Of a stretch of 64,000 bases of DNA, positions 1 to 64,000 are shown piece by piece (position 1 is the stretch's first letter; each line of letters starts with the position of its first letter). The stretch is from Zanthoxylum bungeanum (Eukaryota > Streptophyta > Magnoliopsida > Sapindales > Rutaceae), in contig SKCR01010148.1 of assembly GCA_019454045.1 (NCBI GenBank), forward strand, positions 1,054,001 through 1,118,000, read 5' to 3'. The translations under genes and the position numbers were made by a program. Under the pieces are notes generated by a model. That model was not told the origin of the DNA, did no database searches, and saw only the letters and a program-made list of their open reading frames with translations.

Positions 1-500
1 GAATGTCAAAGTCATTTGATCCACACATAAGATTGTAAAGACCTCAAGTCTAATGACTAGTCATACAATCGATACATGAAAGTTCTAACAGACACATGTG
101 ATAAACACTCCATGTGAAAACTTTCGGCGATTAGTTCGATGGACACGAGCAACTCATGCATCCATGTGATACATTAAGAGGACGGATCTCCGCTAGTAGC
201 CTATTAGATCGGCTACCCCACTTAAGGGCAGATCATATCATCATGCTAGTCTCTCCGCTTTGTGAACGCCCAGATTATTCATAAAACTATGACTATGAAC
301 GTTTGAGAGTAATGATTCTCAAAAGGCATGGAAGCCATCATATTATTACTCCAAGGGCTTTATTACAATGTTTTATGATTCATATAATTTATGTAAGACA
401 CGTATAATAAAGATTGTCATTTTATTAATTAATGAAAATATTGCAAATACATGTACATATAGCCCATCCACAAGTTGGATATAGGGCATATCCCTAATAT
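1..500 (-). mobile_element. Ty1/copia LTR remnant
   Basis: Read on the minus strand, the segment begins near position 500 with TTAGGGATATGCCCTA. This resembles the start of Angela/TAR-type copia LTRs, which usually open with a TG followed by a GATATGCCCTA motif. The rest is A/T-rich with no coding potential, and the left part runs out of the window. No second LTR, primer site or target duplication is visible, so I call it a remnant. The lineage is inferred from recognition of the terminal motif only. Confidence 0.5.
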
Positions 501-935
501 AATGATCCTTACTTATGTCATTCGATAACATGGCATCGGCGGAATGAATGCAACCCCGAGCCATTAACAAATCTGGACACAAGAGAATGATCTCTTTTTG
601 TACCATTCGATAACATAGCCTCAATGGAACGAATGCAGCCCCGAGCCATTAACAAACCTGGACGCAAGGGAATGATCTCTCATTGTGCCATTCAATAACA
701 CGGCATCGGCTGAATGAATGCAGTCCCGAGCAATTAACAAACCTGGCCACAATGGAATGATCTCTCCTTGTGCCATTCAATAACATGGCCTCGACTAAAC
801 GAATACAGCTCCGATCCATTAACAAACTTGGCCATAAGAGAATGATCCCTCTTTGTGCCATTCAATAATATGGCCTCAGTGGAACGAATGTAGCCCCGAG
901 CTATTAACAAACCTGGTTACAAGGGAATGATCCCT
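501..935. repeat. 85-bp tandem repeat, five copies
   Basis: The string CCCGAGCCATTAACAAA and close variants recur at about 554, 639, 724, 809 and 894, a strict 85-bp spacing. Each unit also holds GGAATGATCTCT, TGTGCCATTCAATAACA and a CGGAACGAATG block. Copies differ by roughly 10-15 percent. The array abuts the copia LTR end at 500 and stops at the last GGAATGATCCCTC near 935. Short ORFs across it are by-products of the repeat. Confidence 0.85.
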
Positions 936-1639
936 CAAAATTGTAAAAGAGATGACGTATCACACACTACGTACCGACCAAAAAATATTAAGGTAACTGA
1001 GGCAATGTCTTGCCTCGCGTTATCCAAAACAATAATTCAAAATCTTACAACCCAGACGTCCCGGCGAACCAAGCTACGGATCAGAGGGCGGCCAACGCCA
1101 TGGTGGAATTTTCCTCATGCTATGCAAACACTGAGTCTGAAAATGCCACATAGACCTCATAGTCTTCCATGTGTTATGCTCCTACAGATCCAAAATGGGA
1201 TAGCCAGTGTCGTGGGGGGATTTTCCTTCCGCGTGCAAGGCACATCCCGAGGCTGTAAATACCACGGAGGTATGTGGGCCATCCATGTGCTATGCAAAAC
1301 CCGAGGATATTGTAGTACCTCATAGTTGTCTTAAATCCATAGTGTTATGGTTACCTGGGGGAGCCAAATGCCACGTTGACCCTCTTGCCGAACGTGATAT
1401 TATTATCCCGATGCACCAAACACCACACAGGTCTTCTTGCTATATTCCTCAAATGTGTAAGGCATTGGGTATTAACGTTCTTGCCCGGTAGTTCGATAAT
1501 GACACCATGGATTGGCGTGCTGCAAGAGTGCGCGCTTTTTCCACCTGTCTTGTGTACGAGCCAAAGGCATTATCGTCTTTTCATCTTAAAGCCTATGTGA
1601 CAGACTAAGCCCAGCTCCTTTAGATAGCCCGAATCAGAG
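936..1639. other. Unassigned spacer, no gene seen
   Basis: Overlapping short ORFs of 74-132 codons occur here, but they show no recognisable domain and no splice-like structure. Composition is closer to neighbouring LTR sequence than to a gene. It may be the U3 part of the LTR remnant that follows. Confidence 0.4.
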
Positions 1640-2300
1640 ACCAAGATTGGGCCAATGATCTGAACTCCTCTCAGGCCCGATTCAACAAACAACCGAGATC
1701 AAATTTAGGTCAAGGACCCATTTATATTCTCAGGCCCAATTAAAGCCTACATGGCAGCCCACTTTCCAACAGGGACCCACCCAAAAAATATCTCTTCATA
1801 AATTGATTTCTCTCCCTACAATCATCTGATTTATCACCGAAAGTTGAATGTTAAATATGTTAGTGGGCTCCATCTTCATAAATACGACCCATATTCCAGC
1901 TAGAAGACTATTCATTAGTCTATAAAAGGAAACAAAATTCAGAATTACATTCATTCAAGATTAAGCATACTTATTCCAAGCTTAAGTATTCTAATCTTAA
2001 GCTCTCAAAGCCTCTAACCCTTTAAACACCGACCCACCACCCTCACGGCAGCCCACGAAGGTCAAGGTAATCTCAGACCTTGCTCTTCCATTATTCATCG
2101 CTCATCTTCACCACTGACTTGAGCGTCGGAGCGCCTACGGCGCCCACCACACTGGTGGGTATGAACTCATCGCTCACTCTATCTTTGTTTTGCAGGATCG
2201 CTAGTGCCTCATTATACAAATTCTCGATTGTGGACCGAAAATGAAATTCAGTGTCTACATCTTGCACCCCTTGTTGTCTTCCGATCACGAGTATTTCACA
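1640..2300 (+). mobile_element. Ty3/gypsy-type LTR remnant with TATA box
   Basis: A TATA box TATAAAAGG lies at 1921-1929, followed by an A/C-rich leader and then a GC-rich stem segment near 2115-2155 (GCGTCGGAGCGCCTACGGCG), which looks like the R/U5 polyadenylation region of plant gypsy LTRs. No primer site, partner LTR or target duplication was found, so the limits are approximate and it may be a truncated or solo LTR. Confidence 0.45.
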
Positions 2301-2452
2301 AGAATATTAAACAGTTCTTTCACATTCAAATAATAAACAAGCGTTTATGTACAAGTTTTTATTTATAAAGCAAAAGCTCTATCTATATTATTGGGATCAA
2401 TTGTCATTATTACAACTCTTTGATGGTCATTTTTAGATAGACTCTATTGAAA

Positions 2453-2908
2453 ATAGAGATGGAAATTAGCCAACCCGCAAACCCGCAAAAACCTGCCCGA
2501 TGTGGATATAATTTGGTAATATTTAAGCGGGTTTGGTAAATCACCAAAACCCACGGATACCCGCAACGGATATTCGCTTACCCGAAAAATTAAAAAGTGT
2601 ATTCTATAATTTTAAGGCAAAATAAAAATCCTAAAATCTGATAAAACCTAAAACAAAAATTTCTCATTCTTTCAAGATCTAGCCGCATTTATCATATTCA
2701 TCTTCTAATTTGTAAATATTTTATGTAGGAAACTTTTATTTTAGCTATTTCATTATTTGTTATAAATATTTTAAACTTTTATTTATCTTTCATAATTTGT
2801 ACACTGTCAATTACTATTTTTTGTATGTTATGACAATTATATATGTTTAATAAAAAAAAATATATTATTAAGAGCACAATGGATTTCAATATTTTCAAAA
2901 TCGGTAAA
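2453..2908 (+). mobile_element. hAT-like terminal fragment, 3' end missing
   Basis: The segment opens with TAGAGATGGAAATT, close to the TAGGGRTGGCAA terminal inverted repeat of plant hAT elements. It continues with the repeated CCCGCAAACCCGC / ACCCGCAACGGATA type of subterminal sequence these elements carry. No matching 3' terminus is found before the Athila LTR starts at 2909, so the element was probably cut by that insertion or by a deletion. Confidence 0.45.
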
Positions 2909-3095
2909 TGATGAGTGGTATTTATATCACTATTTCCCACTCATTTAACCTTATATTTTGTATAGTTTCTTGAGTCTTGTGAATATTTTGATGTGTTTTG
3001 TGTTATTTTGTAGATAAATAAAGTTTCAGGACATTCTGGAGGTGAATTAGAGCAAAACACGAAAAAACTAGACAAAAGGGAAAAATCGTCATTTT

Positions 3096-3477
3096 GGCGT
3101 CGCGACGCCCAGCATGCGCCAGACTTGCTAATGTACGCCGCGGACACGTGGACCAATCAGAGAATTTTGCTAACATGCGCCGCCACTAAAATGCGCCGAT
3201 CATGCTATCTTGCGCCGTGCCACGTGTCGCCATCACAACGAAGATGCTAAAATACGCCAGTGCCACGTGTCGTGATCTAACACTGCCGACAATCGCCCTC
3301 AGTGTGACATAAGCAATGACGTCATGCACAGTGCCACGTCATCGGATAGGGATCTGATCTCTTAGCTGCCTCGCCACGTGTCAAGCCGTCATTGTGCCAC
3401 GAGTCACTTAGCTGGCGTCGCGACGGGAACTGTAGCTGGCGTCGCGACACTGGACCCCTACCCGCGCCTATAAATAG
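3096..3477 (+). promoter_or_regulatory. LTR promoter: G-box/ABRE cluster and TATA box
   Basis: CACGTG cores lie at 3145, 3221, 3264 and 3375, mostly in the context GCCACGTGTC, the classic ABRE/G-box bound by plant bZIP factors. A perfect TGACGTCA (3317-3324) and a CCACGTCA follow, and a CCAATCAG lies at 3153. GTCGCGAC palindromes sit at about 3099, 3417 and 3441. The TATA box TATAAATAG is at 3469-3477. That ABA or stress signalling drives this promoter is inference. Confidence 0.75.
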
Positions 3478-3754
3478 AGCTCGAGATTTCAGTTTTTGTT
3501 GTACCTCTCCCTCCCACTTCTTTGATGTAATTAGGGAGTTCTTCTCTCTCTAAGTTTCTTTTAATTAAGTTTTGTAATTCTTAATTACATTCTGTAATAA
3601 TAATAATTTACTTTCTTTATTTTACAGTTTTTACTACTCATTATGAGGAGGTAACTTCCCCCTGCTAGGGTAAAAGGTAATTCTTTTACTATTGCTACTT
3701 AGATTATTCTCCCATAATTATAATATATTCAATGTTTTAAATTGGACTTAATAA

Positions 3755-3972
3755 GGATACCGCCAGACTGGTCGGTTGGTAATTTAATTCCGCCTATATG
3801 GCTGGTTGTTTTCATTTCGCCTTTATGACTGGTTGTTTTTATTCCGCCTATATGGCTGGTTATTTTGATTCCGCCTTTATGGCTGGTTTATATTAAAATG
3901 ATTCCGCCTTTATGGCTGGTTGTTTTTAAACTGATTAAATCAAGATACCGCCTATATGGCTGGTTGGTAATG
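3755..3972 (+). repeat. LTR minisatellite, seven CCGCCTATATGGCTGG units
   Basis: Seven units of about 28-34 bp share the core CCGCCTATATGGCTGGTTG, separated by T-rich or A-rich spacers. The 3' LTR carries six units (14110-14290) and the solo LTR four (about 18708-18832), so copy number varies within the family. The units lie downstream of the TATA box and would be transcribed. Confidence 0.85.
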
Positions 3973-4877
3973 TTTTGCAAAACTTATATTATATTATGGG
4001 AGAAATCTAATTAGTATATAGTAGAAGTAATTTCTTTACCTTAGCAATTTTATTTTAATTCACTTTCAGCATTTATTTTACCGCATTTACTTTATGCAAT
4101 TTTATTTTAAGTCTTTTAAGTTTTTAGCCCTAGTTATGTGTCGTAGCTAAGTTAGTTATCTAGGGTTGTGATGAATTTCAATTTAACCGGTTTATAAGGG
4201 TTAGATTATAGTTTGGGTAATTTAAAGATTTATTTATTGAGTCTTAATCTTAAAGTTTTTTTATTAACTGGCCATTAATAAATTGATAAGGTAAACTTAA
4301 AATGAACTAGACATAGGGATTTTAAGTTTAAGACCTTAGACTCAATAGCCCACGATCTTCCTTGAGGATAGATAACCCTTTAATAGATTTCCTTACAGGA
4401 TAGAAATATACCTGTCGGGCTAGGGTAGCCATAATTGGAACTTGAACTTAATTAATCTAGGTAATTTGGTTGACATAGACATATGGTTCAATTGGATTAT
4501 ACTAGGTATTTTTAATTGACCATCGGAGAGGCTTTTACATAATTTAGTGTTCCAGGTTAATAAATTGATATATTACCCAACTATAGGATAACTACTTCAT
4601 CTTTTAAATAATATTGAAATAAGTCACAACCCCGGATAGTTTTTTATAAATTGAATTTCATCATTCCACTTAAGCAAAAATTTATTTACTTGTTTTAAAT
4701 TTAGAATCATCACCTTTTTCCAACCAAATCAAATCAATCTGTTAGATACCAGTAACAGTTAACCTCATAAAAATTAATAGATAAGGTTTTAAGTCCTCGT
4801 GGGATCGATACTTTTTATACTACTTGAACGATACGTACGCTTGCGTTATACGTGTGTGTTTACGCCGGTCAAGTTTT

Positions 4878-4896
4878 TGGCGCCGTTGCCGGGGAC
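4878..4896 (+). other. Primer binding site (tRNA-Asp type)
   Basis: TGGCGCCGTTGCCGGGGAC starts six bases after the LTR end at 4871. It is the site expected for Athila-type elements primed by tRNA-Asp. Confidence 0.85.
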
Positions 4897-5003
4897 TTAG
4901 TTATCTTTTACTATTAGTTTAGGGTTAGATTCTTTACTTGTATCTAATTTTCTTTTTACTTATTGTTTTTGTTTTATTGTGTTTACAGGTTCTCAGAAAC
5001 TTC

Positions 5004-6540
5004 ATGAGACGAACCAGAAGCTTTGAAATCCGACCGCTTGACCCAGAAATTGAAAGAACTATCAGACAGTTGAGAAGGGAAAGGCGAGAAGGCCAAGAAG
5101 CCTTAGTCAACATGGAACCTGAACCTTTGGAGGTTGCACCACCAATTCCCATTCGAGACAGAACCATTCCGGTGGTAGATGGCCTCATTTCATGTATTGT
5201 ACTTCCTCCTTTACTAGCAAATGCAGGTGACATCAAAACTTGCATTTAGATGATTCAGCAAACAGTTCAGTTTGGGGGAAATGCAACTGAAGATCCTAAT
5301 GCCCACATCAGCAACTTCCTGGAAGTTTGCGGCACGTTCAATTACAATCGAGGAGCTGAAGAAGCTATGAGGCTGAGAGTTTTCCCATATTCCCTGAAAG
5401 ACAGAGCAAAAGCTTGGCTACATTCACTACCAGCTGGATCCATTACAACTTGGAACGCTCTAGCCACAAAATTCCTTGCAAAATACTTTCCACCAGCCAG
5501 AACTGCAAAGTGAGAATGACATCACATCCTTTGTACAGTAAGATTCAGAATCCATGTACGAAGCTTGGGAAAGATACAAAGATTTGCTCCGGAAATGTCC
5601 TCACCATGAGATTCCAAAATGGCTTCAAGTCCAAACTTTCTATAATGGACTTTCTGGACTGATGAGAACCACAATCGATGCTGGTGCTGGAGGAGCTTTA
5701 ATGGCAAAAGGAGAAGATCAAGCCTGGGACCTAATTGAAGAAATGGCCAACAACAATTCCTTGTGGCCAACAGAAAGAAGTCTGATTCAAAGAATTGCAG
5801 GAATTTATGAATTGGAGCTAATACAGCAGTCAACACCAAGCTGGATCAGATATGCAAATTTATGAAGACTCTCAACACTCAAAGCACCACTGGATCCACA
5901 AGTTCACCATATGGAGGAGCACCAGAACCACACCAACTTGAATAGACGGTGAATTATGTCAAAACAGACATGGGAACAATCCATATTCCAACACCTACAA
6001 CCCAGGGTGGAGGAATCATCCTAATTTTTCATGGAGCAACAATTCAGGGCAAAAGAACTATCCACCACCTGGATTCCAGCAACAGAATAAAGGCCAGGAG
6101 TAGACAAATGAACCAGTGATGGCAGAGATGTTAGCTCAATTAAAAATATATGAAGCCATGATTCATAGCCAATCAGCTTCCATCAAAGCACTGGAGAATC
6201 AAATCGGACAACTGGCCAATGCTCAGAGTTACAGACCACCAGGTAATCTTCCCAGCAACACAGAACCAAATCCAAGGAACCGAGGGAAGAAGCAATGTCA
6301 AGCCATTACCTTAAGAGCGGTACTGAAATCAACAAAGATGTTGGAATCAAAATGTCCCAAGAAGAAGTTCCAAGAAGCCGAGAAACAGATGAGAGAAAAA
6401 AGAAGCAAAGAAAAAGAAGCAAAGGAAAAAGAAAAAGAACAGATCACTCCACCACATCTTTTTCCTCAGCGTCTTCAGAAAAATAAACTGGACAACACAG
6501 TTTCCTCGTTTCTTGGAGATTTTCAAAAAGCTGCACATTA
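5004..6540 (+). pseudogene. gag of the Athila-like element, degenerate
   Basis: The first ATG is at 5004. The frame stops at 5247, resumes at 5250-5513, then shifts to 5554-5865 and 6116-6541. The 5250 segment shows the retrotransposon gag core: a phrase around TEDPNAHISNFLEV, a short spacer, then a RLRVFPYSLKDRAKAWL block and an F-x-KYFPP block. This order is typical of Athila gag. The 6116 part is a Lys/Glu-rich linker. At least three frame breaks make it non-functional. Confidence 0.85.
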
Positions 6541-7411
6541 ACATACCATTTGCAGAAGCCTTGGAACAAATGCCCAGCTATGTAAAATTCATGAAAGACG
6601 TTCTTTCACGAAAACGAAGATTGGTATATTACGAGACAGTAGCTTTGACAGAAGAATGCAGCGCCATCATTCAGAGGAAACTTCCCCCGAAGTTGAAAGA
6701 TCGTGGCAGTTTCACAGTTCCATGCATCATTGGAGAACAATACATCGGTAAGGCTTTATGTGATTTAGGAGCTAGTGTTAACTTGATGCCTTTTTCTATT
6801 TAACAGGAAACTGCAAATTGGAGAAGCAATGCCTACTTCAGTATCTTTGCACTTGCTGATCGAACACTCGCATTTCCGAGAGGAGTCGTTGAAAATGTGC
6901 TTGTCAAAGTTGACAAACTCATCCTTCCAGCAGATTTCATCATTCTTGACATGGAAGAAGACAAAGAAGTACCTATCATTCTTGGGGGAGACCATTTTGG
7001 CTACAGGTAAAACTGTAATTGATGTGCAAAAAGGAGAACTAACCATGAAAGTGCAGGACCAAGAAGTGACATTTAATGTTTTCAAAGCCATGAAATTCCC
7101 GAGCGATGAAAAGAAGAAGAAGAATGCTTTAGAGTTGATGTTATTGATAGTATTGTTCAGAGTACTGAGCCAAATTCACGGATACACTTGAAGCTTGCAT
7201 CACCAACATGACTGACAGGGAGCTAGATGCTGAAATCATGGAATGCATCAACTACCTTGACAAACCATTCCGATTCAAAGTAACACACCAGTTGAAAGCT
7301 TGGAACTGCCAAAGAAAGATCGAATTAAACCTTCGATTGAAGACCACCGCAGCTGGAACTAAAGTTACTTCCGAGCCATCTCAGGTATGCATTTCTTGGA
7401 AACTCTTCTGA
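6541..7411 (+). pseudogene. Protease region of the Athila-like pol, degenerate
   Basis: The aspartic protease motif appears as CDLGASVNLMP near 6758-6793, where functional copies have D-[LS]-G-A-S. The matching downstream flap and ILGGD-like block (ILGG at about 6980) are in another frame. The frame changes near 6803 and again near 7190-7208. It would have processed the polyprotein. Confidence 0.8.
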
Positions 7412-8990
7412 ATTACCTTGTTATTATTTCTTCTTCGCTAACATTGGAGCATGAAGAAAAAATTATTAAAAGTTTTACGAGAACACAAAAGAGCCATTGG
7501 CTGGACTATAGCAGACATTCGAGGCATTAGTCCATCATTTTGCATGCACAAGATCCTGATGAATGATGAGTAAAAACCCACAGTGGAGCATCAACGGAGA
7601 GTCAATCCAATCATGAAGGAAGTCGTGAAGAAAGAAATCATCAAATGGTTGGATGCTGGCATCATTTACCCCATCTCAGATAGCACTGGGTAAGTCTTAT
7701 GCATGTGTACCAAAGAAAGGAGGAGAATTACTGTTGTCCAATGAAAACAAAGAGCTGATTCCACACAAGAACGGTGACTGGATGGAGAGTATGTATGGAT
7801 TATAGGAAGGTGAACAAAGCCCGAGAAGAATGACCATTTTCCGCTGCCATTCATTGACCAGATGTTAGACAGACTGGCGGGACATGAGTTATATTGCTTT
7901 CTTGACGGATATTCAGGTACAATCAGATTGCTATTGCCCAGAAGATCAGGAGAAAACTACCTTTACATGTCCCTATGGTACTTTTGCTTTCCGCAGGATG
8001 CCATTTGGATTATGTAATGCCCCTGCCCTTTTCAACGTTGCATGATGGCCATCTTCTCAGACATGCTGGAGCAGAGTATGGAGGTTTTTATGGATGATTT
8101 ATGTGTTTGGAGATTCTTTTGACCATTGTTTGAAAAATTTGGAACATGTATTACAAAGGTGCGAAGATACAAACATGGTACTCAATTGGGAGAAATGCCA
8201 TTTCATGGTACATGAAGACATGTTCTTGGACACCGGATCTCACAAAAGGAATTGAAGTAGACAAAGCAAAGATCGAGACAATTGAGAAACTACCTCCACC
8301 AACATCTGTCAAAGGGATTCGAAGTTTTCTTGGACATGCAGGTTTTTACAGGAGATTTATCAAAGACTTTTCCAAGATTGCCAAACCTCTTTGCAATCTC
8401 TGGAAAGGATGTGCCTTTCAATTTCACCAAGAATGCCAGGAAGCTTTCGAGATCTTAAAACAGAAGCTGATTTCTGCCCCCATCATTGTAGCACCAGATT
8501 GGACCCTTCCATTCGAGGTATGGTGTGTGATAGTGATTTGTTGAGGTGCGGTTTTGGGACAACGCAAAGCAAAGATTTTCCACACCACACCATTTACTAC
8601 TACAGCAGCAGATCTGAATGAAGCTCAACTCAACTACACAACCACTGAAAAGGAGTTGCTGCAGTTGTGTACGCTTAAAATTCCGCTCCCTCATATCTGC
8701 TGGGTCCCAAAGTGGTGGTCTACACAGATCATTCAGCAATCAAATATCTGATCACAAGAAAGATGCCAACCCTCATTGATCTGTTGGATACTTCCTTGGC
8801 AAGATTCGACGTGGAAATCCGAGACAGGAAAGGAACAAAAACCAGGTGGCAGATCACTTATCGAGGCTCGAGAATGGAGAAACATATGGCAAAGAATTAT
8901 CAATCAAAGAAACTTTTCCGATGAACAGCTGTTCGCCATGAAACAACAGGAAGTCCCTTGGTATGCTGACTATGTCAACTACATTGTGTC
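7412..8990 (+). pseudogene. Reverse transcriptase / RNase H region, degenerate
   Basis: RT landmarks are present in changing frames: a block ending DAGIIYPISDS near 7650-7685, the MPFGLCNAP motif near 8000-8025, and the catalytic FMDD near 8089-8100. From 8146 the thumb/RNase H part reads PTSVKGIRSFLGHAGFYRRF, followed by an RNase H block with the TEKELL motif near 8645. Stops and shifts between every block show it is not translatable. Confidence 0.85.
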
Positions 8991-10250
8991 AGAAAAATGG
9001 CCGTTGGAATGGACACTCAGCAACGGAAGAAGTTCTTCAAAGAGTCAAACACTATGTTTGGGATGAACCGTACCTGTTTAAAACGCTGTGCTGATCAATT
9101 ATTGAGACGGTGTGTTCCACAGGAAGAAGTCAACAGTGTTTTTTTCACACTGTCATTCATCACCATACGGCGGACACTTCAGTGGAAACAAACTGCAGCC
9201 AAAGTCCTTCAATCAGTTTTTCTGGCCCACACTTTTTAAAGATGCTTATCTTTTTTTTGCTTTCAATGTGACAGGTGCCAGAAACCGGGGAATATTTCGA
9301 GGAGAACAAAAGACCATTGCAAAAAACATTCTGGAATGGAAATATTCGATGTATGGGGTATTGATTTCATGGGACCCTTTGTTTCCATCATTTGGAAACA
9401 TGTACATCTTGGTTACTGTAGATTACGTCTCCAAATGGGTTGAGGCTTGCACTGCCATCCAATGATTCCAAGTGGTGATCAAATTCCTGAAAAAGAATAT
9501 TTTCACTCGTTTGGAACACCTCGAGCAATCATCACGATGGTGGCTCTCATTTCTGCAACAAATACTTCGATGCACTCATATCCAAATATGGAGTTACTCA
9601 CAAATTGCCACAGCTTACCATCCACATCAAATGGACATGTTGAGGTTTCAAACAGGGAATCAAGAGAATCCTAGAAAGAACCGTTGGATCAACAGGAGGG
9701 ACTGGTCTACAAACTAGATGATGCATTATGGGCCTACTAACCGAACAGCTTACAAGACACCCATTGGTTATGTCTCCATATCGATTGGTGTTTGGGAAAG
9801 CATGCCATCTGCCAGTTGAGCTTGAACACAAGGCGTACTGGGCACTGAAGAAGTTGAATCTTGACTCACAAGCTGCAGGAGAGAAAAGACTTCACACAAC
9901 TCAATGAATTGGAGGAATTTCGCCTACAGGCTTATGACAATGCCAATTAATACAAGGAAAAGACCAAAAAATGGCATGACCGAAAAATAGTGCACAGACA
10001 GTTTGGACCAAGGCAGCAGGTGTTGTTATACAACTCGAGGTTAAAACTTTTCCCCTAGAAAGTTAAATCTAGGTGGTCTGGACCATTTGTGATCACTCAG
10101 GTTTTACCATATGGAGCTGTTGATTACTGGATCCCAATACCAATAACACATTCAAAGTTAACAGTCAGCGTGTCAAGCACTACTGGGGAGAATCATTTGA
10201 GCGACAAAAGAAAGTGTCACACTTTCAGATCCAGCATAAACGTTCAAGAA
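8991..10250 (+). pseudogene. Integrase region of the Athila-like pol, degenerate
   Basis: A His-rich zinc-binding segment (HSSPYGGH near 9133), a Cys-bearing partner further on, the DFMGPF catalytic-core block near 9361-9380 and a VDYVSKWVEA block near 9419-9450 identify the integrase. The [19 protein letters not shown] block near 9775-9830 is typical of plant gypsy integrases. Frames change several times. The pol sequence ends near 10250. Confidence 0.85.
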
Positions 10251-10278
10251 GTCACGTCTAGCTGACAACTTTAAACTT

Positions 10279-10302
10279 AGCGCTCGTAGGGAGGCAACCC
10301 AT
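10279..10302 (+). other. Conserved post-pol motif of Athila-type elements
   Basis: AGCGCTCGTAGGGAGGCAAC, ending in CCATG, matches the short sequence I recognise just after pol in plant Athila-type elements, in front of the spliced env-like gene. Its presence places the ORFs that follow in the env position. Confidence 0.6.
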
Positions 10303-10381
10303 GCAATTTTTGTATATATTGTGATTTGGTGTGATTTATTTTGTGTGTTTAGTTTTCTTCGCAGATTAAGTCATTTCCAAG

Positions 10382-11126
10382 ATGGAAGAAGTTCTCGCAA
10401 ATCTTCACAAGCAATTTCCTTCTCTCTCCCTCAAATCTCTATGAAAGTCTACAAAGCTCACTTGGAACGGATGAGGTTACTGACGATCTATGGTGTTCCC
10501 AATGAACATTCGTTGGGTAATTGAAGCACGAGTCTGATTGGCAGGTGAGTCTTCTGACTCTTTTATTTCACACTTGTCTGGTTTTGGAAGAAGCACCTAT
10601 GCAAAGAAACGAAGAGCTAAGCAAATGGGTGTTTGTTACAAATGTGCACGTTGGAATTGCAACACTCGTTGTTGTTCTTTAGGAATGGTGTCTGTTAATC
10701 GCGAAGACAAAATTAAATTCATTAGGGATGGCTTGAGTAAGGAGTCTTTAGATGATATATCTTCGAATCTTGAGACGCATCCCAGTGGATATGTTCACAT
10801 AGACTTTCGCAGATTACATACACAATTTCAAAAAGAAAGACAACAGTTAAGTCTTGGGAATCTGACTAAAAAAGACCCTGTTTGCCAATTTATAAGAAAA
10901 TTGGATGGGAAGCTTGTCCCTGACGCATAGACGTTAATCAAGCTGTAAATTTTTGTACATATTATATCTCTCTTTGTCTTTCCTAATAATTTGATTTGTT
11001 TTGTTGTTTTCTTTTGTTTTCTCCGACAGGATCCAGATCTTGTTGACTATCACGATCTATTTTACTATTTTGCTACTAATCGTCCTTTGGAAGATACTTG
11101 TGCTATTTTTACTCACCCTTTTCAGG
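10382..11126 (+). pseudogene. Accessory ORF set in env position, function unknown
   Basis: I do not recognise this protein. Three exon-like pieces can be seen. The first starts at the ATG at 10382, just after a TTCTTCGCAG acceptor-like site. The second, about 10545-10930, encodes a basic start (AKKRRAKQ), a Cys cluster (CYKCARWNCNTRCC) and a charged helical part. The third, 11031-11126, is preceded by TTTTCTCCGACAG and followed by a CAG/GTATT donor, and encodes DPDLVDYHDLFYYF-like sequence. The first piece is interrupted by a frame break near 10440. The splice-like borders suggest a genomic rather than processed origin, unlike the LOG copy that follows. It could be a diverged env-like protein or a captured host gene. 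Confidence 0.45.
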
Positions 11127-11193
11127 TATTATAAATTCAACTCATCATTGCACCTTTGAAGTCATCCAGAGTTGAGAAAGAAAAAAGTAAAAC

Positions 11194-11848
11194 ATGGAAG
11201 CCACTTCAAGAAGACGAGTTGAAAATATTTGTGTGTTTTGCGGTAGTAGTGTTAGTACTAAACCACAATACATAGAAGCAGTACAGGAATTGGGTCGAGT
11301 CTTATGCTGCAAGGAATATGCACTTAATATATGGTGGAGGAAATCTCGGACTTATGGGGATCGTTTCAAAGGCCGTACAGGAAGGAGGCAGTCACGTTTT
11401 GGGAATCATCCCAAAACCCTTGGCAGAAGCAAATCTTATTGGATCATCAAACGGAGAGGAACTGATCGTGCCAGGTATGTCTGAACGACTGGTAGAAATG
11501 ATTAACCGTGCTGATGCTTTTATCGCTTTGCCAGGTGGCTTAGGTACATTGGAGGAAATTTTTATTGTGTTATCTTGGGCGAACCTGAACATACACCAGA
11601 AACCGCTTGGACTACTCAACGTTGATGGATTTTATGATTTTTCTTTGTGTGTTTCTTGATGATGCTCGTAGAAATGGGTTCGTGTCAAAACCTATGAAAG
11701 AACTCCTATTACTGCCAGAACTGCTCTGAATCTGATAGACCAACTCATAGCCCATGAACCACAAGTTGACCCTATCCTATCAAAGATAAATTGGTCTGAG
11801 GACGATCGTGGTAAAAGGCGTCGAATTAATCTGGATCTTAACCTTTAA
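11194..11848 (+). pseudogene. LOG-like cytokinin phosphoribohydrolase copy in retrotransposon
   Basis: The segment encodes a protein of the LOG family, which cleaves cytokinin riboside 5'-monophosphates to active free cytokinin in the cytosol. It spans 655 bp, equal to about 217 codons, the usual LOG length. Seen in order: NICVFCGSS near the N-terminus, GGGNLGLMG (nucleotide site, about 11333), the MSERLVEM helix with the Arg expected in the active site, and the signature PGGLGTLEE (about 11531). After it come a [18 protein letters not shown] block and a divergent tail ending RRINLDLNL before a TAA at 11846. Three frameshifts (about 11317, 11640 and 11705) break this copy. Host LOG genes normally have several introns; none is present, so capture through an mRNA is likely. 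It lies between integrase and the polypurine tract. Confidence 0.8.
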
Positions 11849-12512
11849 TTTCCTGTAGATTTCAGCTAATCAGGTACAACCTTCTAACTCTCTTTTTACT
11901 GTTTAAGACATTGGGGACAATGTCTCATTTAGGTTTGGGGGAGGGAATTAGTTGATTAGTACCTTGTTTTTAGTTTGTATGTTGTTTTTATTTTTAGTCC
12001 AAAATTTTTTGAAAAATACAAAAAAATTAGAAAATTTTCAAAAATTACAAAAATATTTTGTGTTTTCTTTGTGTTTTGACTAAAAATGTGAAATTGGTAA
12101 GATGTAGTTGAGTAAGGAGTTCCCACTCCTGATACGTATCTCAAACCATTTATTTTCGAAATAAGTTAATTTTTGTTGGTTTCCTTTTGAATTATTTAAT
12201 TTGTAAATTCTCCATAATACTAACTAAAATGGATCTTTTTTATGCTCAGTTGGCAGGTATTATCAACATACATGGAAACATACGGTCATGAGCTAAAATT
12301 GAAAAGTTTGTAATATTCAGTTATCTAGTTTAATTGGAGGAAGCATCTCTAAATATGATGGAGTAAAAAAAATAAAAATTCTGATTTACAAAAATAAAGT
12401 ATCTAAGATCCGGGTTATTAAGTCTGTAAGGGTGTTTCAACACCTAGTGCCCTAAAACCAACTGGTTTGGGAGTCACTGGCCCAAAGCTCGTTACATGGA
12501 TCGAAGATGCTG

Positions 12513-12579
<67 letters not shown>

Positions 12580-13223
12580 GAAGTTTGAGTAATTAAGTTC
12601 GTAGGGGTGTCTTAACACCTGGTGCCCTAAAGCCAACTGGTTTGGGAGCCACCGACCCAAAGCTCGCTACATAGACGGAAGGTATTATATATAAATAAAA
12701 AAAGAAAAAGAAAAAATCAAAGAAAAATCAGAAAAATGAGAAAAATTATTCCATTGCTACGACAAGGTGTGAAATCTGATAGAACTGTAGGACAAAAATA
12801 TTACTGTCTTATCAACTGCACTTATGACTGTTGTGGGCAAAAATGAGTTGATTAATATTTTGTTGGCTGTGTATATGGAGAATGGTAAAAATAATCGGAG
12901 AATTTACTTATTCGGTAATTTAAAAAGAAACAAAACAACTAGTGACTTGGAGTAGAATTTTCACCTGATTAGTCACTAACTTCTTTATTCTCTTTTCGCT
13001 TGTCTTTTTGATTTTGTGTGCATTAGTTTTACTACCTTTTTACTTTTGTAAAATGTTTGTGGGTATCATTGCTGTAAACCCTCACGAGACTACAACTCGT
13101 CCACTAGGGACACCTAGGGGTTTAAAGGCTTGTTGCATATGCTAAATGCAACCGTGATCCCTACGAAAGTGGCTTAGTTAATTTATGTTATTCTATGTTT
13201 TGCTCGAGGACTAGCAAAATGTT
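11849..13223 (+). other. Non-coding 3' region of the Athila-like element
   Basis: No gene is seen. A GGGGACAATGTCTC block followed by TTTAGGTTTGGGGGAGGG lies near 11912-11944. It resembles the 3' non-coding region of plant gypsy elements, and the AGGTTTGGGGG part recurs at the polypurine tract. The region also holds the (TA)n repeat and its flanking duplication. Confidence 0.6.
12419..12687 (+). repeat. About 93-bp direct duplication flanking a (TA)n microsatellite
   Basis: Two similar copies, about 12420-12512 and 12595-12687, share AACACCT-GTGCCCTAAA, CCAACTGGTTTGGGAG and CCCAAAGCTCG blocks. A run of about 30 TA dinucleotides (12515-12577) sits between them. The ORF that crosses it (a Tyr-Ile run) is not a gene. 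Confidence 0.85.
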
Positions 13224-13236
13224 AGGTTTGGGGGTG
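13224..13236 (+). other. Polypurine tract of the Athila-like element
   Basis: AGGTTTGGGGGTG directly precedes the 3' LTR start TGATGAG and fits the plus-strand priming site. Confidence 0.75.
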
Positions 13237-15196
13237 TGATGAGTGGTATTTATATAACTATTTCCCACTCATTTAACCTTATATTTTGTATAGTTTCTTG
13301 AGTCTTGTGAATATTTTGATGTGTTTTGTGTTATTTTGTAGATAAATAAAGTTTCAGGACATTCTGGAGGTGAATTGGAGCAAAACAGGAAAAAAACTGG
13401 ACAAAAGGGCAAAATCGTCATTTTGGCATCGCGACGCTGAAGCCTTTCGCGTCGCGACACCCAGCATGCGCCAGACTTGCTAATGTACGCCGCAGACACG
13501 TGGACCAATCAGAGAATTTTGCTAACATGCGCTGCCACTAAAATGCGCCGATCATGCTATCTTGCGCTGTGCCACGTGTCGCCATCACAACGAAGATGCT
13601 AAAATACGCCAGTGCCACGTGTCGTGATCTAACGCTGCCGACAATCACCCTCAGCGTGACGTAAGCAATGACGTCATGAACAGTGCCACGTCATCGGATA
13701 AGGATCTGATCTCTTAGCCGCCTCGCCACGTGTCAAGCCATCATTGTGCCACGAGTCACTGTAGCTGGTGTCGCGACGCGGAACTGTAGCTGGCGTCGCG
13801 ACGCTGGACCCCTACCCGCGCCTATAAATAGAGCTCGAGATTTCAGTTTTTGTTGTACCTCTCCCTCCCACTTCTTTGATGTAATTAGGGAGTTCTTCTC
13901 TCTCTAAGTTTCTTTTAATTAAGTTTTGTAATTCTTAATTACGTTCTGTAATAATAATAATTACTTTCTTTATTTTACAGTTTTTACTACTCATTATGAG
14001 GAGGTAACTTCCCCCTGCTATGGTAAAAGGTAATTCTTTTACTATTGCTACTTAGATTATTCTCCCATAATTATAATATATTCAATGTTTTAAATTGGAC
14101 TTAATAAGGATACCGCCAGACTGGTCGGTTGGTAATTTAATTCCGCCTATATGGCTGGTTGTTTTCATTCTGCCTTTATGGCTGGTTGTTTTTATTCCGC
14201 CTGTATGGCTGGTTATTTTGATTCCGCCTTTTTGGCTGGTTGTTTTTAAACTGATTAAATCAAGATACCGCCTATATGGCTGGTTGGTAATGTTTTGAAA
14301 AGCTTATATTATATTATGGGAGAAATCTAATTAGTATATAGTAGAAGTAATTTCTTTTACCTTAGCAATTTTATTTTAATTCACTTTCAGCATTTATTTT
14401 ACCGCATTTACTTTATGCAATTTTATTTTAAGTCTTTTAAGTTTTTAGCCCTAGTTATGTGTCGTAACTGAGTTAGTTATCTAGGGTTGTGATGAATTTC
14501 AATTTAACCGGTTTATAAGTGTTAGATTATAGTTTGGGTAATTTAAAGATTTATTTATTGAGTCTTAATCTTAAAGCTTTTTTATTAACTGGCCATTAAT
14601 AAAATTGATAAGGTAAACTTAAAATGAACTAGACATAGGGATTTTAAGTTTAAGACCTTAGATTCAATAGCCCACGATCTTCCTTGAGGATAGATAAACC
14701 TTTAATAGATTTCCTTACAGGATAGAAATATACCTGTCAGGCTAGGGTAGCCATAATTGGAACTTGAACTTAATTAATCTAGGTAATTTGGTTGACATTG
14801 ACATATGGTTCAATTGGATTATACTAGGTATTTATAATTGACCATCGGAAGAGGCTTTTACATAATTTAGTGTTCCAGGTTAATAAATTGATATATTACC
14901 CAACTATAGGATAACTACTTCATCTTTTAAATAATATTGAAATAAGTCATAACCCTGGATAGTTTTTTATAAATTGAATTTTCATCATTCCACTTAAGCA
15001 AAAATTTATTTACTTGTTTTAAATTTAGAATCATCACCTTTTTCCAACCAAATCAAATCAATCTGTTAGATACCAGTAAACAGTTAACCTCATAAAAATT
15101 AATAGATAAGGTTTTAAGTCCTCGTGGGATCGATACTTTTTATACTACTTGAACGATACGTACGCTTGTGTTATACGTGTGTGTTTACGCCGGTCA
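13237..15196 (+). repeat. 3' LTR of the Athila-like element
   Basis: It matches 2909-4871 over its full length. It carries an extra TCGCGA block near 13448, one minisatellite unit fewer, and scattered substitutions. Its TATA box is in the CCTATAAATAG block near 13821. Confidence 0.92.
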
Positions 15197-15212
15197 AGTT
15201 TTTGGCGCCGTT
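15197..15212 (+). other. Second primer binding site stub after the 3' LTR
   Basis: The 3' LTR is followed by AGTTTTTGGCGCCGTT, the same spacer and primer site that follow the 5' LTR. After 15212 the match stops. This LTR therefore also served as, or recombined with, the 5' LTR of another copy. Confidence 0.8.
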
Positions 15213-15508
15213 ATCAAATCAATTTTATCAAATCAGATCCGTTGTCAAATCAAATCCATTATCAGATTCATTATCAAATCGGATGCTCTATCGGATTCGG
15301 ATCTGTTATCAAATCGAATTTATCTGATTCGTTAAGATATCAAATCGGATCGAATAAATCCGATTCGATTCGATAGTTATCGGATCAAATCTGATCCGAT
15401 CCGATAAGGACTCAAAATCCGATCGAACCAAACAAATCAACTTTTATCGAATCAGATCGGATTCGGATTTGGTCCGATCCGATTTGAATCCGATAATGCC
15501 CACCCATA
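15213..15508. mobile_element. Truncated hAT MITE
   Basis: The segment consists of short reshuffled ATCAAATC / GGATCNGAT / TCCGATTCGA words. It ends with GCCCACCCATA, whose reverse complement TATGGGTGGGC is a hAT terminal repeat. The left terminus is missing because the DNA joins the Athila stub at 15212. The right end abuts a copia LTR fragment, so the MITE had inserted into that LTR. Confidence 0.6.
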
Positions 15509-16530
15509 GTCAAACCGATTGACCAAACATTGATCCGAGCCAACCCGGTCACTTAGGCAGTGACTGGTTAGCCCTTGGGCTGCCCCAAACAGTGACCATT
15601 GCTTCGATAATCGTGACACGACGAGCCCGTATTGACGTGATTTTCACCGTTTTCTCGCGTTTTTGTCCCGGAATAATTTTCGGAATTAATCCACCCAATA
15701 CACATCCAAAAATCATCCAAATAACATATATTTTTAATGAAAAATATTCTGTTTTAGGGCACCGAATCAGATCTGATCCAGAAATATTATTATCCATTTT
15801 TCATGCCAAAAATAAATTTATTCACAAAATTAATCCAATTAATTTACAACAAAATTAATCCCCACAATATAAAGTTCCAAGAATAATTCTAGGTAATATT
15901 TGAGTGGTAATAATCACTCTAGAATAGCAATTTTAATTTTGAGATTAATTCACTAATTAATCTTTTACACATGCTTAACAAAAGAAACTAATTAAGATTA
16001 AACAAACAACCAACACCAAGTTTTGATTCAAATATATATATATAACATGCAATATACATATCTCATACATATTTACATGCTTATGAAACAAAAAACCAAG
16101 AAATTAGAAGTTATCAAGTTCCAAATTTCCAATCTTCTTCTTCATTTGGTGTTGATGTTTTGTTATTTAACCCTAACCTAATTTTTCTTTTGTTCTCAAC
16201 TCCTGAGAAATGACCAAGCCTTTACAAAATGAAACAATTTCATCTATATATTTTCCTTTCACAAGACCGAAAATTAGGCAATTTTTCTTCAAAAATCATA
16301 ATTTATTTAGGCCAAGATTTTGACACATATTGATCTTATCCAAATTGAATAATTATTTTGATATTTTTGTTAATAAATTCATGTGTCAAAAATACATGGT
16401 TTAGCGAATTAAACTTGGCCAAATTATTAAGAATATTCCAAGTAATATTCTTAACCCAAAAATAAATAAATAAATAATTAATTAATTTATCTAATGCCTA
16501 TTAACAAAAGATAAAATACATTATGGAAAA
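15509..16530 (-). repeat. Copia 3' LTR, part 1 (truncated)
   Basis: It matches 25988-27090 of the other LTR. About 220 bp of the LTR terminus are missing, where the hAT MITE and Athila stub now join. It carries a short (TA)6 at 16029 where the other LTR has a run of about 32 units. Confidence 0.8.
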
Positions 16531-16720
16531 TGATGAGTGGTATTTATATCATTATTTTCCACTCATCTAACCTAATATTTTGTATAGTTTCTCGGGTTTT
16601 GCGAATATTTTGATGTGTTTTGTGTTATTTTGTAGATAAATAAAGTTTCAGGACATTCTGGAGGTGATTTGGAGCAAAACAGTGAAAATTGGCAAAAAGG
16701 TCAATTTTGTAATTTAACAG

Positions 16721-17222
16721 CGTCGCGACGCCTAAAGTGCGCCGGCCATGCTAACGTGCGCCGAGGGACACGTGTCAGAATCTGAGAAATTGGACTTGCT
16801 AACGTGCGCTGACCTTGCTAATGTGCGCCGTGTCACGTGTCATCACCACATAAGATCTGCTAAAATGCGTCGGCTGCCACGTGTCGAAATCTCATTGGAC
16901 CAAAGCAAGCGCGTGCCACTTGTCAATCTCTCATTGGACCGAATATTGGATAAATCATATTTTGCCACGTGTCGACCTCTCATTTGACTGATCCTAAGCG
17001 CGTGGCACGTGTCAACTTTTTATTGGACCGAAAGATCAGCCAATCACCGTGTGCCACGTGTCGTCTTCTCATTGCACCACATTCACCGTGTGACACGTGT
17101 CATCACCAGATTCTGCCGACAGAACACGCGTGGTCAACTCGCGTGGACCAAAGCCGCGTGCTGGCGTCGCGACGCCAAGACCCTACGCGTCGCGACGCCA
17201 GTTGCCGAAAATGCCTATAAAT
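16721..17222 (+). promoter_or_regulatory. Solo LTR promoter with seven G-boxes and CCAAT repeats
   Basis: CACGTG occurs at 16769, 16834, 16878, 16966, 17006, 17055 and 17094; a decayed CACTTG lies at about 16917. Most sit in CCACGTGTC followed within about 20 bases by CTCATTGGACC, an inverted CCAAT box, so the unit is a repeated G-box plus CCAAT pair. GCGTCGCGACGC palindromes lie at 16720, 17164 and 17187, the last two just before the TATA box (TATAAAT, 17216). Confidence 0.75.
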
Positions 17223-17291
17223 TCAGGACTTATTCACTTCATTTGGTGTGCTTTCCTTGGGAGATTTTCCCTGTTTTTAGAGGATTGCATC

Positions 17292-18482
17292 TAGGGATGG
17301 CAATTTCCGGATCCGGATCCGCAACTTCTTTTTTGGACCCGGGTCCGGTACCGGACCGGGAAAAAGACATCCGGGTCCGGGTCTGGATCCGGGTATACTC
17401 GGAATGGACCCGGGATCCGCAACTTTTTTTTTTATTCAAATAATCAAATTCAATACTATACTATTACTATGTAATATGTATTAACAATATCACAAAAATC
17501 AATAAGTTTGAATACATATTATAAATGTGATAAGTTTGAATTGGAAATTACAAAACTCATAAAAACATTTAAATTTGAACTTCAAGTTTCTTGAACACTA
17601 GGCTAGGCCACATTACATATCATAATTCATAAACAAAGTACAAGGAAAAAAGTTCAACACAAACACAAACACACGATTTGGCACACTCACTTAACACAAG
17701 CACACGATTTGGCACACTCACTTAACACAAGCACAAAGTAAAAAATTACAGAAGAATGAACACATGGCTAATTACCTGAACAAGACACATAGCGAATTGA
17801 TCAAGTGATATAATTTCATTACAACCTATGAATTAACCTAATAATCCATTATGAATCAACAATTTCATGATTTGGCACACTCACCTCAACAATTTCACCT
17901 TAACAGTACAATTTCAATTTATTTTTTAAATTTAAATAAATAAAATTTTTAAAAATTGATCAAGAAATCAGAAAGCAAGTGGAAGTTAGTCTGTTACTGA
18001 AGATGGTGGCTGACCGTCGATCGCTGACTGCCTTTAAGATTTCTGTCGTCGTGACTCGAGCCGTCGTGCGTGCAGCGTGATTGCGTGAAGAATGAAGACT
18101 AAAGATGGTGGCTGGCTGGCTGCGTGAAGAGTGAATTGTGTTTAGTTTAGAGATGGTGGTTGTTTGGTTTGGTGGCAGTGGCAGGGGGTGGCTGCGGCCT
18201 GCGTACGTGTGTGAGGTGAGGACTGAGGTGATGAGGTTTAGAGGAAATGGAAATAGGGATTTAGGGTTATGAATGACAGAATGAGTCAAAATGACTTATG
18301 TTTTTTTTTTTCGTTTTTTTAATAAAAAAATCGGGTCCCGGGTAACCCGAATCCGAAATTTCCCAGACCCGCATCTGGACCCGGGACAGTGCGGGTCTGG
18401 GAAATTCATAACCAGATCCGCAATTTTATTTTTACGGATCCGGGTAGACCTGGGCCGGGTCCGGGTCTGGTTGTCATGCCTA
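17292..18482. mobile_element. Non-autonomous hAT element, 8-bp target duplication ATTGCATC
   Basis: The termini TAGGGATGGCAATT and (reverse complement) TAGGCATGACAACC form the inverted repeat. ATTGCATC flanks both sides (17284-17291 and 18483-18490). Subterminal DNA is rich in GGATCCGGGTCCGG words on both ends. The 1191-bp interior has no transposase. It sits in the transcribed part of the solo LTR, so it is the youngest layer of a three-level nest. Confidence 0.92.
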
Positions 18483-19688
18483 ATTGCATCTAGTTTTGTA
18501 TAAATAAATAATATTTTTAATTATGTATTTTAATTTTCAGTAATAGTAATATTAGTTCTTCTTCTTCTTTTTTCTTTTATGTTTAGTAGTTAATTTTCCG
18601 CTGGGATAAAAGGTGAAACCTTTAATATAATTATCTAGGTAAATCTCACTTAATTATAATTTATAAATTATAATTTAACCGGATTAATTAATGTCAGACT
18701 TTATTACCGCCTATATGGTTGGTCTAAATATAAATTACTTTACCGCCTATATGGCTGGTCTTTATGTGACAGATAATTACGCTTATATGGCTGGTGTAAT
18801 GGACTAAATGGATTACCGCCTATATGGCTGGTTTTAAATGTTTAACATTATTAATTCCTGAGAAAGCAGAATATAAAATAATTTATATATTATAATAAAT
18901 GAGATTCCTAGATAAGAAATATTAATTGTGGATCCTCTAACCCCAGCATTTTATTTTTATTCTAGGGAAGTGATGAAACACAATATCCACACTTAATAAT
19001 TGATTTTCTTTTTATGGGTAATTCTTTAGTTTGTTTATTGAGTCGTAAGCTTAATGCTTCTTGTTGTCTGATCACCAATAATATTGCTATGGTAAATCTA
19101 AAATGAACTAGACATAGGGATTTTAGGTTTCAGCCTTAGACTTAATAGCCAACGATCTTCCTTGAAGATAGATAACCCTTTAATAGATTTCCTTACAGGA
19201 TAGACATATACATGCCGGGCGGGGGTAGCCACAATTGGAACTTAATCTTAATGAATCCAGGTAATTTGGTTGACATAGACATATGGTTCAATTGGGTTAT
19301 ACTGGGTATTTGCGTCTGACCATCGACAGAGGTTTTTGCATATTTTCGTGTTCCAGGTTAGCAAACTGATTTATTACACATAGATAAGAGAATCAATTCA
19401 TCTTTATAATAATTTTGTGTGGAGTCACGACCCTAGATCCTTGAGTCTTTTCTTTTATTTTCCTTAGTATTTTCTTTTGAGTCTGTTTTTATTTTATTTT
19501 GCAAAACCACATTCAACCAATCAAAAGCAATCAATTCCCTTCTCCATATAATTAGATACCTGTAAATAAATAGATTCAATAATTAATAACAACAGTAGGA
19601 ATTAAGTCCTCGTGGGATCGATATTTTTATATTACTTGAACGATACGTGCGCTTGCGTTATACGTGTGTGTTTACGCCGGTCAGAAAA

Positions 19689-20815
19689 TGATTCCAATAA
19701 TATTCTTCCATTTATCATTATTAATAATTAATTAAAAATTAATTATTAATACTAATAAAACAATTGTCAAAATCTAATAGATCATTAATGTGTATCTAAT
19801 CAAAATTGTGTATCATATACAAATACATATTATTTAATACGCATGTGTAAATTATGAATAATCTGAATTATCCATAATTAATTACCGAAGTGCTCAACGA
19901 GTACACTTTATATTGCTGGATTCAAGTTTATCGGTCATGGAAACCATTTCCATGTCCGTAATTTATCCACTCACAAATTACGATGACCACAGATAATCGA
20001 GTTGAACCATTCAAGTCGAAGTCATTGTATATATATAATCCATATGTCATAGGTTATCCGAATTATTCCGGAAATATATAATAAATGTCAAATCTCCACT
20101 ATGAACAATTCATGTGTCGCGGCATAATTATGATTCTTAAATAAATATTCGGAACTTATTTTCGAATCATACATCGGTCAAGGATTTCAAAGAATCACAA
20201 ATTGGATACCTGAATCTTGTACACGGGACTGACAGATCCTCTCTGGATACATCAAATGATATTGTGAGTATCAGTCCATACCCGAAGAACAGGCAGAGGT
20301 CTGATCTTAAAAGATCGTTGACGTGACTGTCATCAAAGCGTGTAGGATATCTCACATATCCAGAGTGGTATCACAACTCAAAGGAGCTAATATGTTATTC
20401 GACTCGTAAAGATTCATATTGAAATTGGTATACCATCTATCAGGAATCTTCGAATGAGTCGTTCAATATTTATCCAATAAAGACCTACGTGTTTATATGA
20501 GTCTCGTAAGACTCATGGTTTTACTGAGATAGACCATTATAATAATTCTAATATACATCATGTACCGGTCTCACAGGTTTACTAACTGACAATGTATGTA
20601 AACCTTCACTATGAACAATTTTAAGAATGAATTGTATTGTGCGGTGCTTTTGTAATTTCGTCACAATTATTCATTATAAGGTCATTTTACGTCTTAACCA
20701 TATGAAAAATTATATTGATGAAAACTACTAAATTTTATTCATAATATAATATAAATATACATTGTATTTATAATAAATACAACAAAATTTGGCTCCCCGA
20801 GCACCAACTCTAACA
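19689..20815 (-). repeat. Copia 3' LTR, part 2
   Basis: It continues the LTR after the solo-LTR insertion, matching 27099-28231, and ends in CCAACTCTAACA at the internal border. On the minus strand, AAGTGGGAGAAAA just inside (20816-20830) is the polypurine tract. Confidence 0.85.
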
Positions 20816-20831
20816 TTTTCTCCCACTTGCT

Positions 20832-22758
20832 CTAGTTCCAAATTTGATGGTATCTAATGATCATCGCCTCTACATGTCTATCATATAGTTTCGGAGGCAA
20901 GGCCTTCATAAGCATATCTGCTATGTTGTCATCTCCGGATATCTGGAATATGACAACGTCTCCTCGAGCGATAATCTCTTGAATAATGCGGTACTCTCGC
21001 TCCACATGTGTTGACTTCCGATGCGCTCTCGGTTCTTTTATCTGTGCAACGGTACCACTATTATCACATAACAACGGAATCGAATCCTCGATGCTTGGGA
21101 CAACTCCCAATTCAGTGATAAATTTTTTAATCCATACAGCTTCCTTTGCAGCATCTGATGCCGCAATATATTCCGCCTCGGTTGTGGAATCAACTGTTGA
21201 TAATTGTTTGGAACATTTCTAACTAACTGCAGCATTATTAAGAGTAAATACAAAATCTGAGGTAGACTTTCTATCATCAAGATCTGACTGAAAGTCATAA
21301 TCTGTATATCCTCTTATTTGTAAATCACATTCTCCATAAATAAGAAACTCATCCTTAATACCTTTTAGATACTTTAGGATATGTTTAACGGCCATCCAAT
21401 GGTCGTTACCTGGATTTGACTGATATCTGCTAGTAACGCTTACTGCATGACTAATGTCAGGTCTCGTACATAATATGACATATATGATGTTTTCTAAGCA
21501 TGATGTATAATGTTGACTAGACATTCTAGCCTTTTCATCTTCCGTTTGAGGACACATCTTTTTCGAAAGATGAATGCCAGGTCGAAAAGGTATATTAGCA
21601 ATTTTACAATCGCTAAAGTTGTACCTTTGTAGGATCTTATCTATGTACGACGATTGAGATAACCCAATTAGCCTCATTTATCTATCTCTATAGAGTTTAT
21701 ACCAAGTATATAGGAAGCTTCACCCAAGTCATTCATGGAGAAGTTTTTACAGAGATATGCTTTGACACCCTGCATCATTCCAAGATCATTTCCAATGATC
21801 ATGATATCATCAATGTAAAGCACCAAGAACACTATCATACTCCCACTAATCTTTTTATAAACACAGGGTTCTTCTTCATTTGTGAGAAAACCAAACAATC
21901 TGATTACCTCATCAAAACGAAGATTCCAACTCCGCGAAGCTTATTTCAGTCCATAAATGGACTTCTTAAGCTTACATATTAATCCAGAATTTTGGCTGGA
22001 GACAAAACTCTCCGGCTGTTCCATATAGATTTCTTCACCAAGAAATCCATTAAGAAAATTCGTTTTGACATCCATTTTCCAAATATCATAATCATGGTAA
22101 GTAAGATAGCCAATAAAATCCTAATAGACTTTAGCATCGCTACTGGTGAAAAGGTTTCATCATAGTGTACGCATGGCCTTTGAGTATAACCTTTAGAAAC
22201 CAGTCGGGCTTTGAAGGTTTCAACCTTCCCATCAGGCCCTCGCTTTCTCTTGTAAACCCATTTACAACCTATGGGAACAATTCCCTCAGGAAGCGGAACC
22301 AAGTCCCATACTCGATTCTGATTCATATAGTCTATTTCGGAATTCATGACTTCCTGTCATTTAGAGGAATCAATATCTAATATTGTTTCTCTGTAGGTAT
22401 ACAAACCAGTCTCCTCAACAAGGAGCACATCGAGACTCTTATCTTGTATCAAATACAAGCGCTCAGGAGATCTCGATATCCTAGTAGACCTACGGATAGT
22501 GGAATTAGAAGGTTCTGCTTCTATTTGAACCTGTGATTCCTCTATTGGTCTGTCTTCTATAGGTTGGACTTCAACAAGCTCAACCTTCTTATGATTACCA
22601 CATTCTTCCAAAAATTCTTCTTCAAGAAATTTGGCAAAACGAGCTACGAACACATTTCGATGCTCAGGTTTATGGAATTGATATCCTTTGGAATTCGAAG
22701 GATATCCAACAAACCTAACTTTTCGCCCTCGAGGCAAAAGTTTATCACGCTGCATCAC
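20832..22758 (-). pseudogene. Copia reverse transcriptase / RNase H, degenerate
   Basis: Reading leftwards, 22758-22357 is the integrase C-terminal linker with a GRKVRFVGYPSNSKGYQF block. 22347-21979 starts RT (GCKWVYKRK, ARLVSKGYTQ). 21898-21674 holds the catalytic YIDD within LYIDDIMIIGND. 21677-21219 carries the RT thumb and a DRKSTS motif. 21298-20832 is the RNase H end with an ADMLMKALP block. Each piece lies in a different frame or is cut by a stop, so there is no intact polyprotein. Confidence 0.88.
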
Positions 22759-22759
22759 T

Positions 22760-24551
22760 CTGATGTATGCATGACAGCCTTAAACCCTAACATAATTAAG
22801 GTTCGGTTTCCTACCAACCCATATCTCATATGGAGTAGTAGGAACAACTTTAGAATGAACCATATTCAGCAGATGTGCAGCAGTAAGAGGAGCATACCCC
22901 CCACAAAAAGTAAGGTAGATATGTAAAACTCAACATGGATCAGACCATATCCAATAAAGTTCAATTTCTCTTTTAGATACTCCATTGTGCTGTGTAGTAC
23001 CCGAAGGAGTATATTGAGCGAGAATCTCATTCTCTTTAAGATACTCTATAAACTCACTACTCATATATTCACCGCATCGATCTGATCATAGGCATTTGAT
23101 GAATTTATCGGTTTATTTTTCTACTTCATTTCGAAATTCTTTAAACCTTTCAAAGGTTTCCGACTTATGTTTCATCAAGTAAACATAACCATATCGTGAC
23201 AAATCATCGTTAAATGTTACGAAGTAAGAAAAACCACTATGAGCAGTATGACTTATATGACCACATACATCACTATGTACGAGATCCAATAAGTCTGTGG
23301 CCCGATGTCCAACACCAGTAAATGAGGCTTTGGTCATTTTACCCTGAATGCAAGATTCATAAGTTGGAAAAGACTGTATGGTTAAATTCCCAATCAAATC
23401 ATTCTTAACCAACTGGGTTAGGCGTCCTACACATATATGTCCTAACCACATATGCCATAATTCAGTATTAGTAATTTCATATCTTTTACGTTTACTATTC
23501 CCAATTTTATAAACATCTCTAATGGCATGCAAAATATAATGACTATATGAATTTGAACATTTGTGTAACAAAACATCATTCATATCATATATATACATAG
23601 AACGATTCTTAATATGTACATGATATCCTTTTGTATTTAATACAAACAATGAGATAATATTAGCTACACATCCATGTATAAAACACAATCTGCCAAAATG
23701 ATGATGCCTCTGGATAGTCGAATCTCATATTCGCCAATGGCTACTGCAGATAAAGAATCTTCATTCCCAAAATGCAGCTACTTCTCACCTGGATCCAGCA
23801 TTCTACTAACCCCCAGTCCCTACAACGAATTACAGATGTGAGTATGAATAGCAGAATCTAAAACCCATCCAGAATCTATGGCTTCACAAGCCAAAAAGAT
23901 ATCAATGATAGGGAAAATAAATATACCTGATGCGGCGGCTCTCTCCCATCCGACAGAAGCTATGTAATCTGGACAGTTGCGCTTCCAGTGTTCAATCTTG
24001 CCACAGTGGTGGCATTTGTCGTCAGCAGCTTTCTTCTTCGACTTGTCTGGCTTCACTACTTTTCCTTTGGGAGGAACACCGGAGCCAGTCTTATTTGTGT
24101 TTTTCTTCTTCTTCTTGCCAGATCTCGTAGATTGAGAAGGAGAAGAACTAGGCAAATAGGACTTCGAAATGAGTATCAGCACATCTTTTTTGATTTCCTC
24201 CTTAACAGTCTGAAGCATCTTATGCAATTGATTGTAGGAACAATGAATGCCATGCATGTTGAAATTCATAATATACTAAAAATATGACAGTGGGGGTGAG
24301 CCAAGAATCAGATTCCTACCCATAGTCTCATTCAGCTGGAAGTCAACCCTCCTAAGTTGTTCGATGAGATCCATCATGTGTAGGATATGTGAACTCACTG
24401 GCTTACTATCATCCAAACGAGCGTGAAACAATTCCACGAAGATCTTATATACCAAGGTCTGCTCCTGGTCTAAAAACAACTCCCTAAGTTGAGTTATAAT
24501 ACCGAATGAGTCAGACATATCAACATATTGCCTCTTCAAATCAGAAGACAT
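22760..24551 (-). pseudogene. Copia gag, protease and integrase, degenerate
   Basis: 24551-24276 is the gag core. 24269-23820 has a Lys-rich linker, a zinc knuckle CHHCGKIEHWKRNC and the protease start WVLDSAIHTHIC, where the usual D-S-G triad has become D-S-A. 23688-23113 holds the GAG-pre-integrase motif (LWHMWLGHI) and the start of the integrase core with HSDVCG and a D-D pair. About 22770-23110 is further integrase sequence full of stops. Confidence 0.88.
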
Positions 24552-25034
24552 AGTACAGAGAATAAATTACCTGACTCTCAGATCATCATCTCTCCATTTC
24601 TAAAATGTCTCTCTCTCTTCAGGTTTCAACTCCGGAACAATATCCAACGGTATTAGACTATCCAGCACATAACCCAACTTCTCAGACCTCAAGACAATCT
24701 TAAGATCAAATTCCTATTCAGAAAAGTTCTCAGTACCTTTCAATTTAATCGCGTCCAGGACACGTGAAAAATGATTAGAAGAAGTGATAGCTGCTATCAC
24801 AAAACTTAACAAAAGAAACAAGAATTAGTAGATAAAAGTAACATCTTCAATATCATAAAACATTCAACATATCATGGAATTTTAATATAAGGATGTCTTC
24901 CCACTATTTTACATAAATTGATAATCCCCAAATAAAATACGAGAATTTAATAATTAAATTAAATTCTATAGTAGGAAGTAGATCTCACAAATATATTTCG
25001 ACACACAGCTTTGGCATATTGTGCCCAAATATAT

Positions 25035-25478
25035 TTGAAAGTAGATAATAATTATCAATTACATCCAATGTGACTCTTAAAATAGGTCATGAACCGTTTC
25101 CGATCGTCACTGCTTTGGCATATATTGGATGAGGCGTATTCAAGGAAATACTCGTCAATAAACACATCCAAGGTACTTATGCACTACCTCACTGCTTTGG
25201 CATCTATTGGTATGCACTTTCGCTCGAATTTGTTTCTTATTCAATAAGAAACAAATTTGAAAGTAGATAATAATTATCAATTACATCCAATGTGACTCTT
25301 AAAATAGATCCTGAACCGTTTCCGATCCTCACTGCTTTGACATCTATTGGATGGGGCGTATTCAAGGCAATACTCGTCAATAAACACATCCAAGGTACTT
25401 ATGCATTACCTCACTGCTTTGGCATCTATTGGTATGCACTTTCACTCGAATTTGTTTCTTATCCAATAAGTTTTACCG
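25035..25478 (-). repeat. 222-bp tandem duplication in the copia leader
   Basis: TTGAAAGTAGATAATAATTA begins both copies (25035 and 25257), and the copies agree closely to about 25478. On the minus strand each holds two CCAAAGCAGTG words, which also recur outside the duplication, giving about six in 500 bp. It lies in the untranslated leader between primer site and gag. Confidence 0.85.
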
Positions 25479-25752
25479 GTATAAATAAATTTCCAATAAC
25501 CATAGCTGCACTGCTTTGACAGATACAACGACAGCATTAGGAAAATTATTTATATACATATTGACGAGACGAACCATATAATGCACAATACACTCACAGA
25601 AAATAAGACCTTATTATATGGATTTTTCAAATATTGTCAAACAGTTAAAGTAATTGATCCAATCAATTAATTCTTAAGCATGTGTAAAATAAAATGAATT
25701 AAATATCAAATATTTAAAGCATGAAAAATTTATTTCAGATGTAGGATCAGAC

Positions 25753-25764
25753 GCTCTGATATCA
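25753..25764 (-). other. Copia primer binding site (initiator tRNA-Met type)
   Basis: On the minus strand TGATATCAGAGC lies three bases inside the 5' LTR end. It is a one-base variant of the usual TGGTATCAGAGC. Confidence 0.8.
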
Positions 25765-25767
25765 TTT

Positions 25768-26526
25768 TGTTAGGGTAAGCGCTACGAAGGCGCGCTAAAG
25801 TGGGGAAAATAGTTTTTAAACATTTTAAAAATTTTCCCGAGTGAATTAATTAATATCAGAAATTTTTAATTCATCCAAAGTAGTTTAAATATATTATTTA
25901 TTAACAATTAATAACATGATATATTTCGAAACACGACGAATTATTTTACGAAAATATTTTTTGATAAATACTACGCGTAACGGGGAATGGTCAAACTGAT
26001 TGACCAACCACTGATCTGGGCCAACCCGGTCACTTGGACAGTGACCGGTCAGCCCTTGGGCTGCCCCAAACAGTGACCAGTTCACTGTTTGGAAAGCCGT
26101 GACACGGCGAACACGTTTTGACATAATTTTCACAGTTTTCTCGTATTTTCACCCCGGAATAATTTCCGGTATTAATCCACCACCCAATACACATCCAAAA
26201 TCATCCAAATACCATATTTTTCCATGAAAATATTCTATTTTAGGGCACCAAATCAGATCTGATCCAGAAACATTATTATCAATTTTTCATGCCAAAAATC
26301 AATTTATTCACAAAATTAATCCAATTAATTTACACCAAAATTAATCACCACAATATAAAGTTCCAAGAATAAGTTTAGGTAATATTTGAGTAGGAATAAT
26401 CACTCTAGAATAGCAATTTTAATTTTGAGATTAATTCACTAATTAATCTTTTACACATGCTTAACAAAGGAAACTTATTAAGGTTGAACAAACAACCAAC
26501 ACCAAGTTTTGATTCAAATACATATT

Positions 26527-26595
<69 letters not shown>

Positions 26596-28231
26596 ATATA
26601 CATATCCCATGCATATTTACATGCTTATTAAATAAAAAACAAAAAAATTAGAAGTTAGGAAATTAATATTACCTTAATTTCAAGTTCCAAATTTCCAATC
26701 TTCTTCTTCCTTTAGTGTTGATGTTTTGTTATTTAACCCTAACCTAATTTTTCTTTTATTCTCAACTCATGAGAAATGGCCAAACCTTTACAAAGTGAAA
26801 CAATTCCATTTATATATTTTCCCTTCATAAGGCCGAAAATTAGGCAATTTTTCTTCAAAAAATAACAATTTATTTAGGTCAAGATTTTGACACCTATTGA
26901 TCTTATCCAAATTGAATAATTATTTTGATATTTTTTTTCATAAATCCATATGTCAAAAATACATGGTTTAGCCAATTAAAATTGGCCAAATTATTAAGAA
27001 TATTCCAAGTAATATTGTTAACCCAAAAATAAATTAATTAACAATTAATTAATTTATCTAATGCTTATTAACTAAAAGTCAAAATACATTATGGAAAACG
27101 ATTCCAAGAATATTCTTTCATTTATCATTATTATTAATAATAATAAAACAAGAGTCAAAATCTAATAGATCATTAATGTGTATCTAATCAAAATTATGTA
27201 TCATATATAAATACACATTATTTAATACGCATGTGTAAATTATGAATAATCTGAATTATCTATAATTAATTGCCCAACTGGTCAACGAGTACACTTTATA
27301 TTGTTGGACTCTCAAGATTCAAGTTTATCTGTCACGGAAATAATTTTCATGTCCGTAATTTGTCCACTCACAAATTACGACAACCATAGATAATCGAGTT
27401 GAACCATTCAAGTCGAAGTCATTGCATATATATAATCCATCTGTCATAGGCTATCCGAATTATTTCAGAGATATAGAATAAACATCAAATCTCTATTATA
27501 AACAATTCATGTGTCGCGATATAATTATGATTCTTAAATAAATATTCGGAACTTATTTCTGAATCATACCTCGGCCAAGGATTTCAAAGAATCACGAATT
27601 GGATATCTAAATCTCGTACACGGGACTGAAAAATCCTCTCCGGATACATCACATGATATCGTGAATATCAGTCCATACTCGATGAACAGGCAAAGGTCTG
27701 ATCTAAAACGATCATTGACGTGACTGTCATCAAAGTATGGAGGATATCTCACATATCCACAGTGGTATCACAAGTTAAAGGAGCTAATATGTTATTCGAC
27801 TCGTAAAGATTCCTATTGATGTTGGTGTACCATCTATCAGGAATTTTCGAATGAGTCGTTCAGTATTTATCCAATAAATACATACGTGTTTATATGAGTC
27901 TCCCAAGACTTATGGCTTACTGAGATAAACCATTAGAATAATTCTAATATACAACATGTATCGGTCTCATGGGTTTACTAACTGACAATGTATGTAAACT
28001 TTGACAAGGAATAGTTTTAAGTATGAATTGTATTGTGACAATTCTCAGTGACAGTTACGGCGCTTTTGCAATTTCGTCACAACTATTCATTCTAAGGTCA
28101 TTTTACGCCTTAACCATATAAAAGATTATATTGATGAAAACTACTAAATTTTATTCATAATAAAATGTAAATGTACATTGTATTTACAATAAATATAATA
28201 AAATTTGGCGTGCCGAGCACCAACTCTAACA
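25768..28231 (-). repeat. Copia 5' LTR (complete)
   Basis: About 2.46 kb, with ends TGTTAGAG and CCCTAACA on the minus strand. It is the full-length partner of 15509-16530 plus 19689-20815 and shows the empty target site of the solo LTR at 27091-27098. It contains an (AT)n run of about 65 bp at 26528-26592 that is nearly absent from the partner. Confidence 0.88.
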
Positions 28232-28277
28232 GTCTCATCTCGGGTGTTGGGTTACCCTAAGTTATTAGCCTAAACTC

Positions 28278-28975
28278 TCATTGCCTCGGGCTTGGTCCTC
28301 TCCATCCACTACCAGCAACCCGATGATTCTCATGCATTGGCTCCTTTACTCGAGTAGGAACCCATCGGGCTATCTTCTCATATTCTTCCAACAATACAAA
28401 CCTCATCGTCTGCTCCAAGGCCGCGACATAGTCTGGTATTTTCTGGATCCTTAGGTGGGACCACAACCACCCAACCCTTAAGGCTCATTTAAAGCTCTCC
28501 AATGCCTCTGGGGTCTCATATGCCCCGACCTCCAATACCAAGCCATGGTATCTGTCGATGAAATTCTTTAGCGGCTCGTCATCACGCTATTTCATCATTC
28601 TCAATGATTCGACTATATTCTTTAGTGCGCATGCTCTTTTAAAATGGTGCACGAATGACTTCTTTAGCTGTGAAAAACTACTAATACTCTCTGGAGTTAG
28701 GTTTCTGAACCATAAGCTGGCTGATCCCCCCAAAATTAATGGGAACATGTTGAAGACTGCCTCCCCGACCATGTCTGGATCTTTATGATAAAAATAAATC
28801 TTTCAACATAGGATTTTGGGTCTGTGTTACACTTATAGATGTCCATCGTGGGCATGGAGAACCCCATTGAGAACTCTATCCCCAACATTTCCTTGGTGAA
28901 TGGGGACGTTGTCTCCATATCTTGGTCGTCCAGAGCACCTACCCACGTGCTCTTCTCACATTCCATCATCTTCAT
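28278..28975 (-). pseudogene. Ty3/gypsy gag fragment
   Basis: Read leftwards, 28975-28736 and 28772-28587 encode the gag core (SASLWFRNLTPESISSFSQL, then KKSFVHHFKRA). 28466-28278 encodes the following HLRIQKIPDYVAALEQ block. It is clearly related to the gag at 48098-48718 in the TR-GAG-like element. Frame shifts separate the pieces and the sequence ends at the copia LTR border. Confidence 0.8.
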
Positions 28976-29543
28976 ATGGAACCAGTCTCGCAGATGGCTC
29001 GCGATGTCCTAATTCCATCGGCTAAAGGCCTTATCATACTCGCTCATTCTAACGTGATATATCTTTCCACTCGGAGCCCTTCGCCCTCATTCCTGGTATT
29101 GCCCGAGCTCACTCTCCTCAAATATGGGACTATTATTGGATGATTACATGGTTCGCCTACCGTTACATTCCTCTTATGGCGCCTCTACAGGTGCGACACT
29201 AGTCACAACCACTTATCTCACTTTATGAGCGTTTATTCACTCAATTTCTTGATCCCCTTCTACACCGGCTATCCTCTTCCCACTGACAATTTCTTCTCTC
29301 CTTTTATCGGAGCCTTCTTATGCATGTTTTCTTGTTTTCTTGTCCAACTTCTTAATCTTTTTCATCATGGATTTCATGAAAGCTTAGGTTGTCTCTCTTT
29401 TTTTCTTGCATTCTCCATTTCCAATCGCATGTTTTCTTCCATATTTTTTATCCCCTCCCCCCGTTAAAGTCTCCAAAGCTCTATGATTTTCATCTTCTCC
29501 CATCGTCTTAGTGTGTTTGCTACTTTTCGTATTGATCCCCACA

Positions 29544-30240
29544 AATGGCGCCAATTATTTACGGTTGTATTTTGTTCCAAGGGTAATACGGGGAACTAAA
29601 CCATTGAACAAATCTCTCTCAAACAGTGAAGTTGTTTGGTTAGTAGGGAACCAAATAAAACTTAGCAAGCAAACCGGAACCAAATAAAACTTAGCAAGCA
29701 AACCAAAAAAATCACAGACACATGGATTTACGTGGTTCGGCGGAGAGTGGCTCCAGCCTACATCCACGAGAGTAAAAATGAGGGTTTTTTTATTACATGT
29801 TTGGGGTCAAGACCAACTCGAGCTACAAGTGGGGGAGGAACACAAGATAAAAAATTGAACACCTCGGGTCTTATGCAAGCCCGGTACAATTCTCTCAGGC
29901 GATCGGGAACCGACCAACTTTCTCTCTTTATCACTAGTTTCTAAGCTCTTAGCTCTTTTATAAGTTATGAGATGCGAAAATTGTTAACCATTAAGTCTGA
30001 GACATCAACTCTTTTATATAGGCTCCCAAATCCGCAATTCCACCAACCCATGACGTCAGCTGTCATCATCATGCCATCTTTGCCCCATGCTTCTTTTCCC
30101 CAACCATTCAACAAATAGTCATACTGACATCTGGCTCAACTATCCCCTGTCGGCAGAAACCTATCACCTCAATTCATCACTTCAACCTTTTAGCCATTGA
30201 TGCACACTTTGTCGATGTGACAACCTATGGTTCAACTGCT
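29544..30240 (-). mobile_element. Ty3/gypsy 5' LTR remnant with primer site
   Basis: On the minus strand TGGCGCCATTTGTGGGGATC (29536-29555) is a primer site facing the gag fragment. Upstream of it lies an LTR with a TATATAAAAGAG box near 30009-30020 and a CGAACCACGTAAATCCATG block near 29721-29740, a conserved R/U5 signature in many plant LTRs. The outer end is not certain. At about 30244-30256 there is also a minus-strand GGTATTAGAGCAG that resembles a copia-type primer site, so two elements may be fused here. Confidence 0.6.
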
Positions 30241-30256
30241 CTAATACCGTTCTGTC

Positions 30257-30830
30257 TGGTAGGATCTCTTCCTAAGGAGAGTCGTTGAACAACTTTTATC
30301 ATATCAGCCTTTTTAGAAGTCCAAACTTCCAAGTAAGGCATACGTCATATGACTTAAGTATCGGTCAGCCTGTGTTCTCAGCTCAGTTCCTCGGTTCGAT
30401 ATTCCGATGTGAATGATACTTGGTCAAACTTCCTCCAACTTCCTCAACCAGGTCGGGTTGGTAGCATAGACCACCTCAAGTCGGCTTCTACAAATATTCA
30501 AATGCTGCAAATCTAGCACTTCCTTTTTAGGTCGGGTCGGTATCCCAACTTGCTTCATCATCGACAGGTTCTGCCATCGGGAGAACTCCTCCAAATAGGG
30601 TCGGGCTCTTCTGTCTGACATCAGTCTCTCTTGGCCAAGTACAAACCTCATTTTAACCCTTCTCGGTATTTGAACCTCTTCGGGGTGAAAAACCACCATT
30701 GATAAATTTTATTATTTTATAATATTTTTAGAGCGTTTTTATGAAAAAGATAATGCATGCAGTGCGACTTTGATTGGGTAGATTTTTATGTTTTATTATT
30801 TGAACATTTTAACCAATTCATTACTACCTA
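30257..30830. other. Unassigned repeat-like spacer
   Basis: A 91-codon minus-strand ORF (30699-30424) shows no domain I know. The words GGTCGGGTCGG and GGTCGGGTTGG recur, which suggests retroelement DNA. No gene is supported. Confidence 0.35.
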
Positions 30831-30838
30831 TATACACT

Positions 30839-31291
30839 TAGACTTGGCCACTGGTTCGGTTCGGTTCCGAACCGGTCAGATCCTGATTCCACTATTGTAG
30901 AACCGGAACCGAACCAGATAACTTCGGTTCCGTAAGATTGTGGAACCAGGAACCGGAACCAAACTGGACGGTTCCGGTTCAATTTTCTTTTTAAAAATAA
31001 TGGAAATTAAATTTTAAATAAATTTATAATTGGATATTATTATCAAATAAATATAAATAAAATTTTATTTATTTGAATTTTATTAAATTAAATTAAAAAT
31101 AAAATAAAATTTTAAATTTATTTGAATTTTAATAGTGGAACCGTCCGGTTCAACGGTTCGACTAGGGTGGGAACCCTTATCAAATCGTACGGAACCGGTT
31201 TCGGTTCTCGAACCGGAACCGAAATGAACCGGAACCATCTGATTCCTTCCGGTTCGATTTCGGTTCTGATCCGGAACCGTGATCGGGTCTA
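30839..31291. mobile_element. hAT MITE, 8-bp target duplication TATACACT
   Basis: The ends TAGACTTGGCCAC and (reverse complement) TAGACCCGATCACGG are an imperfect inverted repeat. TATACACT flanks both sides (30831-30838, 31292-31299). Subterminal GGTTCCGGTTC / GAACCGGAACC words fill both arms, and the centre is A/T-rich. At 453 bp there is no coding capacity. Confidence 0.9.
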
Positions 31292-31456
31292 TATACACTA
31301 TCAAATCAAGTGGTACAATTATTTTCAATAATAAGAACATACAAAAAAGGCCTTGTTTTGAGAACGACCGCGAGAAGGTTGTTATTAGAGATTTATGGTG
31401 GGTTTGGTGGAACATTAACGCTAATATTTTAACGCTTCACCAAATAGGTAAGTTAA

Positions 31457-31935
31457 TGTTATTGTCCTATGCTGAAGCATCGGAAATCGACCTGTCCGGA
31501 TAGGTCGCGAGGTTTAACCGAAATAATTGATTTCGTACAACAAAAGACATTATGTCTTCCATTATCGCGATAATGAATATTCATTGGCGCGACAATGAGA
31601 CCTTGATGCAGAAAATGGCTCTCTGACTTATATTGTCGCGTCAATAGTAACTCATTGTCGCAACAATGAGAAGCGCGTGCATATTGTCGCGACAATGAGA
31701 CACCGTTACAGAAAAGCATTAACAAAAGGTATGTCTTTTGGAGGCAAATATTGATTGCCTATATATAGGGCACGAAAGTTGATTATATAATATACCAGTT
31801 TTCATATAAAAATTCTCAAGTAGAGATTCAACAAGTGTTATGTTATATCTCTAAGTTTTATATACACCTCAAAACTAGATTTTCCACTATAAATTTCTCA
31901 ACAATATATTATCTGGCTCCGAATATCCGAATCGA
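31457..31935 (+). mobile_element. LTR-like promoter remnant with CGCG palindromes
   Basis: Five palindrome-like sites centre on CGCG or its variants: ATTATCGCGATAAT (31561-31574, perfect), CATTGGCGCGACAATG (about 31583), ATTGTCGCGTCAAT (about 31632), CATTGTCGCAACAATG (about 31653) and ATTGTCGCGACAAT (31683-31696, perfect). A TATATATAGG box follows at about 31760 and an A/T-rich leader after it. This looks like the U3-R part of an LTR, but the borders and partner were not found. Confidence 0.45.
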
Positions 31936-32300
31936 ATATGCTAGCACCTGGATTTTACCAAAAGAAAAGGAGAGCACTGAAAGTGCGCATATAAGAGTTC
32001 TGGATTGAGCCCAAAATGGTCTCATGCGCCTGAACATTCTCTTTGGACCAGTTACCACTCCATTTTGTTTCCTCATTATAAACTAAGAATACTCTAGTGC
32101 TTGGTATAATTGGGTTAAGTCTTAGTCTGTCATTTGAGAAATCAGAGTTCAATTCATGAAAATAATATTTATAAAAACATGGGATAATATAGGATTTTAT
32201 TCACTCAAATCAGGGTTCAATGACACCAAATATGGAATGAGGAAATATTTCCAGATTTTCTTCTAAAAAAAAAACTTCTCCTTTTCTTTTCCAACTTGGA

Positions 32301-32342
32301 TAAGGTTTTTTTGTAATACCTTCACATTACAAAAAAACCTTA
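32301..32342. other. Perfect 17-bp inverted repeat (hairpin)
   Basis: The arms 32301-32317 and 32326-32342 are exact reverse complements around an 8-base loop (ACCTTCAC). Each arm carries a run of seven T or A. It lies about 580 bases past the profilin stop codon, on the 3' side of that gene. It could be a small MITE relic. Confidence 0.7.
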
Positions 32343-32919
32343 CCATTACATAATGATTTCTATTGTCATCTGTCAATGTTGAAATATATTGTGCATCAAC
32401 TAAAGGACTAAGCCATGACACCTGACAGTTCGCTAAACTGGTTTCAATTTTGATTACCTTGGAAGTTAAAATTAGAGATGGCGATGTGGTTCAAGACTCA
32501 TTTCATGTTTAATATCTGCATTAAAGAGATCTCAACTCACCAACCCATTATTCTTTTCTATTGATATTTAGACAAAAAGAAAATAAAAATTTGATAGTGT
32601 TTTACAATTATATATCCAAGCAAGTATCCAACACCAGACAGCATCAAAATCACTTCATAAATACTTCTTACAATTGGCAACCAAACATTAATTGTTTTCT
32701 TAAAAAAAAAAAAAAAAGATTAAAAAAAAAAAAAACACTCTCAAACTCACCCTTACTCAGAAGAAAACAAATATATACCACTAACTAAACTTCACTCTTA
32801 CCACTAAGCCCCCTAAGGAATAAGGATACATGTTTGATACAATGATGATAAACCATGCTCAAAACCCCTAAACACTTGATCAATAACATAATTAAGCAAT
32901 TAATAACATGATTGAGCAA

Positions 32920-35900
32920 TTAAAAACCCTGATCAATTAGATAATCGCCCAGCCTTTCCACAATCATGTTGCACTGACCAGGAGTCATAAGCTCATCATA
33001 TATACCAATTATCAAGGACAGATTGGTCTTCTTCACTGTAACACCACCAGAGCCCTGAAATACATGTTCATTCAATTAATTAACTGAAACTAAAACACAA
33101 GTAAAATGTATCATGTTATTGATCAATTATGTACAAGCAGAGCCATATAACCCCATAAATTGAGTTGTTTCCTCTTTCCAATAAAAAAAGAAAAGCTGTT
33201 TGATTCCCCGAAAGTTGACAAGCAAAATATGATATACCCAGCACCATTCTGTTTTCAAGGCCAAAAACTTGCATAGACCAACTGCAATTTCATAATCCTT
33301 AAAGAATCAGTCGGTCAAATAATACCACACAATCTCAGTTTCCCATAGCTTAAGCTATTACATTAACTACTCAAAACTACCATGATGCAGGATAACCAAA
33401 GTGATTTTAACCATCAAAAAGATCTAACTTTGAATGAACATCATAAACAGCAGTTCTTCATGAGATTAAAAGTATGTATAAAATAAATTATTAACTTTAG
33501 CTTAGACCCATATAAGAAGATTTAAGAAATTCTTAAAAGTAAATGTTTCTTTGAAAGGCATGATACCACAATAGCAGGTGCATCAGTAAATGTAAAAGGA
33601 CGTGATACCATAGTCCATAGTCGTAGTCTCACCTTCTTTCCTCGTATGACGGCCCCTGGTTCACCTTGGATCACCATATACTTCACACCACCAAGGTGTA
33701 AACCAGTTGGTGCAAGAGTCCCAGGTTCCGCAAAGTCATTCATAATGGCTGTTATTTCTGCTGGTGTAACCTGCATACATCCAAAAATCACACACCGTGA
33801 AAATTAAGCAAACAAACCAAACCAAACCAAACAAAGCCTTTTCTCATTAGGTGGGGTCAAATACATGAATCTTTTGACGCTATTGTACGACTTAAGAAAG
33901 AAAAAGTATAACTTAAACAACTACAACGAACTTTTCAATTAATAATCCACCTAGATACAACTATGTTGCCAGAATAGTCAACATCACAAAATAGACATTG
34001 TTAAAATCAAGTATCAACTAAACTGGGAAGTAAACATAGGCTGCCAGGCAGGTGATGCACGCGCACAGCACACAGACAAAAGTTAATTTCGAAATCCACA
34101 CGGTCATATACTACTCTATACATATTACTGAACTAGCCAGGACATATTCATAATATAGCTGATTGAATACTCGGCACATCTTACAAGTACAACAATAGCA
34201 CGGTATTGCAAAACATAATTCAGAAGTATGACCACATTTATTTAATATCCAGCTACATCAATTCATCACCACCATTCATGCATCACCACCATCAATGCAT
34301 AAACATCCAAGGCAACTTTAGGTGGGTTTGAAAATGGTGCAAGATTACAAACAAACTTTAGGTGGATCACTATTCCTTTGTTGACAATTGAGCCTTGTAT
34401 TTGGCTATAAATTGGGAGCTCATTTGAGAGCTCAAATCACCCCAAAAACATTAAGCTTCAAGAGAAAAAGCTTAGAGAGTGTGTAGAAGTAAGTTTTTTT
34501 TGTAAATAGTTTCAATACTTGTAATTTCTATTATTATAAGTAATAGAATCGGTTTTTTCCTCAAAAACAATCTATAGTGATCAGAGAATCACAACAAGTG
34601 GTATCAGAGTTTTGGTTATACATTGGGGTCGTAAAACCGAATAACGGAACTCGGTTCTGAAAATTCGGGTTTCGGGAAAGTTGTCAAAAATTAATTTTGA
34701 ACATACCATCAGCTAGTTCACGTCGAGACGAGCACGGTGGCATTTTCCGGCGATCGAACGGAGGTCCAGGGACGCCGCACGCGCCTGCATGCGCCGGCAA
34801 ATGAAGCCCACACATAGCACGCGCCAGACCAAGGTTGAAGACGCTAACGTGTCATCCACGTCAGCGCACAGTCATTGCCGAGTAAGCAGCTACGCCAGCG
34901 ACACGTCATCCACCATGTCAGCGCCGGTCGAGTCAGTAGCCACATCACATGCCTCGTCAGCATACCTGGTAAATTTCATTGAGCCCCTGAAGTCTCTGAA
35001 ATTTACATTTTAGCCCCAAAAATATTTAGAAATTACAAATCGGTCCCTGAGTCAAATTTGGACCAACGAAGTGTCTAATCCACCATTTTCGAACGTTCCG
35101 GACACAACGGTGACCTATGATTTGTGAAAATCAGACCTAATTTTGTCCTATTTTCATTTTAAACTATAAACTTAAAATGGAAATGGAAGATTCCCCTTCT
35201 GGTGCGATGATCAAGCTGACAGCAACCAATTACTCCTTCTGGAGGCCTCAGATGATAGATTATTTGCACTGCAAAAATCTATTCGATATGATCGAGGTGA
35301 AGGGAGTGAGATCAGATTCTGTCAAAGAGAGTGACTGGAATAAACTCAACAATAGAACTTTGCGTCAGATTAGGCAGTGGATCGGCCACAGTGTCTTCCA
35401 CCACATAGCACAGGATACAGATGCTTACGAAATGTGGATAAAACTGGAAAACATGTTCCAGGCCAAGACAACTCGGAATAAAGCTCTGTTAATGAGGCGA
35501 TTGGTGAATTTGAAGCTACGGAGTGGAACTTCCATTACAGAACATACCAATGAGTTCCAGAGCCTGGTGAATCAGTTGTCTACAGTACACATGCAGCTGG
35601 GAGATGAAGTATCAACCCTTCTACTACTTAGTTCTCTCCTGATACCTGGGAGACATTGGTGGTTGCTCTCAACAATTCGACTCCAAGAGGCAAACTTACC
35701 GTGCCTATGGTAAAAGATGCCCTGTCGAATGAAGAGTCCAGGAGAAAAGATGTTGGCTCAGAACAGACAAAAACATTCGTCACAGAGACTCAAGGAAGAC
35801 ATCGAGGAAGAGAAAGAGGGGGAGGCTGAAGCACAATCAAAGGTAGATCCTCAGATGGAAGGAAGCCTACCTATAAGTGCTGCCATTGTGACATAGAAGA

Positions 35901-38841
35901 CCACTTAAAGAAGAATTGCCGAAAACTGCAACGAGAGCAGGGCCAAGGCAATCATCAGCCGAAGAATAACGAATGAGAGACACTAGTTGTTGTCCAGGGA
36001 GATGTAGCGATATGTTTCATACATGAAGAAACATGTCTTCACAACGCAACCCAAGATATTGAGTGGGTGGCAGATACTGCAACATCCTACCACGTCACTC
36101 CTCACAGAGATTTCTGCACAACCTACAAAGCATGGGACTTTGGTTCAGTGAAGATGGGAAATATCAGTTCCTCTGAGATAGTAGGAATGGGTGATATTCA
36201 GTTGCGGACAAATGTCAGGTGTACATTAACCTTGAAGGATGTCCTGCATGTTCCAGAACTTCGACTGAGTGTACTCTCGGGGATAGTCATTGACAAACAG
36301 GGCTATGACAGTCACTTCAGAAATGACACATAGAGAAGATTTGTGCAGACGAGGACATGCTTGCGGCACACTATACAAAACTCATGTGAAGATTTGTGCA
36401 GACGGCCTCAATGTAGCTAAAAAAAGGCTTCTCAAAATCTGTAGAACCAGAGACTCGGTCACATGAGTAAAAGGAGGTTGTCTACCCTGACAAAGAAGGA
36501 GCTTACCAAGGATGCTGCACTAGGTCCTTGCAACCACTACTTGTTTGGAAAGCAACACAGAGTCTCGTTTATATTCTCTTCTACGAGAAGATCAGAGTTG
36601 CTCAGTCTGGTGCACTCTGATGTTTGTGGTCCCTTGGAGGTTGATTCACTGGGCGGTAATAAGTATTTTCTAACTTTCATTGATGATGCTTCTTGGAAAA
36701 TCTGGGTGTATTTCCTGAAGACAAAGGATCAGGTCCTGGATCAGTTCAAGTTGTTCCATGCCATGGTAGAATGTGAAACAAGGAAGAAGCTAAAATGCCT
36801 CCGCACAGACGATGGAGGCAAGTACAGTTCCAAGGAGTTCGATGCCTACTGCAGGAGACACGACATTCGACATGAGAGAACTGTTCCACGCACCCCACAG
36901 CATAATGGTGTAGATATAAGAATGAACCGTAATATTATGGAGAAAGTCAGAAGAATGATCAGTATGGCTAAGCTGTCAAAACCATTCTAGGGAGAAGCTG
37001 TTCGTACCGCCAACTACCTGATCAACAGATCACCATCTGTACTGTTGAATTCTGAAATTCTGGAGAAAGTGTGGTCTGGTAAGAATCCCTCATACTCTCA
37101 CCCTAGAGTATTCGGTTGTTTAGCCGTACATGTATCCAAGGAGATCAAGCAGAAGCTCGATGCAATGACAACTCCATATATATTTCTAGGCTATGAAGAT
37201 GAAGAATTTGGATACATACTATGGGATCCGAAGGAAAAGATAGTCATCAGAAGCCAGGATGTAAAGTTTCTTGAAAACCAGACAATTGAAGACATTGAAA
37301 GACCCAAAATGTCTTCCAATTCCAGTGCCAACAAAAATCCAGACCCAACACCAGCAGAATTGACCACAAATAAGGTGCACAATGATATTCCAGAAGCAGA
37401 ACTAGAGGAGGCAAATGAGGATGTCGAGTAGGGGGAGACACAACCCGCTCCATCGAAAGCTACAAAAGAGAGTGCTGAGCAGGGGGAGCCGCAACCCGCT
37501 CCACTAGATGCTACAAAATCATCCACAGAGTTGGATGACGACATACCTCCTGAAACCAGTGGACCTCAGACAAGAAAATCTAAGCGAGACAGGATTCCAT
37601 CAACCAAGTATCCGGGATCCAAATATATTTTGCTTACTAATGAAGGAGAGACAGAGAGTTTCCCACAAGGCAATAAGGCACTGAGAAACAAATGGGTGAA
37701 GAAACATTGCAACGGAACTGTGTTGTGTAGAGACACAGCATAAGAGTAATGTGCAGAGACACAGTGAAGTGTGTTGTGTAGAGACACAACGGACATGTCA
37801 ACAAAGATGGTCAATCGGGACAGGTTAGAGCTGTGCAGAGACATAGCCAGAATAGCTGTTAGATGAAAATCGTTTTGGATACAGCTGGAGGGGGAGAATT
37901 GTAATATCCGGCTACATCAATTCATCACCACCATTCATGCATCACCGCCATCAATGCATAAACATCCAAGTCAACTTTAGGTGAATTTGAAAATGGTGCA
38001 AGATTACAAAAAAACAAAACTTTAGGTGGATCATTATTCATTTGTTGACAATTGAGCCTTGTATTTGGCTATAAATTGGGAGCTCATTTGACAAATCACC
38101 CCAAAAACATTAAGCTTCCAGAGAGAAAGCTTAGAAAGTGTGTAGAAGTGAGATTTTTTTTAAAGAGTTTCAATACTTATAATTTCTATTATTGTAAGTA
38201 ATAGAATCAGTTTTTTCCTCAAAAATCCTTTATAGTGATCAGAGAATCACAATAATTTACTCAAATTGTAACTAGAGCAAGTTCAAGACCAATGCATGCA
38301 CTAGCCATCGCCAAGTCGCCATCGCCATCTCAACACACGAAAGTCATTTAGCTTTCGATTTATTAATACTAGAAAATTAACAGCCCATTTTATATTATTT
38401 TTTTTGTAACCGTTGGAAACCCCACCACCAAACAAGACTCTTATAAGAAATATTCTTATAAACCATGGACTCAAAAGCAGGACTTAGACAGTTAAGTTCT
38501 AAGTTATTTGCCACCAAAGTCACACTACTGGAACCCATTTTATAATATGTTACAGAGATACACCCAAAATCAAAAATAAAATGAAAGAAGCAAGAGGTGT
38601 TGTACTTGACAAAAGTCAAAAGCTAAAGTAAAATGTATACTGAAGCAGAGAAACTAATAAATACAGTACAGAGACAGGTAGTAATTATTAAAGCATAAAT
38701 GTAATTAGAAAAACGAACCTGAGGGAAGGTAGCGCTTTGAGACCAAACGGTGCCGTCGTGGCCGATGATAGCAGCAGCAGTGAGTTGTTGGCCTTCTATC
38801 TCGCACATCAAGTGCTCGTCAACGTACTGTTGCCACGACAT
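32920..38841 (-). CDS. Profilin
   Basis: Profilin binds actin monomers, poly-proline partners and phosphoinositides and controls actin filament growth in the cytoplasm. Three exons on the minus strand: 38841-38719 (41 codons), 33770-33633 (46 codons) and 33054-32920 (44 codons plus TAA), 131 residues in total, the normal plant length. The N-terminus reads [12 protein letters not shown], followed by an IIGHDGTVW block. Exon 2 holds the [10 protein letters not shown] and [16 protein letters not shown] blocks. Exon 3 ends with [20 protein letters not shown]. All borders are GT-AG and both introns are in phase 0. Intron 1 is 4948 bp because of a copia element and a SINE; intron 2 is 578 bp. The reading frame is intact and the conserved blocks are present, so the gene is probably functional. 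Confidence 0.95.
34241..34596 (+). repeat. 5' LTR of the intronic copia element
   Basis: It begins TTTAATATCC (the 3' copy has TGTAATATCC) and ends GAATCACAACA. A GGCTATAAATTGGGAG TATA region lies near 34402. Confidence 0.9.
35177..36333 (+). pseudogene. gag-protease of the intronic copia element
   Basis: 35177-35713 is the copia gag with the [13 protein letters not shown] opening and an [10 protein letters not shown] block. After a frame shift, a zinc knuckle [14 protein letters not shown] lies at about 35876-35920. 36067-36333 begins the protease with [11 protein letters not shown], where the active triad D-S-G has become D-T-A. Stops between the parts show decay. Confidence 0.88.
36463..37743 (+). 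pseudogene. Integrase and truncated RT start of the intronic copia element
   Basis: 36463-36990 is the integrase core with [12 protein letters not shown], a TFIDDAS block and PRTPQHNGV. After a TAG near 36988, 37045-37431 continues with the [12 protein letters not shown] and [11 protein letters not shown] blocks. 37531-37743 is the linker to RT, reaching only ALRNKWVKK before the sequence turns into repeats of the word GTGCAGAGACACAG. RT and RNase H are absent. Confidence 0.88.
37718..37852 (+). repeat. GTGNAGAGACACAG repeats at the RT deletion junction
   Basis: Four copies of a short word (TGTGTAGAGACACAG, TGTGCAGAGACACAG, TGTGTAGAGACACAA, TGTGCAGAGACATAG) fill the stretch between the truncated RT and the polypurine tract, where the RT gene should be. 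Confidence 0.75.
37900..38254 (+). repeat. 3' LTR of the intronic copia element
   Basis: It matches 34241-34596 with a few percent difference, including a deletion near the TATA region, and ends GAATCACAATA next to the target duplication. Confidence 0.9.
38395..38533 (-). mobile_element. SINE copy A, 11-bp target duplication
   Basis: CCCATTTTATA flanks the segment (38384-38394 and 38534-38544). On the minus strand it ends in TTTCCAACGGTTAC followed by A residues, and it shares its plan with the SINE at 61146-61330. A decayed pol III box B (GCTTTTGAGTCC) lies near 38467. It sits in profilin intron 1, in the same orientation as the gene. Confidence 0.8.
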
Positions 38842-40402
38842 CGTTTTATGGATCGGTTGTTTTTTTCTTCTGTGTGATAAAAAATTTGGAGGAAAATGGA
38901 AAGAAAGGGTTAGGTTGTGTGAACTTAAAACTGGTAAAGCGACGACAACAGTGCCTTGTCCTCCGTGGACCCTCATTACTAAAACATCATGAAAATTGAA
39001 AAACTACCGGAAAAATGAGCGACCGTTCGGTATTGTTTTCAAATTTCATTTTCGGTTTTTCTAATTAAAAAATATATATATAAGCTAAATATTTTTAAAT
39101 TTTTCATGATGTTAGGTGTCAATTTATTATTAAATTATAAAATTAAATTAATAAATTTATTAAATAAAAAATCTACTATAATAAAAATACATATTATAAT
39201 AAGAAAATATATTATACTATCGTATTAAATTAATAAATCTAAAAATAAGAACCTTATTATAACAAATTATAAAAATGTATATGATAAATTTATAATAACT
39301 ATATTATAATAAGAAAATATATTATATTATCCTATTAAAATAAGAAATACTACTAAATTATAAAATTAAATTAATAAATCTAAAAATAAGAATTTTATTA
39401 TAACATGAAAATATATTATATTGTTCGGTAACTTTTTTATCACATATAATCCAGATATATAAATATAAATATGTGTGTATATAAAAGTTAAATATTTTAA
39501 AATTTTCTTACCGCGTCATGTGCTATCTAAGTTCTACAATTATTATTTTTAATTAAATTACATAATTAAAATATCCCTAAAATTATTTGTTATTATTAAA
39601 TTATAAAATCAAAATAATAAATTATTAAAATAAGAAATCTATTACAATATAATCTCATAATAAAATTAAAAAAATATATTACTTTAATGAATTAATATTG
39701 TAATTTATTATTTTTTAAAATTAAAATGATAAACTATTGAAATAAGAAATTTATTATAATAAGAAAATATATTATAATCTCTCATTAAAATAAAAATATA
39801 TATATGGCACGTAATCTCTATAATTATTTTTTTAATTAATTTATGAAATTAAAATAATAAACTATTAGAATAAAAAACATATTATAATATAAAAATAGAA
39901 TTTCATATTTATTATTAAATTATAAAATTAAAATAAATCTATAATTAATTTTTTATTATTAAATTATTAAAATAAAAGGTATATTACAGTATAAAACATA
40001 ATTTCTTATTAAACTAAGAAAACTAAATAACAATCGTTCACAAAACCTATATATTTTTTTATTTCGGGTATATTGTTGATCAAAGTAATTTGAACTTTAA
40101 ATTATTTTTATAAGTTTTTTTTTATGAACATTTTATTATTTATTGTACTCCGGCTTGCAAACTCTGACTATTAGTTTTTGCAAAGTGAATTTGAATTGGT
40201 CAACATTTGAAGTTAGATAAGGAAATTTAAGTTTAAATTGAATAAATTACATTAAATCTCATTGGAATTTATCCGAAAGAAAATTAAGTATTTTAAAAGT
40301 TATTTATAATTATATATATGATTTCAAATGAAAGATAAAGAGGGTAGAAAAACTCTAATGTGAATAAAAAATATTATTGACAATTAGCGACAAATGAACA
40401 AG

Positions 40403-40430
40403 ATATATATATATATATATATAATATATA

Positions 40431-40490
<60 letters not shown>
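40403..40490. repeat. (AT)n microsatellite
   Basis: About 88 bp of almost pure AT dinucleotides with two phase slips, inside the AT-rich region. Confidence 0.9.
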
Positions 40491-40493
<3 letters not shown>

Positions 40494-40871
40494 AAATGTA
40501 AATAAATCAAATTGTCACATTTATACTATAAAATCAATTTAAATCCGAAATATTACAAGATCAATACCTAAAATAACATTATGTTTTTTTATGATATGAA
40601 ATTATAGTTAAAAATATGCTTAACCCGCACAAAGTGATGACCATGTGCTAGTATATATAAAAGTTAAATATTTTTAAGTCTCTGAATCGCGTCACATAGC
40701 GCCTTCATATTAATGTTATAAAATTAAATTAATAAATCTATTATATAAAAATCATATTACAATAAAAATACATGTTAGAATTTTATAAGAATTATATTAT
40801 AATAAGTATATATATTAGATTATCCTATTAAAAAAAACTATTAAATTTGTGTGTGTGAAAAGTGATATTAT

Positions 40872-40873
<2 letters not shown>

Positions 40874-40907
<34 letters not shown>

Positions 40908-40922
40908 AAGAAAGAAAAAAAA
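40874..40922 (+). repeat. Poly(A) tract
   Basis: About 31 A residues followed by an AGAAAGAAAG run. No retrocopied coding sequence precedes it, so its origin is unclear. Confidence 0.8.
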
Positions 40923-43900
40923 GAAACCTCCAGTTTGTTGTGCTTGGTTTGGTCACAGTTCGATTTTTATTTTTGGGCTTGATACTGAAGTCATTTTTCT
41001 TTTTCTTTGGGCCTTCACACAAGAATTCCTTATTAGTTCTTTATTTTTATTCTAATTCTTTCTCTTTTTTTTTTATATTCATTTTTTGGTCTTCCAAAAA
41101 AAGTCCAATTTTCTCTTTACGTTCATTGGTTTATATAAGGGAATTTTAGGTGGAGGTGTCAGCGATATGATGGCTTATTAATCTGCATGATTTACATTTA
41201 TTATGATATATCCTGAAATATTATGTGGCAATATACATGTTGCATGTATAATTAATTCATTATGCTGAGGTAAACAGATTACTATTACGGCTTGTTAATC
41301 TCGGGCATAGATATTTATCATAGAAATATCAAGCATAGATATACATGCATCATGATTGATGCTGGGTAGAGTGGGTGAAATCATGTCCTTTGGAGTATTA
41401 TAGGTTATTCCGGAATGATCTTCTGGATCATTCTGGTTCCTAAGTATTCGAGAGTAATTGGGAGCGTTCTATCTCATATGTCAAATATTTCTGGTGTGCT
41501 ATCTAAGTTTTCGTGTAATACTATTTTGGAGATCAATTTTTTAATCATAAGAGTTGTTTCCAATCCTTCTGGACTTCAGAGTGATGCTACCTCCAAGAAA
41601 CATTCTTCCGGGTCTTCCTGGATTTTTGAAATACGTTATTCTGATACCATTTCCTTAATATAAAAGTAATCCAACATGTGTCACACTCATAGTGAGGTTA
41701 CAACTATCTGCAACAGTTCTATTAAGGAGGGGTGTGTGAGAAGGGTTTCCTTGCGTGTTGACATGTGTCCCTTGTGGCCAATTTTAAGCACCTACAAAAT
41801 TATTTACAATTAACCTCATATCTATAATTAATTTTTTATGCCTCCTCATCGAGCCATCTGCCGTCTTCATATTAAAGTTATAAAATTAAATTAATAAATC
41901 TATTATATAAAAATCATATTACAATAAAAATACATATTATAATTTTATAAGAATTATATTATAAGAAGAAAACATATTAAACTATCTTATTAAAATAAAA
42001 AATACTATTGAATTATCTACAATTAACCTAATATATACAATTCATTTTTATTATTAACTTATTAAATTAAAATATATCTATAATTATTTTTTATTATTAA
42101 ATTATAAAATTAAAATAATAAATTATTAAAATAAGAAACCTATTACAACATAAAAACATAATCTCATATTAAAGTAAGAAACCTATTAATTTAATTAATA
42201 TTTTAATTTATTATTATAAAATTATAAAATTATAAAATTATAAAATAAACATATTATAATAAGAAAATATATTATAATCTCTCATTAAAATAAAAAACAT
42301 TGGCACTTAATCTCTAAAATTAACCTATACAATTACTTTTTTATTATTAAATTATAAAATTAAAATAACTTTACAGCTAATTTTGTATTAAAAAATCATT
42401 ACAATAAAAATAAATATTATAATTTTATATAATTTTGTGTGTGTATAAGTTAATTATTTTTAAGTCTCCCTATCGCGCCTCGTGGCGGTTCATTATAAAT
42501 TATATTAAATAAGAAACCATTACAATAAGAATACATTAAATTTTAAAATTAAAATATCTTCAAATTAATTTTATTATTAAAAATTAAAATTAGAAACCTA
42601 TAATAAAATAAAAATATAATCTCATATTAAATTAAGAAATCTATTAATTTAATATGTGCCACCTAATCTCCGCGATAATTTTTATTATAAAATTATAAAA
42701 TTAAAATATTTCTAAAATTATTTTTTATTTTAAAATTATAAAATTAAAATAATAAATTATTAAAATAAAAAACCTATTGCAATATAAAAATAAAATATCC
42801 TATTTATTATTAAATTATAATATTAAAATATCTTTATAATTTAGTATTAAATTGTATAATTAAAATAAAAAATCTATTACAATATAAAAATATAACATCT
42901 AATTAAAATAAGAAACTTATTAATTTAATTAATTAATTAATAATAAATAAGAAACCTATTATAAAATAAAAACATAATCTTTTTTAAAATAAAAAACCTA
43001 TTACTTTAATATGTGACACATAATCTTTACAATTATTTTTTATTATTAAATTATAAAATTAAAATATTTTTAAAATTAATTTTTTATTATAAAATTATAA
43101 AACTAAAATATTTTTAAAATTAATTTTTTATTTTAAAATTATAAAATTAAAATAATAAATTTTTAAAATAAGAAACTTATTGCAATATAAAAATATATTG
43201 TAAAATTAAAATATGAAATCTCCTATTAAAATAAGAAACATATTAATTTAATCAAATAATAATTTAATTTTTTATTAATAAATTATAAAAATAAGTCTCA
43301 TTAAAATGAAAAAAAAACATATGTGGTATCTAATATATATAATTAATCAGTAACATATAAAATAAAATAAAAAACCTATTAAAATAAGAGACATAAATAG
43401 CAGTTGTAGACAAAAACTAGCCAAATTTTTAATTTTTAGATATATTGTTATTTGTTATTTCTATAAGTTTTTTACAATTTTTTTATTTGTTGTGTTTCAT
43501 GATGCAAACTATGATTATTAGCTCTTGCGCAGTCACAGTCAAGATTTCAAATTCAATAAGAAAATTTAAGCTTAAATTGAATAAATTTTAGAATTTATCC
43601 GAAAAAATTAAATATTTTTAAAATTATTTATAACTAGAAATATGTTTTCAAATGAGAGAGTAAGACGAGAGGAAAACTCTAATGTGAATTATGTTTGAGA
43701 ATTAATAGACAAACAAATGAGACATAAATATTAAGTGTAAGTAAACCAATTATCTCATTTGGACTATAAAACCAACTAGATTTGGATCATTTATAAAATC
43801 AATACCTAAAATCTTATTAAATTTTTTATTATGATAAGAAATTATAATCAAAGATGTGCTCAATAAAATAATAATAGTAATTAATAATGAACGAATTAAT

Positions 43901-44350
43901 AACACCAATAATAATAATAATATAAAATAATGAATTATTATATAATAAGAAAATAGTAATAATATTATTATTATTTATTAGCATTAATAAAAATAAAAAT
44001 AATAATTATTATATTAATGTTATTAAATGATAATAATTATTATGATATTACTTTTTTCTTATTATATAATAGTAACAATAAAATGATTAATTATAAAATA
44101 ATAAAATAATTATTAATTAAATATAAAATTGTGACTCAATATTTAGTTTATAAATCTATTGTAATAAGATATTTATACCGAATAGAAATTAGTATTTTTT
44201 TTTTCATTTTCAAGATTATTGTTTTTGAAAATGATACCGAAGACATTCTTGAATTTTGAAAATAAATATAATAATAGCATTTTTTCGTTTTTATATCATA
44301 AAAATACCAATTGAAAAACAATACCGAATGGGCCCGAAATTTGCACAATA

Positions 44351-45521
44351 TTCTGTCATTGATTACTAAAATTTTCTTAAAATAATTAAAATTATTTATT
44401 AATTAAATTAAATAATTACTATTTTGAACAAATTTAATTATTTATTTTGGTTAGTTAGGCCCACAGTCATCCCATTTGTAGGTGCATAAAGGTCCATGTG
44501 AGATTCGCACCTATAAGAAATGAGTGAGACACGCAGAACATATGTTTTTTATGATTATGGTCATCATATATCCACATCGGACACGTGTAATTGTGTGAAT
44601 ATATTTATATTTGAATTGAATAGTCCTATCCAGTGAACTAGTCTTTTGGAGATGACATAATAATGATTGTTAACATGAGTTTTTTTAATTAAAAATTATG
44701 AAATTATTTTAATAGATAAAATTTTAAAGTTTATTATGAAATGAATTAAATAATTATATAAAATAAGGATATTTTAGATAATTGAATTCTTTGACAAATT
44801 TTACAACTTTTACTCACAAAAAACTAATGTGATTAGCATTGTGTACATGTAATCTATTTTTAAATAAGAAGAAAAATTTCCTCCAAGAACACGTAAAAAG
44901 AAACTCGATTTCTAAACTTACGTTAACAAGAACAAAGAATGTTGTCCAATAATATAAATTTTACATAAATTATATATCAACTATATATATCACTAATGTG
45001 GTATTATTATTGTCTCTCGCTCGCTTGGGTCGTTTTCTCCTGAAAGCAAAAGGAGCCCAAATCCTAATATCATCTTTTAGCCATAGCCGCCGACTATTCT
45101 TCTTCACCCCATTTCTTCTCCCTTCTTTGTTATTTTTATTCTCTCCTCATTTTTTTGTTTTCTTCTCATCCATTCTTTTTTCCTCAGCCTCTCCTCATTT
45201 CGAGTAATTTTTTGATGCAACGGAGGTATGAGTGATGTGGTATCATCAACAAATTAGTAAATGACATATATGATTTAATATCTATATTTTTAGATGTTTT
45301 TTAGTATTTTAACACTCGTGGCAATGAATTATTAGATTGTTACACGGATGACATGATACCTCCGTTATATTGTAGATTTTCTCCTTCATTTCTTGCTTTT
45401 TCTCGATCCCTCGCTATCTCTTTACATTCTTAGCGGTTCAGCCTCCTTTATGTTGTAAATTTTCGTTATTAGTTTCTTTATTTTGATTACCCATATCTTG
45501 AATAATTGGTTCCACCTTTAT
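44351..45521. other. Intergenic DNA, no gene supported
   Basis: At 45010-45200 a TC-rich stretch with CCAAATCCTAAT and TAGCCATAGCCGCCG words looks like a plant 5' untranslated leader, but no coding exon or splice site can be tied to it. The rest is AT-rich. Confidence 0.4.
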
Positions 45522-45801
45522 TAAGGGGTGGCAAAAAAACCCGGGCCGAGCTTCAAAATGGGGACCCGGCTCGGGGTCGGGCTCAACCAAAAAAGCTTGA
45601 GCCGCCCGGCCTGGAAATAAATAATTTTATATTTATAAAAAAATATATATTTATATAATAAATTTTTATATTTACAAATTTTTATATTTAAAAAATCGGG
45701 CCCGAGTCGGGCTTTTCCCGGACCCGGTGACAGCCCGGCGGGGGGCCTAAATCCATATTGCCGGCTCGGCCCGGCCCGAGGCCGGCCCGTTGCCATGTAT
45801 A
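45522..45801. mobile_element. hAT MITE, 8-bp target duplication ACCTTTAT
   Basis: The ends TAAGGGGTGGCAA and (reverse complement) TATACATGGCAAC carry the GGGTGGCAA-type hAT terminus. ACCTTTAT flanks both sides (45514-45521, 45802-45809). Both arms are made of GGCCCGG / CTCGGGG words and the core is AT-rich. Length 280 bp. Confidence 0.9.
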
Positions 45802-45809
45802 ACCTTTAT

Positions 45810-46560
45810 GGGGTGGTTGTTGAAATCCAATCAGATATTAGATTGTTTTGTTTTTGTATTGTTTAATGCATGTTTTTTTTTTTTTTTTTTTTTAAGTATA
45901 TATGATTTTTTAGCAACAAACATCTTCCTCTAATGAATCTTAAAGTGGAAGAATGATCATTAAAAGAGTTGCATTATATATAAATTTATAGTTGAATAAA
46001 ATTGTTTAGTTGTTGTAATCATCTTATGTTTTATTACATTTTTCCACCCTTGATCTTAAGAAATTGTATTCACCATAAAATTCGGCCGAATACATAATTT
46101 CTCTCAAGCCCCATTATATTTAGGTGTGAATTTGAGTTTTAATTGATTATGCAGAATACAATATATAAAAATTTATGTTGTCAGATTTTATTCTGATTAG
46201 GCTTGAGTCTAATTTAACCGTGTATTTATATCATTTATATTGTTTATTTCATATTAAAAAAAACTAATGTGTTATCATTACAATTATTTATTTGTTAAAG
46301 TTTATTTATTCTCCTTCACTAGTTCACTTGACATACATATTTTAGTATCTTTTATTCTTTTTGACTTTTTTCGCAGCCGACGTGGTCAATATTTTTAGAA
46401 TAATTACCTAAGTGGCTATAAATTAATCAAATAATCAGAGGAATAATTGTCTAAATAACACGAGATTACTCGGTTTTTTAAAAGAAATATTACAATATAT
46501 ATATATATGTATATATTATAATTTAAAATTTATTATTAGGAATCTAAATATATATATTTA
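45810..46560. other. AT-rich spacer, nothing seen
   Basis: No ORF, RNA or repeat structure beyond a poly(T) run near 45870 and a short AT run near 46496. Confidence 0.5.
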
Positions 46561-46565
46561 TAATA

Positions 46566-47369
46566 TGTTGATGGTGTTTTTAGGCACTATGGTATTTAAG
46601 ACAGCACGACAGGGGCAAAAGGGTAATTTTCTCATTGGTCAAAGATCATTAATACCGACCCGACCACATGAGTGAGTGGCCGAGAACTTTATGATCCGAT
46701 AACCGACCACTTTGGTTCGGATGACCGAGCACTATCAGATCGGTAGCAGCATTCTCAGCACAAATGACCATCATGACCGACCACATGAAGACCGAGCATA
46801 GGGCAAGACATGATCGGGAAAATAAGGCATTCTATCCATATGAGATAAGATAATAAGTTATCCTACTTTCATGGGGTAAACTAGTAAGTCAATGTCCTAG
46901 TATGATAAAGGAAGTAAATGTAGTTTTTGACTAGGAATCCTTATGGAAAAAGGGAATAGTTTTGACTAGGAAACTCTTGTACAAATAGGAATATGATTTC
47001 TTCACCATTATAAATAGGAGGGTAGAGTGAAGAGATGTGGAGAACAAAAAAAAAAAAAGAATAAGAGGAACAAGTTGAGAGCAAGGTAGAGTGGAGATCA
47101 GAATCACCAAGCTCTAACTTGTAAAACACAAAGAACGGTGTGAGAAGCACATTTTGAATAATAAAAGTATCATCTTGTTTGTGCCCGTGGACGTAGTCGG
47201 ATCCAAATCCACCGAACCACGTTAAATCTCCTTGTTGATTGGTGTATTTATCTGTTTTTCCGCTAAATTTGCATTGGTCCCCCATAACCAAACAAATTCA
47301 CAGTTGGAGGAGGATTTCCTCGGGAGTGATATTCCAATATTACCCTGAGACCAAAATCCACCGTCAACA
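46566..47369 (+). repeat. 5' LTR of the TR-GAG-like element
   Basis: TGTTGATGGT to CCGTCAACA. A TATA-like ATTATAAATAGGAGGG lies near 47009-47024. The R/U5 block CGTGGACGTAG with CCGAACCACG is at 47186-47222. Confidence 0.92.
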
Positions 47370-47421
47370 GTTGGCGCCGTCTGTGGGGAACTTCACAAAA
47401 AGCAGTCGCGTGATAAGACAA

Positions 47422-49081
47422 ATGGCGGAGGACGGAAATCACCAACCAGGAGGTCCGGCAATAGACTGGATGAAAAGAATGGAAGATGGGATGAGGTTGT
47501 GATGGATCGACTAGAAAGAATGGAAGGAGCAAACAACGAGAGAACTGAAACCGAGGCCGGACAGAGGAGAGAAAGAGGGAAAAGAGTAGTAGATATAACG
47601 AAAACGAGGGACCTAGAAAGAGAGGACCTATGGGATAAAATCTAAAGTGGTAGGAAGAGAGCCACGATCAGAAGACACATGGGAAGAAGGAGAGGAGGAA
47701 CAATCACCGACTCCTCCTCTGACAGATTTTGCAGCTCCGAGAGGGAAGACAGAAAGTATAGCGAAGACGTACAGGAGACCCCCGGGCTCAAAGAACGCCA
47801 CGCCCGAACGACAGGCGAACAGAAGGACACAGGAGGCGACACAGGGGCACAACCCGTGAAATAAAGTCTTGGCTAAGAAAGGAGATGACCAGATGGGAAG
47901 AAGGCCTCAAGATCGGCGCGGGAGACACCTAGGCGAGGAAGAGGGGTTCCCCCTTACGGAAGAGATAAAGTCAGCACAGTTCCCGAAGCGATTCAACATG
48001 CCGACCATGGCACCATACAAAGGCCACTCGACCCAAAATCCCACATCGAAAACTTTGTCCTCCTAATGGAAGTACATGGAGTAACGGGCGACGCCATATG
48101 CAAAGTTTTCCCCCTAACTCTGGCGGACCGGCCATCATATGGTACAGAAGCCTAGCCCCAAGGAGCATCAGCAACTTCGCACAACTGAGGAAGTCATTCA
48201 TACGACACTTCAAAGGGGCATGCGTCCCAAAGAAAATGGTGGGAGAATTGAGACTGATGAAGCAGGGGGATGATGAGCCCCTGAGGAATTTTATTAAAAG
48301 GTACCACAATTTGGTGCTCGAGGTCGGAGCGTACGAGTCATCGGAAGCGCTAGAAAGTCTCAAGGGAGGTCTGAAGGTCGGGAAGTTGTGGACTCACCTG
48401 AGGATTCAAGACACCCCGGACTACGCCACCGCTCTGGAGGTGGCCCGAAAATTCATTTTGTTGGAGAACGAAGAGAAAGCATCCCGGAAAGGGAACACCA
48501 TCAAAGAAAGAACCGCAAGGGAGGGTGCCCCCCGCCGGACAGAAAGAGAATCCAGAAGACCACCCCCAAAGCACAAAGAATTCAAACCACTGCACCGGAC
48601 AATCAAGAGAGGAGGCGCCGACCCAAGTGAACCATGTAGTAAGGGAAGATGCATACATTCCCTGAAGAACCATTGGGACAAATCGTCATGGAGATCCAGG
48701 GGAAAGGCCTCTTGGTAGAACCCGACCAAATGAGATTCCCCGGACAAAAGGAACCTAAAAGCTTATTGTGTGCACCACAACTCCAAAGGACATCCAACAG
48801 ACGGATGCAAAGATCTGCGAGAACAAATGGAAGATCTAGCACGGAACAGGTACCTAAACAAATACATTGACCACGAGGTCATGACCGCCAGACAAAGAGC
48901 ACGCGGTCGTCAAATAAATATCATCACAGGAGGAAGAACGCTGGCCGGAAACTCTAACCGGTCAAGGAAAGATTACAGCAGAACCCGAGGACCGGATATC
49001 CTAGAAACAGAACAGGGCAAAGGGCTACCGAGAGGCCGGTCAGTACCAATAATGTTCACCGAGGAGGATACCGAGGAGTAA
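47422..49081 (+). pseudogene. gag of the TR-GAG-like element, frame broken
   Basis: The likely start is the ATG at 47422, 50 bases after the primer site; this frame hits a stop at 47500 and others take over. The core lies at 48098-48718: AIIWYRSLAPRSISNFAQL, KSFIRHFKGA, LRNFIKRYHNLVLEVG and HLRIQDTPDYATALEVARKF. Downstream, 48770-49081 holds a CX2HX4HX4C zinc knuckle (CVHHNSKGHPTDGC). It is related to the gag fragment at 28278-28975. At least three frameshifts are present, a surprise given the near-identical LTRs; the element may move with proteins supplied by another copy. Confidence 0.85.
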
Positions 49082-49731
49082 GTTTCCCTCATGACGATGC
49101 ATTGATAATCAAGGCAGTCATCAGCGGGTCGGAAGTAGACAGAATCCTAGTGGACCCCGGGAGCGCAGTGGATATAATTTCCAGAGAAGCGCTGGACAAC
49201 CTAGGGGTAGAATATGCAACCCTTACCAACGATAGCACCCCCTTATACGGTTTCGGAGAAGCAGCCGTTATCCCACTGGGAAGAATACAGTTGGCAATAA
49301 CTGTCGGGACACATCCCCGGACCCAGACGATCATGACAGACTTCACTGTAGTAGACTGCATGAGCAGTTACCAGGCCATCGTCGGACGACCCTTCATGAT
49401 GAAAACGAAAGCTGCGATGTCCTGCTACCACCTAAAACTGAAATTCCCCACCCGGGAAGGGATTGGAATTGTGGGCGGAAGCCAGAAAACAGCTCGCAGC
49501 TGCTTCGCAACTCTCTCACGAGAAACTCTATGCATCGCAGAAGACAGTCGAAAACGACAAAGGAACCAGGGAGAAGAAGAAGAAGACAGAGGCCCAGGCG
49601 TTTGGCCGAACAAAAGTGCTCGACTCACAACAGCCGAGGAAACCGAAGAGAGAGAACTTTACGGAACAGGCCCCGAGATTACAAAATGGGCGGTCGGTAT
49701 CAAACAATGCCCACCAATGAACCAAATATAA
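49082..49731 (+). pseudogene. Aspartic protease-like domain of the TR-GAG-like element
   Basis: A continuous frame (49102-49731) reads RILVDPGSAVDIISREALDNLG near the start, the position and context of the retroelement protease active site (usually VDGGSSADI), then YQAIVGRPFM, the second conserved block. The residue between the active Asp and Gly is Pro, unusual for an active protease. A Lys/Glu-rich tail follows, and no RT comes after it. Only this segment is open; the gag before it is broken. Confidence 0.75.
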
Positions 49732-49968
49732 AGTTTTTTCTCAAAGTATTACGCAGAAGGACTGTAAGGAAGACAGTATGTCCCCAAATATGAATAAAAC
49801 ATTTTTTTATCCGTTTTCTAAAAAAAACAAAAAAAAAAAAAAAAAAAATTTAAAGACATATTCAAAGAGACAGGGGACATACTCAAACGCCCACTACATA
49901 AAGACAGTCGGGCGCCAAGGCCCCTTGAACCATCAGCTCGAGACTGATCTTATTCCGCCGGGGTCGTT

Positions 49969-50790
49969 CAGCTCGGGGTCGGGCACATCCCACGAGTCAG
50001 CCCTTCGGACTGGGGACATAACATTCCCCCAGGTCCAAGTGCCTTTCTCAGCTCGGGGTCGGGTATATCCCACCGAGTCAGCCCTTCGGACTGGGGACGT
50101 AACATTCCCCCAGATCCAAGTGCCTTTTTCTACTCGGGGTCGGGTATATCCCACCGAGTCAGCCCTTCGGACTGGGGACGTAACATTCCCCCAGGTCCAA
50201 GTGCCTTTTTCTACTCGGGGTCAGGTATATCCCACCGAGTCAGCCCTTCGGACTGGGGACGTAACATTCCCCCAGGTCCAAGTGCCTTTCTCGGGGTCGG
50301 TGTATCCCACCGAGTCAGCCCTTCGGACTGGGGACGTAACATTTCCACAGGTCCAAGTGCCTTTCTCAGCTCGGGGTCGGGTATATCCCACCGAGTCAGC
50401 CCTTCGGACTGGGAAAGTAACATTCCCCCAGGTCCAAGTGCCTTTCTCAGCTCGGGGTCGGGTGTATCCCACCGAGTCAGCCCTTCGGACTGGGGACATA
50501 ACATTCCCCCAGGTCCAAGTGCCTTTCTCAGCTCGGGGTCGGGTATATCCCACCGAGTCAGCCCTTCGGACTGGGGACGTAACATTCCCCCAGATCCAAG
50601 TGCCTTTTTCTACTCGGGGTCAGGTATATCTCACCGAGTCAGCCCTTCGGACTGGGGACGTAACATTCCCCCAGGTCCAAGTGCCTTTTTCAGCTCGGGG
50701 TCGGGCTATGTCCCACCGAGGCATGCTCCTTTGGACTGGGGAGGTAACATTCCCCCAGAGCCAAGTGTTTCATTCAGCTCGGGGTCCCCA
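49969..50790 (+). repeat. 81-bp tandem repeat, about ten copies, two hairpins per unit
   Basis: CTCGGGGTC recurs at 49972, 50052, 50133, 50214, 50290, 50370, 50451, 50532, 50613, 50694 and 50778, a period of 80-81 bp with one 5-bp deletion. Each unit can fold as two hairpins: CTCGG...GGGTATATCCCACCGAG and GGACTGGGG...CCCCCAGGTCC. Because 81 is 27 codons, one frame stays open across it and gives a spurious 344-codon ORF. Confidence 0.9.
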
Positions 50791-50799
50791 GGGACATAC

Positions 50800-51135
50800 T
50801 CGATGCATATGATCCGTAAGAAGCATAGCACTGGGAGAGATGATACCCCTGTGACGATTGCTTGCTCCAGTGTTACCGAAACACTCTCTGATCCTCACTT
50901 ACCCGATGTAATGGATCCGGGAAAGCATAGCACGGGGATAGTGATCCCCCCGTGACGATTGCTAGCTCCAGTGATGCCGGGCCTAAGGAGGAATGTGCCC
51001 TTAGTATCCCGGACACTCTTTGATCCATTCATCACCTCGATCCGCGAGAGATGCAGCACGGGGATGAGTGGTGCCCCTGTAGCGTGTGCCTACTCCAGCG
51101 TGGTAAGAGGAGCCCTCATATGATACACAGGCTCC
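50800..51135 (+). repeat. Degenerate repeats of about 110-140 bp
   Basis: Blocks such as GCATAGCACTGGGA / GCATAGCACGGGGA / GCAGCACGGGGA followed by CCCCTGTGACGATTGC and CTCCAGTG recur three times, each preceded by GATCCG. They lie between the 81-bp array and a second related array. Confidence 0.7.
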
Positions 51136-51479
51136 CATGTGAACCGACGTGTAGAGGATGTGCCCTTACCAATCAAACGCTCTATTTGATCCGAATCCTG
51201 GTTCGCCGGGACACTGAATTGAAAGATTCAGAATTGTGTTTTGGAGGCCTCAGGCAGGATGCTGTTTTGAGGCATCCGTGGTTGTTTACATTTGTAAAAA
51301 GTTTTCTTTTGGGACAAGTGCCGAGTCACCCCCCACCTTTTTGGTCTTGTTTTTCAAAGTTTTGATTTTGTTTTTCGCTGGTCTGGCAAGGGGACGCCCG
51401 TGCCAGATTCGGTAGGGCTTCACAAGGTTGATTCAATTCCCTTCTGAGCAAGTCCCAAAAATTACCTGGCACATGGCTG

Positions 51480-51930
51480 GATTCGTTCCGCCGATGCCAC
51501 TTGTTATTCAGCTCGGGGCTGGATTGGATTCGTTCCGCCGATGCCACTTGTTATTCAGCTCGGGGCTGGATTCGTTCCGCCGAGGCCACTTGTTTATTCG
51601 GCTCGGGCTCGGGGCTGGATTCGTTCCGCCAAGGTCACTTGGTTTCTCTCAGCTCGGGGTCGGGTTTATGTCCCACCGAGTCCGTCCTTTTGGTCTGGGG
51701 ACGTAATATTCCCCCAGGGCCAAGCGTTCATCTCAGCTCGGGGTCGGGTCGTGTCCCACCGAGTCCGCCCTTTTGGTCTGGGGACGTAATATTCCCCCAG
51801 GGCCAAGCGTTCATCTCAACTCGGGGTCGGGTCGTGTCCCACCGAGTCCGTCCTTTTGGTCTGGGGACGTAACATTTCCCCGGAGCCAAGTGTTCATTTC
51901 AGCTTGGGGTCGGGTTACGTCCCACCGAGT
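51480..51930 (+). repeat. Second hairpin repeat array, 44-bp and 80-bp units
   Basis: From 51480, GGCTGGATTCGTTCCGCCGA units repeat about every 45-60 bp. From 51652, three units of about 82 bp (CTCGGGGTCGGG, CCCACCGAGTC, GGTCTGGGGACGTAA) follow, akin to the main array but with TTTTGGTCTGG in place of TTCGGACTGG. Confidence 0.85.
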
Positions 51931-52152
51931 CGGCCGTCGTCAGCATAAGGGCAAAGCATTGTCTCCACGGGTAGATATCGGGATCCTCGTTGACTGAGCA
52001 CATGAGGGTGACAGGAAGGACCAGATTTGCAGCCAAGACATTTTTCTTTGCGATTCCTGGAGTGACCACCGACGGATTCATCGGCACACCATCTTTTTTA
52101 TAGTTCCGGCATCAACTCGCAAACTCATTGTTACCGAGAAATAGGGGACATA

Positions 52153-52953
52153 TGTTGATGGTGTTTTAGGCACTATGGTATTTAAGACAGCACGACAGGG
52201 GCAAAATGGTAATTTTCTCCTTGGTCAAAGATCATTAATACCGACCCGACCACATGAGTGAGTGGCCGAGAACTTTATGATCCGATAACCGACCACTTTG
52301 GTTCGGATGACCGAGCACTATCAGATCGGTAGCAGCATTCTCAGCACAAATGACCATCATGACCGACCACATGAAGACCGAGCATAGGGCAAGACATGAT
52401 CGGGAAAATAAGGCATTCTATCCATATGAGATAAGATAATAAGTTATCTTACTTTCATGGGGTAAACTAGTAAGTCAATGTCCTAGTATGATAAAGGAAG
52501 TAAATGTAGTTTTTGACTAGGAATCCTTATGGAAAAAGGGAATAGTTTTGACTAGGAAACTCTTGTACAAATAGAATATGATTTCTTCACCATTATAAAT
52601 AGGAGGGTAGAGTGAAGAGATGGGGAGAACAAAAAAAAGAAAGAATAAGAGGAACAAGTTGAGAGCAAGGTAGAGTGGAGATCAGAATCACCAAGCTCTA
52701 ACTTGTAAAACACAAAGAACGGTTTGAGAAGCGCATTTTGAATAATAAAAGTATCATCTTGTTTGTGCCCGTGGACGTAGGTCGGATCCAAATCCACCGA
52801 ACCACGTTAAATCTCCTTGTTGATTGGTGTATTTATCTGTTTTTCCGCTAATTGCCTTTGGTCCCCCATAACCAAACAAATTCACAGTTGGAGGAGGATT
52901 TCCTCGGGAGTGATATTCCAATATTACCCTGAGACCAAAATCCACCGTCAACA
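52153..52953 (+). repeat. 3' LTR of the TR-GAG-like element
   Basis: It matches 46566-47369 with about a dozen single-base changes and short indels, ending at CCGTCAACA before the target duplication TAATA. Confidence 0.92.
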
Positions 52954-53297
52954 TAATATATTCTTAAAATTCTATTGAAATAAAAATTAAAAACTTACTT
53001 ATATAAATATTCAAGATAAATCTACCGTTAATCCATAAACCATATCATGAGTTAGCCAACAATATCTTAATGGTTGAAACCTGAAAACCACCGAATCACT
53101 AAAACCATACTAATTAAGGATTTGTTTGGTATTATGATTTGACATGTGATGAGGTGATAAGATTATATTTGAGTCAAAATAAATTTTTTAAGTGTTTGAT
53201 TAATAATGTGAAATTGTGATTACTAACCTGATTTCTTTAAAAAATTGAGTTTTATAAAAATTAAAAATTTTATCTTTTCTCCACCATAAAAAAAGTA

Positions 53298-53924
53298 GGG
53301 TCTGTTTGGTTCAACGAGGGGAGAGATTTTAATGGAGGGGAGGGGAGGGGAGGGGAGGTGAGGGGAGGGGAGATGAGATATTTTAATTAAATATATGTTT
53401 GGTTCAAAGGAGGGGAGAAGAGATGAGAATAAATTTTTTAATTAAATATATGTTTGGTTCAAGAAGGGAGGTGAGAGATTTTAAAACTAATTACTATTTT
53501 ATCCTTATAGCATTTTATAAATAAAATTAAAACAATATAAACTTATATTATTTTTAAATTAAACAAAGAATAAAATTAAAATTAAAATCTCTACATAATA
53601 CGTGTTATTAAAAATAAAATTAAAACAAATATAAGAGAAAATAATAAGAAGAATTGAATGGTGAAACAAATATAAGAAGGATTTGTAATTATGACAATTT
53701 TGAATTTTAATGTATAAGTAGGGATAATTTAGTCAATGTATTTAAAATTTTAATTGCTCACTTTCTCTCACCTCCAAAACCCCTCACTTTTGGAGGGGAG
53801 CTAAAATTGACTTAGGAGAGATTTTGCTCCTCCTCCCCTCCAAAAAATTGAACAAAACAAACAAAATTTAAAATAATCTCTCCCCTCCCCTCCCCTCCAA
53901 AACCCCACAACCAAACACACTTTT
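53298..53924. mobile_element. MITE with GTTTGGTT termini and GGGGA/TCCCC arms
   Basis: The left end GGGTCTGTTTGGTT and right end (reverse complement) AAGTGTGTTTGGTT are inverted. Next to them the left arm has runs of GGGGA and the right arm runs of TCCCC. The left side contains two further TATGTTTGGTTCAA copies (about 53393 and 53449), each followed by GGAGGGGAG-like DNA. No transposase and no certain target duplication. PIF/Harbinger is likely from the terminus. Confidence 0.7.
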
Positions 53925-54297
53925 AAAAAAACATACCGCAATTATTTTTTAACATAAATCAAAATTTCATAATATCGACCATTTATTCACCCCCATTTTT
54001 GTATCCAAACATGAAAAGTTGGAAACCAGCCGGTGATCAGCAGTAATCAGTAAAAACCCGCCACCAGTTTTAAAAATGGAATCCGATTCCATACGACGTC
54101 GCTTTCATTAAAACCACGTCACGTGCATTCCAGCAATACGGCGTTTTTTCTAGAGAAAACGCTCCTCAATAAAATGGCGAATCATCCCACCGCCTGTCTT
54201 CAGTTAAACGATCGTATATCGCAAGCTACATTTTATTCTTTCAAGTTTAAGCAGCCAGTTCAATTTCAAGTAACCGTGAAGAGCAAGAGACGAAGCG
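53925..54297 (+). promoter_or_regulatory. PFK upstream region with G-box
   Basis: CCACGTCACGTGC at about 54113-54125 contains a CACGTG core about 180 bases before the start codon. No clear TATA box is seen. An ATG at 54174 opens a short upstream ORF. Confidence 0.45.
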
Positions 54298-54314
54298 ATG
54301 GGGCATTCTGGTAA
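54174..54314 (+). other. Upstream ORF overlapping the PFK start
   Basis: 46 codons in a different frame from PFK, starting in a good initiation context (A at -3, G at +4) and ending 17 bases past the PFK ATG at 54298. If the transcript begins before 54174, it could limit PFK translation. The transcription start is not known. Confidence 0.4.
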
Positions 54315-57300
54315 TTTACAGCTAAAGCTGGTGAATGGCGATGCTGGCTATGTGCTCGAAGATATTCCTCACTTGACTGATTACATTCCTGATCTCGCCG
54401 TATGTATTTCTTTTTCTCCGCATTTATATACGTGTACATTTTTTTTTGTATATATATTTATTTATGATTATCTTGCTTGCTTGATTGATTCGATCGGTTT
54501 TATTTTATTTTATTTTCATAATGTTTCCTTTTTTTTTTTTGGTGAATGCATATGTGATTATCTTGCTTGATTGATTCGGTCGGTGCTGGCCAAGTTTTGC
54601 GTATTTTGATCTTCAATCTCAAAGAAGCTTTCTTGCTTGTTTATTTAGTTTTATTTTTATATATTGTTTATTAAAAAAATTAATCTAAGTTGTAGATGTA
54701 TATACCTTCAGGAATTAAGTACCTATTTATTTATTTGGAAAATTGTTTGTACTGCAGACCTATCCCAATCCATTGCAATTCAACGCTGCTTATTCAGTCG
54801 TCAAGTAAGTAATAATTTGTTTCTTTAACTTCAAGTTCACATGAATCAGTTGCTAATTGTATTTATTTATAATGCGCTTGATTTAATTTGGATATGTGAT
54901 TGCAGGCAGTATTTTGTCAATGTAGATGACACAGTAGCTCAAAAGGTGAATTTACTCGTAAACTTTCAATTTGTTGAAGAATTTTCTTATAATTAATTTT
55001 TTTTTTTTTTTGATTTATTCTGTTTTTACTGGTTATTAGATTGTTGTACACAAAGATGGTCCAAGAGGGACACATTTTCGACGTGCTGGACCTCGCCAAA
55101 AGGTGATTTTCTTATATTGTTCACATATTGCTGTATGACTAGTGAAACGTGTGTTACTGAACAGTTAGTGATTTGTTGTACAGGTGTATTTTGAATCAGA
55201 TGAAGTGCATGCATGTATTGTAACATGTGGTGGTCTTTGCCCTGGCCTCAACACCGTGATCAGGGAAATTGTGTGTGGTCTTTATCACATGTATGGTGTG
55301 AGCAAAGTCCTTGGAATAGATGTAAGTGGCCAACAGGCCAAGGCCATGTTATTATATGTGCAAGGTCAATGCATGATTTCATTAGTCACAGATATGTAGA
55401 TTCATGCATCCCTAATATGTGCATATATATCCTCTCGTAATAAGTATAGCATTATCATGCAATGAAATGAAGGAATGTAGCTTAACTTAAATTTAAGTAC
55501 AGCAATCTTGATGCTCATCAAGAGGAGCAATTTATGTATGTTCTAAATAGGAGATCATCAAAAGCATTATTTTATTTCTCTGAAACTATAAGAGTACTGC
55601 TCATCACTTTGGCGCACACTCACTTTTTTACATGGCACAGGTCCACAAACCATTTCTCCAGTTTCATATCCTTAAAATGTATTGATCATTTGACCTCTAG
55701 AAGATGTTAAAAGAGATAGTAGACTATTGTTGCGTTAGAGTTTCAACTCATAAGTAGCAATTAACAATAAAATTAAAATTTTGCTGGAAAAATGCTGATG
55801 GAAACAATCAATTTACCAATCCCAAGCATTGTTTAAAAATTCGGTTAGAGGCGCCGACTCGCCGACTCGCCGCCTCTCGTTGTTGGCGCGTCAAGGCGGC
55901 CGCTTAATTCGCCCCTTCTATAATTTCCGAGTCTTCCCGCGTGAGGCGGCCGCCTCAGGTACATCCCAATTTTTTTAAACGTCGTCGTTTTGGCTGCAAC
56001 ATATATATATAAAAAAAAAAGGTTCAGACGAAGCAAACCCTTCATCTTCGTCTCTCAGCTCTGCGTCAACTCGGCTCTAAGCTTCGTCTTTCACCTCTGC
56101 GTTGCCTCTCAGCTCGTCTCTCAGCTTCATCTCTCAGCTCGTCAACTCGCCTCCTTTGCGTCAGCTCGTTTTTGCGAAGGGTTTTCTTGCTCGTGCTGTA
56201 GTGCGACTGGCCCTTTTATTCATTTTTAAATCAATTCACAGCAGTTTTCCGATAGCGTTTTCGAGGTAGCAATGGCAGTTTTAGGGTTTATTTCTTTGTA
56301 CGAAGCATGCGATTCTCTATTTTGAAGATTTTGGTTTTATTCTCGTTATAGATCTAGTCTGCTAGGGTTTCAATTTTTTTTGTTCTTGGTGATTATGGAT
56401 TGTTTCGTCTGGATCTACTCTTTTTGGTTATGCTGAATTTCCATTTTATTTTTTCAATTTGTGTCAGTCACTTGATTTTGCGGTAAGTGGTTTAGGTTTT
56501 TTTTTACCGGTATGATTATGGCTGTGGGTTTCAATTTGTACAGTGTGATTGTGTCAGTCACTTGATTTAATGTCAAAATTTTTTTTTTTTTTGTGTTTGT
56601 TTTTAGCATGTGTAGAATTTTTAGGATTGAAAAATTAATTTGTCTCTATTAAAAGAAGATCAAATTTTAGAAGATCAAAGTAGAATTTTAGAAGATCGAA
56701 TTTGATTCTAACATGTGTAGAAGATCAAAGTAGAATTTTTTATTAAAGTAATCCTATTATTTTAATAAAAATTTTGATTGACAATCGAACAACTCATAGT
56801 GAGATTTACATATTTTCTTTTTAAGTTAAAAGATTGAGAATATTTTAGAACTAAAATCTTTATGTGGAAATGATCTTTTTTTATGAAGAACATTATTTTG
56901 AAATTTTGATGTTTTTATTATGCTAATATTATGATTTTATTTTTTTTTCGATTTTCGGATCGAGACGCCCCCCTTGCCGCCTCGAGGAGGTCTGCCTCGC
57001 GCCTCAATGGCCGGCCGCCTCGAGGCGCCGTCACGTATTTTTAAACATTGATCCCAAGTATATGAGTTATTGTGTCCGTGTAGAAGAGATTGCACTTATG
57101 CAAGTCTTTTGCATAATAAGTTAGTAACTCCCATTTTTGCACATTTACAAAGTTTAACGCTTGGTTTAAATATGAGACATGCTCAGTTTTGGCTGTCACT
57201 CACCAGCAGTTTATGTTTCATACTTTTGCAGGGAGGATACAGGGGCTTCTATTCCAAAAATACCATTGATTTAACCCCTAAGGTTGTCAATGACATCCAT

Positions 57301-60102
57301 AAGCGTGGAGGTACGATCCTTGGGACATCAAGAGGAGGCCATGATACTTCAAAGATAGTTGACAGCATTCAGGATCGTGGAATTAATCAGGTTTGTGAAT
57401 GGGATTTTTTCTTTTGGTGAATATATATATATTTGTTTTAGTTACTTTTGAAATGGAAAATGTGGTGGTAAATGAATTATGAATGTGTTGCTGCTTGGCA
57501 CATTAATCCCGTTATAGGTTCTGATATTGACCTTTTATGATCCAGGTTTATATAATTGGAGGCGATGGAACTCATAAAGGAGCAGCAGTTATTTACGAGG
57601 TAATATAATTTGGGATATTAGGAGTTATTAATAACTTTCAATTGTTGCTTACAGATTGATCAATTTATGCAACAGCTTGTTAAAATGTTGCTATTTGTAT
57701 TATGTGATTTGCACATTTGGCTGATGGGACACAGCTGCTGAAAAATTTGCACCTTTATAAGGAGTTCTTCTGAACATTAAATCTGTGATGTGCCAAATCG
57801 ATTATTTACTTGTTTACTCTCCCCTGCTTAACATGGTCACTCACTACATCTTCTTAATCATCAGTCGGATATATATATATATTGCCGTTTGGATTTGATC
57901 ACTTTCTACTTCCTTATTTTGAACTTTGTTGTTGAAGTCCTTATATCCCTCCATAACATGGTCACCGTTTTACTGCTTTATTTGGACTTATGTCCAATAT
58001 TGCTTACCAAATTTGGAGGTCGCTACTGCAGTATGTTAAAGGTATCTTCTGATTGTAAGGGATGACTTATGTATGCTTAAAATATTCATAGCAAATATGT
58101 ATACTCAAATAGTCAAATGTCCCTTGACCAAATTCTACGTTTGATCATACCTTTCTTTTTTATAACTTAATCGCTGATTCTTTGGTTGTTTTAATTGGAT
58201 TCCAAACCATATAAGTAATGATGTTTATGTGTGGGACAATGTAAAATGTAAATTGATGACATTCTCACTTTGCAGGAAATCAGACGGCGTGGCCTTAAGG
58301 TTGCAGTTGCTGGAATTCCAAAAACCATTGATAATGACATTCCGGTCCATATTTCCAGCCCATCTGTTCTAGTTTTAAATCAATTTTGTTCCTCTTTTTT
58401 CTATTCTTGTTCTTGTAAGACTTATTCAAAACTTTATTTACTTCATGTCTAATTGCCTTAATCCTGATTCAGGTTATTGACAGATCATTTGGTTTTGATA
58501 CTGCTGTTGAGGAGGCACAACGAGCCATTAATGCCGCACATGTTGAAGCTGAAAGTATTGAGAATGGAATTGGAGTTGTGAAGCTCATGGGACGGTACAG
58601 TGGTAAGTTTTGCATCTATATTTCTAGATTCTGATAAGCTTAGTTGATTTATGAATGGAAACCTTAGTAGAAAGTAACTATTTCAGATTTTTAAGTTCTC
58701 CTACCTTGTGTTCAGTGCTTACTCCTTTTATCATTTCACCATACTAAGTGAAATCACAACTGCAGGTTTTATTGCAATGTATGCCACCCTTGCTAGCAGA
58801 GATGTAGACTGTTGTTTGATTCCAGAGTCGCCTTTCTATCTCGAAGGAGAAGGTGGACTTTACGAATTTATTGAAAAACGACTCAAAGAAAATGGACACA
58901 TGGTTATTGTCATAGCAGAAGGAGCAGGACAGGATATTCTTACAGAGAGTTTGCAGTCCATGAACCAGCAAGATGCTTCAGGAAACAAACTTCTTCAAGA
59001 TGTTGGGCTATGGATATCTCAGAAGATCAAGGTATCACTTCTGGTCCAAAACAATTTTTGTAGATTCTAAAATTATATTCACCTTGGATATCAGTTTGTT
59101 ATGTGTTGGCTATTTATGGAAATTTATCATTTATGATTGTAAATATATGCCATAAAGAGAGACTTATATTTTATTGACCTTAATGAAACAACGATTCTGG
59201 AATCTGGATAGATTACAATGGTATCAAATGATCCATGTAACCGACTCCACGTATCGGGAAAAAGATTGTTGTTTGTCAATATAACGTTTCTCTTCCTTTG
59301 TTGTAGGATCATTTTGCCAAACTACATAAGATGGCAATTAATCTGAAATATATAGGTCAGTGTTTGCCTTGTTTATAGCTACGTTTCCTCTTAAATTCGA
59401 CCTAAAGGATATGTTCCAAAGATTCTAATCTATCCAACTTGTTTTGCAGATCCTACATACATGATCCGTGCTATTCCAAGCAATGCATCTGACAATGTCT
59501 ACTGCACACTGCTTGCTCAGAGTGCAGTTCATGGAGCAATGGCAGGGTATACCGGCTTCACAATTGGTCTTGTCAATGGCAGACATGCTTACATTCCCTT
59601 CAATGTATGTTCTTCCATCCTCTTAATAAATCACTGAAATTGATTTAATTTGAGTCTCTGGTTTGGCTTCATATTTAAGCAACTCACTAAGTTGGCTACG
59701 CAAATTCACGTCTTCTTTTGGACTTGAAAATCTGGGGAGCTCCTCGTTTTAATGAAGGACCTCTTTTGTTTTTAACAAGATTGACATCTTCTAATGTATA
59801 ACCTTTTTTTTTTTTTTTTTTTGGGTTGGCTGAGAGCTGTACTGAGTCGTCATCAATTGTTTTGCATGCAGCGAATCACTGAGAGGCAGAACCAAGTTGT
59901 GATCACTGACAGGATGTGGGCAAGACTGCTTTCTTCTACAAACCAGCCAAGCTTCTTAAGTGCCGAAGAACTTGCTGAATTCAAGAGAGAGAGAAACCCT
60001 CCAACCCAGTTGTTGGATGGGGAAAATTTCAAAGACAACAAACCCTACCTCGAAGACATAACTACTAAAAACGAGACTCCTGTCGGTAGCCACTATATAT
60101 GA
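54298..60102 (+). CDS. ATP-dependent 6-phosphofructokinase
   Basis: Phosphorylates fructose 6-phosphate with ATP, the committed step of glycolysis. There is no extra N-terminal extension, so a cytosolic form is likely. Exons: 54298-54399, 54758-54804, 54906-54945, 55040-55102, 55184-55321, 57232-57390, 57546-57599, 58276-58344, 58473-58602, 58766-59031, 59307-59355, 59450-59604, 59872-60102. They sum to 1503 bases, 500 residues, without a frame error and with GT-AG borders. Visible motifs: [16 protein letters not shown] (ATP/substrate site), [27 protein letters not shown] (Gly-Asp-Gly-Thr, the ATP-type signature rather than GGDDS of the PPi enzyme), [11 protein letters not shown] (catalytic loop), [27 protein letters not shown] and [16 protein letters not shown]. 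Intron 5 (1910 bp) holds a hAT element. An AATAAA lies at 60380. It resembles the plant PFK3-type group. Confidence 0.96.
55827..57050. mobile_element. Non-autonomous hAT element in PFK intron 5, target duplication ATCCCAAG
   Basis: The ends CATTGTTTAAAAAT and (reverse complement) CAATGTTTAAAAAT differ at one base. ATCCCAAG flanks both sides (55819-55826, 57051-57058). GC-rich subterminal words (GAGGCGGCCGCCTC, CGAGGCGCCG) mark both arms. The 1224-bp interior has a leader-like TC-rich stretch but no transposase. The exon borders of PFK are untouched. Confidence 0.92.
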
Positions 60103-61005
60103 ACACTGAGCTTTACCTGGAATATTGAGGTGTATGTGTTTGTTGGATTAGCATCGTCTCTTTTATGTTAGCTGTACGGATATTTATTTTTTTCAAACTA
60201 ATCGGGAGTCTGCACAATACTCGGTTTTTTGGTAGAATATAATAACCTTTTTTTTTTAATTGATTCAGCTCTTATGTGGCTAGATTCTAAAAGGATGTAT
60301 CTAAGACACATTACGATATGTGCGCTTGATTGTTTAATTGATTGTTTAATTGATTCTTGTAGAAGGCTAATTCATGGGAAATAAATTCCTATATTAAAAA
60401 ACCTACCTTCACAGTTTCACTAGCTGTCCAGTTCAATTTCATTAAAAAAAACAAAACAAAAGAAAAACACAAAAAGAAACATTTAACACTGTTTACATTA
60501 TTGCAACTGGATAATATCAAGGCTTAATCCAAAGTTCGTAAATTATGAGTTGCCTTCAAACAAAAGTTCATATTTTCTTTTCTCAAAATCATTGATGCAA
60601 AAAAAACTGTGAGTATAGAGGTTGCAAGGAATTAACTAAATTCAGGAAATGAAACTTCCTTCGACAACATCCACTGATTCAGAACTTAATTTGAAAGTCA
60701 TATCAACCTAGACGTTTTCAGGATTCTCCTAATAACCAACGAATGACAAGTGTTTTTCCTTGTGCGGTCAAATCCAACTCAACAGAATACTGAGGTACTT
60801 ATGAAAGAACAGGCGAGTCTGGTCTTTCACAATAAAATAATAGATGAAAATGCCATTAAATGACTTATTAATAGGTTAATAGATCAATGATTATTCTTCA
60901 CCGGAACTAGATGTAAAAATTTTGGTAGATAGAGATCTTATAAAAAATTGTTTCGAGGAATGGGCCAGACCGGGTCTTTTCTCAAGTTCCATCACTGGGA
61001 TTCTG
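60103..61005. other. PFK 3' flank, no further gene seen
   Basis: Contains the likely 3' untranslated region with AATAAA at 60380-60385. No ORF or repeat of note follows until the LTR-like sequence at 61006. Confidence 0.5.
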
Positions 61006-61145
61006 TCACATCTCGGGAAATTCAGGATGTGACCGACAAGAGATGATAATACCAACTCCCCGAGCCTCTAACGTGTACATGCATAACATGTTATAATTCA
61101 TACCGTACTAGTTAACTTGGTTACATGCATGGCTGCCATACATAA

Positions 61146-61330
61146 TATTTTTTTTTTTGGAAACGTTGGAAACTCCGCCGTCAAACCACCCAACCTGGGC
61201 TTAAGTATAGCAAGTAAAACCCCCAGTTGTCCCAGACTCTTGCAAGAAACGCACCCCCTGGATTCAAACCCAGGACCTAGAGGCCAGATCCTGAGCCCTA
61301 CACCACCAAATTACGCCCATTTGGGACCTA
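61146..61330 (-). mobile_element. SINE copy B, 10-bp target duplication CCATACATAA
   Basis: CCATACATAA flanks the segment (61136-61145, 61331-61340). On the minus strand it starts near a GTAATTTGGTGGTGTAGGGC box A-like region, has a good pol III box B GGTTTGAATCC (61260-61270), and ends with GAGTTTCCAACGTTTCC and an A run. The plan is that of a tRNA-derived SINE. It is related to copy A at 38395-38533 but longer. Confidence 0.88.
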
Positions 61331-62089
61331 CCATACATAACATGTTCATGCGTATGTGCATAATCCGATATGATATATTCTTGTGCTGAGCTAACTTAAC
61401 TAACTTGATATAAACTGATTTCCCGACTTGTTCTTGAGTTACTCAATATGCACTATATTACTGAATTTCTATCATTATGTCTAACGTGACGAGTGTTACT
61501 ACCTGACTCATGCTATTCATGCATCCACCGTAACATGCATACTGATTCTATCTACATTTGATCTAACTTGATTAGCATACTACGTAATTTATGACTAATT
61601 CATACCTGACATAACATGAACCATACGTAACTTGTATTTACGCTACACATGCATACTATTATTTCATAAATCTGATTTAAACATTATATAAACACGCGTC
61701 ATTACACATGGACTACTCAACATAAATTACTATAACTTAATTATATACTAATGAAATGTGTCCACTTGGACTAACATGTCTACCATACGTGTGGACCCCG
61801 ACGACTAACCCTAATGACTGTAGCAACTGGTATCCATAGTCTTCCAAGCTCGTTCTTCTCATGCATAATGTAGTAACTGCAAAAACTAAAATTGAGAAGA
61901 GTAAGTCGTACAAACGACTTAGTGAGTGAATATAGAAAATGAACGAAAATTGAATAAATATTATATATATGTGTGCTGAAGATAAGTCGAACCTGACACC
62001 TGGAACATAGGAAAACTGAGAATCTGAAACTGAAATATGTAAGTCATATTTATATATATAACCGCAACATATCTGAAAATTGAAACATG

Positions 62090-62850
62090 ACTAAAAATCT
62101 GATACATTGCAACCTGACTGAATATATAAAAACTGAAAACACGTCAATATGGGACTAAAAACTAAAAATTCATCTTGGAAAACTAACACATGAGCTGGAA
62201 ACATATACTGAAAAGATAACCTTATCTGTAAACTATAAAATGTATTTATGAACTCGAAAACATAAGTGTGAGCTGAAAACATAAACATAAATTGATTTCG
62301 TAACATGAACTGGAATGTATGCACGGTTGTAAACTGAAAAATATTATGCTGAAATACTGAGCTGTGAATTGAAAAACTTAAACGTGAACTGAAAACATGT
62401 CATGAGCTGAAAACATCACCAGTATCGTATCTTGTGGGCATGTAACCTACTTAGCGGGACCTAGTACCGTGTAAGTAGGGGATGCTAAGCTGAATATGCC
62501 TAAGAGAGTACGCTATACTGAGCTGAGGGGATGATACTCTACTGGTGTTTTGAAAATATTTTATGTCTTGTAAAATATTTACTAAAATGCTTAAACTGAA
62601 AACCATGGAAATCATAACTGAAAAGGTCTATCATAAACATGTAAACTGAAAACATGATATGTAAACTTGTAACATGAAATCGTAAACTGAAAACATAAGT
62701 TGAAAACATATAATATGGGCTGAAATACATAAGCATAACATGTGAAAACGTAATCTGAAAATTGAAAACTGACAATATAAAATGAGGACCATACATGAGC
62801 TGTAAACATATAAACATGTACTGACATGTATATTGGCTTATATATACAAG
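62090..62850. repeat. Degenerate AACTGAAAACATAA simple repeat
   Basis: The words CTGAAAACATAA, ATGAACTGAAAA and GTAAACTGAAAACAT recur more than fifteen times with irregular spacing. Phe/Met-rich minus-strand ORFs here come from this composition. Confidence 0.7.
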
Positions 62851-63065
62851 CTGGTATGGTACCCATTGTTGGGCAGTTGTGGAATCACTATAGTCGGATC
62901 GCCCGGGCACCAAAAGTGGGTCTAACCCAAGGATATCATAGATAAGTGTATTTTAAAATATTTTAATGAAAAATGCATTCTGATACGATTCCGTAGGAAA
63001 AAATAGGGACCAAATCGGAGTCCGGAAACTCCGGAACGGAGAAAATGAAGTTTTAGTGTTCGTCA

Positions 63066-63235
63066 GCCCTATGAGTCGCGACACATTGGCTTGGGAGTCG
63101 AGACACTCCAAAGTGCAAGAGCAACTTCGAGAGCTGAATGTCTCAGCGTCGCGATGCGGAAGGATGGGAGTCGCGACACTCCTAGGTCTGATACTTAGTG
63201 TCGCGACATTGGAGGGTCAGAGTCGAGACGCTCAC
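63066..63235 (+). promoter_or_regulatory. GTCGCGAC cluster in LTR-like DNA
   Basis: GTCGCGAC occurs at about 63075, 63168 and 63201, and the near-versions GTCGAGAC (about 63098 and 63224) and GTCGCGATGC (about 63149) lie among them. No TATA box follows closely. Confidence 0.55.
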
Positions 63236-63273
63236 CTAGGCAGTGAGCAATTTCAACCTTCAAATCAATCATA

Positions 63274-63293
63274 AAAAATTATTATTATTATTA

Positions 63294-63334
<41 letters not shown>

Positions 63335-63335
63335 T
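63274..63335. repeat. (ATT)n microsatellite
   Basis: About twenty ATT units with one GTT interruption. Confidence 0.92.
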
Positions 63336-63737
63336 TTAAGTCATATGTAGTGAAGCATAAGTCTAATTATGAGTATGTTTGCATTGAGATGAAGTCTTAG
63401 AAAATGATAAATTCCTAATTTACTTTTATCTGATGTCTTGAGTAGGTGATTTAGGTTAGACTCGTAAACACATAAAAGTAGGTTTCTAGTAGTGGAAGCC
63501 TAGATTATTAACAAAGTGACTAGTTGAGGATATTATTTTAAGATGAATAACATTTGCTTAGATATCTATCTCTGTTTGTAATTATTTGTGATATATGGTA
63601 TGACTAGAGGAGAAGAAAAAAAAATCTTTTGAAAAAAAAAAACGAAAAAGCTAAAAAGAAAATACATTGGAAAAAAAATAAAGATAAACCATCTATAACC
63701 GATAAACGTGAAGCTGTCCATAGGCGAGTGTTAGGAC

Positions 63738-63940
63738 TGTAGGGATTCTGGGGTCGGGCGCAGCGGAAGCTCGGGTCCGGGCGGAAATCGTATTTCAAAA
63801 ACTTTTTCAAAATACAGAGTAGATTATTCAATATCTAATATGAATAATCTATTCAGATTTCACCTAAACCCAAAATTAATTACTCATGTGTATGATCCAA
63901 TCAGATGAAGTAATAATCCGACCACAAAAGACCCTTTGTG
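63738..63940. other. Possible start of another LTR element
   Basis: TGTTAGGACTGTAGGG (about 63729) has an LTR-like TG opening and is followed by GC-rich then AT-rich DNA. The window ends before any partner or domain can be seen. Confidence 0.25.
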
Positions 63941-64000
63941 CCGACCACATTAGGTGCGACCAGACGAGGTCCGACCACATTAGGTTCGACCAGACGAGGT
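63941..64000 (+). repeat. 30-bp tandem repeat at the window edge
   Basis: CCGACCACATTAGGT-CGACC and CAGACGAGGT repeat exactly twice (63941-63970 and 63971-64000) with one base change, and may continue outside the window. Confidence 0.8.

Follow-up and report, generated by a model that had tools for sequence, protein, structure and literature searches.

A LOG-derived gene and an NABP-like gene behind the integrase of a decayed Athila-type element

Anatomy of the element

The window, a stretch of 64,000 nt, carries a decayed element of Athila type (Ty3/gypsy), in which an NABP-like gene, resembling by Pfam the nucleic-acid-binding proteins (NABP) of flexiviruses, and a LOG-derived gene lie one after the other between the integrase and the 3' LTR (Table 1). 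The two LTRs differ at 40 of 1945 columns of a pairwise alignment, about 2%, and the LOG gene is enclosed by them, as the original prediction had it. The assignment to Athila agrees with an LTR pair around an internal gag-pol region, of which the pieces in the window, matching Retrotrans_gag, RT_RNaseH_2 and Integrase_H2C2, all score below the Pfam cut-offs. Positions 8664-10186 match the RNase H/integrase open reading frame of a related 3330-bp sequence, L004, in tblastx.

Table 1. Features of the element and the evidence on which each was placed
Feature	Position in window	Strand	Basis and remarks
5' LTR	2909..4871	+	Pairwise LTR alignment, K2P 0.021; ends at GGTCA
Likely primer binding site, TGGCGCCGTTGCCGGGGA	4878..4895	+	Starts 6 bp past the 5' LTR
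Remnants of gag, RT/RNase H and integrase in a broken gag-pol region	5360..10260 (limits approximate)	+	Pfam and tblastx
Possible splice acceptor (polypyrimidine tract with CAG), 17 nt ahead of ATG 10382	10335..10364	+	Rank 5 of 562 AGs
NABP-like gene of 182 codons, disrupted by frame changes and a stop codon in frame	10382..10930	+	Pfam; colinear with open 182-aa relatives
Two possible splice acceptors ahead of LOG, first exon bases 11030 and 11126	11000..11125	+	Ranks 2 and 1 of 562 AGs
LOG-derived gene of 217 codons with three frame changes; ends in KRRRINLDLNL	11194..11848	+	Pfam, PDB matches, alignment to P0002
Polypurine tract abutting the 3' LTR	13222..13236	+	Sequence
3' LTR	13237..15196	+	LTR alignment; followed by 16 bp shared with the stretch after the 5' LTR

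The LTR alignment extends 16 bp past both LTR ends, and positions 15197-15212 repeat the sequence that follows the 5' LTR, part of the primer binding site included. A 5-bp target-site duplication of the element was not found, with GTAAA on the left facing AGTTT or ATCAA on the right. The right end of the element looks either rearranged or derived from an aberrant reverse transcription product. The likely primer binding site, TGGCGCCGTTGCCGGGGA, presumably pairs with tRNA-Asp; no tRNA genes were found in the 64,000-nt window. For Diaspora/Calypso, of the Athila lineage, the accessible portion of PMC1142308 gives a tRNA-Asp primer binding site 5 bp past the LTR. The predicted position of LOG between the integrase and the polypurine tract holds for the tract that abuts the 3' LTR; a similar run, TTTAGGTTTGGGGGAGGG at 11928-11946, right after LOG and 1.3 kb before the 3' LTR, is an additional one. 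A run resembling TTTAGGTTTGGGGGAGGG also comes after the NABP gene of L004, at about position 2600.

Other repeats surround the element. Pieces 83-96% identical to its LTR occur at 16525-19683 and may belong to an older, interrupted LTR from a related element. Remnants resembling copia-type polyproteins were recognized by eye from the list of open reading frames at 21219-24275 (minus strand) and 35141-37431 (plus strand). Two tandem repeats are present, one at 496-937, with four register copies at 85-bp spacing, and one at 49721-50955, where two overlapping frames are open over 335 and 363 codons, probably as an effect of the repeat.

The two accessory genes

The main frame of the LOG-derived gene (11276-11656) matches PF03641 with 105.1 bits at a cut-off of 27, and LOG proteins of the PDB match it as well, the best being At2g37210 (PDB 2a33; E 5.7e-39), which we take to be LOG3. 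Both LOG signatures, including PGGxGTxxE, and the arginine before the second signature are present. Alignment to the open relative P0002 needs no gaps from codon 1 (ATG 11194) to codon 217 (stop 11846-11848), with the codons spread over three frames, which confirms the LOG-type gene with three frameshifts that had been predicted. One frame change lies past about codon 37, and a pair lies near codons 150 and 172. The three frame-changing indels compare with 1.7 expected from the LTR indels (probability of at least three, 0.24); such a count is compatible with decay after insertion, so that the frame could well have been intact at the time of insertion. P0002, P0003 and P0004, the full-length proteins nearest to it, show 90-92% identity in the part that matched, and each has an uninterrupted frame of 217 aa; copies with an open LOG frame thus exist.

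Host LOG genes contain introns. The gapless, intronless copy inside the element agrees with the suggestion that an mRNA copy was captured into the env position, but two genes, instead of a single one, occupy that position. A separate insertion of LOG, with a poly(A) tail or target duplication of its own, had been considered from the outset, and the LOG flanks show no sign of it: no poly(A) was seen behind the stop codon, and the longest words shared by the flanks (9) are no longer than is common in shuffled flanks. Open relatives paired with an NABP gene occur elsewhere. Among viral contigs, one search returned no LOG, and another returned three loci at 29-30% identity.

The NABP-like gene, absent from the original prediction, lies upstream of LOG. 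Its piece at 10538-10927 scores 26.5 bits with PF01623, a carlavirus nucleic-acid-binding family, above the cut-off of 20.9, and 21.4 bits with PF05515, below the cut-off of 23. Both families score above cut-off in all five open NABP proteins scanned, in one of them by just 0.1 bit, and in the L004 copy PF05515 alone does so; in the relatives the PF05515 match spans 58-88 residues around the finger. There are 351 relatives, and the best 120 of these include proteins from Xanthoceras, Populus, Acer, Parasponia, Rhamnella and Orobanche. No NABP was confirmed in viral contigs. A basic stretch, KKRRAK, stands directly before the finger cysteines C85, C88, C93 and C97 (numbered as in P0150), each residue being at least 90% conserved in 88 sequences. 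The finger spacing, CX2CX4CX3C, is unlike the CX2CX12CX4C given for a carlavirus in the available text of PMC8839810, and the gene is therefore classified as a relative, not a member, of the flexivirus NABP/CRP genes.

This gene has evolved under purifying selection. Between the window and L004, dN/dS is 0.26 (bootstrap 0.15-0.41; 139 codons), compared with 0.88 and 1.06 in the slid frames. The dS of 0.72 (10508-10927 against L004:1925-2344) is much lower than in two integrase blocks of the same two elements, of which one is saturated and the other reaches 2.9; this hints at module exchange or at constraint on the DNA itself.

NABP and LOG stand side by side, and the pair recurs in Xanthoceras and Acer. 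In Xanthoceras, the LOG gene ACOSQ2_032186 (P0248) and the NABP gene ACOSQ2_032187 (P0141) bear consecutive tags and lie on a 21,981,555-bp contig; in an Acer yangbiense gene model of 334 aa (P0251), NABP runs into LOG. Three more LOG/NABP pairs, matched by equal contig size (4511, 8723 and 2128) from selected sizes compared, are suggestive only. In L004, an integrase open reading frame and an intact NABP gene are followed, with no LOG between, by the 3' motif that comes after LOG in the window. The place of LOG between NABP and this shared motif fits a later addition of LOG, and NABP is probably the older of the two in the element lineage, although a single element without LOG is not enough to settle which came first. 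L004 is DAIEQH010000041.1, filed in a bacterial MAG (Candidatus Nomurabacteria), and reads as plant retroelement DNA; it is probably a contamination of that genome record.

Possible splice acceptors precede both genes. By a simple home-made score over all 562 AGs of the element, three of the top five directly precede NABP and LOG, in leaders that contain 18 of the 562. The top acceptor of 161 in L004 likewise precedes the NABP gene, and the second best lies inside it. Because T-rich non-coding DNA scores well anyway, these scores are a hint of spliced RNAs and not a demonstration.

Re-shaping of the LOG lineage

The LOG lineage of the element is re-shaped: the lysine beside the signature arginine has mostly changed, and a basic and LxLxL tail has mostly been gained. 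The comparison was based on 166 window-type proteins, taken as the LOG matches without the host motif, with P0269 and P0281 left out as host-type. This type is defined by sequence, and few of its members were found in an element context, namely those in the window, in Xanthoceras and in Acer and perhaps those of the three contig pairs. The 151 proteins with a readable LPGG, 105 of 205-225 aa for column counts, 107 in the table of tail and lysine, and 114 full-length ones for tail counts form the denominators below. The protein collection lists open frames only, which biases it to intact copies.

A tree of 75 rows was built from the window, four reference chains, 56 of the 166 window-type proteins and 14 of the 31 host-type ones. 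The 56 window-type proteins and the window formed one clade of 57 rows (support 99/95), apart from 16 host LOGs: the 14 host-type proteins, LOG7-type or unnamed, from eudicots and monocots, and Arabidopsis LOG3 and LOG8. The genera named in the clade are Xanthoceras, Acer, Populus, Reevesia, Diplodiscus and Paulownia, and the window LOG is nested within it, nearest to P0004. With just 16 host LOGs in the tree and a long branch, the depth of the capture is unsure and undated. In a 16-row alignment, window-type LOGs show 49-88% identity to P0002; their length scarcely varies, and the signatures are kept.

The C-terminal LxLxL occurs in 87 of 114 full-length window-type proteins and in none of 31 host-type ones, with a basic cluster ahead of it in 85 of the 87. 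In Xanthoceras and Acer the proteins end with the basic patch itself (KKRRLA, KRRRLD or similar) and have no LxLxL. The EAR motif is defined as LxLxL; the tail of the window gene and those of the same 87 relatives conform to it, but LxLxL can easily arise.

The lysine that follows the signature arginine is present in all 35 host and reference (Arabidopsis and bacterial) rows versus 9 of 105 window-type ones; by a wider count it is kept in 16 of 151, and in the window its position is taken by leucine (SERLVE). The signature arginine is kept in 139 and the glutamate in 149 of the 151, which argues for some remaining enzyme function; glutamine replaces the arginine in 10. Lysine keepers make up 11 of the 107 proteins tabulated: seven from Xanthoceras, three Acer-like ones (P0029, P0030 and P0034, of which P0029 groups with Acer in the tree) and P0079. 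The last is the sole keeper with LxLxL and the first branch of a 50-member clade that holds all LxLxL rows. Its place suggests that the tail preceded the loss of the lysine, or that the tail was lost in the Xanthoceras and Acer-like groups.

Possible roles and known systems

The two genes are best explained as a nuclear accessory pair, a LOG protein with a basic patch and an EAR-like tail and an NABP-like finger protein, in which enzyme activity would be reduced or changed. An ancestral element that already carried NABP would have acquired a plant LOG gene in a single event, by way of its spliced mRNA, and spliced RNAs would serve to express both genes, as they do for retroviral env. The LOG product may then have changed its job, the basic patch and LxLxL tail bringing it to the nucleus and letting it bind TOPLESS-type corepressors, while the nucleotide pocket may be kept with altered or no cytokinin-releasing activity. 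Together with NABP, it might blunt host silencing or defence and favour the dividing cells in which the element can spread. The element itself would be a copy that inserted recently and decayed afterwards, from a long-lived, retrovirus-like lineage of Athila type with two sense accessory genes behind the integrase. Taken as a whole, this explanation is given a probability of roughly 0.55. Several viral proteins of the NABP kind suppress silencing, and p12 of CVB is a transcription factor that causes hyperplasia, according to the available text of PMC12172455. A wider and more speculative version, which we hold only tentatively, would make the lineage common to rosids and asterids, with a two-gene module of a flexivirus-type suppressor or transcription factor and a LOG turned nuclear EAR-type repressor, directed against silencing and for proliferation, and with NABP exchanged between RNA virus and retroelement.

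Mobile cytokinin activation, the role first proposed, implies that the element carries a working enzyme which, once expressed, would increase active cytokinin and promote cell division. The LOG identity in this proposal stands on Pfam, PDB matches and both signatures, and the mostly kept arginine and glutamate, together with the arginine-lysine pair in the seven Xanthoceras and the Acer-like proteins, speak for activity. The rise in cytokinin is made doubtful by the loss, in most of the lineage, of a lysine that all 35 host, Arabidopsis and bacterial rows retain and by the new tail that most members have; the glutamine found in place of the arginine in some relatives points the same way, and the window copy is both broken and without the lysine. 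A working enzyme is thus a possible but rather unlikely alternative. A similar standing is given to the view that NABP resembles the flexivirus proteins by convergence on a basic patch and a zinc finger, without kinship. The different finger spacing favours it, as does the fold model of NABP, which is weak (pLDDT 67, pTM 0.32; a 16-sequence model was discarded at pLDDT 49): no viral structure matched it with E at or below 0.001, the best match reaching E 0.07, and TM-scores by query were at most 0.23. Scores above curated cut-offs for two Pfam families, with PF05515 matching over 58-88 residues around the finger, argue against convergence, as do 17 of the 32 viral matches of the weak model, which by name and virus are flexivirus suppressors, NABPs or similar small proteins, in a program that also weighs sequence.

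LOG may instead be a passive passenger, a processed cDNA caught once and carried without function. The broken copy in the window and the absence of LOG from L004 would suit this, and gene capture by LTR elements, often in few copies, is described in the accessible part of PMC7264820. Set against it are a single clade to which six named genera contribute full-length open members and, despite the divergence from P0002, a near-constant length, kept signatures and a common new tail. The argument from open members is weaker than it looks, given a collection that shows open frames only; even so, a functionless passenger seems improbable. It is about equally improbable that the proteins from Populus, Reevesia, Diplodiscus and Paulownia represent normal host genes and that the window LOG was captured from that host clade. 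They are annotated genes, those of Populus under the name LOGL10, but the Reevesia and Xanthoceras clusters hold many near-identical members (P0275, 28; P0286, 29; P0244, 39; P0245, 35), which may span several assemblies, and NABP is adjacent in Xanthoceras and fused in Acer. The LOG domain is moreover placed in Gypsy elements of P. trichocarpa in the available text of PMC9289625.

If the nuclear accessory pair is the true reading, plant retroelements evolve accessory genes that counter host defence, just as retroviruses do. Athila-type elements resemble retroviruses, and the env position is here occupied by two identifiable, conserved genes. Open copies of both are present in sequenced plants, which makes their function directly testable.

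Steinbauerova et al. 2011 (Genetica 139:1543) reportedly found two Athila-like elements with similarities to LOGL4. The original prediction knew of no described LTR element with a LOG gene; this is contradicted by Alvarado-Marchena et al. 2022 (PMC9289625), whose accessible text reports a YgdH/LOG domain in Gypsy consensus sequences of Citrus sinensis, C. clementina and P. trichocarpa. In that screen of 121 angiosperm genomes, the poplar LOG was found without the filter of the study, and the result is called "in line with" Steinbauerova et al. 2011. The core finding, LOG in a Gypsy element, was accordingly already known from what that text reports. Those elements share with the present one a LOG-derived gene inside plant Ty3/gypsy elements and very probably belong to the same lineage. 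The main text of the paper, as available, uses none of the terms Carla, NABP and "nucleic acid binding", nor does its section 12 describe a change of tail or active site. A term search of the accessible text of PMC13317346, PMC6317226 and PMC11963269 gave no mention of cytokinin, and for PMC11963269 none of Carla. The Tpb1-1 polyA "retrogene" (PMC1142308) was considered as an earlier sighting of LOG and is unusable, with no identifiable open reading frame in the portion of the source available. No report of a carlavirus-type NABP in LTR elements or of EAR motifs encoded by retrotransposons was evident in the literature searched, and as far as that literature goes the NABP neighbour gene and the re-shaping of LOG are apparently new.

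Three known systems can be compared with the pair. The cysteine-rich (CRP) or NABP proteins of carlaviruses, allexiviruses and mandariviruses (PF01623, PF05515) likewise have a basic stretch directly before a C4 finger and share the Pfam domains; the element protein differs from them in its 182 aa, its long conserved C-terminal half, its finger spacing and its residence in an LTR element. The host LOG7-type cytokinin riboside 5'-monophosphate phosphoribohydrolases belong to the same family as the window-type LOGs and are alike in length, signatures, arginine and glutamate, whereas the window type is without the introns known from host genes, has the basic and LxLxL tail, and has mostly lost the invariant lysine. 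The Phalaenopsis Gypsy element with an AlkB m6A demethylase is also an LTR element in which a cellular enzyme has been fixed as an accessory open reading frame; it differs in its enzyme and in its host plants, and for AlkB the activity has been shown in vitro, according to the available text of PMC9289625.
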